Positions 1 through 64,000 of a stretch of DNA of 64,000 nt are shown here, one piece after another. The translations under genes were made by a program, and so were the position numbers. Below the pieces are notes generated by a model, which made no database searches, was not told the origin of the DNA, and saw nothing but the letters and a program-made list of their open reading frames with translations. Source of the stretch: Asterias amurensis (Eukaryota > Echinodermata > Asteroidea > Forcipulatida > Asteriidae); the NCBI RefSeq assembly GCF_032118995.1, contig NC_092660.1, forward strand, positions 1,627,501 to 1,691,500, read 5' to 3'. How positions within the stretch are numbered: the first letter of the stretch is position 1; each line of letters begins with the position of its first letter.

Positions 1-528
1 AAATATTTTGATGATAAACCTAAACGGCTATTAACTTTACACTTGGAGATCCAAGTGACTGGAATGCCCTCCCCCAGAACATAATAGAAATGGATTTTAT
101 ATAGCGCTTGATCACAGCCAGATGGGTGTATCAAAGCACTTCTGACATTATTCAATTCCTTAAAACCATCTCGGAACTGCGAGTTACCGCAAGTTACTGC
201 GCGCCAAGCTAATCATTCACATAAACCATCTCTGCCCTCACAGGTACCCATTTTACTCCCGGTAGGAGAGAAGCAGTTATGGTTAAGTTTCTTGCTAAAG
301 GACACAAGTGTCATTCTAACCCGCATCCCGATGACTTAACCATCTAAACTTGAGTCCGATGCTCTTATCCGCTCTGCCTTGACACCCCTATAATGGAACT
401 GCTTACAGTGGAGCAGTTCAAGGGAGTCACATTTTATCGCGTCAGTGCAACAAAGAATAAGTTCGAGCGCACACATTTAGCTGACCCATGATTGACCACT
501 GACTAGCAATGCGCAGTGACGCACTCAC

Positions 529-909
529 TTAAAGACACTGGACACTATTGGTAATTGACGAGTCTTCTCACTTGGTGTATCTCAACATATGCATAAAATA
601 ACAAACCTGTGAAAATTTGAGCTTAATCGTTCATCAAAGTTGCAAGATATTAAAGAAAGAAAAAAGACCCTTGTTGCACCAAGGTCACACGAAGTTGTAT
701 GCTTTCAGATGCTTGATTTCAAGACCTCAAATTCTCAATCTGAGGTCTCAAAATCAAATTCGTGGAAAATTACTTCTTTCTCGAAAACTACGTCACTTCA
801 GAGGGAGCTGTTTCTCACAATGTTTTATACTATGAACCTCTCGTAATCAAGAAAGGTTTTATGCTCATAATTATTTTGAGTAATTACCAATAGTGTCCAC
901 TGCCTTTAA
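529..909. mobile_element. Palindromic MITE, family 1 (TTAA target), full-length
   Basis: About 380 bp. It opens TTAAAGACACTGGACACTAT and ends with the inverted form ...GTGTCCACTGCCTTTAA. Subterminal parts are also complementary, and the centre carries an inverted repeat of GAGACCTCA. Flanking TTAA is the piggyBac-type target duplication. There is no transposase; it is non-autonomous. Confidence 0.85.
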
Positions 910-1379
910 ACTTATTTGGAAGCCTATCAACCATCAGTACCACAGTATTCGACACTTCCAAATGGTCGACCACAGAAGTCAACCAATGGTCTACCAGCCT
1001 GGGTTTGAGTCAAAATAGTCAACCTTTTAATAACCACGGAGCGCACTCGTACTTGCTCAAGGTCTTAACTCTAAATTTCTCAGCAAGTGAACATTGTATT
1101 CAGATGAAACTTTCAAATATGACTTTTATTAAATCTTTCTCTGTAAATTTTGCTGATAAATAAGCATTTTACTTTAAATATGAAATGATCGTTTCATCCT
1201 AAAAAAAAATTTAATGTTGTGAGCCATGATCAGACACCAAGGAGAGATGCGGCGGAAAATGTACTGCTTATATTTTATAACAAAAAAAAATGCCCAAATG
1301 TTTCTCAACGTATTCAGCTTTAAGTAAAGCAAACTTGTGACTATCAACAAGATAGCAAATAAATTTCCACTAAGGTTTC

Positions 1380-1650
1380 TTAAGTATATGGGATTTGAGG
1401 CATTGCTTGGTGGAGTATCAATGTATATTTGGTTTGCAGCTACTTGCCCTTTAAAAGCAGGGCAGTTCTTTAAAAGCAGAGAAGTCTCCCGAACATCCGT
1501 TAAATCTACTCAGTGGTAGTAGAAAAAAGAAAGACAGTTCTCTAAGAACAAACTCTATCTGGCAAGTAGATACACACATGGTGTTATGACAAACCAAGTG
1601 TATAAATTCTTTTGAGAACTTATCGTGCTGTATATTCTACTACCGCAGAG
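1380..1650. repeat. Dispersed repeat with internal inverted arms (second copy near 9075-9330)
   Basis: The motif GGATTTGAGGCATTGC followed by a GTATCAAT and ATTTGGTTTGC block recurs at 9081-9160. In both copies a TTAAAAGCAGG/CAGTTCTT segment and the ACTTGCC block follow. The arms inside 1415-1610 are roughly complementary. The family is unknown to me. Confidence 0.5.
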
Positions 1651-2031
1651 AAGACTTTTCAGAATTCTGGAGGTTCTAGGGTAAAAAAGCTCCAAGACAC
1701 AAATGATGTTTGAAGTTTTAACATGACATGGATACTTATAAAAATTTGGGTGCAACCGTTTTGTACATCTCCTTGGGGAGGAGTGTTGGCTATGAGAAGA
1801 GCCAATAGTGTGGTCCTCCATGTACACTGATCGTTTTACGTTTTACGAGTCAGAGATTATGATAATGATAAATATTTCTAACAGCGCCTGCTGCGAATCT
1901 TGCATACATATTTCTTGGTTTCTCAGTAGGATTTGAAACTTCACAAGGTGGCAAAGAATCTTTTTGAGATGTGTTGCTTATAGCTACAGGGGTGGATTTC
2001 AAAAAGAGTTAAAACTTAGTCTTATCTCACT

Positions 2032-2095
2032 CGTCCTAACTTAGGACTAGCCACCAGTTTTTACTAACTCCTCAGACTAGTCCTAAGTTAGGACT
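2032..2095. repeat. Short inverted repeat, TCCTAACTTAGGA motif
   Basis: Two complementary copies of a TAGTCCTAACTTAGGA-like block face each other here. Related blocks recur near 26010-26095 and, weaker, near 16985-17045. It is probably the end of a dispersed palindromic repeat. Confidence 0.5.
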
Positions 2096-2144
2096 ATCTT
2101 TGTGAAACCAACCCCAGGATACTTGTAAGAATAAGGTGTGGTAT

Positions 2145-2255
2145 CTAGATGCTGTTTGTCCCCCAGATGATCCTGCCACAGGGGTAGTGATGCTTCAGCG
2201 CTCTGTACAGCTCATCAGAGTGCTCTTGGTCTCGAGTCTCCACCACGCACTTCAC
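2145..2255 (-). CDS. Threonine dehydratase exon 12: C-terminus and stop
   Basis: It encodes VKCVVETRDQEHSDELYRAL, a short tail ending WGTNSI, and stop TAG at 2147-2145. Acceptor gaaacag at 2257-2256. The VETRD..H..EL pattern is the last ACT strand and helix. Confidence 0.9.
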   Translation of the reverse strand: MKCVVETRDQEHSDELYRALKHHYPCGRIIWGTNSI

Positions 2256-5200
2256 CTGTTTCAATCAGTAAAATACTTTGTCACACAAAAGAAGATACTT
2301 TACGCTTTAACTGTACGCTTTAACTACATGTAATATTCAATTCAATTCAATTCTAAAAACTTGAATCATCCTTAATAGGCAATTACATAAGTTGATCAGC
2401 TCCATATAAAAACATTAAGTGTTATGGCAAGAAATATACAACATACAATTATTTAAAATTGTAAATATTATTTGACAAAATGATAAAGCAGATATGTAAA
2501 AATGCGTCAAACCACAGCAATTATATACAAGTAAAAACATATAAAAAACATTAACTGAATGTTCATTATCTACATATATGCAAAGTTCTAGGGAGTGTAA
2601 AATAAAGGTCACAGGTCATACAGTGCATTCTTGTGTTGCTTATTTTAGACTTGTTATTTATGCGTAATTTTAGACTTGTTATTTAATCCGTACAGAACTG
2701 GGTGTTCTCGTAAGGAAATCAAAGGGAACATTAGGAACTGAGACAGACAGATCTGAGGGAAGGTTTTTTTTATTTCATTTTTTTTAAGGAGCAAATGTGA
2801 ACAATAAGCCCAACAGACATTGACATGGTCAATGAACAGAATGAAATTTTTGAGTCAGACTGAAGGATCTTAAAAGAAGAACTCTGATGGGCTAATCAAA
2901 TGGTTTACTGCAGCTCAGATTTACCAGAAAAAAATAACAGAAAAACAAATATATATGGTACAGCGAGAACATCGAGTGCAAGCTGTAGCTCCAATCATAT
3001 AAATGGAAGTTTTGTTAAATTATTTGTGTTATATTTATGCAAGTTTGCCCCAAACAAGGTTTAAAGGCACACTAGGTAAGGGGCTACAAGAAGAACATGT
3101 TTAAACATGAACATAACTCAGGAGAGCTGGAGGCAGGAATTGATATTCACCGCAAAACAGTCCAGATTGTAGGATGGGGGACATGCTCCAGGCAAGGAGA
3201 TCCAAAGAGATGCAGTACGTGGAATAAAGGTGATCTAGAAATGATCGTGGCCGAGTGGCTTGGGTTTTGTGACATACTTTATTTCAAGACAAGTACAGGA
3301 TTAGTAAAACAAAATTTGGCCCATAAAGGGTCTTGTTTATCTGGGTAAACATGTCTCACTGAATAATCTTGTTTACTAATAAACAACTCACCTGGACATT
3401 AAATATTTCACTCTTCAGAAACGCTCTCTCGTGGAAGATATCCTTAATACTGAAAAACGAGATTCGATAGAAAAAATAGAATAATTAAAATCTGGAAATG
3501 AAAACAAAGTTACAGCGACTTTCATATAATAATATATTTTAAATCAATACGAAAATTAAAAATCTTGTTTTAGAAGCTACTTTTGCCTGAAAATTATGCT
3601 TTAAAATCTGTGTGAAAAGATGCATCAAAATCTACCTAAACAAAAGACGCTCTGGTTGTTTCACAATAGTAAACCTAAAAATAACATAATTAAAAACATT
3701 GCCTGAAAAGATACATCAACATTTATGTGAAAAGATTGCATCAAAATCTACCTAAAAAAGGTGCTCTGATAATTTCAAAATAGTAAACCTACAATTAATA
3801 CAATTACAAATAATTATACAAAAAGATAACCAAACTATGGAAAAGGAAACAATAACCCAATGAATCTAATAATGAATACAAACATGATAATACAGACATG
3901 AATCAAATATCAAGTGATACACCACAAGGGAAACTGACTGGGTAAAATTGTATACAAAGAAAAATAAATGAAGACAAATTTATTAGAGCAGGACTTGACC
4001 TCAAACGGCACCCCAACATTTCATTTTGTTTCATTCATTTATTAACTTCACAGATAAAAACAGAATCACAATTCTGATTGACCTTAGATTAGTTTTCTAC
4101 CGAGAAACATGGTGTCCTGAAGAAAAGACAATATAAAAGGACATTAGATGAACATTAATAAAACATGGCTTACCGTATAAAAATATTGAACCAAACATAC
4201 AATTAAAACTTTAAAAGCATGAATGGGTGTTACAAAAATACAAACTTGGTAAAAGATAGATTCTGGTTAATTAAAATGTAAAAAGCACTTTCAATAAAAA
4301 CATGTTACAAGATATTAGAATGGGTAAGGCAACTTGAAAGCTAAACAGTTTTTGTCAAGGAGCCTACTTTGACCAACATTATTGGCAGAGTGCTGGCACG
4401 TTAATCTAGAGGTGTATCTCAGATCAATGCACAGTGGACAGTATTTTAAAATCTGTACTGGGCAGCATAATGTATTTGCTCAGAGTGCTTGGCAAAAATT
4501 GTGAGTCCTGGGCAGGCCCGCTCGGCACCGCCGCCCACCGCGGCTACAACACTGGTTATGAACTTACCTGATCCCCATGGAGCTAATAATATTGGCAAGT
4601 TCTGTGATACCTCCCGGCCTATCGCTGACTGTCACAACAAATCGTGCTAAGCGCCCGTCTGCTGCTAGACCCCTCTCTAAAACTCGACCCAGCACGGTCG
4701 TGTCTATGTTGCCGCCACACAATGGTATGGCTACCCTGTTGGATGATAAAGAGAAAACTATATTGAGTGTCATGGCCGAGGGGCTAAGGCGTCAAATTCA
4801 AGTTCTGGTAGTTAAAGGCACTGGACACTATTGGTAATTACTCAAAATAATTGTTAGCATAAAAAGGAGGTAGGTACGGGTATCATCCACTAGAAATAAC
4901 AAGAATAATATATTTGATTTATATTGCGCCTAATTTAAAGTTATCTCTAGGCGCTTCACCAACAACTGAACAAAAAATAACCTGTTAAATTGTTTACAAT
5001 TGACTGAATGATTAACACACAAGCAAGGTAATTAATGCTGTATACAAAAGTGGTGGGTTTTCAGGGCAGTTTTGTATACATGTTTTAAAGGAGGTGATTG
5101 ACTGAGTGTGATGTGGGAGATTGTTCCAGGGCTTTTCAGGGCAGTTCATCAGACATACTTTAACTGCTCCGCAAACTTTCTCAACTCTCTGAAAAGCATA

Positions 5201-8200
5201 CAACCTCAAGCTGATTGTAATAATGGGGTAAGGATCAACACTCTTACCTCTTGCCCTTGAGTTCGGGCAGCTTGTTTCCAATGAGGGCAGCTAACCCCGA
5301 TGCCCCAGCCCCTTCTACGACAGCCTTCTCCATCTCAATCAGCCTCAGGATGGCCAGAGCAATCAGGTCCTCACTAAAATCGAACAAACAGGCGGGTAGC
5401 TTTACTATTAACATTCAATTCAAGTCTGATTTGAAACTTTGCATGGTGGAAATACGATTTACATGTAGTAACCAGTGGTAAAGGTTTACAGTAATACAAT
5501 GTCATGGTAACCTGTAGATGAGTTGGGGCTGTTCTGGGGAAAAAACGTTGGTTTCAACTCGATGTTTCACTCAGTATGCTCTGATAGTCTTCTAGAAAAA
5601 AGGAAAAGAAAAAAGAAAAAAAAAGACGATCAGAGCATACTGATAGAACCTTGAGTTGAAACCAACGGTTCTTTACAGAACCACACATGGTATCAAAGCA
5701 AACATTCACTATTACATTCAATTCAATTCAATTCAATTCAATACAATACAATACAATTAAAATCAACAGCTATTTCATATCGCTCTTCCAAAGAAAAAAA
5801 AATATTAAATAGATAAGCAGAATGTTAAGCACAGAGGATGGAGATAAAATAGTTAATCTATGTCAACCAAATTTAAGAGAGTATGAGGCTGTCAGAAAAA
5901 AAAACATAACCAATAAGAAATAGGAAGTAACATTAATAATAAGAATTTATAAGCAATAATTTATATAGCGCCAAATCCATCGAAAAAGCATTGCTTCATG
6001 GCGCTGTACTGAGTAACATAAAAAATCCCATTAAACACAAGGTAATTATCAGAATTATTATGAAAGGTATGAAAATCAGTTTAAAAATCAGCAACAATCT
6101 ACAAACGAAAAATGACAAGCAAACATAGAAATATGCAACATTTAACAATGCAAAGGTAAGTAAATGTAAAACAATAAGAACATGTTAATGCAAAGTAAAA
6201 AAATTCAATTAAGGAAAAACACAAGTCACAAAAATATTAAAGACAAAGCCATTATAAAACTTTACAAACTGATAAGGTCGGAAAAAGTTAATAGTTAATA
6301 AGAATTCATAATTAATACAGAGACAATACAAATACATGTATATTGATAAATATGGATAAATATGAAGGTTGACTACTTGTAAGTACTTTGTGGATGCATT
6401 TGATTCTCCACAAAGTAGTATCATATTTCAGCCTGGTATAGTTTATTCTTCATTTAAAACCAAAGTGGGTGATATTGAATGGTCAGACAGTAGGAGGGTT
6501 GACTGTGTACTGTGTAGATGCATTTACTACAACATAATATCGAAAATTATTATTACAGGCTGCCGTTGTTTATCTTTCATTCAAAACCAAAGTGGGTGAT
6601 ATTGAATGGTCAGACAGTAGGAGGGTTGACTGTGTACTGTGTAGATGCATTTACTACAACATGATATCATAATTTATTATTGCAGACTGGATAGTTTATC
6701 TATCATTCAAAACCACAGTGGGTGATATTGAATGGTCAGACAGTAGGAGGGTTGCCTGTGTACTGAGTAGATGCATTTACTACAACATGATATCATAATT
6801 TATTATTGCAGACTGGATAGTTTATCTATCATTCAAAACCACAGTGGGTGATATTGAATGGTCAGACAGTAGGAGGGTTGACTGTGTACTGTGTGGATGC
6901 ATTCACCACATGATATCATACTGCAAGCTTGCAGAGTTTATCTATTGTTCAAAACCAGTTGGTAAACGAACTAAAAGGAACAAAACTCCAGTAGCTTTGA
7001 TTCACGCTCACCTGACGACCACCATCTTGTCCACGTAATGCCTGGCAGTAGCAAAGGCATTTACCCCAACTGTGGGGACAGCGAGACCTACAAAGAAAAC
7101 CCACAAAAACCCATTAGAATTCAATTCAATTCAATATTTTATTTGTCATGCCAGCATGAAAATTCCCTCGTACTGCACATATACAAATTTTAAACTATAA
7201 AATACACAACTCAATTATTAAAAGCAAGACTGCAGATACACCCTGATAAAAGAACAGGAGGCGATCAATTAAATAACAAATACTTGGAATAAGTAAATTA
7301 AATGGCCAATACAAGACAACTGGGGTGCGTTTCACTTGGAAAATACACTTCTGAGGTGTTGGGGGTGGTTTTCAAAATGGCCGACAAGCAGATGGTATGA
7401 TTTTCTTGTCACTTACATAACTAGAGTGTATTTTTGGTGGTTAATACAGATTTGAAACAACAAAGTTAATGAGTTGATGTCATGATGTACAAAAGAAGAC
7501 TTCATACAGCAAAAACGTTACAAAAAAGTACGTACAGTGTCGCCATCTTCATTTAAGGGCGCCGCCAACACCAAGAAGTGTGCAACCAATTGTTTCAATG
7601 ATAAAAAAGTTTTGTGCCAATGGTTGCAATATGTATGCGCAAGTGGAACGCTGCCCTGGACAGAGTGTGTGACCTTTAACCTACCGTCTGCGAGAGATGG
7701 ACCAGATTTGGTCCAGATGGGGTGCCCTGCGTCCATGGCAGCTGAGAAGCTCGGACATTGTTCAGCTTCCACTCCCTGAATGATAAAAAGGAAATCCAAA
7801 CATGTCTTACAAATTAAAATTCTTAAGTTTGCTTAACCTTTGTCCCTGCATGTTGGCTATAGCATGTTAATTACACTTGGTATTATGTATGAAATTATCT
7901 ATGAAATTATGTGCCATCCATCTCTCATTATTTAATTTTATCATGGGCAGCCATCTTAGATATCTCCCATTGATAACAATGTAATACCAAACCGAGCCTG
8001 ATGGAAGAGCAAAATAGTCTGGTTCCTATTTGCAAAATGATTATTAGCATACATTATTGTTATTTGATGTGGAGAACATAACCAAGATGGAGGCATCATG
8101 ACAAAGGTCTAATATACTCAATGTTGTTTGTTTTCAAATGTATGTTTAATTGTCACTGTCAACATGAATAATAAATGTGCATGGAATTAACCTTAATTGA

Positions 8201-11200
8201 ACTAAATATTGCAATGACTTACAATGATAGTGGTTCGTGGGGATAGGCTCTTTATCGCTAGAGCAACCCCAGCGATCAGCCCGGCTCCCCCCACTGGAAT
8301 AATAACAGCATCCAAGTCGGGGACCTGTTCAATAATTTCCAATCCCATGGTGCCTTGCCCTGAGATAATGTGTGGGTTGTCGTATCTAGGGAAACAAAAT
8401 TTGAAAAAAAGCAAAACTAAAATCAGAGAATTTTTTTTTTTTTTTTTTATTAAGGAACATTACAAGGCCCAATTTCATGGAGCTGCTAAGCACACAAATT
8501 TGCTTATCATGAAATTTCTTCCTTGATAACAACAGGATTACCAACCAAATTTCCGTGCAATTTTCAGGATAAGCAAACAACAGCTGATTACTAGTAACAA
8601 GCAATATGCAACAAATAGGAATTTTGTTGGTAATCCTGTTTTTATCAAGGAAGAAATTTCAAGCTAAGCAAATTTTTGTGCTTAGCAGCTCTATGAAGTT
8701 GGGCCCAGAATAGACCAATCCATTAAGCTCCTCCCTATTGCATATTGACCAATCACAACGCAACGAAGATCCGACAATTATAGAACGACATGAAAAGTTT
8801 CACAAGACTTACGCCTGGTTCATACTTCCTGCAAATGCAAATGCGAAGGGAATTTGATGTGAATTTGACGTCACAACTATCCTTTCGCAGCGATATTCGC
8901 AAGTGAGTTGAGCAGAGCTGAACTGCTGCAAATATTTGTTACATATTTTGTGAGGTCAACATTCGCTTCACATTCGCAGGAAATATGAACCGGGCTTTAC
9001 ACAAAAAGCAATAGGCGAGTTACAATTGATTAAAGTGTGCTTAGTCACAACTAACCGCTTAATTTGAATTCTTCTTATATAGGATTTGAGGCATTGCATG
9101 GTGTGGTATCAATATATAATATTTGGTTTGCGGTAACACCATGTTTGTATCTACTTGCCAGGTAGAAAACTGTTTTGCTGTATTCTACTGTGGCGGAGTA
9201 GATAATCAGGAGTTTGGGAGACTTCTCAGTTCTGAAAAGAACTGTCCTGCTTTTAGCTATTCCCAGGGCGGATGGTATAGAAAATAGACTTGGACTACTA
9301 CTTTAGCTTATAGGATCGTAATAACTGTACTGCCGCGGAGTCAGTTCTGAATTGGTCTCAACGTTTCGACTAGCTTGCTCTAGTTATCCTCAAGAGGCCG
9401 AGATATTTCTTGCTATGTCAAATGGTTCGGGGCAACCTCCAGATGAGCACACCCTGGTACCATCGTGCCATACACATTCATTGTATGTGTGTTCACAGTC
9501 TCTGAATGTAACACCCAAAAGCTTGCCACAAATTATGTGACACATCAACTGTCCCTATAGTCTGAAGAATTCAAGTTAAAGCGGTAAATTGTGATCAGGC
9601 AAGTTATTATGTCGCAGACTTGACTCAGATCTAACTCATAAATGACTTGTTGAGAAAGTTGAACCAGTTTTGTAAAAAATATTCACCTACCCATTTATAT
9701 ACATGAGGCCTTGTTTCTTGCCCATTCTGATTGCATATGTCTTGGACTGCAAAACAAAAGTTAAAGTTTAAACGATAAATATTTATTTTGTAATTGTTAG
9801 ATGTGGAATTTATGTTCCACTAACTTGTGCGTTCTTAAAATGTCAACAATCTGCTGTGGGTTAATGTGGAGCTGTTAGAGTAGTAGATTTTTTCTTTAAA
9901 ATTCCACACCAGTCAAATTTTTGTGGAATAAATGGGTTCTGTTTAAAAAACAAACTGATTGTACATAGGTTGGTTAAATATATAAAAGTAACAGTCTATT
10001 CTTTTTTTCTTTTTTTTTTGTGAAAATCTTTTCTGGCTTAACTTTAACCTTAACAACATTATTGTTTTTAGTGCAGGGCCTCAAATTAGGGTCAAATTCC
10101 ACAAGAATCTGTAGCTCAAAAGTTGTATCAGACCAGAATTGGTATTAATAGATCAGGGCCTAATTTTAAAGAAGTGCTTAAAGGCAGTGGACACTATTTG
10201 TACTTGTCAAAGACCAGTCTTCTCACTTGGTGTATCTCAACATATACATAAAATAACAAACCTGTGAAAACTTGAGCTCAATTGGTCGTCAAAGATGCGA
10301 GATAATAATGAAAGAAAAAACACCCTGGTCACACAAAGTTGTGTGCTTTCAGATGCTTGATTTCGAGACCTCAAAATCTAAATCTGAGGTCTCGAAATCA
10401 AATTCTAGGAAAATTACTTATTTCTTGAAAACTACGTCACTTCAGAGGGAGCTGTTTCTCACATTGTTTTATACTATCAACAGCTCCCCATTACTCGTTA
10501 CCAAGTAAGGTTTTATGATAATAATTATTTTGAGTAATTACCAATAGAGTCCACTGCCTTTAAGCAGAACAAATCGTGGAACATTTTGGCAGAAATGAGC
10601 CAAAAAATATACATGTGACATAGTACTTTGGCTTCTAACCCAGTTCTGGTAAGCATAATGTTCTTGTGCTTAGCTACTTTTGTGCTTTTAAAAGCAGCTC
10701 TAAGAAATTGGGCCCAGCACACGAATATGAATGGGAAAAAAAAACACCAGTGAGATGTTATTTTTCGATTGAAAACACACAGGACTGTCGGACTTGATCA
10801 GTCAGCAGTTTACTAGTCCGGACTAAAATCACTGGCCTCGGTAAACGCTGCTCTTCTATCACAAAACGGCCAAACTCATTTTCATAAATTCCTTTTATAC
10901 AAGATCATTCCTGGATTCCCCCCCCCACCCCCGGCTCTCTCGAAATCAACATAGTGTGACATGACCTCCAGGAAGAACTGAAAGAGTTTGAAAGTTTACG
11001 GTGACAAAAGACGGAAACAAAGAACACCTAAACGTTTCCAACCGTATGCTGGTTAATGATCCGTGTCCATAACTAACCGACAAAAGTTTGAATTGATAAA
11101 GTGAGGTTTTGTGGGAAAACACCATGTAACAAATCTGTCATGATCTGTGGGGTGGTTCCGAGAAGAGTCAGTAGTTTTTACCAAACGCTATTCTTTAAAA

Positions 11201-14200
11201 AAAATTAGTCAGGAAGCATAGAAAAGTATAATACAAGAAATACTTTTATAATGGCATGACATTTCGACCAAGGCCAAATGACAGCACAACATAACATCTG
11301 TATTAATGTAATACAGGTACACACCTTGAGACCAACCTTATGCTATTTCTACTGTTTACCCAAACTATGTTATTAAAGGAACACGTTGCCTTTGGATCGG
11401 TCGAGTTGGTCTTTGGAAAAGCGTTCTGTAACCGTTTGTTATAAAATGCACATGGTTAGAAAGATATTATAAAAGTAGAATATATTGATCTACACAAATA
11501 TGCCTCGAAATTGCGTGGTTTTCTTTTTACCTCGTCGACTAACGCGGTCAGCCATTTATGGGAATCAAAATTTTGACTCCCATAAATGGCCGACCGTGAT
11601 AGTTCGCGACGTAAAAGGAAAACCATGCAATTTTGAGTGATACTTTTGTGGATCTTTATATTCTACTTTTAAAACATCTTTCTCACCATATGCATTTCAT
11701 AACAAACGGTTTCAAACGCTTTTAATAGACCAACTCGTCTGATCCAAGGCAACGTGTTCCTTTTATGTTACATGGGTGTTTGGTCTGGGCTTAACGGGTG
11801 TACCAGTTAGGGGGCTAAGGCTTGTAAGCTACTAAAAATTCTTGGTTACTAGCCCTGCCGACTTCCATGAAAATACACTTAGATTGACATGAAAGCAGAA
11901 AGAGAAGGCAGGGGATGAACAAGGAGGACAGTATACTACATATTGGGGGCCGGGGGGGGGGGGGGGGGGGGAAGTAAGGGGCTTGGGGGTGAGGGAATTG
12001 GGTAAGGGACTTGTTGGACCCTAGGAGTGGGGAGGACAAAAGGCAAAACCAATGATCGGAAGAGGGGAGAGCCTCTGAATGAGGCAGATTGATTGGGGGA
12101 TATATCTGTGGTAAAATGGAGAAGGAAATTATGACTGAATATATTTGATCAAGCCTTACTTCTCCTAAATCTTGTCCATGAATGATGACCGTGGCTCCGT
12201 TCTGCTTACACCTGTTGATCTTCATAATTGGAGCGATGATCGGCATGACGACGGTCACCGGGATACCGAGACTCTGGCTGTGATACGACAGAGCGAGGGC
12301 GTGGTTTCCCGCAGATGCTGCGATGACGCCTTTCTGTTTTTGTTCCTGCAGATTGTGACAAATCAACTTTTTAAAACAAAAACGACAAAATATGGAGGTT
12401 CCAATACCAATTGTTCAGTTGCAAAGTGAATCCAAGAAGCTTGTTCTTTTCTGACCTTTAACCTTTGATATAACAATCTTGCATGATAACTTGTAAACAG
12501 AGGCGCTATACAGATACTACCATAAAAAATAGAACCCAGACAATGCTGAGTGCGACATTATGCGTGTGATTTAGTTGATTTCGTTGTGATGTCAAGAACT
12601 ATGACCAATGAAAAGAATCGGTCTATGTGCAATCACGTTTTGTTGGAGCAATGTAAATGCCACCATCCATAAGTAAGACCATATCAACCAGGACATTCTG
12701 TTAGACCAATACAAAAATCGATAACAGCAATCATGGCAGTAGGAAATTTTGATGGAATTTTAATTTCTTAGGGAGTTTAAACTGAGAAGCTTACCTCAGA
12801 CAGAGTCAGGAGGGTGTTACGAGCTCCCCTCTCCTTAAAACTGCAAGAGAGAGAAAGGTTTTTTTTAAAGGGTCAGATTTTCATAAAAAGAGAAGTGAAA
12901 AAAACCCACATTGTTTTACAGAAATTTTGAGGAACAGACACCAAATAAAAATACTACACGTACATAGAGTGACTCTTTGCAGATCTGTAATTTGATATTT
13001 AAATGCAATAACACAGACTAGGTGAATGAAGTGTTTTGGGTTGAACGAAGACAAATTTACTAGAGCTAGAATTGAACCCAAGAGTTCCGGATTAACAAGC
13101 TGGCCCTCTACCAACCTAGTTTACTAGCCCTTAATGAGTTAATAATATGACACATTCACATCAAGAACATTTGAAAGTCAACCCAGGATTGTGGCTGTGA
13201 ACGCTCAGGGATGTGATAGGCTGTTTAGAAAAATAAATGAACTCTGAGCGCAAAGCGCGAAAGCATGCAAGCTCGGAAAACTTGCGAGCATGACACTCAA
13301 TGTTGACATTTATCTTTGGTTTTATAAGCCCTCCTCTGCAATCTGGGATGTTATAATATGGTTTGTTACAATTACACAAAATAAGAACTTGATTTGCACT
13401 TTTACCTTCCAGTTGTCTGTAAGAAATCTTTCTTGAAGAAAAGCTCCATTCCGACCAGACTGGAAATCTGAGACCGCTGATAAAACAAAAACAGGAATGG
13501 AGAAAGAATGTTGTCATTTGCGGTATGAAACGCAGAAATATTCACGCGAGGGAAAACCAAGTTGCATCAGGACAGTCCCATCTTAACAGTATCATTGCAG
13601 TCAAAAGCCATAGACATAGACAAGGTCACTTGGGCCCTATTTCACAAAGCATAAAAGCACAGAAAACTCTTGCTTTGCAAAATAGGTTAACAGTCAGAAT
13701 ACCACACAGTTACCATGCCACAAGACAGGGCAATCATGCTTATGGACGGTTCAGGAGTCAATTTAACAAAAGATGTCAGGATTTTGAGGCAACTTATTCA
13801 ATGGATTAGGCCAGAATTTTCTAGGGCAGCTTAATGCGGTAAGAGCAACGCTTGCGCCCTTGCTTAGTACTTTGACAAAAACTGGCTACTTACACTTTTT
13901 CACCTGCTACTTTCAAAAACTGTGGACAACCCTGGGTACCTCACTCATTTCTTGCCTAGCAAATTGGCCCAGCAGAACTTTTCTGATTAACAGCTTTATG
14001 AAGTTTCGAGATAATAATGCAAGAAAAAAACACCCTGGTCACACAAAGTTGTGTGCTTTCAGATGCTTGATTTCGGGACCTCAAAATCTAATTCTGAGGT
14101 CTCAAAATATAATTCGTGGAAAATTACTTCTTACTCGAAAACTACGTTGCTTCAGAGGAAGCCAGTTCTCACAACGTTTTATACTATCATTCAACAGCTC

Positions 14201-14602
14201 TCCATTGCTTGCTACCACGTAATAAAATGCTAACAACAGGGAGGGCAGTTTACCGTGCGTCCCAACTGGATTTAATTTTTGCATTCTACAGAAAAGTTGT
14301 GGTACTTTAATCACCTAAAAGTTTGATTGGGGCACGGCTTTACATGCTTCTTTCATACCTGGCACGGTGTTCGTTGAATTCCGCTCTTGATTTTATACGC
14401 AGCAGCACTGACATCTTGAAACTTGACGACGACCGGATTATCGGGATCGCAGAATTCATCTTTAAGATCTTCTTCATCCTCAGTGCAACCCGCGCCTGCG
14501 TTCTCTTTGGACGTTGGACTCACTGGATCCATGTCCATCTTAATCTCGCCCGTATCTGGCGTGTCATCCGACGATTGAGGGAGGAGATCTTGAAGAGGCA
14601 TC
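2145..14602 (-). CDS. L-threonine/L-serine dehydratase, PLP-dependent, with ACT domain (12 coding exons, complete)
   Basis: Predicted to deaminate L-threonine to 2-oxobutyrate (and L-serine to pyruvate) with pyridoxal phosphate, a soluble catabolic step. Coding exons in order: 14601-14359, 13476-13406, 12840-12795, 12345-12160, 9746-9691, 8385-8223, 7775-7685, 7087-7012, 5373-5248, 4735-4568, 3449-3392, 2255-2145. They sum to 1395 nt (464 residues plus TAG) with every phase preserved. Landmarks: acidic N-terminal extension (about 1-55); GSFKERGA with the presumed Schiff-base lysine K107; ASAGNHA (130-136); GQGTMGLEI (210-218); glycine loop VGGAGL (232-237), which binds the PLP phosphate in this fold; EGAGASGLAA late in the catalytic domain; CGGNID (359-364); ACT domain from about 381 to the end with SDRPGG. 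This is the fold-type II family with a one-ACT C-terminus, as in bacterial catabolic IlvA/TdcB-like enzymes and invertebrate homologues. It is not serine racemase, which lacks ACT. The first ATG lies one base inside its exon, so a non-coding 5' exon is expected upstream. Confidence 0.93.
2336..2352. repeat. (TTCAA)n microsatellite
   Basis: Short pentanucleotide run in the last intron of the dehydratase gene. The same unit recurs at 5713-5757 and 7118-7135, the latter followed by an ATTTTATTTGTCAT block. This is a pattern expected of retroposon 3' tails. Confidence 0.6.
3392..3449 (-). CDS. Threonine dehydratase exon 11: ACT domain
   Basis: A 58-nt exon encoding IKDIFHERAFLKSEIFNVQ. The HERAF/W motif is characteristic of the ACT domain of this one-ACT family. 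Acceptor tttttcag, donor CAG|GTGAGT. Confidence 0.88.
4380..4560. repeat. Dispersed repeat, uninterrupted copy (paralogue at about 45397-45750)
   Basis: The blocks CAATGCACAGTGGACA, GGCAAAAATTGTGAGTCCTG, GGCAGGCCC and GGCTACAACACTGGT occur in the same order near 45410-45745. There a GGGCCC-ended MITE sits inside. The copy here lacks that insertion. Confidence 0.6.
4568..4735 (-). CDS. Threonine dehydratase exon 10: catalytic to ACT junction
   Basis: It encodes VAIPLCGGNIDTTVLGRVLE, then RLARFVVTVSDRPGGITELA, the first strand and helix of the ACT domain. ACT domains bind amino-acid effectors, so allosteric control is likely. Acceptor tccaacag, donor CAG|GTAAGT. Confidence 0.93.
4813..4868. 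mobile_element. Family 1 MITE fragment (one terminus)
   Basis: TTAAAGGCACTGGACACTAT and the adjoining AATTACTCAAAATAATTGTT block of the family 1 terminus, with no matching second end nearby. Confidence 0.75.
5248..5373 (-). CDS. Threonine dehydratase exon 9
   Basis: It encodes EDLIALAILRLIEMEKAVVE and GAGASGLAALIGNKLPELKG. The EGAGA and AALIGNKL motifs close the catalytic domain. Acceptor gattttag, donor AG|GTAAGA. Confidence 0.92.
5540..5672. repeat. Hairpin repeat with purine-rich loop
   Basis: The left arm contains CGTTGGTTTCAACTCGATG and CAGTATGCTCTGAT. The right arm carries ATCAGAGCATACTG and TTGAGTTGAAACCAACGG in inverse order. The loop is an A/G-rich stretch near 5595-5620. It lies in intron 8 of the dehydratase gene. 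Confidence 0.8.
5713..5757. repeat. (TTCAA)n / (TACAA)n microsatellite
   Basis: A run of ATTCA units grading into ATACA units, in an intron. Confidence 0.85.
6424..6955. repeat. Tandem array of a 126-127-bp unit, four copies
   Basis: Copies of the anchor CAAAGTGGGTGATATTGAAT (or CACAGTGGG...) begin at 6461, 6588, 6714 and 6840, spaced 127, 126 and 126 bp. Copies are nearly identical through GTAGGAGGGTTGACTGTGTA, which implies recent amplification. It lies in intron 8 of the dehydratase gene and ends about 57 bp from the donor of exon 8. Confidence 0.9.
7012..7087 (-). CDS. Threonine dehydratase exon 8
   Basis: A 76-nt exon encoding LAVPTVGVNAFATARHYVDK then MVVV, ending in AG, which is completed to Ser by the next exon. 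Acceptor tttgtag, donor CAG|GTGAGC. Confidence 0.88.
7685..7775 (-). CDS. Threonine dehydratase exon 7
   Basis: It encodes GVEAEQCPSFSAAMDAGHPI and SGPSLADG; the GVE and LADG motifs are typical of the large domain. Acceptor attcag, donor G|GTAGGT splitting the Gly codon. Confidence 0.9.
8223..8385 (-). CDS. Threonine dehydratase exon 6: glycine loop exon
   Basis: It encodes YDNPHIISGQGTMGLEI and PVGGAGLIAGVALAIKSL. GQGT and the GGAGL phosphate-binding loop are family signatures. Acceptor ccctag, donor ATT|GTAAGT. Confidence 0.93.
8466..8706. mobile_element. Palindromic MITE, family 3 (GGGCCCAATTTCAT ends)
   Basis: About 240 bp with inverted ends GGCCCAATTTCATGGAGCTG and ...CTATGAAGTTGGGCCC. 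Inside are inverted GAAATTTCTTCCTTGATAA blocks. A close relative lies at 45476-45716, and an end fragment at about 10683-10713. Confidence 0.8.
9075..9330. repeat. Dispersed repeat, second copy of the 1380-1650 family
   Basis: It shares the GGATTTGAGGCATTGC, ATTTGGTTTGC, ACTTGCC and GAACTGTCCTGCTTTTA blocks with the first copy. Intron 5 of the dehydratase gene, between exons 5 and 6. Confidence 0.5.
9691..9746 (-). CDS. Threonine dehydratase exon 5
   Basis: A 56-nt exon encoding SKTYAIRMGKKQGLMYIN plus two bases of a Gly codon. Acceptor tttgcag, donor GG|GTAGGT. It bridges the GQDLGE helix to the YDNPHIISGQGT strand. Confidence 0.88.
10178..10563. mobile_element. Palindromic MITE, family 1, full-length
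   Basis: TTAAAGGCAGTGGACACTAT to ...GTCCACTGCCTTTAA, with the central GAGACCTCA inverted repeat. It is in intron 4 of the dehydratase gene. Confidence 0.85.
11373..11765. mobile_element. Palindromic MITE, family 2 (TTAAAGGAACACGTTGCC ends)
   Basis: About 390 bp. It is inverted along its whole length around a perfect centre (ATGG..TCAAAATTTTGA..CCATAAATGGC near 11555-11590). It opens TTAAAGGAACACGTTGCC and closes GGCAACGTGTTCCTTTTA, the last TTAA being mutated. Other copies are at 22098-22487 and 26591-26977. Confidence 0.85.
11947..11971. repeat. Poly-G/C tract
   Basis: An uninterrupted G run of about 20 bases within a G-rich segment (11940-12030), directly 3' of exon 4 in the dehydratase gene. 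It has G-quadruplex potential on the + strand. Confidence 0.8.
12160..12345 (-). CDS. Threonine dehydratase exon 4
   Basis: Sixty-two whole codons. It carries GVIAASAGNHALALSYH, the substrate and cofactor loop Ser-Ala-Gly-Asn-His, then IPVTVVMP. Acceptor cctgcag region at 12347-12346, donor GAA|GTAAGG. Confidence 0.93.
12795..12840 (-). CDS. Threonine dehydratase exon 3: PLP-lysine exon
   Basis: A 46-nt exon that completes GSFKERGARNTLLTLSE. The Lys of SFK (K107) is the presumed Schiff-base residue. Acceptor cttgcag, donor GAG|GTAAGC. Confidence 0.9.
13020..13130 (-). repeat. tRNA-derived SINE fragment
   Basis: Read on the minus strand it has an A-box-like GGTTGGTAGAGGG and a B-box-like GGGTTCAATTC, with a tRNA-like spacing of about 40 bp. 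Sequence outside the boxes does not fold as a proper tRNA. A related block is at 48865-48960. Confidence 0.5.
13406..13476 (-). CDS. Threonine dehydratase exon 2
   Basis: It encodes RSQISSLVGMELFFKKDFLQ followed by TTGS, the strand leading to the PLP lysine. It opens in phase 0 after tttatcag and ends AAG|GTAAAA after two bases of the Ser codon of GSFK. Confidence 0.9.
13999..14222. mobile_element. Family 1 MITE, truncated at the left end
   Basis: It contains the internal GAGATAATAATG..., GTGTGCTTTCAGATGCTTGA and GAGGTCTCA blocks of family 1 and runs to the CTACCACGTAATA region, but both TTAA ends are missing. It lies in intron 1 of the dehydratase gene. Confidence 0.75.
14359..14602 (-). 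CDS. Threonine dehydratase coding exon 1: start codon and N-terminal extension
   Basis: The acceptor ends at 14603 and the start ATG is at 14601-14599, one base into the exon. It encodes residues 1-81: a Ser/Asp/Glu-rich, probably disordered leader, then the beginning of the catalytic domain (VSAAAYKIKSGIQRTP). The donor is CAG|GTATG after 14359, phase 0. I see no mitochondrial-type presequence. Confidence 0.85.
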
Positions 14603-14630
14603 CTGTAGCATTAATGAATGACAAAATGGA

Positions 14631-14682
14631 AGATTAGAATAGATTAGATTAGATTAAATTAGATTAGATTAGATTAGATTAG
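14631..14682. repeat. (GATTA)n pentanucleotide microsatellite
   Basis: About ten GATTA/AATTA units, directly upstream (in the sense of transcription) of coding exon 1 of the dehydratase gene. Confidence 0.9.
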
Positions 14683-15523
14683 GTTTGGTTTATTTATTCG
14701 GTTTCGCGTTGTTGTGTGACATTCGCAGGCCTGTATGCTTCATTTGCGAAAAGGGCAAGGGCACTAAGACATTTTCTCCTTGGTAAAGAGCAACTCTAAT
14801 GGAAAATTGTAAATTTCTACTGGAGCAAAAAGGCAAAGATCAGGGGGCATGGAGGCAATTACCTTCATTGCCTCTGTGTTGTGTATCAGGCCTGCATTCG
14901 AGAATGCTGTCCTGTCCACTGTGCATTTGTCTGAGACACAGCTGATAATAAAGGAGTATCAAATGTCACACAGAATGAACAGAGTCAAAATGCCATTCAA
15001 CTTAATGCATGGCCCCAACGACAGTTTGAAAACATGGCATCATGCCTGTGAAGCTTACACTTTTTTTTACGGATGACCCAATAAACTAAACATGAATAAT
15101 TTTGTTGATCCGCTCGCCCTTAGTGGACTTGAGGTTAAAGTTAAATGTATTTACCACCACTAAAATTGGTCTAGCTATCGAGCTAGCTATCAACCTCGAT
15201 CTTGAACCACAGAGTACAATAAAATCAAAGACTTGCACTCATGCTTGAAATTTTCCAAATTTTCTGAATTTTCCTACTATACCCCAGATGTTAAACCGCA
15301 CACAATACAATGCCAATCAATAGACGGTACTTTGTCATACAGTAGGCCTGGCATGCTTTGGGCGAAGGCCATTGCCATTGTTAATTCAGCTATTCTAGGA
15401 AATAAACAGAAAAGGCAAACCAAAGGGAAACAGGCCTACACGTAGTACCAAAAGAAAGATGAAATTCATGAAGATTGCAGTGACTCTGATGAACAAATGG
15501 AAGCACAAATCTCTCACCAATAC

Positions 15524-15967
15524 AGACCCTTTAAAAAAACACCCCATTAGAAATTGAAGTCTAAACACTGTTGAACTATTTTAAACAGACAGAGTAAGCA
15601 TTGGCAATGAAATTACAAAAAATGCACTGAGAGCCAGACAAACTGAACTGTGATGACGACTACAGTGTAACAGGGTACAGTGTAACAGGGAAATGTTCCT
15701 GCATAAAACTTGTTGTTAAGAATAAATGTGTGCATACAATATTTTGTGTTTTCCAATAAAAATGATTTTGAACTCATACTAATCACCATCACAGACCCTT
15801 TTAAAAACACCCCATACTGTCAATAACGTTTAGCTGCTCACAGACAGTAAGCAAAGGCAATGAAAACAAGTGCACAAAGAGCCAAGCAAACTGAACTGTG
15901 GCGTCAACAAGCACTACAGGGAAATGATTCTGCATTTAAAGCTTGTTGTTAAATGTGTGTGTGTTTA
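15524..15967. repeat. Diverged direct duplication of a block of about 180-210 bp
   Basis: ACAGACCCTTTAAAAA...CACCCCAT, GGCAATGAAA, CAAACTGAACTGTG, CAGGGAAATG and CTTGTTGTTAA occur in the same order in 15524-15737 and 15791-15967. It is non-coding. Confidence 0.75.
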
Positions 15968-17489
15968 CGTTAGGCCTATACTATAGTGGGAGTATAAAGG
16001 GTTGGTCATTGGTTGTGCAGCTCTATTGGCTAATAGGCCTTCGTGACGCAGTCTGTGGCACAGTGGGTAGTGGCATTGTGACACATACAGTGGGTGGGTA
16101 TACTTGAAGCTTGCCATCTACACGTATGATGGAAGGGGATCTGCAGACCAAGGCTGTCTGGCTAGACTATTATGAGTGACCATGGCGGAGCAGCTGTGCG
16201 ATAGAATTCTACACTAAGGCATGAAAAAAAACATGTTATTGTTGGCATAACGGGCCCTAAAAAATAGGTTAGGTAGGTAGGGATTTGTTTACTTTTTTTT
16301 TTCTTAAAAAAATTACATGTTTTTAAAGTGTTCATGCTGGTACATGTAGTACACACACACAAAACAAAAACAAGGCTACACACAACAATTAAACTCTTGA
16401 TGATATTTCTTCTATTTGTATGTCTTTATAGATTTTAATCATTAAATTTCTTCCCTTGAAAAAAACAATATCCAGGCTCAGCCGTATTTGTAGGGTCGGT
16501 CGGGTTACGTCAACATACATTTTTTTTGTTTTAATGCCCAAGCCTGGGCTACATGTAGTGTCAAAGTGGGGACTATTGCATCTGTGCATTAGAATTCTAG
16601 TAGATGGGTAGGCTATTTACTTTGAAGCCTTGGCGACCACACATTTGCGCAGGGATGAGTTTTTACTTGCACATCGACCGCTCATGGACAATAGGTCCCT
16701 CGGCGTTACATCCAGTATGGATTCTACCAAGTAGGCCTATCGTAGTAGTATAAGTAGAAGCTTAGCCGAGTTGCGACTACTGTTTTCAACTACTCGGTTA
16801 ATCGTGCCGCCACGACTGCTACAAAAATAGTCGCAACTTCCTGCAGTACATGACACTTGAATGAAGGTGAACCAAATATGGGGCTTACAACAATTCAAGA
16901 CAATATGCCTAAAGATCACTTAGGAAACACAACCAAACATCAGTGATACAATCTTTTCAGTATGAATTTTACTTGGAATTAAAAAAGTTGGGACTAGTGT
17001 CAAAAGGCTCGACTAGTCCTGAAGTAAATTTCACTAGTCCGCCATATAATAACTACATATAATAATATGAGTATCCTAAGTCAATCCCAACTCAGATATA
17101 ATACCAGGCAGTTAAATACAGACTGTCAGCTAGTAAAAACAAACAAAGATAACCAACACTAGACAAAACTTTGTACAAAACATACATCTCATTTGTAAGC
17201 AGTTGAATTCAAGGAATTTTTAAAAGCACTTTGACATTTAATTAGGTTTGACCTTAATACTAAGGAAAAGTTGTCACTGCACAAGTTAAACACTGAACGG
17301 CCAGGCTCAAGGCCAGTGTTTTTAGAGTGTGGTTGGTAAACGTGTGTGGTTCGTTATAACAGATTGGGCAAAACACCTTTTTTAGTTGTTCAGTTGAATA
17401 ATATGCATTCAATTGTAACAACATTAAAAGCGTTTGAATGCCGACTTTTTAGTCTGATTAATATCTTTTAACAAACAGAATTGGTAAGA

Positions 17490-17600
17490 AACAAAAATTG
17501 TGAAGATCACAGATTTACATAAAACTTACACGGCCTAATGATGATGATAGTAGAAAACATCCCTTGAAATATTTTTGTCTGAAATTTAATATTTGATGAG
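17490..17600. mobile_element. Fragment of the TTAA MITE found complete at 41268-41660
   Basis: The block GTGAAGATCACAGATTTACA through GAAAACATCCCTTGAAATAT is the reverse complement of 41565-41635 with few changes. Ends are not visible. Confidence 0.6.
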
Positions 17601-18373
17601 AAACAAATAATCAATATTTGCGTTTGGAGTTTATCGCCCAGTGAGCGTTTCATGCGTTTTTGTTTTGGCATCGATGCAATGCAAAAGTTTGTAATCGGTT
17701 TTCCACTATATTCTCTCGTGACTCAGATGGCCAATCTCAAACTTCTACATTTTTGTCAGTTTATGTGTATGGTGGATTACATAAAGTGCTTTCATTGCCA
17801 GCAACTGTTTTGCTAGTGAAACCAATTCTGTTATGTTCCTTTTAAAAGTCTTAAAAAGTCGATGTTGAAGAATCATGCTACCCTGGATCTGAAACTAATC
17901 TGAATACTTTACTCTGGTGCTTGAACAAATAAAAATGTTTAAAACTATAGCAAGTAGGCCTAGACGTGTTTTCACTTACTCACTTTGTTTCTAGTCTGCG
18001 AAGAAAACTAACTGTATGTGATGTATGCAATTCAAGCGACAAACACAATTTTTTACAAACTAATGGCTTGCCCTCTGAAACATAACCTCTAAAATTAAGA
18101 CGGTATTTTTTTTGTGTTTCCAAAAGCAGGTTAAATTGGGCATGTTTTGTCTCTTTCATAATTGTGCACAGAAATAATATTATTTAATTTCCAAGAAGAC
18201 TGAACATTTTAACGTTGATTTTGATCTTTTAATTAGACAAAGTATTGTTTGAAGGGCCACATTTTCTTAGTCAGTCTGCGCTCCATTTTGAAATACAACG
18301 GAGATTGAGAAATGCAGCTGTTTATAGAACAAAAAATAAATCTACAGTACAAAACTTGCACTTGGCAAAACCT

Positions 18374-18874
18374 TTAATTGTAGTTTTTAAACTGATACAG
18401 TGTCAGTTTACAAACTAAAATTACAAGTTTATAAATTGTTGTCCCAGTGAAAATTTTGTGGCATTTTTTGTGTGGATGGTTATCAACAAAATCAAACAAA
18501 TTAATGTGGTTTTCATTATTATTATTTTTATATATAGTCTGTTGCTCTTGTAAGTACGAAAATGCAAAGAGTAAAACGGGTCTATAAATATAAGGTTTTT
18601 GCAATTTAAGCCCCTTTTTCCATCCCATGCCTTTTGGCAATTCAGCAAAATCAGTCAGGCGGTAACTTTCGATAAACCTTAAATAAATATTTTTATAGAA
18701 GGAAGGGAGAAACATCAAACACTTTCTGTATGGCGCAACCACTTTTTCACTCATTTTTACAAAAAGGGATATCTCATTGAGGTAAATAGATACTATTATT
18801 ATTATTTCATATCGAATGAAAAAGTCATGGCGCCATGCGAAAAATTTTCCCAAAACAGCACCCTGCCTGGGCAA
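18374..18874 (-). CDS. Unassigned 166-codon open frame, doubtful
   Basis: It is open from ATG at 18874 to the stop at 18374. The product is basic and rich in Lys, Tyr, Ile and Asn. It contains KMSEKVVAPYRKCLMFLPSF and a Leu/Ile-rich C-terminus. I recognise no domain and see no splice pattern. It is longer than expected by chance in DNA of this composition, but could still be an accident or part of an untranslated exon. Confidence 0.12.
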   Translation of the reverse strand: MPRQGAVLGKFFAWRHDFFIRYEIIIIVSIYLNEISLFVKMSEKVVAPYRKCLMFLPSFYKNIYLRFIESYRLTDFAELPKGMGWKKGLKLQKPYIYRPVLLFAFSYLQEQQTIYKNNNNENHINLFDFVDNHPHKKCHKIFTGTTIYKLVILVCKLTLYQFKNYN

Positions 18875-19264
18875 ATGGAAGTGCTATAGACAAATTGACA
18901 TGCTAATGGAGGAATAACTCCATGGTCTACTCTCCTACTCTACAGAATAGCACTACCATTTGTCTACACAGTATTACACGTACAGCATGTACATGAGTAA
19001 AAATGTAGAATAGAAGTTTACAAATTTGTTGGCAATAAAGTGTATCAATAATTGTGGTTTGTTGTCTACGGAGGATGGTAATAAGAGAACATTTTGACGA
19101 GTGCATGCATTGGATGTTGTAAGGCCACATGACACACAAAGTCCGAGCTGCTGCATACGTGCTAACTCCAAGGTTTCGATGTAGAATAATTTAAATAATA
19201 TGACCGGAGAAAAAACACAAAATGTAAAAATGCCGGCTAGCTAGCCATTTTGTTGTTTACTTAC

Positions 19265-19501
19265 CTCACGTCACAATTGGAAACTGTACACTGGGTGTGA
19301 AAGTGTCACCGCTCTCTTTTGTGTTTGTGACAACAGCAAATAGTGAATGTAAAATATCAAATAAAAGTGAAACTTTGAAGAACGATAATGAAGGCAGACG
19401 GTAGTCTCTTTCACCACACTTTTTGTACTACAGCTGAGAAAAATGACCACACTTCAGACAACGTCCGGAACATTAACACGAAGCGACTTGGTGTGACGTC
19501 A
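19265..19501 (-). promoter_or_regulatory. Candidate non-coding first exon and promoter of the dehydratase gene
   Basis: On the minus strand a near-ideal donor GAG|GTAAGT follows 19265. About 230 bp upstream is a full CRE palindrome TGACGTCA (19494-19501) in a locally less AT-rich stretch. The dehydratase's first coding exon begins with an acceptor, so an upstream 5' exon must exist; this is the best candidate I see. Inference only. Confidence 0.3.
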
Positions 19502-20259
19502 GCGATTCGCAGAGGAGGTCAATACAAAGACTGGTTTCCAGGCGCTGACCGTACGTTGTAGCCAAGGAGAAAGAGGAGGGAACCAGATTATTCCTGCTAA
19601 CAATTCGGGCTTGTTGACAATTTCTAGCATTTTGATTGGTTAGTCGGGACAGCGCCCACAAGAATTGCATCATCATTCTTCAGTCTGCTTTATTTATGAC
19701 GGTTGGTTTTCCTGCTTACTAACTATGCTATTCGATTTGCACTGAAATTTAAAAGTGACGTGCTTCCAATGTTCACCAGTGCCCACTCGGTTGGAGTGTC
19801 CGTGTCAGGGGTCCATGTGAAGGAGATTCCGCCCCCAAAACTGTGTACCAGAGCCGTATATTGTGCAGTATACGGCTCTGCATGCTGTGTACAGTGTGAT
19901 GGCGCCCTCTTTTGATGCATCCTCCTTTAGACCACATGATTTCGGACAAAATCTCCCCCGGGACACTGGTTCCTTCCTACCGCCATGCTGGGACGCAGCT
20001 TAGTGGCAGTGGTAGAAAACTCAAATCGATATATAATAGTCTTTCACAGCTCCGAAAAATGCGGCAATTTAGGATTTTAGGGAAATTTTGTTTTAAAGTT
20101 GTCAGGATGATCAAAAAAGGTTCTCCTGAGCAACTCATTGGATAGCTTCAAAGACACTCTCGACCATCACTTCAAAAATTAACCCATTCCATCCACACAA
20201 TGCGCACACTGGTGTGATACGTGTCTTCGGACATTTTTTTGCCGGTGTCAGATGTAATT

Positions 20260-20735
20260 GTGTCCGCCATGCAATACTGTCCGCTCCGGACACTTTTGCA
20301 TGCAATCATGTCCGGGGCTATGACCGTCCGGTGTAAGCGAGCGTGTAAGCGAGCGTGTAAGCGAGCGTGCATGTACTGAAGCTATACGTACTGCAGCATG
20401 AATATTCACGTATTTTATTATTGCAGCGAATACCCAACGGCCGAACATTTCTCATGTCATTCATGACATGCACTTAGGTAGCCTAAGTCTTCCTTCATGG
20501 TTAGCTTGTTGTAAAAGAAAACGTGTTCCGTCACCAAATTAACTGCAAGGACGGTTTTGCACGGGGCGGACAAAACTGCATATGCAAATGTGTGACACAA
20601 ATTATTGCATTATGCAGCAGCGTCCGGGCGGACACGATTGCATATGCAAAACTGTCCGGCGGACATTTTTGCATATGCAATAATGTCCTCCGGATAGTAT
20701 TGCATAGAGGAAATAATTGCATGCGATACCGGCTC
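20260..20735. repeat. Array of alternating short palindromes TTGCATATGCAA and GTCCGGnCGGAC
   Basis: TTGCATATGCAA occurs at 20638-20649 and 20669-20680, with variants at 20577-20588 and others. GTCCGGGCGGAC at 20622, GTCCGGCGGAC at 20654, and further GTCC/GGAC pairs at 20268-20330, alternate with them at about 30-bp spacing. It is non-coding. Confidence 0.75.
20333..20368. repeat. Three perfect 12-bp tandem units (GTAAGCGAGCGT)
   Basis: Units start at 20333, 20345 and 20357. It lies inside the GTCC/TGCAT-rich array described next. Confidence 0.9.
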
Positions 20736-21242
20736 AACTAGACTATACAGAACAGATACAGAATACAATGATAAGTGGCATTATACATCAATGAGTTATC
20801 AATAGAGGGCGGTATATAAGATGAGTGGTGTACTCAGAGACGGGGCGGGGGGGGGGTATTCCAAACCCGTTTTCGTGACTCGCGGAGCACAAACGGTCTT
20901 TACTTTGATTATTGTGATTGCACCAATTCAGAAGAATGTTTACATAAACTCTACATAACCAACAAACAATTGTTTTGTTGACACAACAAACATTAATTTT
21001 ATTAAGTTTACCTGTCTTCTTTCGACGAGACACTTATGCAGCATAACTTAAAGCAGGTATAAAAAAAGACAACATTTTGAAAACTAATTAAAAGAACCGT
21101 TGATAATATCCTACCAATTAAACAATGAACACAATAGGCCCATTTAACTTTTCTAATCAAGTTTATCACATTATTGCAAAAAGAAATAAAAAATGTACAT
21201 ATAAACGGTTTATGTATCAACAGCTCTCAATTGCTCATCCAA

Positions 21243-21637
21243 TTAAAGACAGTGGACACTATTGGTAATTGTCAACGATCAGCCTTCTCACTTGCTGTAT
21301 CTCATCATATGCATGAAATAACAAATCTGTGAGAAGTTGAGCTCAATTGGTCGTCAAAGTTGCGAGATATTAATGAAAGAAAAAACACCCTTGTCACACG
21401 AAGTTGCAGTGTGCTTTCAGATGCTTGATTTCGAGACCTCAAATTCTAAACTTGAGGTCTCGAAATCAAATTCGTGGAAAATTACTTCTGTCTCGAAAAC
21501 TACTTCACTTCAGAGGGAGCCGTTTCTTACAATGTTTTAAAATATCAACCTCTCCCGATCCCAATTACTCGTTACCAAGTGAGGTTTTATGCTGATAATT
21601 ATTTTGAGTAATTACCAATAGTGTCCACTGCCTTTAA
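21243..21637. mobile_element. Palindromic MITE, family 1, full-length
   Basis: TTAAAGACAGTGGACACTAT to ...GTCCACTGCCTTTAA. A second, incomplete right terminus (TAATTACCAATAATGTCCAC) follows at 21650-21686. Confidence 0.85.
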
Positions 21638-22097
21638 GTGTTTATGCTATAACAATTAGTTTGAGTAATTACCAATAATGTCCACTTGGTGCCATTAAAG
21701 TCTTAGGCTATGTATCTATCTAAACAGATTGTACGATCACCAACGCCCCTGGAAATGGTCAAAATAATTATATTTCAGAGTCGCTACAACCTATCTGAAA
21801 AATGGCTAAAGCATTTCATATCCTTTCATTGAATTACTGCTAATAAATTTTCTAAATTATTTCCCACCACGAACAAATACAAGAAAACGAGTATTGTCTC
21901 AAATAAACTCACGATTATATGCCAATTATTTCAACAAAGCAAAATATACATATTTTGGCCAAAAGTGCTATAACAAAAAATGTACTTTCTTTGTCTACAA
22001 ACCATAGGGCCTTAGTGTACAACACATTTTGAGTTTGTATTTGCATTAAGAAAAGCACGAAGAGCATAACGTTTTTTAGCTAGTATGCAGCTCCATA

Positions 22098-22487
22098 TTA
22101 AAGGAACACGTTGCCTTGGATCGGTCGAGTTGGTTTTTGAAAAGCGTTTGTAACCGTTTTTCATAAAATGCATATGGGTAGAAAGATGTTGTAAAAGTAG
22201 AATACAATGATCCACACAAACATACCTCAAAATTGCGTGGTTTTCCTTTTACCTCGTCGACTAACACGTCGGCCATTTATGGGGGTCAAAATTTTGACTC
22301 CCATAAATGGCCGACCGTGTTGGTTCGCACAGTAGAAGGAAAACCATGCAATTTCGAGGCAAACTTGTGTGGATCATTGTATTCTACTTTTAAAACGTCT
22401 TTCCAACCATATGCATTATATAAAAAACGGTTACAAACGCTTTTGTTTTGACCAACTCGTCCGATCCAAGGCAACGTGTTCCTTTAA
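22098..22487. mobile_element. Palindromic MITE, family 2, full-length with intact TTAA on both sides
   Basis: Ends TTAAAGGAACACGTTGCCTT and AAGGCAACGTGTTCCTTTAA are exact inverses. The centre GGCCATTTATGGG/CCCATAAATGGCC flanks TCAAAATTTTGA. Confidence 0.9.
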
Positions 22488-22496
22488 TGATTATCT

Positions 22497-23020
22497 CTAA
22501 TGTCGCTTTCAGACGGGCGCGCCAGAGTTGCTCCGAACCAAGATTACTCCGGTCGACCCAAATAAATTTTTGTTTCAGACAGGCCAACTTTACATAAGGC
22601 CTAAGGTTTTACATTGGCTCGAATCATGGCAAAATTGATGTCTGAAACCAAGGTGCTCCAGAGTCATTCCGAATGACTGCAACAGTCGACCTTTCGACTT
22701 CTATCGCATCCAGTCGCTCCTAAACTAACATAGTAATGGCTCGGTTCATCACAAGATCGACGTCTGAAACCAAGGCGCTCAAGAGTCGTTCCGAACGACT
22801 GCAACAGTCGATCTTTCTATTTCTAGCGCGTCTAGTCGCTCCTTACTTTTATACCATTTACATTGGCTTGGCTCAAGACAAAGTTCTACGTCTGAAACCA
22901 AAGTGCTCCAGAGTCATTCCAAACGACTGCAACAGTCGATCTTTTGATGTCGAACTTTTCATGTATTTTATTCACAGAGTTTGGTTTAGTGTGACTCTGG
23001 AGCGCCTGTCTGAATCGGGT
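22497..23020. repeat. Three tandem copies of a unit of about 125 bp plus inverted end pieces
   Basis: The anchor TCTGAAACCAA occurs at 22641, 22763 and 22891, each followed by a GTGCTC..AGAGTC.TTCC.AA.GACTGC block and AACAGTCGA. Reverse-oriented pieces (TTTCAGACGGG..., GCGCCTGTCTGAA) bound both sides, so the array may derive from one large inverted-repeat transposon. Confidence 0.7.
22967..22972 (-). promoter_or_regulatory. Candidate polyadenylation signal of the SRCR gene
   Basis: AATAAA on the minus strand, about 100 bases 3' of the SRCR stop codon (TGA at 23072-23070). Confidence 0.5.
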
Positions 23021-23069
23021 GATTCTAGTTAAGTTTTATCAAAAGTACAAATTGACTCAGCTCTGTGAA

Positions 23070-23221
23070 TCACACTTTATCTTCCATAGGTAAGGCAGTA
23101 TGATATGTTGCTTTGGTATGACGGCCGTATTTCTGGTAGACGAGTATTGTGATAAATGCGATGAGCATTATCAGGAGCATAATGATCAGTACTATCAAAA
23201 TCCACAAACCAGTTGACATAT
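23070..23221 (-). CDS. SRCR receptor exon 9: membrane helix, tail and stop
   Basis: Twenty-three hydrophobic residues (LWILIVLIIMLLIMLIAFIT plus ILV), then YQKYGRHTKATYHTALPMED followed by KV and TGA at 23072-23070. The basic residues after the helix fit a type I stop-transfer. The C-terminus D-K-V could be a weak class III PDZ ligand. Confidence 0.9.
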
Positions 23222-26200
23222 CTGAAAGTAACAATAAAAATAAACATGAATTATCTGTGCATATTATGTTGACTTTGCTATTTATTTATTTATTTCCTTA
23301 ATTTACTCCAGTGAGACAAATCAGTATATCGAACTGGTTTCAATTTTAGCCCTGCATGTTAAAGTTAAGAACCAACAAATTGACTTGTGCTACATTCCTG
23401 CGAAACATTCTCTGCGACAGCAGCACCGTGTGTGACTTTAAAATTCCCTTAGCATTCGCATGAAGTATGAACCCGTCTTTAAACATATTTTTTAATGCAA
23501 AAAACACCGTGCGCTATCAACAAAAACAATTATAATGGCAGATTATTATGTTCAAATAGTGCAGTTGTGTCAACCAATAGGTCTAATTAAGAATGTATAC
23601 TTTACCAATATCATCTCCTTTGGAGAATGGCTTATTGGGCTTTGTTGCATTTTCTTCGATGGCTTCATTGCTGCCTTCATCACCGCCTTCATCACCACCT
23701 GGAAATATATTTTTTTTATGGTTGTGAAAACAAATATCAAAATTGGTAGTGAATTTCTAAGTACCTACTTCAACATGTTTTAATATTCAGGTAGTAATGT
23801 CATTTAAGGGCACTGGACACCTTTGGTAATTTTCAACGACCTGTATTCTCACTTTGTGTATCTCAACATAATTATGCAAAAAAACAACAAGCCTGTGAAA
23901 CTTCGGGCTCAATTGGTTATCGAAGTTGCAAAAGAATAATACAAGAAAAACACCCCTTTTTCGCACAAATTGGCATGCTTAGAGATGCCGAAAAAAAGGC
24001 TTCATCTCTGAAGTCTCTCTCAATTTTAAATAATTTGTTTGAGCAAGTAATTACCCCTTCTCAAAAACTATGTTACATCAGAGGGAACCGTTTCTTGCAA
24101 TGTTTAATAATATAGTTAACAGCTCTCCATTGCTCGTTAATACCAAGTAAGTTTTTAAAGGCACTGGACACTATTGGTAACTACTCAAAATAATTGTTAG
24201 CATAAAAACGGACTTCCTCTGAAGTGACGTAGTTTTTGAGAACGAAGTAATTTCACACTAAAATGAATTGGTTTCGAGACCTTAACTGAAGTCTCGAAAT
24301 CAAGCATCTGAAACCAGACGACAAATTTGCACAGGTTTTTGTTTTATGCATAATGTTGAGATACGCCAACACGAAATGAGAAGGCTGGTCTTTTAAGCCA
24401 GTGCCCTAAAGCTAATATTTTCAATAATTACAAGTAGTGACAGTGAGTGCCTTGCATGTTCAGATAGTATTGTCATTTTAAAAGTATTTCATGGCTTACC
24501 TTCTTCTTCATGCGAGTCATCCATGGTGTCCGGGCTTGATGTTTCATTACTGCACTTGATTCCAACATCTCTCTGATGTGTGCAGTCAGTGATACCCCAA
24601 CCATCATGCGCGCAATCCACAAGTCTGTCCTCCCCGCCAGTACATACAACCTCATCTAGCACGATGGCACCGAGTGTTTCGTCAGTTACGACTCGGTAGT
24701 GAGGGACTGTTGGGTCAGACGACTCGTATCCTAGCTGTTTACACGCTACGTCACTGTTAAGGGCATTCCAATTGTCACCACAAACTGTTCCCCATACTCC
24801 TTGATAATACAATTCCAGTCGTCCTTTAAGAGCCGAATCACCATCTGCCAGTCTGACAGAGCCATCTTTAGTAATACGAAGAAGAAGTAAAAATGAGAAT
24901 GAAGAGATTGGTCAACGTCTTAGAAACCGAGTTTGTGCCATAGCGGCAGTCATTTTAGATATTAAGTAATAAACATTCCGGATGTCGTTTATAGCATTTC
25001 TGTTTGTTTACCATGGGGTGTTTGGGTGTTAGAGTTTGTTTGTTTGTATGTTTGTTTGCTCGTTTTTATTTTTTGGTTTTGTTTTAAGTTTTATTTTGTA
25101 TTTTGAAAAGGCCATCTTAAACAATACGAACAAAGAAGACAAGATTGGTCAGTGTCTCAGGAACCAGTTTTGTTCCAATCCGAAAGCTTACTGTATGTCA
25201 TAATACCAACGTCATCCATGTGTTTAAAGGTCTATGTTCGTCGACTCACCTGGTATAGCGCCCTCTGGTGTTGGTGCAGTACAAACTACGCTTGCATATC
25301 CTGATTGGTTGTAGCTCTTATCGACCCAGCTGCCATGACTACACATCACTAGTTCCGGTTCAGTGCCGTCACACGATACGTCATCAAGGAGCACAGTCTT
25401 CGTAGTGTCACCATAGAATGACCGTGGTAAGGCACTCTCTGCAGATATGAATCCTAGCTGTCGACACACTACAGCGGCCGCCTCCGAAGTCCATCCTTGG
25501 TCACATACAGTTCCCCACCTGCCGTGATATTTGACTTCTACACGGCCGTGATGTGGGTACTCACCCCCATCTAGACGAACTCTGCCATCTGTTTGTGATT
25601 GTTAATATAATAATAACTTGTGTAAAGCGAGAAATTGCCAAAGGATACCCACAAGGCAGTCAGGTCTTTGAGAGGGCAAGGCCGTTTTAATTTCGAAAAA
25701 GGCACTTCCGATGGAAAATCTTAAAGTCTATTTGAAACTTTCGAAGGGGCAACAAGGCCAAGACCAGGGCAACAGAGACCATGGCCTCCGTTGCCTCCGG
25801 AAAAAAAGGAACAACACAGTGCAACGACGCTGTCTACCAGTACAGACTAGAGAAATAGGTGGGTCTTGAAAGCTGAGACACTTTTACAGTTTCTGGTTTG
25901 GGTGGCTAGATTATTTCATAATCGGGGAGCGGCAATGGAAAAGACCTTGTCACCTGCAAGCAACATTTTCAAACTTCAAAAAGTCATCATAAACCATGGT
26001 CCTAAGTTAGGACAAAAGGAGTTTTTAATAACTTAAGGCTAATCCTGAGTTAGGACGAATAGGCCTGTATACACGTCCTAACTCGAGATAAGACTAATCT
26101 TAATACTTAATGAAATCCACCTGAGGCATCTTTTGAATTATTACGAAAAGTACATACCGTCTTTATACGTAGTGGGTTTAGGGTTATAAGGTGTGCCACA

Positions 26201-29200
26201 AATGACCCCTACATCATCCGAATGGTCGCAAGTGCCACTCCGCCATTGATGTTGACAATCTTCTAATCGTTGTTCTGAACCTATACATTCGATACTGCCT
26301 AAAAACACAGGAATTGTGTAATCGCCGAAATAAGATGACGGTAGTGACGTCCGGACTCTTTTGTAGCCGAGCTGTCTGCATACAACAGAAGCATCTACGA
26401 TGTTCCAATCATCATCGCAAACCGTACCCCAGACGCCTTGATAAGAAATCTGTACTTGGCCACTCTGAGATCCTCGCCCGTCCACCAATCGAAGTGAACC
26501 ATCTGGGAAAAAAAATGGCATAAGTTACCCACACAGAAGTAGTGACTTATCAACGGATAAACGTATTGTATTGGGATTTTTTATAGAGGTTTAAAGGAAC
26601 ACGTTGCCTTGGATAGGACGAGTTGGTCAAAACAAAAGCGTTTGTAACCGTTTTGTATATAATGCATATGGTTGGAAAGATGTTTTAAAAGTAGAATACA
26701 ATGATCCACACAAGTTTGCCTCGAAATTGCTTGGTTTTCCTTCTACTGTGCGAACTAACACGGTCGGCCATTTATGGGAGTCAAAATTTTGACCCCCATA
26801 AATGGCCGACGTGTTAGTCAACGAGGTAAAAGGAAAACCACGCAATTTCGAGGCATGTTTGTGTGGATCATTGTATTCTACTTTTACAACATCTTTCTAC
26901 CCATATGCATTTTATAAAAAACGGTTACAAACGCTTTTCAAAGACCAACTCGACCGATCGACAATGTGTTCCTTTAAAGGCACTGGACACATTTGGTATA
27001 AATTACTCAAAATAAATGTTAGCATTTGCATGGAAACATTTACCTTCTGGTGTGGAGTAGGTTTTGCAGTTTAGAGTGAGGTCATCAGAGTGGTCGCAGT
27101 CATTGTCACCCCATGGTCCATGACTGCAAAGCGCCAATTTGGACTCGGTGCCGACGCATTTGACGTCATCCAGGTGTATTGGGCTAGATGAGCGTCCGAA
27201 TTCAAACTCAGGAGGTGCAGGGGAATCAGCAGCTGATATGTAACCGAGTTGCCTGCAGATGACGTCAGCTGTTGCGTTGTCGAGTCCTTTTTGGCAGATT
27301 GTTCCCCATTGACCGAGGTAGTAGATTTCGACACGACCAATGTTCGTCCTAGTGCCGCCAGTCAGGCGCACTGCACCATCTGAATACAAAAAGAAAAATA
27401 CATGTTATGCGTCTACAAAATGTTAAACTTGTTCTCAAATTAGAAATCATATCAATTGTATGTCTCTCCATCAGCCAAGAAAAAAAGGTAAACTGCCTCT
27501 CGATTGGCTGTTATTTGCACAATTACAACGCCTCATTCAATGCACATGACCTAGTAACGCCCTGTCATTAGGAACTCTTAAAGGGAGATGTACTCAAAAT
27601 TTAAGTTCAACAATTTAAGTTCCCCCGAAATCATTTCGTTGTCAAAAAATATCATTTTGTTCTCTTGCAATCATGTCATCTCTATAACCAGCCCGGTTCA
27701 GACTTCCTAGGAATGCAAATTCGATACGAATATTGACGTCACTTCGCTGCGAATATTTCGCAGAAGTTGAGCACACAGCTCAACTCTTCGGACCTTTTTG
27801 TAAAACAGCCGTTGTGCTGATATTTGTCCCCTGTTTAAAATATTTTGAAATAAATAAATAAATAAATCTCTGCACACTCTCAAAAAGTGACTGTTATCTT
27901 TCATGCCACAAATTAATTAATTTTGCTCTCATAAATTAACCTCTTTCTGAAAAATATAAGAAAACTTCAACCAAAACCAATTTAATATCTTCCCGTCATA
28001 ATACCTGTTGTGGGTGCTGGGGACAGTGATATTGGATCACCTTCCACTCTACACACGGCACCAGCATCGTGTGAATGATCGCATGTGGTTAGTGGTATCG
28101 ACCACCCGTCATGACTGCAAGCTGCTATACTATTCTCATATCCACCACAGTTGAGACCATCGAGTCGCATTGGCCCTGAACCCTGCCCGTAGTATGCGCC
28201 TGGTTTCGCTTCGACGGCACCGCTGTAGCCGAGTTGGTTGCAAAGCACAATTGCTGCGCTCAGAGTCCAGAATTCATCGCAGACGGTTCCCCAGACTCCT
28301 TGGTAGTAAACCTCTACACGACCCTCATTAGCTTGGTACCCGTCTACGAGACGCACGCTGCCATCTGTAAAAGAGTAATGACGTCTGTTCATAATTGAAT
28401 ATACCTTTGATTAATTTCAAAGGCTATGAAACTCAACGCCACTATTGGTAATTACTCAAAATAATTATTAGCATAAAACCTTTCTTGGTGACAAGTAATG
28501 GGGAGACGTTGATGGTATGAAACATTGTGAGAAACGGCTCCCTTTGAAGTGCCATAGTTTTGGAGAAAGAAGTAATTTTCCACGAATTTGATTTCGAGAC
28601 CTCAGATTTAGAACTTGAGGTCTCGAAATCAACCATCTAAACGCACACAACTTCCTATGACAAAAGGGTGTTTTTTCTTTCATTATTATCTCGCAAGTTC
28701 GATGACCGATTGAGCTCAAACTTTCACAGGTTTGTTATTTTATGCTTATGTTGAGATACACCAACTGTGAAGGCTAGTCTTTGACAATTACCAATAGTGT
28801 CAAGACACTGGACAAGTCAGTTTCACTTTGTTCAAAAAAGTTACTTTCTTAAGATTACGAAATAGGATATAAACATATTGCACTGCAGACATAATTAAAG
28901 ACACCTTTGGTAATTGCCAGAGACCAGTATTCTCAGCGTATCCCAACACATGCATAAAATAACAAACCTGTCAACATTTTGGCTGACATGAAAGTTGTAA
29001 GAGAGAGTGAAAGAAAGAAATACCCGTCACAATGTGTAGTGCTTTCAGATGCACAGTAAAAGGTCCCAGTTTCAGTCTTATTATTTAAATGAGAAAACCA
29101 AGTTTCAAGACCTTATAATATTTAGTTCTAGAGAACAATTTTGCAATAAGAATAACGATACGCCTATATATTAAGTAAATACCATTCCTTTTGCCTGGAT

Positions 29201-32200
29201 GAGTACCGTATATAAAATGACTTATATCTGGGTGCACTTAACCTATTAGCTCTAAACCAGTCTTCTAAAATCAACAAGTCTATGTTTACCCCCACAGCTA
29301 ATTCATTCAATTCATCCCCCATGCAAGGAGGATCGTGTCATCAGCAAATCAAACAGGCTTATGGCATAATGCACGGTTTTCAACAATAGGCCTACCCAGA
29401 CCTAACGCCATCATACATTGTGGGCTTATACTTATGCCACTAACGTTTTTCTTAATTAAAGAGAAAACTAGATAAACCTTTAAAAGTTTTACTACTTAAA
29501 ACTATGGGCCTAGTTAATTAAACAAAGAACAGGGGCTCAAATATTCCTGTATAATAGCTGGGCATGTAAAGAAGTCAGTTCATGTAAATTGATGCGAAAT
29601 TCACATTAAAATATTTTTAATATATCTATATTTCTTGAACGGTGGTGTGAATGTAAAAAACGGTACTCTGACTGACACGCCCATCACGTCGTGACGGTGC
29701 AGTCCGTTGCCCGTTTAAAGACGGACACCTTTGCTTGGTACTTGTCAAAAACCAGTATTACCACAGTATTATACTGTTTTCCAGAAGATAATAAACGCAG
29801 ACAGAGCAAAGTTACAGCCAAGTGCAAAGAGAGAAAAAAACATCAGTTTAACTGCCTTAAAGACACTGGACACTGTTGGTAATTGTCAAAGACCAGTCTT
29901 CTCTCTTGGTGTATCTCAACATATGCATAAAATAACAAACCTGTGAAAATTTGAGCTCAATTGTTCGTCGAAGTTGCGAGATAAAGGAAAGAAAAACACC
30001 CTTGTCACGCGAAGTTGTGTGCTTTCAGATGCTTAATTTCGAGACATTAAGTTCTAAATCTGAGGTCTCGAAATCAAATTCGTGGGAAATTACTTCTTTC
30101 TCGAAAACTACGTTACTTCAGAGGGAGCCATTTCTCACAATGTTTTATATCTATCAACAGCTCCCCATTACTCGTTATATACCAAGTAAAGCTTTATGCC
30201 AATTATTTTGAGTAATTACCAATAGTGTCCACTGCTTTAAAGTTAACATGACAGAAAAAGTAACTATCTTGCTCTTCGAAACGCTTACCTCTTTCAAATT
30301 AAATAAAATACACTCTAGAAAAGTTACTAAATTGCAAACAAATACCAGCATTAAACATAAATGTATGTACATTATAACCATATGTTTTGTACAGTTTTGT
30401 TATTAAGTTGTTAAATTTTATGAGTAACTTGACTGAAACTCTAGACTCCACCGAATAAAAATACATACCTGGAAGTAGCGATACACCAGCCGCTGACGAT
30501 GTGGGCGATAACCCTGCAAAGAAACACAATAGAGAATTCGGATCAGAGGAAATCATGCATGATCGTCAATGTAAACTAAACAAGATGCACTAAATTCTAC
30601 AAATATTGATCCTTGATGGAGCTCAGTTTTTTTAACAGACATAGTTTAATAATTTCTCACTAAAGTAATTGAATTAAATTCGAGACCTCAGCTTATATCT
30701 CGAAATCAAGCATCTGAAAGCACACAACCTATGCAGCAAGGGTGTTTTTTTCTTTCCTTACTCTCTCGCAACGACCAATAGTTCAAATTTCCACAGGTTT
30801 GTTATTTTATGCAAATGTTGAGATACACCAAGTGAGAAGACTGGTCTTTGACTTTAACCAGTGGTGTCCAGTGCTTTTAAATACAATTTTGCTTTAATTG
30901 GGTCTGACAGAGACATTGTACATTCAGCGGCGTGTAACGACTAAATATTCTTCTTTTTTTTCTTTATTTTCTTCAATCAGAAAAAAATGTTGCCCAGACT
31001 TATGTGGAACGTTGATTGATTACACACATGCTTATGTTGAAATACTACAACATGGAATGCAGCAAGCCTGTGCAATAAAACCTGTATAATATCCACCATA
31101 TATTACTGACATATTGTATATCGAACAAAATTTCCCGGATTTGTTGTGGTACAGAAAACTAGGTCACCAGTTAGACACAGTCCTTCCGAGACTTGTTAAA
31201 ATCAGAGAAATGTCTTTGCAAAAATGTTTCAAGGCAGTGGAAGAAACACAAACAACAAGCCCGACATGTAGCCGCCACCATTGTATAAGGGGACTTTCCA
31301 TTGGTTCATTTTGTTCACTTCATTAACCAGACGCGTCTCAAAAATAACATTACTGGATACTGAGTTTGCTGCATAGTGCTTCTAGATCAATAAAGCACAG
31401 CTGCCTAGCATCACAGATCCAGTATTTTTGTAAAGACTGTTCTTTAAAGCTTAAACACAAACCGTTTTCTTCTGATGTACTCTTGATAGAAAATATTTGG
31501 AGCTGAACGAATACACTCCATTGCATGCAGGTATAACTGAATTTAGTAACTTTATAACCAGTCACAAAGGGCACCGGACACATTAGGTAATTGTCAAAGA
31601 CCAGTATTCTCACTAGGTGTATCCCAACATGTGCATCAAACTAATCTGTGAAAAGTTGGACTCAATATTGGTCATCGCAGTTGCAATAGAATAGGCCTTA
31701 TTAAATAAAGAAAAAAAACATTGCATGAATTTATGAGTTTTTAGGTGCATGATAAAAGGCTTCATGCCTAAAGTCTTTTAATATTTGATTGAGAATTTAC
31801 CTCTTTCTCAAACTACGTTACAATAGAGGGAGCCGTTTTTCACAATATTTTATACTATCAACAGCTCTCCATTGCTCGTTACCAAGTAAGTTTTTAAGCT
31901 GACAATTATTTTGATCAATTGCCAATAGTGTCCAGTGCCTAAAATGCAACCCGTTTAATCACGGCAACAATGCAAACAAGACTCTCAAAGCAGCACCCAA
32001 GCACTGTTGACTTTTTTTAATGCAGTCTTTACATAAGACACTGGACACGTTTGGTAATTGTCAATGACCAATCTTCTCACTTGGTGTATCTCAAGATCAA
32101 AATCGACAAACCTGTGAAAATTTGAATTTGGTTTTCGAAGTTGCGAGATAACAATGTAATAAAAAAACACCCTTGATACAACGAAGTTGTGTGCTTTCAT

Positions 32201-33117
32201 GCTTGATTTCGAGACTCACGCGTGAGGTCTCGAAATCTATACTTTAGTGGGAAATTACTTCTTTTCCAAAAAAACTACGTTACTTCAGACGGAGCCGTTT
32301 CTCACAATGTTTATACTATCAACAGCTCTCCATTGCTTGTTACCAAGTAGTTAACAATTATTTAGTAATTACCATTAGTGTCCAGTGCCTTTAACAATAT
32401 AAAAGCATTGTATTTGTCTTAGCAAAGGCAAGGACATCGGTATCACTTAATACAGGCCTTGGAAGCTTTCGTTCTTGTTGCACCTCACTAGTTAGTCTCA
32501 ATTTAGTTCTTGAACAGCTCCGTCTGTTTAACATTAAAGGTATATTGTTCCATCAACAAGGCATTTTCAATTTAAAGGCACTCGAAACTATTGGTAACTA
32601 CTCAAATAATGACAGTACATTGTGAGAAACGGCTCGCTTTTACGTAGTTTTTGAGAAAGAGGTAATTTCTCAGTCACTCAAATATTGAACGACTTCCGGC
32701 ATTAATCCTTTTTTAAGGCATCTGAAAGCACACAACTTTACAACAAGGGTGTCTTTTCTTGCATTGTTCTCTTGTAACCTCGATGACAATTGAGTCAACA
32801 TTTTCTCAGATTTGCTATTTAATGCATTATGTCTGGATACACTTATAAGAAAACTGGTATTTGACAGTTGCCAAATGTGTCGAGTACCTTTCAACTGATC
32901 TTTGACAATAGTGTTACAAAGATCGGTACGTTTGTCATTTGTCACAAGACGTCAAAACTGGAACATGCTTTGAGACTTCATTGTAATTTTGCGCTTAATA
33001 AAAACACTCTTCTGTATTATTACCTGTATCTTGAGAAAGTCCACAAGAGAAAAGATGCAGAACGATAATCCCTCCTGCGAAGTAGAAACGAAATATGCCT
33101 CCATGATTCCTTTCCAT
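23070..33117 (-). CDS. Transmembrane receptor with five SRCR domains (9 exons, complete)
   Basis: Type I cell-surface protein of the scavenger receptor cysteine-rich superfamily, probably a recognition or adhesion receptor; ligand unknown. Exons in order: 33117-33024, 30513-30469, 28364-28005, 27379-27044, 26502-26158, 25588-25250, 24865-24500, 23698-23606, 23221-23070. They total 2130 nt, 709 residues plus TGA. Layout: signal peptide (1-28, hydrophobic IIVLHLF); Ser/Pro linker (32-46); SRCR1 47-166; SRCR2 167-278; SRCR3 279-393; SRCR4 394-506; SRCR5 507-628; acidic Gly/Glu/Asp stalk 629-659; membrane helix about 665-687; 22-residue tail with three Tyr ending MEDKV. Every internal exon is phase 1-1, so domains could be added or lost without frameshift. 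Domains have six cysteines (group A-like pattern), except SRCR4 with five. Large SRCR families are known in echinoderms. No kinase or ITAM-like signal is visible in the tail. Confidence 0.92.
23606..23698 (-). CDS. SRCR receptor exon 8: acidic juxtamembrane stalk
   Basis: GGDEGGDEGSNEAIEENATK: a twice-repeated GGDE, one N-glycosylation sequon (NAT), then NKPFSKGDDI. Phase 1-1, so it too can be skipped in frame. Confidence 0.85.
23803..24154. mobile_element. Diverged family 1 MITE, right end cut by a second copy
   Basis: TTAAGGGCACTGGACACCTT with diverged internal blocks, reaching CCAAGTAAGTTTT where another family 1 terminus starts. It is in SRCR intron 7. Confidence 0.7.
24155..24414. mobile_element. 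Family 1 MITE, internally deleted, opposite orientation
   Basis: TTAAAGGCACTGGACACTAT to ...CCAGTGCCCTAAAG, about 260 bp, abutting the previous copy. Confidence 0.7.
24500..24865 (-). CDS. SRCR receptor exon 7: SRCR domain 5
   Basis: DGSVRLADG, GRLELYYQGVWGTVCGDNW, CKQLGYES, VLDEVVC, CAHDGWGITDCTHQRDVGIK then C. Six Cys. The exon continues into an acidic stalk (MDDSHEEE). Donor AAG|GTAAGC. Confidence 0.93.
25250..25588 (-). CDS. SRCR receptor exon 6: SRCR domain 4, one conserved Cys missing
   Basis: DGRVRLDGG, GRVEVKYHGRWGTVCDQGW, CRQLGFIS, LLDDVSC, CSHGSWVDKSYNQSGYASVV then C. The usual DC.H..D stretch is replaced by KSYNQSGY, so only five Cys remain and one should be unpaired. The sister domains keep this Cys. 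Confidence 0.92.
25660..25870. repeat. Dispersed repeat (relatives at about 46876-47035 and 14743-14890)
   Basis: GGCAAGGCCGTTTTAATTT, GCACTTCC..TGGAAAATC, GAAACTTTCGAAG.GGC and CAGGGCAAC recur in the same order near 46880-46985. It is in SRCR intron 5. Confidence 0.6.
26158..26502 (-). CDS. SRCR receptor exon 5: SRCR domain 3
   Basis: DGSLRLVDG, GQVQISYQGVWGTVCDDDW, CRQLGYKR, CQHQWRSGTCDHSDDVGVIC. Six Cys. Acceptor cccag, donor G|GTATGT. Confidence 0.93.
26591..26977. mobile_element. Palindromic MITE, family 2, full-length
   Basis: TTAAAGGAACACGTTGCCTT to ...ATGTGTTCCTTTAA with the TCAAAATTTTGA centre. The right TTAA is shared with a family 1 fragment (26974-27027). It is in SRCR intron 4. 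Confidence 0.88.
26974..27027. mobile_element. Family 1 MITE terminus abutting a family 2 element
   Basis: TTAAAGGCACTGGACACATT and the ATTACTCAAAATAAATGTTA block. Both elements use the same TTAA. Confidence 0.7.
27044..27379 (-). CDS. SRCR receptor exon 4: SRCR domain 2
   Basis: DGAVRLTGG, GRVEIYYLGQWGTICQKG, CRQLGYIS, HLDDVKC, CSHGPWGDNDCDHSDD. Six Cys. A family 1 MITE fragment ends 17 bp downstream of the donor. Confidence 0.93.
28005..28364 (-). CDS. SRCR receptor exon 3: SRCR domain 1
   Basis: One whole SRCR domain, from DGSVRLVDG to GAVC. Signatures: GRVEVYYQGVWGTVCDEFW, CNQLGY, RLDGLNC and CSHDGW. Six Cys. A short Pro/Thr linker follows. Confidence 0.93.
28437..28810. mobile_element. 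Palindromic MITE, family 1, full-length, inner part reversed relative to 529-909
   Basis: ACTATTGGTAATTACTCAAA to ...AATTACCAATAGTGTC, with the central GAGACCTCA/GAGGTCTCG inverted repeat. The TTAA ends are mutated. It is in SRCR intron 2. Confidence 0.8.
28896..29140. mobile_element. Strongly diverged family 1 MITE
   Basis: TTAAAGACACCTTTGGTAAT, CCCAACACATGCATAAAATA and GTGCTTTCAGATGCA blocks. The right end is lost. Confidence 0.55.
29858..30240. mobile_element. Palindromic MITE, family 1, full-length
   Basis: TTAAAGACACTGGACACTGT to ...GTCCACTGCTTTAA. SRCR intron 2, just 3' of exon 2. Confidence 0.85.
30469..30513 (-). CDS. SRCR receptor exon 2: short linker
   Basis: A 45-nt exon encoding LSPTSSAAGVSLLP, phase 1-1. 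Acceptor ctttgcag, donor CAG|GTATGT. It could be skipped without frame change. Confidence 0.7.
30655..30882. mobile_element. Family 1 MITE, half element
   Basis: GAGACCTCAGC, CATCTGAAAGCACACAACC, GGTTTGTTATTTTATGC and the end GTGTCCAGTGCTTTTAA. SRCR intron 1. Confidence 0.7.
31566..31942. mobile_element. Diverged family 1 MITE
   Basis: GGGCACCGGACACATTAGGT to ...CAATAGTGTCCAGTGCC. SRCR intron 1. Confidence 0.7.
32033..32393. mobile_element. Family 1 MITE, about 360 bp
   Basis: AAGACACTGGACACGTTTGG to ...TTAGTGTCCAGTGCCTTTAA. SRCR intron 1. Confidence 0.8.
32573..32896. mobile_element. Diverged family 1 MITE, reversed
   Basis: TTAAAGGCACTCGAAACTAT to ...TGTGTCGAGTACCTTTCAA. Complementary changes (TCGA) at both ends suggest a subfamily. 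SRCR intron 1, close to the signal-peptide exon. Confidence 0.65.
33024..33117 (-). CDS. SRCR receptor exon 1: signal peptide
   Basis: ATG at 33117-33115. It encodes MERNHGGIFRFYFAGGIIVL then HLFSCGLSQDT: a positively charged start, a hydrophobic core and a small-residue cleavage region, a typical signal peptide. An earlier in-frame ATG exists upstream (33309), but it would put about 64 residues before the hydrophobic core, so the inner ATG is preferred. Donor CAG|GTAATA, phase 1. Confidence 0.8.
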
Positions 33118-33529
33118 CGCGAAGAAGGTTTCAGATATCAGCGATGTTTGCAATATGGAAACCTGGATGAGTTGACGTACGTACGTGCGCTCGTTGAGTA
33201 ATAATTGTATAAAACTATAGCTGCTTTGCTGATGTGCACTGTGTTTGTTGAATCGCACTACACACTGGTGACACGCCCATGACCTTCGCCTAGTACACAC
33301 GAGAGACACAATGTACGTGCTGGGAAACTAGAGGTCTATTATCGACGTGTCTGGCCGTAAATTGCCACCATTGTGTCTCTAACATTCGGTCCAATATTAT
33401 TCACCCAAGTCATGCTTTAGAAATATGTTTAAAACAAAAGTGTCTTTGTTTGATATTCTTATTCGCCGATGCAAATCTAACACTTTTAAAATCGTTGCGG
33501 TGCCCGCTGCTTAAGTAGGATTCGAATTG

Positions 33530-34310
33530 CCTCTATCTACCGGGCAATCCCAGTGGTCTACAGTTGGTAAGACACTGCTCTCAAAATACAAAGGTCTTGG
33601 GTTTGAATCAAATCCGAGCATAAATATGCCTGTGGATTTCTCTCACAAAACTTGGGGAAGTACTGAGTATACAGTGCTAACACATATTCTTAATCCCTGA
33701 TGCAAAATCAACATCTATTAAATTGTTGCCCGCTGATAAGAAGATAGGATTCTAACTGACTCTAACTACTGGGCAGGTAGTTGGTAAGACACTGCTCTAG
33801 ACATGCAAAGGTAGTGGGTTCGAATCCCACCAGAGTAATATGCCTGTGGTTTTATCTCACATAACTCGGGGAAATACTGAGTATACAGCTGTGTGGTGCT
33901 AACACATTATTCTTTATCCCCGATGCAAATTCAACATCTATTAAATAGTTCGATTCCCGCTTGTAAAATATAGGAATCGAACTGCCTTTAGCTACTGGGC
34001 AATCTTGGTGGTCTATTTGGTAAGACATTGCTCTAGAATTACAAAGGTCGTGGGTTCGAATCCCATCGAGTACTATGCCTGTGATTTCATATCACAGAAT
34101 TCTGGAAAGAACTGAGTATACAGTGCCAACACAATATTCTTTATCCCCGATTCAAATTTACCATCTATACATCGTTGCAGTATCGCTGCTAAAATGGAAT
34201 TCGAACGGCCTCTAGCTACCGAGCAATCTAGGTGGTCTATAGCTGATTAGACACTGCTCCAGGATTACAAAGGTCGTGGGTTCGAATTCCACTTAAGTAA
34301 TTATGCCTGC
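33530..34310 (+). repeat. Tandem tRNA-like repeats, four copies of about 220-236 bp
   Basis: Each unit has an A-box-like TGGT..A..TTGGTAAGAC and a B-box GGGTTCGAATCC, then TATGCCTGTG, AACTCGGGGAAATACTGAGTA-like and ATTCTTTATCCC blocks. B boxes start at 33599, 33817, 34053 and 34279. A further part-unit closes the window (63845-64000). This is a tRNA-derived satellite or multimeric SINE, not functional tRNA genes. Confidence 0.75.
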
Positions 34311-34437
34311 TACGCTTGGTTGCCAATCGATAAGTGCGCCATCTAGTGATTGATTTATTCATAATAGTAAGTTTGGTTAAATCAAGCCATAAGAGGGCGC
34401 GCTCATAGCAAAAACTTTCGTGCCTATAACTTTGTAA

Positions 34438-36421
34438 TAGTCTAGACCAGATTTCCAAAAAGGGCTCTAGTTAAGGAAGTGAGCGGCATTTTTGAGTAAA
34501 AGTTGGTAACATACCTGATTTAACTAATTTGGGGGTGCTGAATCCGAAAAAGGTGGATACCAAGGCTAATTTTTAGTCCTTCACCCTGAAAAATCAAATT
34601 AAAAACAATACAGAAAATCTAGCAGACGACGGACTTCTCACGTGAAAAATAGTCAGGTTCTGCTGTGGTTCCATATTGATGTTGTCAGGATACCATACAG
34701 GGCAGGTACCCGGGTGCAGGAGGTCAGGTATCCGTAACAAACTTTTGATTGTACTGGATAGATCTACAACCAAATTGCACTTTCAGAGGGACCAACAGGT
34801 GCTTCCAATGTCAATTTGAAAGTATTTGAGTTGGTGTTTATTCTAATAAAGAGTTATTTACTATTTGAACATAATTTCTGTTGTTAAAAGCACAAACCGT
34901 TGATTATTTTCTCTTATAATGTAGGCCTACACTACTTAAACAGGTAGGCCTACCAGGTGTGTCTAGACTCAACAATGATACAGAAAATTGTATTGTATAT
35001 CAACTTTTCAGTGCTCCCTGTTTTTGAATAGGTCAACTTTTAGTGTTCACACTCATGGCTTGAAATTATCTTACACAAGAAGACGATAGCAAGATTCCGA
35101 AACAAAGGACAACAAAATATGTACCCCTCCATTGATAAAACAATCCACCCCTCTCTTTTCAGCTGGGTGTGAAGAACAAGAAAAAAACAAATATCTCTTT
35201 ATTCATTGTTACCGCTCAATCCACAAGTATAGACTCCTACTTTATTTGTGTATGTCAGCTAGGACGGTTCCCAGCAATGAATCATTCATGAAAGGTGTGC
35301 GTATCTTCGATATTAGCAATCATAGTTTGGAGTACAAACTGTGGCAAATTGTTTTGCTAAACAAAAAAGCTTAAGTCAAAAGACTGTTTTAATTTTAGCT
35401 AAGTACCTCAGACTCTTACTTTGCTTTTCCAGCAATATTTTATTTGAAAAACAACAACAGGAGTTTAAACTTTTAAAACCAACTTCAATAAAAAGTCTTA
35501 AACCCCCCAAAAATAAAAATAGTAAGTTAAAAATGAACCTAACCGTAAAAAAATGTCTAATACCCAGTGGACTTCTTTGCAATGTGATAGTATATGATTT
35601 TTGATTTAGATGACTCTGTACATGTTATAGTATAGGGTTTAAGTGGATGCTGGCAAGGATGACATACACTGAAAAGAAGATGCCTCCTTGCACCAAGCTG
35701 CTGTATGTGTTTCAGTGTTGTTTCAGTACTACAATGATACCTTCTCCGGTATACTTCTATCATAACATAACATAAAATCAGGTTAATTTTATGAAAAACA
35801 ATATTGGATTTTGGGAAATATCAGCTTGAATGGAATGCTTTGATGCGTCGATTCCATAGAAGCATTTTTGTAATGTCATGTAACTGTATCTCCCCAAAGG
35901 AAATAACATGTTTGTAAAATTATATGTTTGCTTATCAGTTTCCTGAATGATAGTCCATCTGCATGATGATTTGTGTTTTTTCGCAAGTCATTATTCAATC
36001 GAATTGCAATGTGTTGTGTACTATTAATTCTGTATTTTCTTTTATAGAAATGTCTCTGTAAGGACAGGGATGGGAGCCCAAATACTACAAAACATTTGTT
36101 TATAATTTATATACATTGGGATACTTATTGGACATAATATTAAGTGACATCAAACTGAAACACTTCAAATATCGCTTGATTTTCGCACTCATAAGTATCT
36201 TGAACTATTCTGACCAAAAAAAGCTGACATACAAAAATAAAGTAGGAATCTATACTTTGAATAAAGAGATATTTGTTTTTCCCTTGTTCTTCACACCCAG
36301 CAGAAAAGAGAGGGGTGGATTATTTTATCAATGGAGGGAATACATATTTTGTTGTCCTTTGTTTCTGAATCTTACTATCGTCTTCTTGTGTGAAATTTGT
36401 CCGTGTGTACAAACACGACTA
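34438..36421. mobile_element. Foldback-type element, copy A (right arm truncated)
   Basis: It starts TAGTCTAGACCAGATTT and is repeated at +1984-1985 bp with roughly 98% identity by eye. The right part (36150-36420) is the inverse of 35060-35250 (for example AGGACAACAAAATATGTACC versus its complement). It lacks the outer part of the right arm and directly abuts copy B. Confidence 0.8.
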
Positions 36422-39153
36422 ATAGTCTAGACCAGATTTCCAAAAAGGGCTCTATTTTAGGAAGTGAGTGGCATTTTGGAGTAAAAGTTGGTAAAATACC
36501 TGATTTAACTAATTTGGGGGTGCTGAATCCGAAAAAGGTGGATACCAAGGCTAATTTTTAGTCCTTCACCCTGAAAAATCAAATTAAAAACAAAACAGAA
36601 AATCTAGCAGACGACGGACTTCTCACGTGAAAAATAGTCAGGTTCTGCTGTGGTTCCATATTGATGTTGTCAGGATACCATACAGGGCAGGTACCCGGGT
36701 GCAGGAGGTCAGGTATCCGTAACAAACTTTTGATTGTACTGGATAGATCTACAACCAAATTGCACTTTCAGAGGGACCAACAGGTGCTTCCAATGTCAAT
36801 TTGAAAGTATTTGAGTTGGTGTTTATTCTAATAAAGAGTTATTTACTATTTGAACATAATTTCTGTTGTTAAAAGCACAAACCGTTGATTATTTTCTCTT
36901 ATAATGTAGGCCTACACTACTTAAACAGGTAGGCCTACCAGGTGTGTCTAGACTCAACAATGATACAGAAAATTGTATTGTATATCAACTTTTCAGTGCT
37001 CCCTGTTTTTGAATAGGTCAACTTTTAGTGTTCACACTCATGGCTTGAAATTATCTTACACAAGAAGACGATAGCAAGATTCCGAAACAAAGGACAACAA
37101 AATATGTACCCCTCCATTGATAAAACAATCCACCCCTCTCTTTTCAGCTGGGTGTGAAGAACAAGAAAAAAACAAATATCTCTTTATTCATTGTTACCGC
37201 TCAATCCACAAGTATAGACTCCTACTTTATTTGTGTATGTCAGCTAGGACGGTTCCCAGCAATGAATCATTCATGAAAGGTGTGCGTATCTTCGATATTA
37301 GCAATCATAGTTTGGAGTACAAACTGTGGCAAATTGTTTTGCTAAACAAAAAAGCTTAAGTCAAAAGACTGTTTTAATTTTAGCTACGTACCTCAGACTC
37401 TTACTTTGCTTTTCCAGCAATATTTTATTTGAAAAACAACAACAGGAGTTTAAACTTTTAAAACCAACTTCAATAAAAAGTCTTAAACCCCCAAAAAATG
37501 AAAATAGTAAGTTAAAAATGAACCTAACCGTAAAAAATGTCTAATACCCAGTGGACTTCTTTGCAATGTGATAGTATATGATTTTTGATTTAAATGACTC
37601 TGTACATGTTATAGTATAGGGTTTAAGTGGATGCTGGCAAGGATGACATACACTGAAAAGAAGATGCCTCCTTGCATCAAGCTGTTGTATGTGTTTCAGT
37701 GTTGTTTCAGTACTACATGGATATCTTCTCCGGTATACTTCTATCATAACATAACATAAAATCAGGTTAATTTTATGAAAAACAATATTGGATTTTGGGA
37801 AATATCAGCTTGAATGGAATGCTTTGATGTGTCGATTCCATAGAGGCATTTTTGTAATGTCATGTTACTGTATCTCCCCAAAGGAAATAACATGTTTGTA
37901 AAATTATATGTTTGCTTATCAGTTTCCTGAATGATAGTCCATCTGCATGATGATTTGTGTTTTTTCGCAAGTCACTATTCAATCGAATTGCAATGTGTTG
38001 TGTACTATTAATTCTGTATTTTCTTTCATAGAAATGTCCCTGTAAGGACAGGGATGGGAGCCCAAACATTTGTTTATAATTTATATACATTGGGTTATTT
38101 ATTGGACATAATATTAAGTGACATCAAACTGAAACACTTCAAAATATCGCTTGATTTTCGCACTCTAAGTATCTTGAACTATTCTGACCAAAAAAAAGCT
38201 GACATACAAAAATAAAGTAGGAGTCTTTACTGGTGGATTGAGCGGTAATAATGAATAAAGAGATATTTGTTTTTTCCTTGTTCTTCACACCAAGCTGAAA
38301 AGAGAGAGGGGTGGATTGTTTTATCAATGGAGGGGACACATATTTTGTTGTCCTTTGTTTCTGAATCTTACTATCGTCTTCTTGTGTGAAATTTGTCCAT
38401 GTGTACAAACACGAACAATGCGTTAAACTGCCAACAAACAAATAAAACTGTTTTTTTTTTCAATTGTTAGCCTACAACAGTTAGATTGGTTCGTAAACTG
38501 TGGAGAATACTTTCTAAAACGAGGGAGATTTGTAATCGAAAAAATAGTTACTTTAAAATCCTTTAAAATCATTTTTTTTGTTTGGACTGGTAAGATAATT
38601 TCAAGCCATGAAGTATCATTGTTGAGTCTAGACTACACCTGGTAGGCCTACCTGTTTAAGTAGTGTATATAGGTCTACATTATAAGAGAAAATAATCAAC
38701 GGTTTGTGCTTTTAACAACAGAGAAATTATGTTCAAATAATAAATAACTCTTTATTAGAAAAAACACTAACTCAAATACTTTCAAAATTATATTGAAAGC
38801 ACCTGTTGGTCCCTCTGAAAGTGCAATTTGATTGCAAAATCTATCCAGTACAATCAAATGCTTGTTACGGATACCTGACCTGCACCCGGGTACCTGCCCT
38901 GTATGGTATCCTGACAACATCAATATGGAACCACAGCAGAACCTGACTATTTTTCACGTGAGAAGTCCGTCGTCTGCTAGGTTTTCTGTATTGTTTTAAA
39001 TTTGATTTTTCAGGGTGAAGGACTAAAAATTAGCCTTGGTATCCATCATTTTCGGATTCAGCACCCCCAAATTAGTTAAATCAGGTATGTTACCAACTTT
39101 TACTCAAAAATGCCGCTCGAAGGTTTTTTTTTTTTTAAATCTGGTCTAGACTA
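36422..39153. mobile_element. Foldback-type element, copy B (both ends present)
   Basis: The left end TAGTCTAGACCAGATTT and the right end AAATCTGGTCTAGACTA are inverse. Arms of roughly 0.8-0.9 kb enclose a unique core of about 0.9 kb. The right arm is interrupted by about 150 unrelated bases (38421-38577). No transposase-like frame is present, so it is non-autonomous. No clean target duplication is visible. Confidence 0.8.
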
Positions 39154-39587
39154 TAATGGATAAATGTGAACAAATGTTACTGTTTACAAATCTGTGATCA
39201 AGCAGTGTTTGAAGTTATTCACAGGACTAAATGATTGTAGATTTGAAAAAGTTTGTAGCCTCAGAAATTTTGTTACGGTTCCAAACTAAAACCAAGGCGG
39301 TTGCAAAACTGTAAAATAATACAAAGTATTGGTGGTTTTGATTTCAAGTCGATCATTGGAATATAGAAACCTTTTTTGGAGTGATGACACCGTCTATTAA
39401 ATCATTGTAAAACCAACTTCTCGATATCAATTTCAAGAACAAACTGGCCTGAAACATTATCCCTTTGCAGGGATAAATCGCTGGTTTTAAAATAGTACAC
39501 TAATTTCCTACATTCTGTAGGTTGTTTAAAACACATCACACAATAAGCAGCTGACTGAGTTAATGGTAGAAAAATTACAAACTTTTT

Positions 39588-39784
39588 ATATTTCGCAGGT
39601 TTGTGGATCATGGCCGAGCGACTAAGAGCACAAGATTGCACAGAGCTCTTGTTTTCCGAATCTGGTGACTTCAGTCAACAGACAAATAGTTTTATATTTT
39701 GCAGGTTTTTGGATAATCTTGGCTAAGCCGAGCGGCTAACAGCACAGGACTCAAGCTCTCTTTTTCCAAATCTCGTGACTTCAT
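39588..39784. repeat. Two direct copies of a block of about 112 bp with tRNA-like A box
   Basis: TTTATATTTCGCAGGTTTGTGGAT and its copy TTTATATTTTGCAGGTTTTTGG, each followed by GGCCGAGCG(A/G)CTAA.AGCACA and a TTTTCC.AATC..GTGACTTCA block (no run over 20 bases is implied as identical). GGCCGAGCGGCTAA is Leu/Ser-type tRNA A-box sequence, so this is a SINE remnant duplicated in tandem. Confidence 0.65.
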
Positions 39785-40320
39785 TCATGAACTTTTGAAT
39801 TTGACTATGACCTTTGTATACATAGAAACTTTACCAGCGCTCTGAGTGAACTGAGTATCAGCATGGAGGAAGGAAGAGAAGGAGCTCGAACGAAGGGACT
39901 TCAAGAGTCGAACCCGTGGTCATCACCCACATACCTTACACAGACAATGGGCAACCTGGCGTATTTGAGTTTGCGCGTGCGCACTTGGTTCTTCACTCAA
40001 CTATGGTGTCGTATGTCGTATGGATGTAATACAGAAAAACAACTTTTTTGAGACCTGATAAAAATTGTGAACACTTGTGCTCACCAAATCGAAGAACACA
40101 ATTGAATACCAACCACCCTCGTGTGCTAATACCCAAATTTTGAACCACCGCTAGTGACAAGAAAGTTACAAAAAATGTAAAAATGTGCCAAGATGTTTCC
40201 GTGAAACACCACAAACGGTAAATGAAAACGTGTATATTCACAATTCTTGTCTCCAATGATTCAACTTTACACGCAGGCAAGAGCGCAGACTGGCGGTACC
40301 ACACGTTCTGTACAAAGAGA

Positions 40321-40500
40321 TTTAATTAGGGAATAACAGTGTGAGTTACTGGTCTTCACTGCGTGGTAATGACCGGGTTGGTGGCTGGCGCTGTTAACGG
40401 ACCGAGCCGGAGGCGAGGTCCGTTAACAGCGCCAGCCACCAACCAAGGTCATTACCACGCAGTGAAGACCGGGTTCGAACACTGTTATTCCCATTAATAA
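40321..40500. repeat. Long near-perfect hairpin (palindromic MITE)
   Basis: Outer arms GGGAATAACAGTGT (40329-40342) and ACACTGTTATTCCC (40479-40492). Inner arms of about 52 bp (40351-40402 versus 40418-40470) match almost base for base around a short GC-rich loop CCGAGCCGGAGGCGAGG. The arms include GGTAATGACC and GGCTGGCGCTGTTAACGGA. Confidence 0.9.
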
Positions 40501-40740
40501 ATACCTTCTTAGCGAATTAAACGGCTAAAATTGTCCAAATTTTGTGACTTTTCTCTCGGCGGTACTTCCAGACATGTTCAGGGGCCATATTTGAGCTGTT
40601 GATGGTTCCCATCTCTTTCGTGCGTTAATCACATTACTGATCTTTGAGACCAGTGACTCTTTGAAACAATGATCTGTTCAGCGCCTTCACTGGGGTCAAA
40701 GGAGGCAAATGATTGGACGATAGCTGTTCCTTGTGCATTA

Positions 40741-40850
40741 AAACGCGCGCATGAGCTCGGCGTCAGTTTATACGCGCGCACATGTTACACGCGCGCACTC
40801 AAAATTGATACATTTTTTAGCGCGCGTACGCGTAAGTGCGCGAAGTTGCA
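40741..40850. repeat. CGCGCG-rich stretch between the divergent genes
   Basis: Repeated CGCGCGCA/CGCGCGTA motifs (ACGCGCGCACATG, ACGCGCGCACTC, AGCGCGCGTACGCG) in otherwise AT-rich DNA. NRF1-like GCGC/TGCGC half sites are present. Possible regulatory DNA; no transcript evidence. Confidence 0.45.
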
Positions 40851-41267
40851 ATGAAACTAACTGGGATATAAAAGCGTGCGATACAGTGCAATGCGCAAGG
40901 TTTACACAATGTATGCTGATTTAGTGGCCATTTATTCGCTATTTTCCAAAGCCGGTCTTTATACCACACGTGACCGGGTTTTGACCAATCAGAGACTTGA
41001 AACCGTCCAAGGTATTTATTAATCCTACTTGTTAATCGGCCGTCCAGCTGGAGGTCTCCTATCTTTTTCCACTGGCCAGACAGGGGCATTGTCAGAGTAT
41101 TCTTTTGTTACTCTGCGGTTATGCGGGTCGTTCGAGCTCCTTCTCTTCCTTCCTCCATGGTATCAGCCATTGTACCCATTTTTGGTGTATAGCTCCAGGT
41201 TTTCATGAAGTGTTTCACTCACACAATTGAAATTCTTAACATAGAACAGCGGGTAGCAAAGGCCCAT

Positions 41268-41660
41268 TAAAGGAACGTTACAGAACTGGTTTTTGCTAAC
41301 AAAACAGTTGCTGGCAGTGTAAGTACTTTGTATAATCCACCCTCGTAAACTGACAAACCTGTAGAAGTTTGAGATCGATCATCCATCTTGTTCGCGAGAA
41401 ACTAGTGAAAAACTGTTTACCCATTTTGGCACGAAATGGACCAAAATAAAGTAAAAACAAAAATAAATTAATTCGTTCCTTGAGCGATAAACTCAAAACG
41501 GGGAACTAGTTTTGTTTAGTTCTCATCAAATATGACATTTCAGACAGAAATATTTCAAGGGATGTTTTCTACTATTATCATCATTAGATCGTGTGGGTTT
41601 TATGTAAATATGTGATCTTACACCAGTTTTTTAAAACATTTTGGAACTGTTCCTTTAAGC
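41268..41660. mobile_element. TTAA-flanked MITE, family 4 (TTAAAGGAACGTTACAGAAC ends)
   Basis: About 390 bp, TTAAAGGAACGTTACAGAAC to ...TTGGAACTGTTCCTTTAA, less palindromic inside than families 1 and 2. A fragment is at 17490-17600. Confidence 0.7.
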
Positions 41661-42306
41661 TATTACTGACGAGGAAGTGAATGTGGAATAATACTAACTT
41701 TGATTGCGTATTCTGATGATGGTGGACGCTTTTATGACGGCAGGTAAGTCAAATTCATTTCCAATTCCATTTTCGAAAATGTATGAAACCTGTCACGAAC
41801 AGGATCGAATTCCATACTTTTGTTAAAATTAATTTTATGGTCAATGAAGAGAATCACAAGTCGTTTGGCAAAATTCTACATGTTGTGATAATAAATGCCT
41901 AAATCATTTCAACGTACATTGTGACTTGTATGTATTATTTTCCCGTGTTTTTCCCACGGTCCCATGTGTCTTATTCTTACGTACAAGGAAGACGTCCTTT
42001 GGGGAAAACCAAACAAACAACAAGCCAAACTCTATAGCACGCCCAAATAGCAACATTTGAAAACATATAATTGCTTGCTTATTGGTTTTGCCTTTTCATG
42101 ATATAATATATATTTGTAGGAAAGTTATAATCAAATGTTGCTTAAGACCCTCTGCAATGCTTGATAATTCTGATTAATCATAGTGAAGAAACATTCAACT
42201 TGTTGATGTCTGAATCTGTTTCGCTGACGTGACAGCATTGCAGTCTTCCACTAAACAATAAAGGCAATTAGCTCCAAATTAATTATTGGTTTGACTACAA
42301 ACTACG

Positions 42307-42403
42307 ATGAATGGACGCGGGATGAAAGACTGTCCGGCTGTGTCTGGATGTACTTTACTTTGCCTGCTGCTGGTCCTTCTAGTTCTAACACATTCTTCAC
42401 AAG
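42307..42403 (+). CDS. Phosphatase exon 1: signal peptide
   Basis: ATG at 42307. It encodes MNGRGMKDCPAVSGCTLLCL then LLVLLVLTHSSQ: a Leu-rich core followed by small residues. Donor CAAG|GTAAGA, phase 1. The upstream region has no longer in-frame extension that I can support. Confidence 0.85.
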
Positions 42404-45400
42404 GTAAGACGATTTATGGTTATGGATGTTTTCACCGTCGTTTGTTTCTGTCATGTTAATGTTTTTTGCATGAGATTTTGGATAGCGTGTCCCCTCACTT
42501 TATGGCAAGTGATCCAAATTATCGGCACATCGGCACAAGACTAGTCTTTGGACCCATCATCGATACTGATAATATTTGTAGAAATTATGTCATACAGTGT
42601 TGAACTAATATATTTCGTTAATATTATTTTTGGCCAAGGAATGCACCTGCAATAATAAACAAAAGCATTAGCATTAGGCCTACCACATGGAAACTATTCT
42701 GAATTTGGTTTGTAATTTATATTACATTTTTCAAAGGGGAAGTTCCTGACTTTACCTGCTACAATGTAAGACCGCTTATTCAAGTTGGTGATCATTTTAT
42801 TGGTGGCTTTAAGAGTGGTAGCTACCAAGGAGCAACAGTCACATTTAGTCGAGTATTGGATACGGGTAGTGGCAGTACTAACCTACCAACTGGTAGCTTT
42901 ATCGGACCCAACCCTTCAGTTGTTTCTACTCAGTATGTACTCCCTGCTGCCTCTGGAATAAGTAGATTTGGTGCTTATAACTGTGAATTCAGTTCTCCCA
43001 GAGTGAACATCACTACAATTCTTCTACCTCGGAATGGTGAGTGACTCACACTTCGTATTGGAATATTTTAAGGCACATCGCCTTTGGATTCGACGCTTTT
43101 GGGCCATAAAAAGCGTTTGTTATAAAACGAATCTTGTGGAAAAGATGTTATGAAAGTAAAATATAATTATTCACACAAATATTCCCCGAAATAATGTTAG
43201 TTAACGAATAAAACGGAACACAAGCGACATAAATTCGAGAGATATTTTGTATGTGTCTATATGATTGTATGTGATGTATCTGCAGCCTCATCCACCTTGA
43301 CTACGAGTGCTGGAGAGGATGTAACATTGACAATGACACAGTTATATAACGGTCCATCAACTGAGCTTATTATTAATTGTAGGTGATGTATCTCCAGCCT
43401 CATCCACCTTGACTACGAGTGCTGGCGAGGATGTAACATTGACAATGACACAGTTATATAACGGTCCATCAACTGAGCTTATTATTGATTGTAGGTGATG
43501 TATCTCCAGCCTCATCCACCTTGACTACGAGTGCTGGCGAGGATGTAACATTGACAATGACACAGTTATATAACGGTCTATCAACTGAGCTTATTAATGA
43601 TTGTAGGTGATGTATCTCCAGCCTCATCCACCTTGACTACGAGTGCTGGAGAGGATGTAACATTGACAATGACACAGTTATATAACGGTCTATCAACTGA
43701 GCTTATTATTGATTGTAGGTGATGTATCTCCAGCCTCATCCACCTTGACTGCGAGTGCTGGAGAGGATGTAACATTGACAATGACACAGTTATATAACGG
43801 TCTATCAACTGAGCTTATTAATGATTGTAGGTGATGTATCTCCAGCCTCATCCACCTTGACTACGAGTGCTGGAGAGGATGTAACATTGACAATGACACA
43901 GTTATATAACGGTCTATCAACTGAGCTTAGTATTGATTGTAGGTGATGTATCTCCAGCCTCATCCACCTTGACTACGAGTGCTGGAGAGGATGTAACATT
44001 GACAATGACACAGTTATATAACGGTCTATCAACTGAGCTTATTATTGATTGTAGGTGATGTATCTCCAGCCTCATCCACCTTGACTACGAGTGCTGGAGA
44101 GGATGTTACATTGACAATGACACAGCCTTACGGATCAACCAATGAGCTTCGATGGAGACACAATGGTGATGACGTCACTGCATGGAATGGCCAATCAAGC
44201 ATCAGTATCCTTAATGTCCAACTCCATCATGCTGGTATCTATGAATGCTTCATAGTAGGCAGGCATCATCTACAGAACCATGCACTCATGAAACTCCTGT
44301 TAAGACGTAAGTTGCCAGATTACTCTTTTTTTCTAATAAAAGAGTTTTCTTTTTTTCTGTTATGGGTTACACCGTTGACAACAAATCAACCAACTCAAAT
44401 TGGTTTTGAGATTTGTTTGCCTATCAGTTTGTATCATTGAATTTACTAGACAATTACGTTTTTGATATTTCAATTCAAATCACTTAACATGTATGAAATA
44501 TTAGGGCCTAATATTGTTGGGATCAAACTCTTTATGGCTATCTATGTCCTAAAATGTTAGTGATGAGGGCAAATTTAGATCCAAATGACACCTGTCTTGT
44601 CTTCAAACTTGTCAAACTTTTCAACCTTTTTTTTACTTGTCAGACCAGTTTCTTCCACTGCCACAAAATGTAATAATTTCTAGTCACACACTAACACTTC
44701 ACATCAAATAGAAGTGTCTAAATCTAAATTGATGGCATGACCATGATGTTCATTACCAAGATTGATCTTCGTGTGGGATTCAGTTTCATTGAATTAGTAA
44801 TAAAGACCTGTTTGATAAATTTCCTTTTCAGAGTGCTCGCCCAATAAATGGGGTCCATCGTGCGATAATGACTGTCCATTCTGCTACAATGGCGGTCAGT
44901 GTGATGATAAGAATGGTGATTGCATCTGCGCTCCAGGATTCGGTGGTTTACACTGTGACGAAACATGTAAGTTGATCAACTTATTTTGGTTGTTAAGTTA
45001 CAAATTGAGTAATTGTCAATAGATTCATGACCATCGATTATGTTAAGGATAATGGACGAGAAAGTGAGATTCGTGGATAGAATGTACGAGCTGAGGGTGA
45101 GTACAGTGTAGTCACGAATCTACACTTTTTAGTCTATTCTCTGACTTAAACTATTTCCCTCAATCTGGTTGTAGCCAGACCAATTTGAGTGGTGGGCAAT
45201 AAATCTATTTTTTTTTTATAGTCCACGAAGGGTGAGCAGGTCAACAAAATTGTTCATGTTTAATTATTTGGCCATCATTGCTGCAGTTCAAATTTCAGGC
45301 ATGATGCCAGGTTTCCAAACTGCTCATGTTATGGGGGCCTTGCATTAAGTTGATTGGCCTCGACTGTGTTCTTTTTCTGTGAAAGATACTCCCTCATTTT

Positions 45401-48400
45401 AGCTGGGTCAATGCACAGGGGACAATTTTGGTTTATTCAAGGAGAAATCTGTGCTGGGCAAAAATTGTGTGTCCTGGGCCCAATTTCATAGAGCTGCTAA
45501 GCACACAAATTTGCTTAGCATGAAATTTCTTCCTTGATAAAAATAGGATTACCAACCAAATTTCCACGTGGTTTTCAAAATAAGCAAACAACAGCTGATT
45601 TTAGTAACAAGAAATATGCAACAAATGGAAATTTTGTTGGTAATCCTGTTTTTATCAAGGAAGAAATTTCATGCCAAGCAAATTTTTGTGCTTAGCAGCT
45701 CTATGAAATTGGGCCCTTGGCAGGCCCAACATGGCTACAACACTGATGGACATCATTATAGTCATGCCAGAAGGCATTGTGTGTCCTCAGATGAAGTGGT
45801 ATAAGTTCTCTCTATGCACCTGACTCTGAAAATGTTTGTTCAAAGGACAGAGGATAGTACTCAGGGTATGAAGAGCTCAATACACACTGGTGTAATGGCA
45901 AAAACCAAATAGTATGACCTGAAAATGTTGAAATCATAGGACTGTACGTGTACCTGTATAGAAAAATCTGCCATTTCTATGGATCACTAAAAAACTTCTA
46001 CTTTTAAGAAACACTATTTTTAGAGGACTAATTTTTATTTCACTGTTAAATATGTTTGCAGTGCGGGGCAAAAACTGGTTTGGTCAGGACAGTCGGCTGC
46101 CATGTAGCAGTTCGGATCCAGTTATAGCTTGCCAGGGAAACTTGATGTGTCTTCCGGATCCCTTTGGATGTACATGTGCAGCTAGCTTCACAGGCCAGCA
46201 ATGTGAAGACGGTAGGTTTTTATCAAACTCATAATGACAATCAAAGATTAACCCTTTTTAATGTAAGTTGAGTTCTTGATAAACTATGTTTGAGCATGTA
46301 AACAATTAAAGATAATATCAAATACAGAATAAAAGTGCAAAAAACCCAATGCAAATACATGGCTTTTCGCTATCAGTCAAGACTTTAAAAAAAAAAAAAT
46401 TCTTTTGACAGTAATTGAAAACTTTTAAGAGAAAAGGCATAAACATTATAGAATGATGTCCTAGCTAAGTAACCTAACCCTCCCCAAAATCTCAAAAGAT
46501 TTTCTAAAGGAATTTTGTTATTGGAGAGGATTGAAAACTGTGGGCTAAAATAAATATTGCTCTCACTGGGTTAAGCATACACATCTTATATAAGTAAAAG
46601 TCTGAACCTTTTGATGCTGAGTTAACATAGAATGGAGGATCATGAATGATTTAGGAGAGTCTGTAGCCAATAAGGCACCATGGTTTAGGGGTTATGACTG
46701 GTCTTTCTTTGGCTGAAAAAGCAAAAATGAAAATTTACAACCATTAAGTCTATTCAGTTTCTGCTATTTCATCCCACTTTTAATTGTAATTTTTTGTTAT
46801 CTTATACTTCCTGTTCAGCACTTAGAAACCCTGTATTAAGCGCTATATAAATGCTTTATTATTATTTCCTCTTAGAGCAGGCAAGGCCATTTTAATTTTC
46901 TTGCAAAAGCACTTTCATTAGGAATTGTTAAAGTTTATGGGAAACTTTCGAAGAGGCATCAATGTCAAAAACAGGGCAACAAGCCAAGGCTATGTGGTAT
47001 TAATCTAATTCCAGGCCTTGAAAGTACAGAAATATTTTCCTTCAAATAAGCAAGGAACAATCTCCCTGATGTTTTATGTTCCTTTTAGGAAAAATAAATC
47101 CTCATATTTCATACTTTCAAATGGTTTACTTTAATTGTGTTTTTTTAAGAAGTAGCAATAGTAAACTGGAAGGTGGTTCCATGTTCAAGTAGAAGGAATT
47201 AGATTTGGAACAATGAGAGCTAACTTTATTTTCATATGCAAGCCAAAAGACAAACACAGTCAGTCAAAATTATTATATTAACTTGTCAAATGGATTGCCT
47301 TATTTTCTTTTACAGATTGTGAAGACGGATACTTTGGTGCTGGTTGTAAGCTAAAATGTAACTGTGCGGGTAATGCAGTGTGCGACAAGGGAAATGGCAC
47401 ATGCGGAAGTGGAGTAAATTGTACAACTGGCTTCACAGGAGAAAATTGTCAGAGTAAGGAAGTATAAAACTTATTGTGATACATGTCAGCTTGTTATTTA
47501 TGTCCAGATTCCTATTTCAATTTCAAAGGCAGGCAGTTGAATTCACATCTGGTAGTCTGTTGATTTGTGGCTCTGGATGTTTTAAACTCTTCACATTGGT
47601 AATCAAAAAACATTTTTATGCCCATGCCCACTGTTATCTTTTACAACTTTTTAGAGCCTAGAAGTTGTCCCGGGTGTTAACCAATGTCTTATGTAGACAA
47701 GTCCAGTAGAAGTCTAGGCATGTAAACACATTGTCTGATATGAAATGTATGTTTATATTTAGCTCTCTTTTGAAAATTGTTGATATTAAACTGAAAATAA
47801 AGAAACAAAATTCACAGACCCAATAAATTATCCTTTGCTTTTCAAACATTCATTGATCTATTCTGATAAAAGAAAACAAACTCTCGACTCTTTCATGCGC
47901 CAACCTGTCGCTAGCATCAGTTTTAAATCCTTTCAGAAAACTAGTTGTCAAACAAAAGATAAAGATCACACCACCACACAGTTTTCAGAATTGGAAAGAG
48001 GACACTTGATGGTGCTGTTGTGACCTACTTTTGGGTGGTCGCCATTTTCAACAAACAAATAAACAATTAATGTGCATGAAAGGGTTAAGGAGTGTGTTAA
48101 TTCTGGATCTGGCAAAACAAGGTCCTTTGCGTCCAGTATGATGTCAGTGGCATAACGCAGTCAAGAGATAACATATTCAATAAATGTAAATTGTCAGTCT
48201 TTTTCAGGAAAAAAAAACAAAAAAAGGTCAAGAAGAATATGTCTCAATCTTTGATCCTCAAACACAGTTGCGGTACACAAGACGTCATATTGGGTGTGTC
48301 AATTTTAATTTCATACTTTCTGCTGAAAATAACGAAAATTTAGACATTTTACCAACAATTCATATCGCCTTGTAAAATGTACTTTCTGTTAAAATCTGTC

Positions 48401-51400
48401 ATTCTACACTATTTTTAAATATAGTTTGTCCTGATGGTCGGTTTGGAGTTAACTGTGTGCACAGATGCCATTGTGAAAATAATGCAGTTTGTGACAAAGG
48501 CTACGGAACATGCCCAAATAATGTGATGTGTGCAAACGGCTTTAGAGGTGATAACTGCCAAAGTAAGTATGGAATTTTATTTACTTTGTTTCCAGCTGAC
48601 CATCGGTCCTTTTCCCTTTCCTTACATAAACATGATGAAAATGACTTGTTATTGAGACAAACTACATGTATAGTCATGCAGACAGTAATTAGTGACTTGA
48701 TATAATAAAGTCAACTATAATAAGTTATTGTATTCTCATCCACATCAGTGATCAGCAGAGAGTTTGTGATTTTACAGCTCGTAAACTTGCTGACTACTTG
48801 ATCAGCATTGCGGTGTCAATTATCATAAGTTACAGAAAAAGGAAATTAATTTGGGGGTTGCCCAAAGTAAATTGGCTAGAACCTTGAGATCTCCGGATTA
48901 ACACGACGGTGCTCAACTGAGCTATACATGAGGCATTCCATCCAACACAACATTCAAGACAAACGTGGGTGCCTACTGGCGCTATAAAGTATTCTTGGCT
49001 ATTATTCATTAGGCTAGTCTAAACATGTTCTCTTATGTAAGGGTATTTAAACACTGAAGTAATGAAAGCACAGTTACTTTTTATTTTTTATTCGAAACTT
49101 TACCAACGTTTTCTTTCAGACTCTTGCCCGTATGGCCAGATTGGTCTGTTTCCAGACTGTACAGCGTGTTATGGTAAGGTCAGCACTTGAGCCTCAACAT
49201 TAATTGTATCCACTCTTATACGAAATACAGGGACCGGTGAAGCCTATACCTAAAAGTTTTTGTCCATCCACATAGACGAGTTTATAGTGTTTGGCACGTC
49301 GTGGCAGAGTGGTTATTAAGAGCACCGGAATCAACCTCTGCTTCTGGTCGGCAGAGTGTGGGTTCGAGTCCTGGTTGTTATAGACGATGTGACCTCTGAC
49401 GTCACTCGGAAACGATTACATGATTCACGCGCATACCGCCGGGCAAAACCTTTGTGTTTTGGCAGCCAGCTAGAAAGTGTATGCAATCTTACCATGACTA
49501 TACGTGTCTTTTTGCCCGGCGAAACATGACGTATATAATCACATCGTTTAAATGGCATTGCTTTGTCCTTCAGATGGGACGTAAAGCCGTAGGTTCCGTG
49601 CGTACCAAATGTAGTAAAAGACCCCATAGTGCACATAAAAATACAATGTTGAGATTAAGGTTCGCTCTAGTGTCTGGCAGTGAGTTCTTTTACTCATTTT
49701 GAAGGTTGTACTAAAACAAATAAGGAAGAAGAAAAAGGCGAAGAAGCTCTGAACCACGATTCAAAATAATAAAAACCAAATATACTAACTTTTGGTTGTT
49801 TAATCAGATTGTTACTGACCCTAAAAGCTGGCGAACCGTGACAAACACTTGACATAACTTGGGAGAAATGAAAGAAACATATAAGGCAGGAAATGCAAGG
49901 AGAAGGTGAACATCGCTATCAATTGTACTTTAAGTGCATTGATCATGTTGTTGAAAAACAACTTTTTTGCCTAACATATACAGTGTGGTAGATCAATCTT
50001 TGCAGCCGGCACTTGCCACTACTTGTTAGGAAATGTAAAGTTAAAATAAAGTTGAGACAACTTCTGGAAAGGGAGGGAGTAAAACAGATTTATGGTGGTT
50101 AATCTTTTCAGTTCCTGTATCAGTGATATATGAAGTCAGCTCTGAGCAAGACCCCAGCAGAACCATTACATGGATAAAAGCTCCTCAAAACAAGTGTCCT
50201 GTTATCGACTATGCGATACAGTATCAACTGGTTACGAGAGATCTTTGCCAAGAGATGGATGGTGAATTTCAAACTCTACACAACACAACAGCGAGACAGT
50301 CTCCTTTCCCACATCCTGATTCATTACCCAATTCAATATACATGGTTCGTGTGTTTGCCAGGAATGAGGCAGGACTTGGGGTACCTCAGACTGAGGACTA
50401 TATCGAACTGACAACACATGAGAAAGGTATTCCTGACAGGAAAAGTACTTTTAAAGTGATGAGAAATGCTACACTTTTATCTGAACTCAGACCTTTTTTT
50501 AACACAAAATTATCTTATACATAAATAATTCATGCTCTTCTGATTTTCAACTTTAGTAATACAGTTATCTAAGGATACTGTTCTCAGAAGACTGTTGAAA
50601 CATATAAGTAAAACCCCAAAGGTTACTGATGACATGTGGAAATGCCATTATAATTCACATTCCTGTGAAAAAAAACAAATTATTCTTACTGGGTACAAGA
50701 AGCCCTTTTTAGTCAGGAATCGGAGTTAGTTTTTCGTCGACGATGTAATAAAAATGAAGCCGCTGGACTTGGCTTACAAGATCTTTGTATAAGACACATG
50801 GACTTGTCAACGTGCGTAAGCTTCGGAGACCAGAGCAGCACAAACTATGTTACAAATGTCACAGAAAGTAATGTTCTCAGACAATTTAGAGGAAACCTAC
50901 GGCATGCAGAAGGAATACTTCTGCAAGAGCTACTTAGCAAGAGCTACTTTCCCTAAATATGTTGGTTTCGCAAAGAAACCAACGCTTAAAGGTGAATGTG
51001 GTTCTCTCTTGAAACATTTTTTTTTAAATACCGGACTTTGTAAATTAATCCAAGTAAGATGACATCTAACAGGATTGAGTAACATCTGTTCAATATTCTA
51101 ATCATTTGTATTTGAAATCTTTCTAGTAAGGAAGTCAATGATCTTGAAAATGACTAGCACTTTCACCCGTAGGCATTCAGTGTATATAAGTGTAGAGAGA
51201 CGATGTAGAATACATAATTATTATACAACTTGTTATCAATTAACACAGTGATTCTAGTACATTCTGGTCATCATCATGACAAAGATTAAGTTTTCAACAG
51301 AAGGGTATAAAAGCAAATTTTAAAGTTTTGTGTTTAAATTATTATTTTAGAGCCGACGGGATCACCAACAGATTTCAAGACTACTTCAACAACGAAGCAT

Positions 51401-54400
51401 AGTGTGGCATTTAGCTGGAGTGAAATACCATGTGGTCAAAGAAATGGTGTGATAACTAAATACAGAGTGAGTCTTCATAGCAGATTGTTTAAATCAAAAC
51501 AACTTTTGTTTCAAATTAGTACACATTCAATTATTTAAAACCTCAATTAAGTTTACTTGAGTGTAAGTGTTTGTGAAAATTTTCAGTGTCTTTTTGTTTC
51601 CCATTTTCAAAAAAATGTACAGCTCTCATACAGGGTGCTGGACAAACCTTATGACACCAGCTTTAGTCCAAACAGCTCATTTCAATCGGTTGATATAGAA
51701 CCATCAGATATGCACAGCAACATCAGTGGTTTAGAACCAACAACAAAATATGATTTCCGACTAGAAGGTTTCAACAGTGCTGGCGTTGGAGAGGATGCAA
51801 CATTAGAGGCATTTACTGAAGTTGAGACAGGTATTGTGGGACATCATTCAGTTATCAAAATTACCTTAAAATGGTGAATGCTAAATTTTTACTTGAACAT
51901 CTAAAACCGTTTTAAGACCGGTGTTACGAATTTTGTTTTGTCGACGTAAAGTCATATGAACTACAATGTCAACTGTTTCAATGTTTCCAAGTCACCAAAA
52001 TTAAAATTCGTATTTCAAAACGAAAATATATATTTGTTTTATTTCTTTGTTGGCTATGTCAAAGCCTAACTGTGTCACATTCTTGTTTGGGAACGTCTCC
52101 AAAGTTTGACATTATTCTAGGCGCGAAAGAACATTCCCTCTTTTGACTTTTGAGATGCTCCGTTATGTTCTTTTTTGGAAAGAGAATCTCCCCAAGGTAC
52201 ATATTTTCCTTGACTTTACAGATCTTCCTGCTCCGACTCAGCTATCCGGAAAAGATATTTCACAGTTGACATCTTCCACAGTCACTATAGCTTTGAGTCT
52301 TCCATCCTCGTCAAAGTACATCACGTAAGTTGAAAACATGCAAACAATTTTTAACCTGTATAATTTTCATTCATCTTTTCTCATTGATTTTATGTGTTGT
52401 GTATAGTGAAGCATCATTTTCGGTTTTTAAAATTGCCTCTGTTTGGTCTTGAACAAAATTGTCAAAGAAAATATCAACATTGTTACTGAAACAATGAAAA
52501 CTGAAATTTAAATACCTACTCATGATGTTGTTTCTATATTGTTTAGAGGCATACAAGTTGGTGTACAGCGGGTTAAGACAGTCGCTAGACGGGACACCAG
52601 GGGATCAAGGTACCAACGATCCACTGAACCAACTCTTGACTATGTAGCTGCAGAATTACCTAAGAAGGATCTCCCTGCAACATTCACTGTGGGTGACGGA
52701 GAAACAGAGGGAAACAAACCCCTGGAAGGCAACACTCAGTATGACATCTACCTTGGATCAGTCAGTAGGATTTCTCAATCGGTAAGCCTTGAATTTTACT
52801 TCTTGTGTGATTATTTTAACAATGACAAAATGACCTCTCGCAACAAAGGGCCATGTGCATGCTGTTGTGTGTGTACTCTCTGACACGCTTGCCAATAAGA
52901 AGAGTGCTGGCTTCAGATTTCTCCCGAAGACAATCAGGCATACTGATCGAAACGTTGAGTCGCTAACGTCAAGTTCTAGGCATTGAAAGCATGTAAACAT
53001 GCTTTGAAATTTGAATTTTTATGGAAGTTAGATAACAGCCTAAAGATGTGTTGTTTTGATTTTTCTCTTCATTTTTTTTTAGACTTATGCCGTTAAGTGG
53101 AGTGAGCCGCTCAGAGTTCAAGGTAATTTACTGTTTTGTGACAAGTTTGCTTAAATTCAACTGCTTAAAAACTTCACCTTTAATCATACTGTAAAATGTT
53201 GTTTTGTTTCAACCAGGGGTCTTCAAAGTAAGACATGAAGGGAACAATAGTCTGGTTCCTTTATACTTAAGTAAGAATAAAATATATTATTCATAAAGGG
53301 CACCATCCACAAATGGGTACATACAACGATGCACATACAGATGCATGTCATTTGATTAGTGTTACTGCTGCATACGTCACTACATAACTTATTATAGGAG
53401 TCCTAAATGGATATTTATAGGACGCTTTGTTGTGTACTTTCTTTAAAAATGTAAACGATCTTTGTTTGTCAGTGCCACAAAGTGCAAGCCCACCGATAGC
53501 TGCTTTTGTGGTTCCATTGATGCTGATTGTCCTGATTGGTATTGTGGTTGCTGTCGTCTTCAAAATAAGGTAGTTATTAAAGTCTCAATTGAGTAATTTC
53601 TGCGCTCCCTCGAAATTTTTTCGTCACCTCCAAATATTAATTTGATCCCCCATAATGTTGTTTTGAGGGAACGAAAATACATATCACGGGAAAGAAATTA
53701 CTTTTAATATTTTAATTGGTTTCTTACAACTAGTATTTTAAGGGAAAACAAAAATACTTCGAGTAACGCAAAAATATTTCGAGGGGTCAAATTAATGATC
53801 TTTTCAATTAAGAAGCTCTGTAGATCTCAGCATTCGGCTGCAAAGCATGTGATAAACCCTTCTTAATGCGTTAATGAACCAATCAATGCAATTAATCTTT
53901 GCTTAGTGAGAGGTTAATTTTGTATATGTTGTTTATTTTCCGTACCTTTGACAGGCGAAAGAAGAGGCTTAGACATCTCTACGCTGTAAATGGTAGGTCA
54001 CAACTTACAACTCAGTAAACTTCCCTTTTATTTAAATCAAAATTTTGTGCAGGTTTGTCTGAAAGGATGAGAATATTAGACTTGAATTTAAATTCAGGGC
54101 TTTTTACAATGTATGACTATTATTTTCTTCATATTACAAAGAAACCCTGCCCATTCTTCTATTCTGTAGTGCTAAGAATAGCTACCCTTAAACTCGCTAA
54201 AATCGAGAATTACAGGAGTTGCTAAAAAGTTGGAATGTAGTCATGCTCACATCTTAACAATTACATCCTAGTTACTGAAGTTTGGATTTAATTTTGTCGT
54301 TGACAGACACGAACAATGGAGATGTGTTAAAGCATCTAAACTACTGAAGATTGGTCAAATATTACATAGATTTTAAATAAGTGCTGCACCTCCTCTTCTG

Positions 54401-57400
54401 TTGACAACTTCAGTTAAGTTTGTTATCAAATGTTTGTTTTCATTTGTTTTAACAGCGGGAGTGCGAGTAGGTCATGATAAACTTTCTACAGGACTAGAAA
54501 ATCCTGACGTTGATGTCACCTATGATGTTATTGCTGAAACCATAACCAATGTGCCAACCATTGCACCATCCGCTCTACCAGCAACTACACCAGCCACTGC
54601 ACCAGCCAATAAACCAGCCACTTCACTGGCCACAGCACCAGCCAGACCGAAGCCGGTTAAGGAGAAGAAGCAATTTACGGCTTCTTTCCCGATTCCGTTG
54701 TCAGAGTTGAAAGATTATGTCAGCAAGAAGAAGACGGAAACGTACAAAGAAGGCAATGGGTTTCTGTTTGACTATGAGGTGAGTTATGATAATATAATTT
54801 ATATATATTATAATAACAAGATGTGAATTTGTTTATTCATTGGGTTTATTGCCTTTACCAATACACGCTAATGATGACGACGAGCAAGATGATTGAGAAT
54901 AAGAGTTTAATTTTTGTATTTATTTTCAATATTTAGAGTTTGCCCGATTTCGACCGTCATTCATGTGAAAGAGCAAAGGATGACAAAAACAAGGAGAAGA
55001 ATCGCTATGTAACCGTCATTCCATGTGAGTTAAAAATGATTATTACTTATGATCAACATTGTTTTCATACATCATTCTGAAATGTTCGATCTCAAATGAG
55101 GTGTTGGCACCCCAAGTGAATTTAGGCACCATAGATCTCCATGCCTCTCTGTCCTCAACTGTTCAAATTAATGGCCTTATACATTTATTGGATTCCTAAC
55201 TTTTTGTCCACCACAGACGATTTTTCTCGTGTTGTGCTTGAGAAACTACCAGATCAACCAGACTCCGATTATGTAAATGCAAGTTACATAGATGTAAGTT
55301 AATCATAATTACTGTTTCTAATCTAAAGAATCGATAATAGACCACTCCAGTTTTACAAAGAACTGAATCAAGTTCGGAAAACTTCCCAATTAGTTCTGTT
55401 CCCTGTCCGTCTGTAAAGATAAGTTGATGGACCGCTGGAGTAGAAGAGGACTCCAACCACTTATGACGCAACAACTTATTAATTAGTAAAGACTATTTGA
55501 AGGCGCCACAATCCACAAAATTAAGGTGCTTATGGCGCAAAGACCAAATCGATAAGCCACAAGCTGGATTAAACAATGATACAGTAAATAAAGCAAAACT
55601 TCCCCGAAAGAGTGTTTAAAAAAAAAACAGTACAAAAATCTAGATTAAATTCGTTCAACCAGCCCAGAAAAGGACTGTTTTAAAAATACATCTTTGGAAT
55701 GCAAATGATGTAACCACTGTCGTAATACTTCCTTCTTCTCATTTCAGGGTTTCAATGAACCGAACAAATACATAGCCAGCCAAGGTAAAACAAGTTAATA
55801 AACAAACTTATGCAACTGTTCTTAGAGGTCAGAACACTAAAAAGTTAAAGGAACTATAGGCCTACAAACAATTTGTAAAAATGTGGCCGAGCAGCTTAGC
55901 ACAAGAGTCTGTCGTCAGAGTGTGGATTTAAGCCTCAGTCGTGGCAAAAGTTGCCTGAGATGAAATTATTAATTTTTAGAAGGCAAATACTACACTTTAT
56001 GGGGTAAATTTCTTCATTTTGGTATAAAATATGGATCGGCAGCTCACTGAATATCTCATTATTATTTTATGAATCACAATTTCAGGTCCAAACAAGGCTT
56101 CTGTTTGTGATATGTGGAGGATGATATGGCAGGAGAATACCACTAAGATTGTCATGCTCACCAACCTACAAGAAGGAGTCAAGGTAATTTAAGATGCATT
56201 GCTGCTGGGACAATGAGCTCACATAATTGTTTTACACCAAAAGTAGATTGACACCCTGTCTTTATCTGCAAGAATAAATATTGGTACTTGGTTTTCAGAA
56301 ACAGTGATAAAGTTTGAAATTTAATGTAGGTGAAAGGTGGTTATGGACGGGGATTGATCTAGGCTAAAGGCTACTCTCTGGCTTAAATCACGTGCCTCAA
56401 AGTGTGACGTCAGATGTTCTGGCTACACCAATAGCAGCCGTCATCCAACGGTCTGCCTCATTTTACCTCAGCGAGCGAGGGCGCTATGTTAAGTCAAATG
56501 CAAAGGGTGCCTGATAAAGGGGGACACTAAATTTTATCTCGGAGCAGTCGGCGAAGCCCACCTTGCTCATGTTTTTTGCCAGATGGTTTTCATTGGTTTG
56601 CTCTTTTCTTTTTTAATCTTTCAGGAAAAATGTGAGAAATATTGGCCAGACAAAACAGCACAGTACGGCGATTATGTTGTCACTTTGAAAAAAGAGGAAA
56701 CACACGCAGACTACATTGTCAGAGACTTCATAATGACTCTGAAATTAGAGGTATGGTAATGAATTACAACCTTTGCAAATTGCCCCTGCTGACAGTTAAT
56801 TTGGGTCTGATCTTGCATTTTCTATACACTGTGGATGCTGCCGTTTATTTAAGTTCAAAATTCTACTTTCACAATACTTTAGGATGAATGGACCAGACAA
56901 GTTCGTCAGTATCATTTCACAACATGGCCTGATACGGCCTTGCCTGATGATCCAATCAAAGTGGTGAACTTTGTCAAAATGGTCAAGTCCAGCTACAACC
57001 AAAAGAATGTTGGTCCAATGGTCGTTCATTGCAGGTTGGTACTTTTGTGATTGCACATTACTTAAAGACACTGGATACTATTGGTAATTGTCAACGACCA
57101 GTCTTCTCACTTTTGTACCTCAACATATGCATAAAATAGCAAACCTGTGTAAATTTGAGCTCAATTGGTCGTCGAAGTTGCGAGATAATAATGAAAGAAA
57201 AACTCCCTTATCACATGAAGTTGTGTGCTTTCAGATGCTTGATTTCGAGACCTCAAATTCTAAATCTGAGGTCTCGAAATCAAACTCGTGGAAAACTACT
57301 TCTTTCTCGAAAACTATGGCACTTCAGAGGGAGCTGTTTCTCACAATGTTTTATACCACCAACCTCTCCCCATTACTCGTCACCAAGAAAGGTTTTATGC

Positions 57401-60400
57401 TAATAATTATTTTGAGTAATTACCAATAGTGTCCACTGCCTTTAAGACAAACAGAAAAAGTAAAACCGGTCAGACTCACAGTGTTTCAGATATCTGTAAT
57501 AGTTTAGGCGCAATCATTGGAAAATCAAGAGCACTTTTGAGAGACAGGCTATGCTGAAACCATTGGAGCCGTGTTTTTCTTTTAAACAAGAATTTGGACT
57601 GGAGAGAGAGGGAAGGGCGTTGAATGAGTGGTAGGGGATGTATTTCTGTCTGTTGGATTTTGGTTATCAAGCAGTTGGTTATAGCGCCTGGAAATAAGTT
57701 AAGCAAGAAAACAGGGTTGTATTTGAACAGAGGCTAAGACTCATCTAAATGTTAATTCACACAATGGTCATGCCTGTAGTTATTCATGTTTTTTGTAGCA
57801 CTGGAATCGGTCGCACTGGTGTGTTTGTGGTTTTGGACGCCATGTTGGACCAGGCAAAAGCAGAAGATCGAGTCGATATCTGGAACTTTGCTTGCGGCAT
57901 GAGAGACAAACGGATGAAGATGATTCAATCACCGGTAAATTAGATACATTAATTTATCTGAGGTCATTTTTTGTTCTGTCTAGTGTTTTCCCGTTTTGTC
58001 CAATGTTTTCTTGTTTAGTGCCCAAAACCATAAATGAAACAATCACATTGGAGAAAGGCTTATCAGAGTAGATGCTGCCCAAATTGTTTACAAAAAGTAA
58101 ATTAGAACATCAATTTATCTGAGGCCATTTGAACAAGTTCTGTCTAGTGTTTTCCCGTTTTGTCCAATGTGTTCTCGAATAGTGCCAGAAACCAGAAATG
58201 AAACAATCACATTGGAGAAAGGCTTATCAATGTAGATGCTGCCCAAATGTTAACAAAAAGTAAACAATAATTTTGTAGAGATTGACAAATGACGTTTGCA
58301 TAATTATAGTTTAAGCTTTCACAAACATCACTTTTGTTAGGCTTTTAGTGCTTGATATCAACGTGAAAGTTGTAAACTTTTGTATCACAATGTGCTAAAA
58401 CCGATTTTCTTATTCAGGAGGTGTTTAAAACTAGATCTCTTAACATCTAGACCACCGTAGGTTTGGTGGATTTACACAAAAATGGTCTTGGCCATAGTGC
58501 CTCTTCAAAAATATCTATTAAATTTAAATATTTTTCAAGGAAAAGGCCCTTCGTAAAACGATTTTTTTGTATTAATCAAAACAGGCCCAATATGAGTTTA
58601 TCTTTGAAGTCCTGATTGAGACGTTCCTTTGTGGTGACACCAGTTTTAAACCGAAACAGATTACCACCAAGCTGACTGCTTTGAAGAAAGTCACAAAGGG
58701 CAGTAGGAAGACAGGACTGCAACTAGAGTTTGAGGTGACAGCTCTTTTTATCAATTTTGTTTCATTTCATTATGTTTGTATTTCTCAATTGAGGAGTCTG
58801 GAAATTTATATTCCAACATTTCATTAAAAGTGTTTCGTCATGCATAAATAATGTTATGTCTTGGTTCCATACCCTTATACTGTATGTAGGAAGCACTGGC
58901 AAAGTCTCCTTATTAAATGCAATTTTAAACATCTCCCTGCTTAATTTTGTACAAAATCTCCCCGATTACGAGATGCAAATGATGTCATCTCTGACGTAGT
59001 CCTGAGGTAAGTGGAATAAACATTCAATATTCACCTAATCATACTATTTTCAAATCATTCTTACTGTCTTTAAACAGACCCTGAATTTGGTCACCAATAT
59101 TCCGGACCCTGTCAAATTTAAAGGAGGTCGGCAACCAGAAAACGTTGAGAAGAACAGATTTCCAGACAAACTACCAGGTGAGGTTTTATTCAGTTTATAA
59201 ATAACCTCTCATGACAAAGCTGTTGTATGTTTCTTTGCAAACTAATTTTTTCTACCAAATTAAAGCTATAGTTATTCTGCGATCACTTTGAAATAAATGC
59301 ATTCAGTCAATGAAGTCAACTTTATTTATATTCTTTGAACTAATGCTGTTACTCTACCCGAGGGTGTTGGGGTAAGTTCTTCAACCACACAGTTGCTAAT
59401 TTAAAGCTTGGTTGAACCAGCTCAAAGCATGCTCTGTTTAGGACATCCTTGTTGGATCAAACAGTGAAATTAATGTCACCAACATTTTATTTTTCAAGCT
59501 GATCAGTTCCGACCTCACTTGATGACATCAGGACAACATGGATCCAACAACTACATCAATGCCTGCTTTCTTAATGTAAGTCATCATACTTCAGTGATTT
59601 GTTGAGTTCCTTTTGATAAACCAAACCATCACAGAAATATTTCCATCTAATAGCTCACTGATTCTAAAGTTCATACCAGTACCAATCCCCCAGAGAAATA
59701 TTTCCATCTGAAAACTCACTGTTTCTAAAGTTCATACTACTAGCAACCCTCAACAGAAATATTGCATCTGAATTTAAAATTCACTAGTACCTATTTCAAA
59801 TGCAGAAAAACAAAATAATTTATTTAAGTTTTTTGGGTTCTGTTTTGCAACTCCTTGGGAAAAAAAGACACACTTTACGTAAAACCTCACTGGACCCAAA
59901 TTACCTCGGCCGTCACGGATCAACTTTCTGAATTTACAGAGTCCTAGCTCCAAAGGAAAGTACATTGCTACCCAAATGCCCTTACCCCACACCATCAGTG
60001 ACATGTGGAGAATGGTTTATGACTACAAGTCAACTTGTATCGTCATGTTGAACACAGTAAACAAAAAAGACCCGGTAAGTAGAACATTTATTGTTGCTTG
60101 GAAAATCAATTTCGAAAATCGACTTTATTTGATATGAAATAATTATTGTTCTTTTCAAAACTGTTTTTATTGTATTTGTAATTTTTTATTTTTCAATTTA
60201 TTTGAAACGAAGTTAAGCCATTAATTATTGTTTACTAAAGCTAAAAGTACACATAAATTGTGTTATTATCTGCTAAAAGTGATTTGTTCATTAGTTTGAT
60301 TAAATTTAGAAATTATCAATATCTCTACCAATTTGTCTTCCCCACAGACATGTGTTGAGTATTGGCCAGAGAGAGACTCTGCATCATGTGGCAATCTGAC

Positions 60401-61944
60401 AGTCACTCTACAGTCAACTGATAAAGTGGGACCAAACATCATTATACGCTACCTAGCCCTGGATGATGATCAGGTACAATGCTATAATTAATCATTGAAA
60501 CTAGGGCTGTCTAAGTAGGTCACTGTGGCTGTGACTTTGGCTGTAGCTAATGGTGTTACTTCCCTGGTAGATATACAGAGTACCAGGCCCAGAATTCATA
60601 TGATTTGATTTCTTGTAAAAACATTTGATTTAAAGCAAACTACTAAAGAGGACGGAACAAATTCATTATGTCCGAGGAGGTAAAAGCCTCTGTTGCAGTT
60701 CGTCTTGATTATGGTGTCCCTTCAAAACTTTCCAGCAATTTTAAGATTGTCCATTGTGAAGTGTATAATGTATAATGTCCCTATCTTGAAAATAAAGGAC
60801 AGTTCACTTCAAGCCTTTATACCTGTTTGAAAGGCAGAATCGTTTAACTCACTGAAGCTATTCCAGGTTGCATAATACATTAATGGTGCCTTGACGTCAA
60901 TGCCATACTTGGGGCATACCTACAATGTCATTACAAAATCAAACAACAAGTTTTGTTTGCACTGACTGACTTTCCAATTCCAGAAGTTGTAATTTTTTGT
61001 TTCATACTTGTCATTGATACACAGGAATCCCGTCTGATTTGTCACCTTCAACTACTCAACTGGCCCGTTGGTGGCGTACCATCGTCACCAAAATCCATCG
61101 TGGAGTTGGTGACAGCCGTTAAAGAGTGGCAACTCGAGCATAAAGACGACCGAATTATAATTCAGTGCATGTAGGATGTTTGGTCATTTCCTTCTGCTAG
61201 TTTTCAATAAAAACGCATTCCAACAAAACTCTGAAAAATAAATGTTGTAACTTTAAGCTGGCTCATTGTTTTGAATGAAAAGAACAAAGTTTACGTTTTG
61301 CGGTTTGTGACAGTAACTTGATAATTTTTCAACTATTTTCAACGATTTTCAGTCAAGATCCAGATATAAATATAAACAGAGAAGAAACATCTCTAAGAGT
61401 TGCTGTAAGAACATGATAGGATGGTAGAATTATTTGTGTTTGACACAGAACAAATCCCAAAACGTTTACTGTGTTCACGACAACTCAAAATTGTTTTATT
61501 ATTTCTTGTTTGACAGTGACGGTGAGGGCGCTAGTGGATCATTCTGTGCTCTCCTTAACGTCATAGAGAGACTGAATATTGACAATGTGGTGGATGTCTT
61601 CCAAGAAGTCAAGAAACTCAGAGTCTCATGTCATAGATTGGTGCAGTCACAGGTAAGCCGAGTTTGATATCTCAAGGGTTGATACCGCTGTTATCATGCC
61701 GTGCGTTTCAGTAATGTTAGCCTAAGTAAATGCATGTAAAGTCTTCATCAAAAAGTGCGCACAACATTTTGTGCAACCTGAATGAATGATTCTTCATTCA
61801 GAGGACTTGAAAATTAAGTTACAAATGAAAAACCAAATATTGCATTTTGTATTATCGTTTTATTTTGTTCAGGAGCAGTACGAGTTGATATACGAGGCCA
61901 TATGGATGCATCTGGGCGCTGATGTCGTGTATGCAAACATTTAG
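42307..61944 (+). CDS. Receptor-type tyrosine phosphatase with Tie-like ectodomain (32 exons, complete)
   Basis: Single-pass receptor predicted to dephosphorylate tyrosines at the plasma membrane. The 32 exons total 4395 nt, 1464 residues plus TAG, all phases consistent. Order: signal peptide 1-32; Ig-like 33-132; Ig-like 133-216; EGF-like 217-261, 262-311, 312-357, 358-403; Cys-containing hinge 404-421; FN3 422-526, 527-634, 635-760; membrane helix about 769-790; basic stop-transfer 793-797; Pro/Ala/Thr juxtamembrane segment about 838-873; phosphatase D1 about 885-1201; D2 about 1202-1464. The Ig-EGF part resembles Tie receptors (NKWGPSC at the Ig/EGF junction, MCLPDPFGCTCAASFTGQQC in EGF2). 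D1 has KNRY, WPD (1070-1072), HCSTGIGRTG (C1105) and QYEF, so it should be active. D2 has WPV and QCIDGEGA (C1395, Arg replaced by Ala1401), so it should be inactive. A strong unpaired donor at 41743 (GGCAG|GTAAGT) hints at a 5' non-coding exon. Confidence 0.93.
42737..43036 (+). CDS. Phosphatase exon 2: first Ig-like domain
   Basis: It encodes EVPDFTCYNVRPLIQVGDHF through GISRFGAYNCEFSSPR. The Cys pair (TC...YNC with a preceding GAY) is the Ig hallmark. Its place before the second Ig domain and EGF repeats matches the Tie order, but similarity of this exon itself is weak. One NIT sequon. Confidence 0.85.
43271..44054 (+). repeat. Seven tandem 112-bp units copying the acceptor and 5' part of the next exon
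   Basis: GTGATGTATCTCCAGCCTCA (G for C in the first) starts at 43271, 43383, 43495, 43607, 43719, 43831 and 43943, and finally at 44055, the true Ig exon. Each later unit is preceded by ATTGTAG, an acceptor. Reading through a unit in the exon frame gives TGT AGG TGA, a stop. The unit boundary TGTAG|GTGATG resembles both an acceptor and a weak donor. Confidence 0.95.
44055..44306 (+). CDS. Phosphatase exon 3: second Ig-like domain
   Basis: It encodes DVSPASSTLTTSAGEDVTLT, then ELRWRHNGDDVTAW, ISILNVQLHHAGIYECFIVG and MKLLLR. The W, the L..V.L..AGIY.C pattern and the following Arg plus EGF match the Ig domain that precedes the EGF repeats in Tie. The first half of the exon is the source of the 112-bp array upstream. 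Confidence 0.88.
44832..44966 (+). CDS. Phosphatase exon 4: EGF-like domain 1
   Basis: CSPNKWGPSCDNDCPFCYNG, GQCDDKNGDCICAPGFGGLH and CDET. Eight-Cys laminin/MEGF-type EGF with WGP..C, as in the first EGF of Tie. Phase 1-1. Confidence 0.93.
45397..45750. repeat. Dispersed repeat split by a MITE (see 4380-4560)
   Basis: The left half runs to ...TTGTGTGTCCTGGGC and the right half from CCTTGGCAGGCCC to CTACAACACTGATGG. In the uninterrupted copy these halves are continuous. Phosphatase intron 4. Confidence 0.6.
45476..45716. mobile_element. Palindromic MITE, family 3, nested in another repeat
   Basis: GGGCCCAATTTCATAGAGCT to ...CTATGAAATTGGGCCC with inverted GAAATTTCTTCCTTGATAA blocks; close relative at 8466-8706. 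Confidence 0.85.
46062..46211 (+). CDS. Phosphatase exon 5: EGF-like domain 2
   Basis: NWFGQDSRLPCSSSDPVIAC, then MCLPDPFGCTCAASFTGQQC. The CLPDP(F/Y)GC(T/S)CA block is a distinctive feature of the second EGF of vertebrate Tie receptors. Phase 1-1. Confidence 0.93.
46640..47035. repeat. SINE-like sequence with a GCGCTATATAAATG tail, followed by a dispersed repeat
   Basis: GTCTGTAGCCAATAAGGCAC (tRNA-like A-box region) to TAAGCGCTATATAAATGCTT and (ATT)n at 46836-46870. The GCGCTATATAAATG tail is common to tRNA-derived SINEs of marine invertebrates. Right after it is the repeat also seen at 25660. Phosphatase intron 5. Confidence 0.55.
47316..47453 (+). CDS. Phosphatase exon 6: EGF-like domain 3
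   Basis: CEDGYFGAGCKLKCNCAGNA, VCDKGNGTCGSGVNCTTGFT, GENCQ. Compare G.YG..CKL.C.C in the third Tie EGF. Phase 1-1. Confidence 0.92.
48425..48562 (+). CDS. Phosphatase exon 7: EGF-like domain 4
   Basis: CPDGRFGVNCVHRCHCENNA, VCDKGYGTCPNNVMCANGFR, GDNCQ. Same length (138 nt) and Cys spacing as exon 6, with NAVCDKG shared, so a local exon duplication is likely. Confidence 0.92.
48865..48960 (-). repeat. tRNA-derived SINE fragment
   Basis: On the minus strand ATAGCTCAGTTGAGCACCGT (A box) and AAGGTTCTAGCC (B-box-like) about 40 bp apart, with TTAATCCGGAGATCTCAAGG between; the same core as 13060-13110. Phosphatase intron 7. Confidence 0.55.
49120..49173 (+). CDS. Phosphatase exon 8: short Cys-containing hinge
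   Basis: NSCPYGQIGLFPDCTACY, 18 codons, phase 1-1. It reads like the first third of an EGF-like module. Acceptor tttcag, donor ATG|GTAAGG. Confidence 0.8.
49290..49720 (+). mobile_element. tRNA-derived SINE with conserved central domain
   Basis: The tRNA-like head has the A box TGGCAGAGTGGTTATTAAGA (49302-49321) and the perfect B box GGTTCGAGTCC (49361-49371). The body contains CAGATGGGACGTAAAGCCGT and AGTAAAAGACCCCATAGTGC (49572-49640), resembling a central domain seen in SINEs of several marine animal phyla. Phosphatase intron 8. Confidence 0.65.
50112..50426 (+). CDS. Phosphatase exon 9: FN3 domain 1
   Basis: VPVSVIYEVSSEQDPSRTIT, then WIKAPQNKCPVIDYAIQYQL, IYMVRVFARNEAGLGVPQ. The W, Y.IQY and Y.VRVFARN.AG pattern is a fibronectin III fold. 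Phase 1-1. Confidence 0.9.
51351..51830 (+). CDS. Phosphatase exons 10-11: FN3 domain 2
   Basis: Exon 10 is 51351-51466 (EPTGSPTDFKTTSTTKHSVA, FSWSEIPCGQRNGVITKYR). Exon 11 is 51623-51830 (LSYRVL..., NISGLEPTTKYDFRLEGFNS, AGVGEDA). The intron splits the domain between the C and C' strands, as is common in receptor phosphatases. Confidence 0.9.
52222..53122 (+). CDS. Phosphatase exons 12-14: FN3 domain 3, membrane-proximal
   Basis: Exon 12 is 52222-52324, exon 13 is 52547-52781, exon 14 is 53083-53122. It contains DYVAAELPKKDLPATFTVGD, then NKPLEGNTQYDIYLGSVS. The AAEL...LP.TF.VGD...N.PL....Y.(I/V)Y pattern is what membrane-proximal FN3 regions of receptor phosphatases show, rather than those of Tie. 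The basic RRDTRGSR stretch may be cleavable (speculative). Confidence 0.88.
53473..53569 (+). CDS. Phosphatase exon 15: transmembrane helix
   Basis: VPQSASPP, then about 22 hydrophobic residues (IAAFVVPLMLIVLIGIVVAV plus VF), then KIR. Donor AG|GTAGTT is weak but phase fits. Confidence 0.9.
53955..54778 (+). CDS. Phosphatase exons 16-17: juxtamembrane region
   Basis: Exon 16 is 53955-53992 (RKKRLRHLYAVN, basic stop-transfer). Exon 17 is 54456-54778. Exon 17 holds a Tyr-containing acidic stretch (ENPDVDVTYDVI), a degenerate P-A-T repeat (PATTPATAPANKPATSLATA, about residues 847-866), a basic patch, and the start of D1 (IPLSELKDYVSKKKTETYKE). Confidence 0.9.
54937..58734 (+). CDS. Phosphatase exons 18-25: catalytic domain D1
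   Basis: Exons: 54937-55024, 55217-55293, 55748-55784, 56086-56183, 56625-56750, 56883-57034, 57799-57934, 58585-58734. Motifs in order: KNRYVTVIPYDFSRV, DYVNASYIDGF, YIASQGP, DMWRMIWQ, KIVMLTNL, EKYWPD, FTTWPDTALP (general-acid Asp1072), VVHCSTGIGRTGVF (nucleophile Cys1105, Arg1111) and AQYEFIFEVL. All catalytic loops are intact. The active-site loop is split after HC(AG|C) by a 764-bp intron containing a family 1 MITE. Confidence 0.93.
57062..57445. mobile_element. Palindromic MITE, family 1, full-length, inside the active-site intron
   Basis: TTAAAGACACTGGATACTAT to ...GTCCACTGCCTTTAA. It lies in the intron separating the HC of the D1 signature from STGIGRTG. Confidence 0.9.
57951..58264. 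repeat. Two tandem copies of a 161-bp intronic unit
   Basis: AATTTATCTGAGG starts at 57951 and 58112. GTTCTGTCTAGTGTTTTCCC and AACAATCACATTGGAGAAAG are shared exactly. Phosphatase intron 24. Confidence 0.9.
59078..61944 (+). CDS. Phosphatase exons 26-32: degenerate second phosphatase domain D2
   Basis: Exons: 59078-59177, 59499-59575, 59940-60074, 60348-60473, 61025-61170, 61517-61652, 61873-61944 (stop TAG 61942-61944). Motifs: EKNRFPDKLP, NYINACFLN, YIATQMPLPHTISDMWRMVY, CIVMLNTV, EYWP, LLNWPVGGVP (Asp to Val1362) and IQCIDGEGASGSF (Cys1395 kept, His to Gln, Arg to Ala1401). The usual DNYINA and KGYIA.Q are still recognisable, so the fold is probably kept while catalysis is lost, as in many receptor phosphatases. 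Confidence 0.92.
59630..59772. repeat. Tandem repeat of about 70 bp, about two copies
   Basis: CAGAGAAATATTTCCATCTG / CACAGAAATATTTCCATCTA followed by CTCACTG.TTCTAAAGTTCATAC, then a third partial CAACAGAAATATTGCATCTG. Phosphatase intron 27. Confidence 0.85.
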
Positions 61945-63103
61945 ACCCCCCCCCCCCCCTCCCGCCCATCAACTTGTGGAAGCCGTTACCAAAACGACCA
62001 GTCAAGTAAAGATAGAAAGTGGTCTACTTTATAAGACGGTCAAACTAACTTTTATTGTTGTTATTTAACTGTCTTTAATGCAGCCGGAAAGTGCTTTAAT
62101 TTTTGTGAGGGTGGTAATTGTTTCGACCGATTTTGTTTGATAACTGAGGTTTTTTTCGTGCTGATGGGCAACGGGCTCGATTGGCAGAGAAGTTTTTTCT
62201 GGTCAGGAGGATGTTACAAAAATAGTTCTGAAAATGTTGCAAATTTACTTCAAGAGAATTTCCACCATTTTTGTTTAGCCCACAAATAGGAAAATGTATA
62301 CAAATGTTGCACTTTTCCTTTAAAATTTCTTTTAAATTTTTAAATTTATTATTGTTTTATGACCGAGTCACATGTTTTTTTTTATGTTGCAGATATCGGG
62401 GGAAAATCATAAAGTGAACGGGTTTTCATTTTAAAACATGTGCCTGAATTGTAGGTTTTTACAGGTTGGTTGTATAATTGTGGTTAACAATGTTAATCAA
62501 TTAATACGTACAAATCAAAGGTTTAGATAGGACATCGAAGCAAGAGTCCGACCATAGTTTTTGGAAGGAAATATACTAATTATTAAACTTATAAATAGGT
62601 CATGCAATACTCGGACATTATTCAAACAATTTGTGAACTTAGGCTTTAAGAAGGAAACTAACTACACCCATTTTATAGGGTTGGAAGTTCGAACTCAGCA
62701 ATATTAGATAATTCTAAAAGTATACTTTGTTCGTTTCCTGCTTTTATCCCCATTGAGAACCAATACCACAGACAATGTAAAATGAAAGTTATGCGATTCG
62801 TGTCGATCCTTGAGCAGCTATATTATTTTATAGTAGTCATGCCTATTTTATTTAGTACTTCTTATTATTAAAGTAGGTTATAATGCCATCGATGTATAAT
62901 ACTGTAAATACAATTTGATAAGATCAACTGTAAGCCAAAAGAATTTGAAAGAAAATTTTATAAACAGAATCTGAAATAACGTTAAGTTTACTTTATTTTA
63001 TTATACTCAAGACATAATTACATTTACTTTTTGTTTAAATAGTCAGAACTTTTCAGAAGGAGTATAAAAATGTACGTATTATTAGTTTATGGTAATGTTA
63101 CTT

Positions 63104-63109
63104 AATAAA
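63104..63109 (+). promoter_or_regulatory. Candidate polyadenylation signal of the phosphatase gene
   Basis: AATAAA about 1.16 kb downstream of the stop codon, in AT-rich 3' sequence. Other signals may be used instead. Confidence 0.35.
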
Positions 63110-63374
63110 ATGTAGATGGATTTTCAGGAATGCTGTCATAGACCTAACAATATTATTTACAAAGAGTCCGAACCTTTTGAGGGATCGATCTATCGGTTGT
63201 TCAAGCAGTGTCATATTGCTTAATGCCAACCTTAGCCAAATTGCATGAAGCTGATAGCACAAAATACTGCTAAGAACATTTTTAACAAAATATCGAAAGT
63301 CTCCCAGTGTCTTGAAAAGATATTAAATATATTTGTTCGAACAATTGAAGATTAATTTTTTTATTTTTTATTTT

Positions 63375-63574
63375 CAGATGCCTTGAATTCTAGACCTCAG
63401 CTAAGGTCTCTTATTCAATTCAAATATTTTAGTGAGAAATTACTATTTTTTCTCAAAAAATATGTTAGTTCACCATGTTTTATACTATCAACAACTCTCC
63501 ATTACTCATTACCAAGTAAGTTTTTATGCCAATAATTATTTTGAGTAATAACCCAAAGTGTCCAGTGCCTTTAA
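63375..63574. mobile_element. Family 1 MITE, half element
   Basis: TCAGATGCCTTGAATTCTAG, GACCTCAGCTAAGGTCTC and the terminus AAGTGTCCAGTGCCTTTAA. Confidence 0.7.
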
Positions 63575-63844
63575 CAATTTGATTCTTATCTTATATAAAT
63601 GTAAAAAAATTAAAACTAATATGTGAAAATTTAATTTCTTACAGGTGGTAGAATTTTGTATTTATCATGGAAATTTTGAGCAGTTATGTCAGCATATGAA
63701 GAATACATCGCTATTGGAATACACAATCTAAGAAGCGTTTCTGACAGTAACATTTCTCAAATTCAAATTTTGGTGGATACAAAGTGAAATATTTCCACAC
63801 AACCATATGGAGTGATAGTAATGTTTACATTTTTATGAATTTGT

Positions 63845-64000
63845 TTCAACAAAACCTCAATAGAATTCACAGAATTCTGGAAAGGACTGAGTATAAGTGA
63901 CAGTGCTAACACAATATTCTTTATCACCGATGCAAATAAACCAATCCCGATGCAAATATACCATCTATACATCGTTGCGGTATCGCTGCTAAAATGGGAT
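63845..64000 (+). repeat. Part-unit of the tRNA-like tandem repeat, cut by the window end
   Basis: ACAGAATTCTGGAAAGGACT, ACACAATATTCTTTATC and CCATCTATACATCGTTGCGG match 34095-34195 closely. Confidence 0.75.

What the first reader, a model, noticed from the sequence alone, without database searches (positions are those of the whole stretch)
42307..61944. Receptor tyrosine phosphatase carrying a Tie-receptor-like ectodomain
Seen: signal peptide, two Ig-like, four EGF-like, three FN3, one membrane helix, two phosphatase domains, in one continuous frame across 32 exons. Known: Tie1/Tie2 are receptor kinases with Ig-Ig-EGF x3-Ig-FN3 x3, and their second EGF has the CLPDP(Y/F)GC.C block found here in exon 5; exon 4 matches the Ig-to-EGF1 junction (KWGP.C). 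The membrane-proximal FN3 and the cytoplasmic part instead look like receptor phosphatases. Inference: exon shuffling (all ectodomain exons 2-8 are phase 1-1) placed a Tie-type ligand-binding region on a phosphatase. If it binds angiopoietin-like ligands, it could oppose or tune a Tie kinase in the same animal. I cannot tell whether it is undescribed.
Basis: partly seen in the sequence, partly recalled or inferred. Interest (0 to 1): 0.82.

Follow-up and report, generated by a model that had tools for sequence, protein, structure and literature searches.

The report
Sea-star Tie-headed receptor phosphatase array
A sea star makes phosphatase receptors whose outer part resembles the vertebrate blood-vessel receptor Tie2, the outermost domain appears to have been swapped between neighbouring gene copies, and related predicted proteins seem to carry shared outer parts on either a phosphatase or the opposing kinase.

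Summary
The 32-exon, 1464-aa model is open, and a family profile matches solved Tie2 from Ig1 to EGF3 (E 1e-71; next unrelated 7e-13). The cytoplasmic half is a two-domain receptor phosphatase, D1 motifs intact, D2 degenerate. The genome is Asterias amurensis.

Three additions. (1) Tie-type heads on receptor phosphatases are a family: sea stars, sea urchins, a sea cucumber, spiders, ticks. (2) In sea stars, kinases and phosphatases share ectodomains: three predicted pairs are 47-98% identical per 60 residues up to the membrane and 12-46% after it; phosphatases as one clade are rejected (p about 1e-45). The kinases are known here only as annotated proteins. (3) The window gene is one of five tandem copies. 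Its Ig1 segment matches copy C and its EGF segment copies D/E, introns included; the switch lies at a 112-bp repeat array carrying the Ig2 splice acceptor.

Not supported: angiopoietin binding (contact strand missing) and the direction 'phosphatase captured a Tie head'. The window's own ectodomain has no close kinase twin (best 30%). Ligand and function are unknown.

The parts
42307..42403 (+). exon 1: start codon and signal peptide (residues 1-32)
   Evidence: found in tandem copies B-E
42737..43036 (+). exon 2: Ig1, the variable head (residues 33-132)
   Evidence: family profile aligns with Tie2 Ig1; groups with copy C, not D/E
43262..44125 (+). 112-bp tandem repeat array; units mostly end in the Ig2 splice-acceptor sequence and begin with the first ~36 codons of Ig2; lies at the mosaic breakpoint
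44055..44306 (+). exon 3: Ig2 (residues 133-216); lacks the angiopoietin-contact strand of Tie2
44832..44966 (+). exon 4: EGF1 with the KWGP.C junction (217-261)
46062..46211 (+). exon 5: EGF2 with CLPDPFGC.C (262-311)
47316..47453 (+). exon 6: EGF3 (312-357)
48425..48562 (+). exon 7: EGF4 (358-403)
49120..49173 (+). exon 8: half EGF (404-421)
50112..50426 (+). exon 9: FN3 (422-526)
51351..51830 (+). exons 10-11: FN3 (527-634)
52222..53122 (+). exons 12-14: membrane-proximal FN3-like domain of receptor-phosphatase type (635-760)
   Evidence: Fn3_PTPRU below cut-off; sequences; tree
53473..53569 (+). exon 15: transmembrane helix (761-792)
53955..54778 (+). exons 16-17: juxtamembrane segment
54937..58734 (+). 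exons 18-25: PTP domain D1, catalytic motif HCSTGIGRTG at 1104, WPD at 1070
59078..61944 (+). exons 26-32: PTP domain D2, degenerate (QCIDGEGASG, WPV), and stop

Best explanation
The gene (copy A of five in tandem, Asterias amurensis chromosome C13) encodes a single-pass receptor phosphatase: Tie-type Ig1-Ig2-EGF head, FN3 stalk, phosphatase-type membrane-proximal domain, one active-looking and one inactive-looking PTP domain. It belongs to a sea-star receptor pool in which Tie-type ectodomains have been joined to either a phosphatase or a Tie-like kinase more than once. In the window's array the outermost Ig1 head has been exchanged between copies, with the switch at a 112-bp repeat array just before the Ig2 exon; nearly every unit supplies a splice acceptor and the start of Ig2, so a crossover there keeps the frame. 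SHOWN by sequence: anatomy, family membership of the head, the mosaic and its breakpoint, and ectodomain sharing at the level of predicted proteins. INFERRED: that recombination in the array did the swapping; that the head binds a cell-surface or soluble ligand that differs between copies; that binding clusters or relocates D1, which removes phosphate from nearby receptors, plausibly Tie-like kinases; that the family serves recognition, perhaps in coelomocytes.
For: Tie2 profile match about 1e-71 over Ig1-EGF3. Cytoplasmic half closest to PTPRA (482.6 bits). Intact D1 and altered D2 motifs. Five tandem copies A-E in 264 kb. Ig1 tree {A,C}|{B,D,E} and EGF tree {A,D,E}|{B,C}, each 100/100, each rejecting the other's grouping at AU p about 2e-5 to 3e-5. 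DNA left of the array: A-C 72-96%, intron 1 of D and E unalignable; right of it: A-D/E mostly 94-100% to 48.4 kb, B/C introns unalignable; array 83-99% in all four comparisons. B and C 99-100% identical in most 500-bp steps from EGF3 on, head step 74%. Kinase/phosphatase pairs P0172/P0144, P0184/P0048, P0147/P0118; phosphatases not one clade, AU about 1e-45; kinases not one clade in the membrane-proximal domain, AU 0.002; Fn3_PTPRU above cut-off in kinases P0172, P0184, P0147; P0172 kinase domain nearest Tie2 among single kinase domains (277 bits; Ret 229, FGFR1 224). A Tie-2-like kinase and an F-like receptor phosphatase were both reported in A. rubens coelomocytes by proteomics (PMC13409769, passages).
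Against: The window's own ectodomain has no close kinase partner: best is P0178, 30%. No kinase exon was found in the 264 kb array with five kinase queries. Kinase genes were never seen in DNA, because the genome search was answered once only. Ig1 dN/dS within groups is 0.6-1.0 by counting, which fits relaxed constraint as well as diversifying selection. Gene X (P0003) has a single repeat unit, so the array is not universal. No expression, ligand or enzyme data for the window gene. It is unconfirmed that the phosphatase of PMC13409769 is P0065. The tree used a simple model and carries a long-branch warning (P0178).
Confidence: 0.62

Rival explanations
1. Ordinary tandem expansion of an adhesion-type receptor phosphatase whose Tie-like head is an old domain combination; head differences are drift and random conversion, with no recognition or pairing function.
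For: Tie-headed phosphatases also in spiders and ticks; Ig1 dN/dS not above 1; the window's type has no kinase twin.
Against: Two divergent Ig1 types (dS about 1.1-1.35) sit on nearly identical bodies, and the switch falls in the repeat array; three separate kinase/phosphatase ectodomain pairs.
Confidence: 0.3
2. The kinase/phosphatase pairs are annotation errors: gene prediction joined phosphatase ectodomain exons to a neighbouring kinase.
For: Kinase models are predictions from repetitive chromosomes; their loci could not be inspected.
Against: The same kinase architecture is annotated in four sea-star species (Patiria, Acanthaster, A. rubens, A. amurensis); paired kinase and phosphatase ectodomains are not identical (P0172/P0144 84% over 710 aligned residues, P0184/P0048 77% over 1720), so they are separate loci; ectodomain and kinase distances agree among 13 chosen kinases (Mantel r 0.93, 0 of 2000 permutations as high).
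Confidence: 0.12
3. The array mosaic is an assembly artefact (uncollapsed haplotypes or misjoined repeats).
For: B and C are 99-100% identical over most of about 14 kb including introns; the breakpoint is a tandem repeat, a classic misjoin site.
Against: A, D and E differ by up to about 20% along their bodies, too much for one locus; a distant array-bearing gene, Y (P0004), lies 0.6 Mb away. Copy D equals NCBI protein P0001 in 28 of 28 exons tested, but that is the same assembly and so no independent control.
Confidence: 0.15
4. A receptor that binds an angiopoietin-like ligand and directly opposes the Tie kinase on that ligand.
For: Overall Tie2-like head and annotated Tie-like kinases on a contig of the same length as the window's chromosome.
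Against: The contact strand Phe161-Glu169 of Tie2 faces a seven-column gap, with no Phe161 or Pro166 equivalent.
Confidence: 0.08

Closest known systems
Tie1/Tie2 (TEK) receptor tyrosine kinases
   Same: Ig1-Ig2-EGF1-EGF2-EGF3 order and sequence, including KWGP.C and CLPDP(F/Y)GC.C
   Different: no kinase, no third Ig found, a fourth EGF and a half EGF, phosphatase-type membrane-proximal domain, angiopoietin-contact strand missing
Two-domain receptor tyrosine phosphatases (PTPRA/E, LAR family, PTPRK/M/T/U)
   Same: tandem PTP domains, active-looking D1, degenerate D2, phosphatase-type membrane-proximal FN3-like domain
   Different: Tie-type Ig/EGF head; the subfamily of the PTP domains is not settled (two-domain chains: PTPRA first; single-domain chains: PTPRK 273, PTPRT 268, PTPRA 264 bits)
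NCBI-annotated Asterias amurensis 'receptor-type tyrosine-protein phosphatase T-like' (P0001 = array copy D)
   Same: same architecture; 91.9% identity to the window protein
   Different: different Ig1 type; the name does not mention Tie
Vertebrate activating/inhibitory paired immune receptors (recalled)
   Same: near-identical ectodomains on opposite signalling tails, as in P0172/P0144
   Different: here the tails are themselves enzymes, and the window gene has no known pair
VE-PTP (PTPRB), which regulates Tie2 (recalled; titles and abstract starts seen)
   Same: a receptor phosphatase functionally tied to a Tie kinase
   Different: VE-PTP is an R3 type with FN3 repeats and one PTP domain (recalled), and no Tie-type head

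Membership tests
Tie receptor family | Tie-type Ig1-Ig2-EGF1-3 block | tested here: met
Tie receptor family | third Ig before the FN3 stalk | tested here: not met
   no Ig match between the EGF exons and the FN3 domains, up to E 1
Tie receptor family | cytoplasmic tyrosine kinase | tested here: not met
   two PTP domains
Tie receptor family | angiopoietin-contact strand (Phe161-Glu169) | tested here: not met
Receptor tyrosine phosphatases | tandem PTP domains with intact D1 catalytic motifs | tested here: met
Receptor tyrosine phosphatases | membrane-proximal domain of Fn3_PTPRU type | tested here: inconclusive
   window 18.7 bits, cut-off 24.7; relatives P0144 and P0048 above cut-off, P0118 below it
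Receptor tyrosine phosphatases | catalytic activity | not testable with these tools
   sequence motifs only
R2B subtype (PTPRK/M/T/U), as NCBI's 'T-like' name suggests | N-terminal MAM domain (recalled as defining) | tested here: not met
   no MAM match up to E 1
Paired activating/inhibitory receptors | shared ectodomain on opposite enzymes | tested here: inconclusive
   met by three pairs of predicted relatives; not met by the window gene, best kinase 30%
Paired activating/inhibitory receptors | common ligand and co-expression | not testable with these tools
   only the indirect proteomics of PMC13409769 (passages)

The most novel reading that the evidence does not exclude
Sea stars run a recognition system of paired receptor enzymes: one chromosome holds a pool of Tie-type ectodomains mounted on either a tyrosine kinase or a tyrosine phosphatase, so that one ligand can be read as add or remove phosphate. 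The outermost Ig heads are diversified by crossovers in a splice-acceptor-bearing repeat array, while the enzyme halves are kept nearly uniform.
Probability: 0.35. Interest if true: 0.93.

Novelty: new variant of a known kind. Interest (0 to 1): 0.78.

Why it matters
Receptor kinases and receptor phosphatases are normally treated as separate families with their own ectodomains. Here a Tie-type head sits on a phosphatase in echinoderms and chelicerates, and in sea stars the same ectodomain type appears on both enzymes. That reopens where the Tie ectodomain came from and offers a natural case of opposite enzymes under one sensor. The array gives a concrete, in-frame way to swap a recognition head: a repeat made of a splice acceptor plus the start of the next exon.

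Tried and rejected
Generic Ig/EGF similarity: rejected. Direct angiopoietin binding: not supported. My own 33-exon model: exon 53217-53270 dropped. My early idea that the phosphatase-type membrane-proximal domain is present in amphioxus Tie: no Pfam match in P0010 up to E 0.001, dropped. 'Phosphatase came first': the block tree is midpoint-rooted with long branches in it, so polarity is left open. A kinase twin of the window's own ectodomain: none found among the 52 kinases compared. High dN/dS of exon 6 (0.197/0.018): one short exon, not tested further. Structure prediction was not run: the spliced window protein is not contiguous in the DNA, and its closest relatives exceed the 1200-residue limit (P0001 1483, P0005 1204).

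Rows dropped: of 264 fetched proteins the trees used chosen representatives. Block tree: 69 proteins, of which P0026 (no EGF2 motif) gave no row and P0235 only its second block; 73 rows. My motif rule labelled P0005, P0032 and P0098 'neither', although Pfam lists a PTP domain for them; they were not counted in the 8 kinase/phosphatase changes. Membrane-proximal tree: 35 rows, those in which my pattern found the domain; vertebrate Ties and most chelicerates are not in it; 13 ectodomains of the F5/8C type. The dN/dS table left out exons under 22 residues.

Literature: ten searches were charged. No title listed is on Tie-headed phosphatases or shared kinase/phosphatase ectodomains; three listings were capped (20 of 47 papers, 15 of 948, 15 of 523). 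Passages were read in PMC10815196, PMC8294587, PMC11788884, PMC13409769 and PMC10855541. The sea-urchin phosphatase survey (Byrum 2006) is not held and was not seen; it may bear on novelty.

Full report
WHAT WAS CHECKED. Exons 2-8 are all phase 1-1. Pfam gives two PTP domains (2.5e-138), two FN3 stretches, and an Ig and a membrane-proximal domain below their cut-offs.

IS THE HEAD REALLY TIE-LIKE. Residues 1-421 against all solved structures: Tie2 at 1.1e-36, next unrelated 9e-10. A profile of 11 family ectodomains aligns with Tie2 residues 2-320, that is Ig1, Ig2 and EGF1-3, at about 1e-71; the next unrelated chain is titin at 7e-13. The cytoplasmic half matches PTPRA best (1.7e-143), then PTPRE and the LAR group; among single-domain chains PTPRK, PTPRT and PTPRA are close together, so the subfamily is open. 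D1 keeps HCSTGIGRTG and WPD; D2 has QCIDGEGASG and WPV, so D1 is active-looking and D2 not.

WHOSE GENOME. The window is G000:C13:1627501-1691500 in a 491,506,623-base assembly. C13 is 21,203,961 bases, the contig length given for the Asterias amurensis proteins P0001-P0004, and array copy D equals P0001 in 28 of 28 exons tested, against 12 of 28 for copy E and 8 of 28 for the window copy A. I conclude A. amurensis. PTP exon matches are concentrated on C13: 94 of the 150 rows listed, counted by hand, at some 25 loci, on a chromosome holding 4% of the genome (candidates were capped, and matches are exons, not genes).

HOW WIDESPREAD. With the window ectodomain, 31 proteins passed, 13 of them with a PTP domain: sea stars, one sea urchin, one sea cucumber and one spider. 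The sea-cucumber protein P0026 lacks the EGF2 motif, and a brittle-star hit, P0019, carries no PTP match. With the spider's block, 210 passed and 120 were listed, 26 of the 120 with a PTP domain: spiders, ticks, echinoderms and three unnamed records; the listed kinases were vertebrate, amphioxus, one sea star and a few unnamed records. So Tie-type heads on phosphatases are a family.

KINASE AND PHOSPHATASE SHARE ECTODOMAINS IN SEA STARS. Searching with the membrane-proximal and kinase part of Patiria P0133 found many sea-star Tie-like kinases, several tagged with the phosphatase-type domain Fn3_PTPRU; three with a Tie block and that domain (P0172, P0181, P0184) carry the contig length of C13 (blocks by pattern). 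Fn3_PTPRU is above Pfam's cut-off in kinases P0172 (30.0), P0184 (36.4) and P0147 (26.9), and in tick phosphatase P0046 (30.1); below it in phosphatase P0118 (21.7); and not listed up to E 0.001 in spider phosphatase P0020, snake Tie2 P0025 or amphioxus P0010. Identity per 60 residues: kinase P0172 against phosphatase P0144, 78-98% to residue 840, 47% in the step before the membrane, 20-44% after; P0184 against P0048, 57-98% to residue 1680, then 12-46%; Patiria P0147 against P0118, 59% in the first 60, 72-93% over 61-900, 50-64% over 901-1140, then 17-31%.

TREES. Ectodomains of 13 chosen proteins: P0172 (kinase) is sister to P0144 (phosphatase), and P0118 (phosphatase) lies inside the Patiria kinases; one clade of phosphatases is rejected, AU about 1e-45 (quick tree, simple model, with a long-branch warning for P0178). 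In the membrane-proximal domain (35 rows, one very long tick branch), one clade of kinases is rejected, AU 0.002. In the Ig2-EGF block (73 rows; quick tree) the kinase/phosphatase label changes at least 8 times. The PTP parts group by receptor type. Ectodomain and kinase distances agree among 13 kinases (Mantel r 0.93), which argues against random annotation joins. The P0172 kinase domain is nearest Tie2 among single kinase domains (277 bits; Ret 229, FGFR1 224); a two-stretch EGFR construct ranks higher by summing.

THE WINDOW'S OWN ARRAY. In 264 kb around the window there are five complete copies, A (window) to E, all on the + strand, with no kinase exon found. Module by module they disagree. 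Ig1 pairs A with C (dS 0.18) and separates it from B, D and E (dS 1.1-1.2); Ig2-EGF4 pairs A with D and E (dS 0.04-0.06) and separates it from B and C (0.64-0.66); membrane-proximal, juxtamembrane and PTP parts are close in all pairs (dS 0-0.15). Nucleotide trees of the two parts are each 100/100 and mutually rejected (AU 2.3e-5 and 2.7e-5). B and C are 99-100% identical over most of the stretch from EGF3 onward, introns included, yet 74% in the head step. There is further mosaic structure downstream: A against D falls to 83-91% over 50-56 kb and returns to 97-98%.

THE BREAKPOINT. The 112-bp repeat at 43262-44125 lies between the Ig1 and Ig2 exons. Left of it A matches C, with intron 1 of D and E unalignable; right of it A matches D and E, with introns of B and C unalignable; the array itself matches in all four. 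Unit starts counted, the true exon included: A 8, B 6, C 6, D 13, E 7; two more relatives on C13: Y (P0004) 9, X (P0003) 1. Units are mostly preceded by TTGATTGTAG, the acceptor of the Ig2 exon, and start with its first ~36 codons. A crossover inside the array therefore keeps a usable acceptor and frame. That the array promotes crossovers, rather than merely being the only alignable stretch, is inference.

WHAT IT MAY DO. Established for the families (recalled): a two-domain receptor phosphatase works through D1, with D2 regulatory, and clustering or relocation by ligand changes its access to substrates. The Tie2 strand Phe161-Glu169 contacts angiopoietins, Phe161 and Pro166 dominating (PMC8294587, passages). 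In the window that strand is replaced by a seven-column gap. The ligand is thus unknown. A Tie-2-like kinase and an F-like receptor phosphatase were both reported in A. rubens coelomocytes by proteomics, whose authors note counterbalancing activities (PMC13409769, passages); the A. rubens 'F-like' protein P0065 has a Tie-type head, but I could not confirm it is the one detected.

VERDICT. The stronger result is head swapping in the array and, at the level of predicted proteins, the sharing of ectodomains between opposite enzymes.

Noticed in passing
window 47316-47453 (EGF3, exon 6) and tandem copies: Mean dN 0.197 against dS 0.018 over ten copy pairs, unlike its neighbours; one short exon, may be a selection signal or chance.
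   Followed up: no
protein P0178 (Asterias rubens Tie-like kinase): Catalytic motifs read HRDLCAGN and DLGLAD, so this Tie-headed kinase looks catalytically impaired.
   Followed up: no
proteins P0015, P0016, P0017, P0102: Tie-type ectodomains with neither kinase nor phosphatase domain listed (acorn worm, sea urchins, A. amurensis), with tyrosine-bearing short tails in the urchin proteins.
   Followed up: partly
proteins P0020, P0068, P0092, P0094: Several chelicerate Tie-headed phosphatases also list an LCCL domain, in P0020 at residues 42-121; P0046 does not.
   Followed up: no
window 53217-53270: In-frame exon-like stretch with usable splice sites between exons 14 and 15 that the annotated paralogue P0001 lacks; possible alternative exon or decoy.
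   Followed up: partly
window 6424-6920, 22610-22944, 33516-34309: Other tandem repeats of 122-226 bp outside the gene; no family exon was found outside 42300-61945 with 11 protein queries.
   Followed up: no
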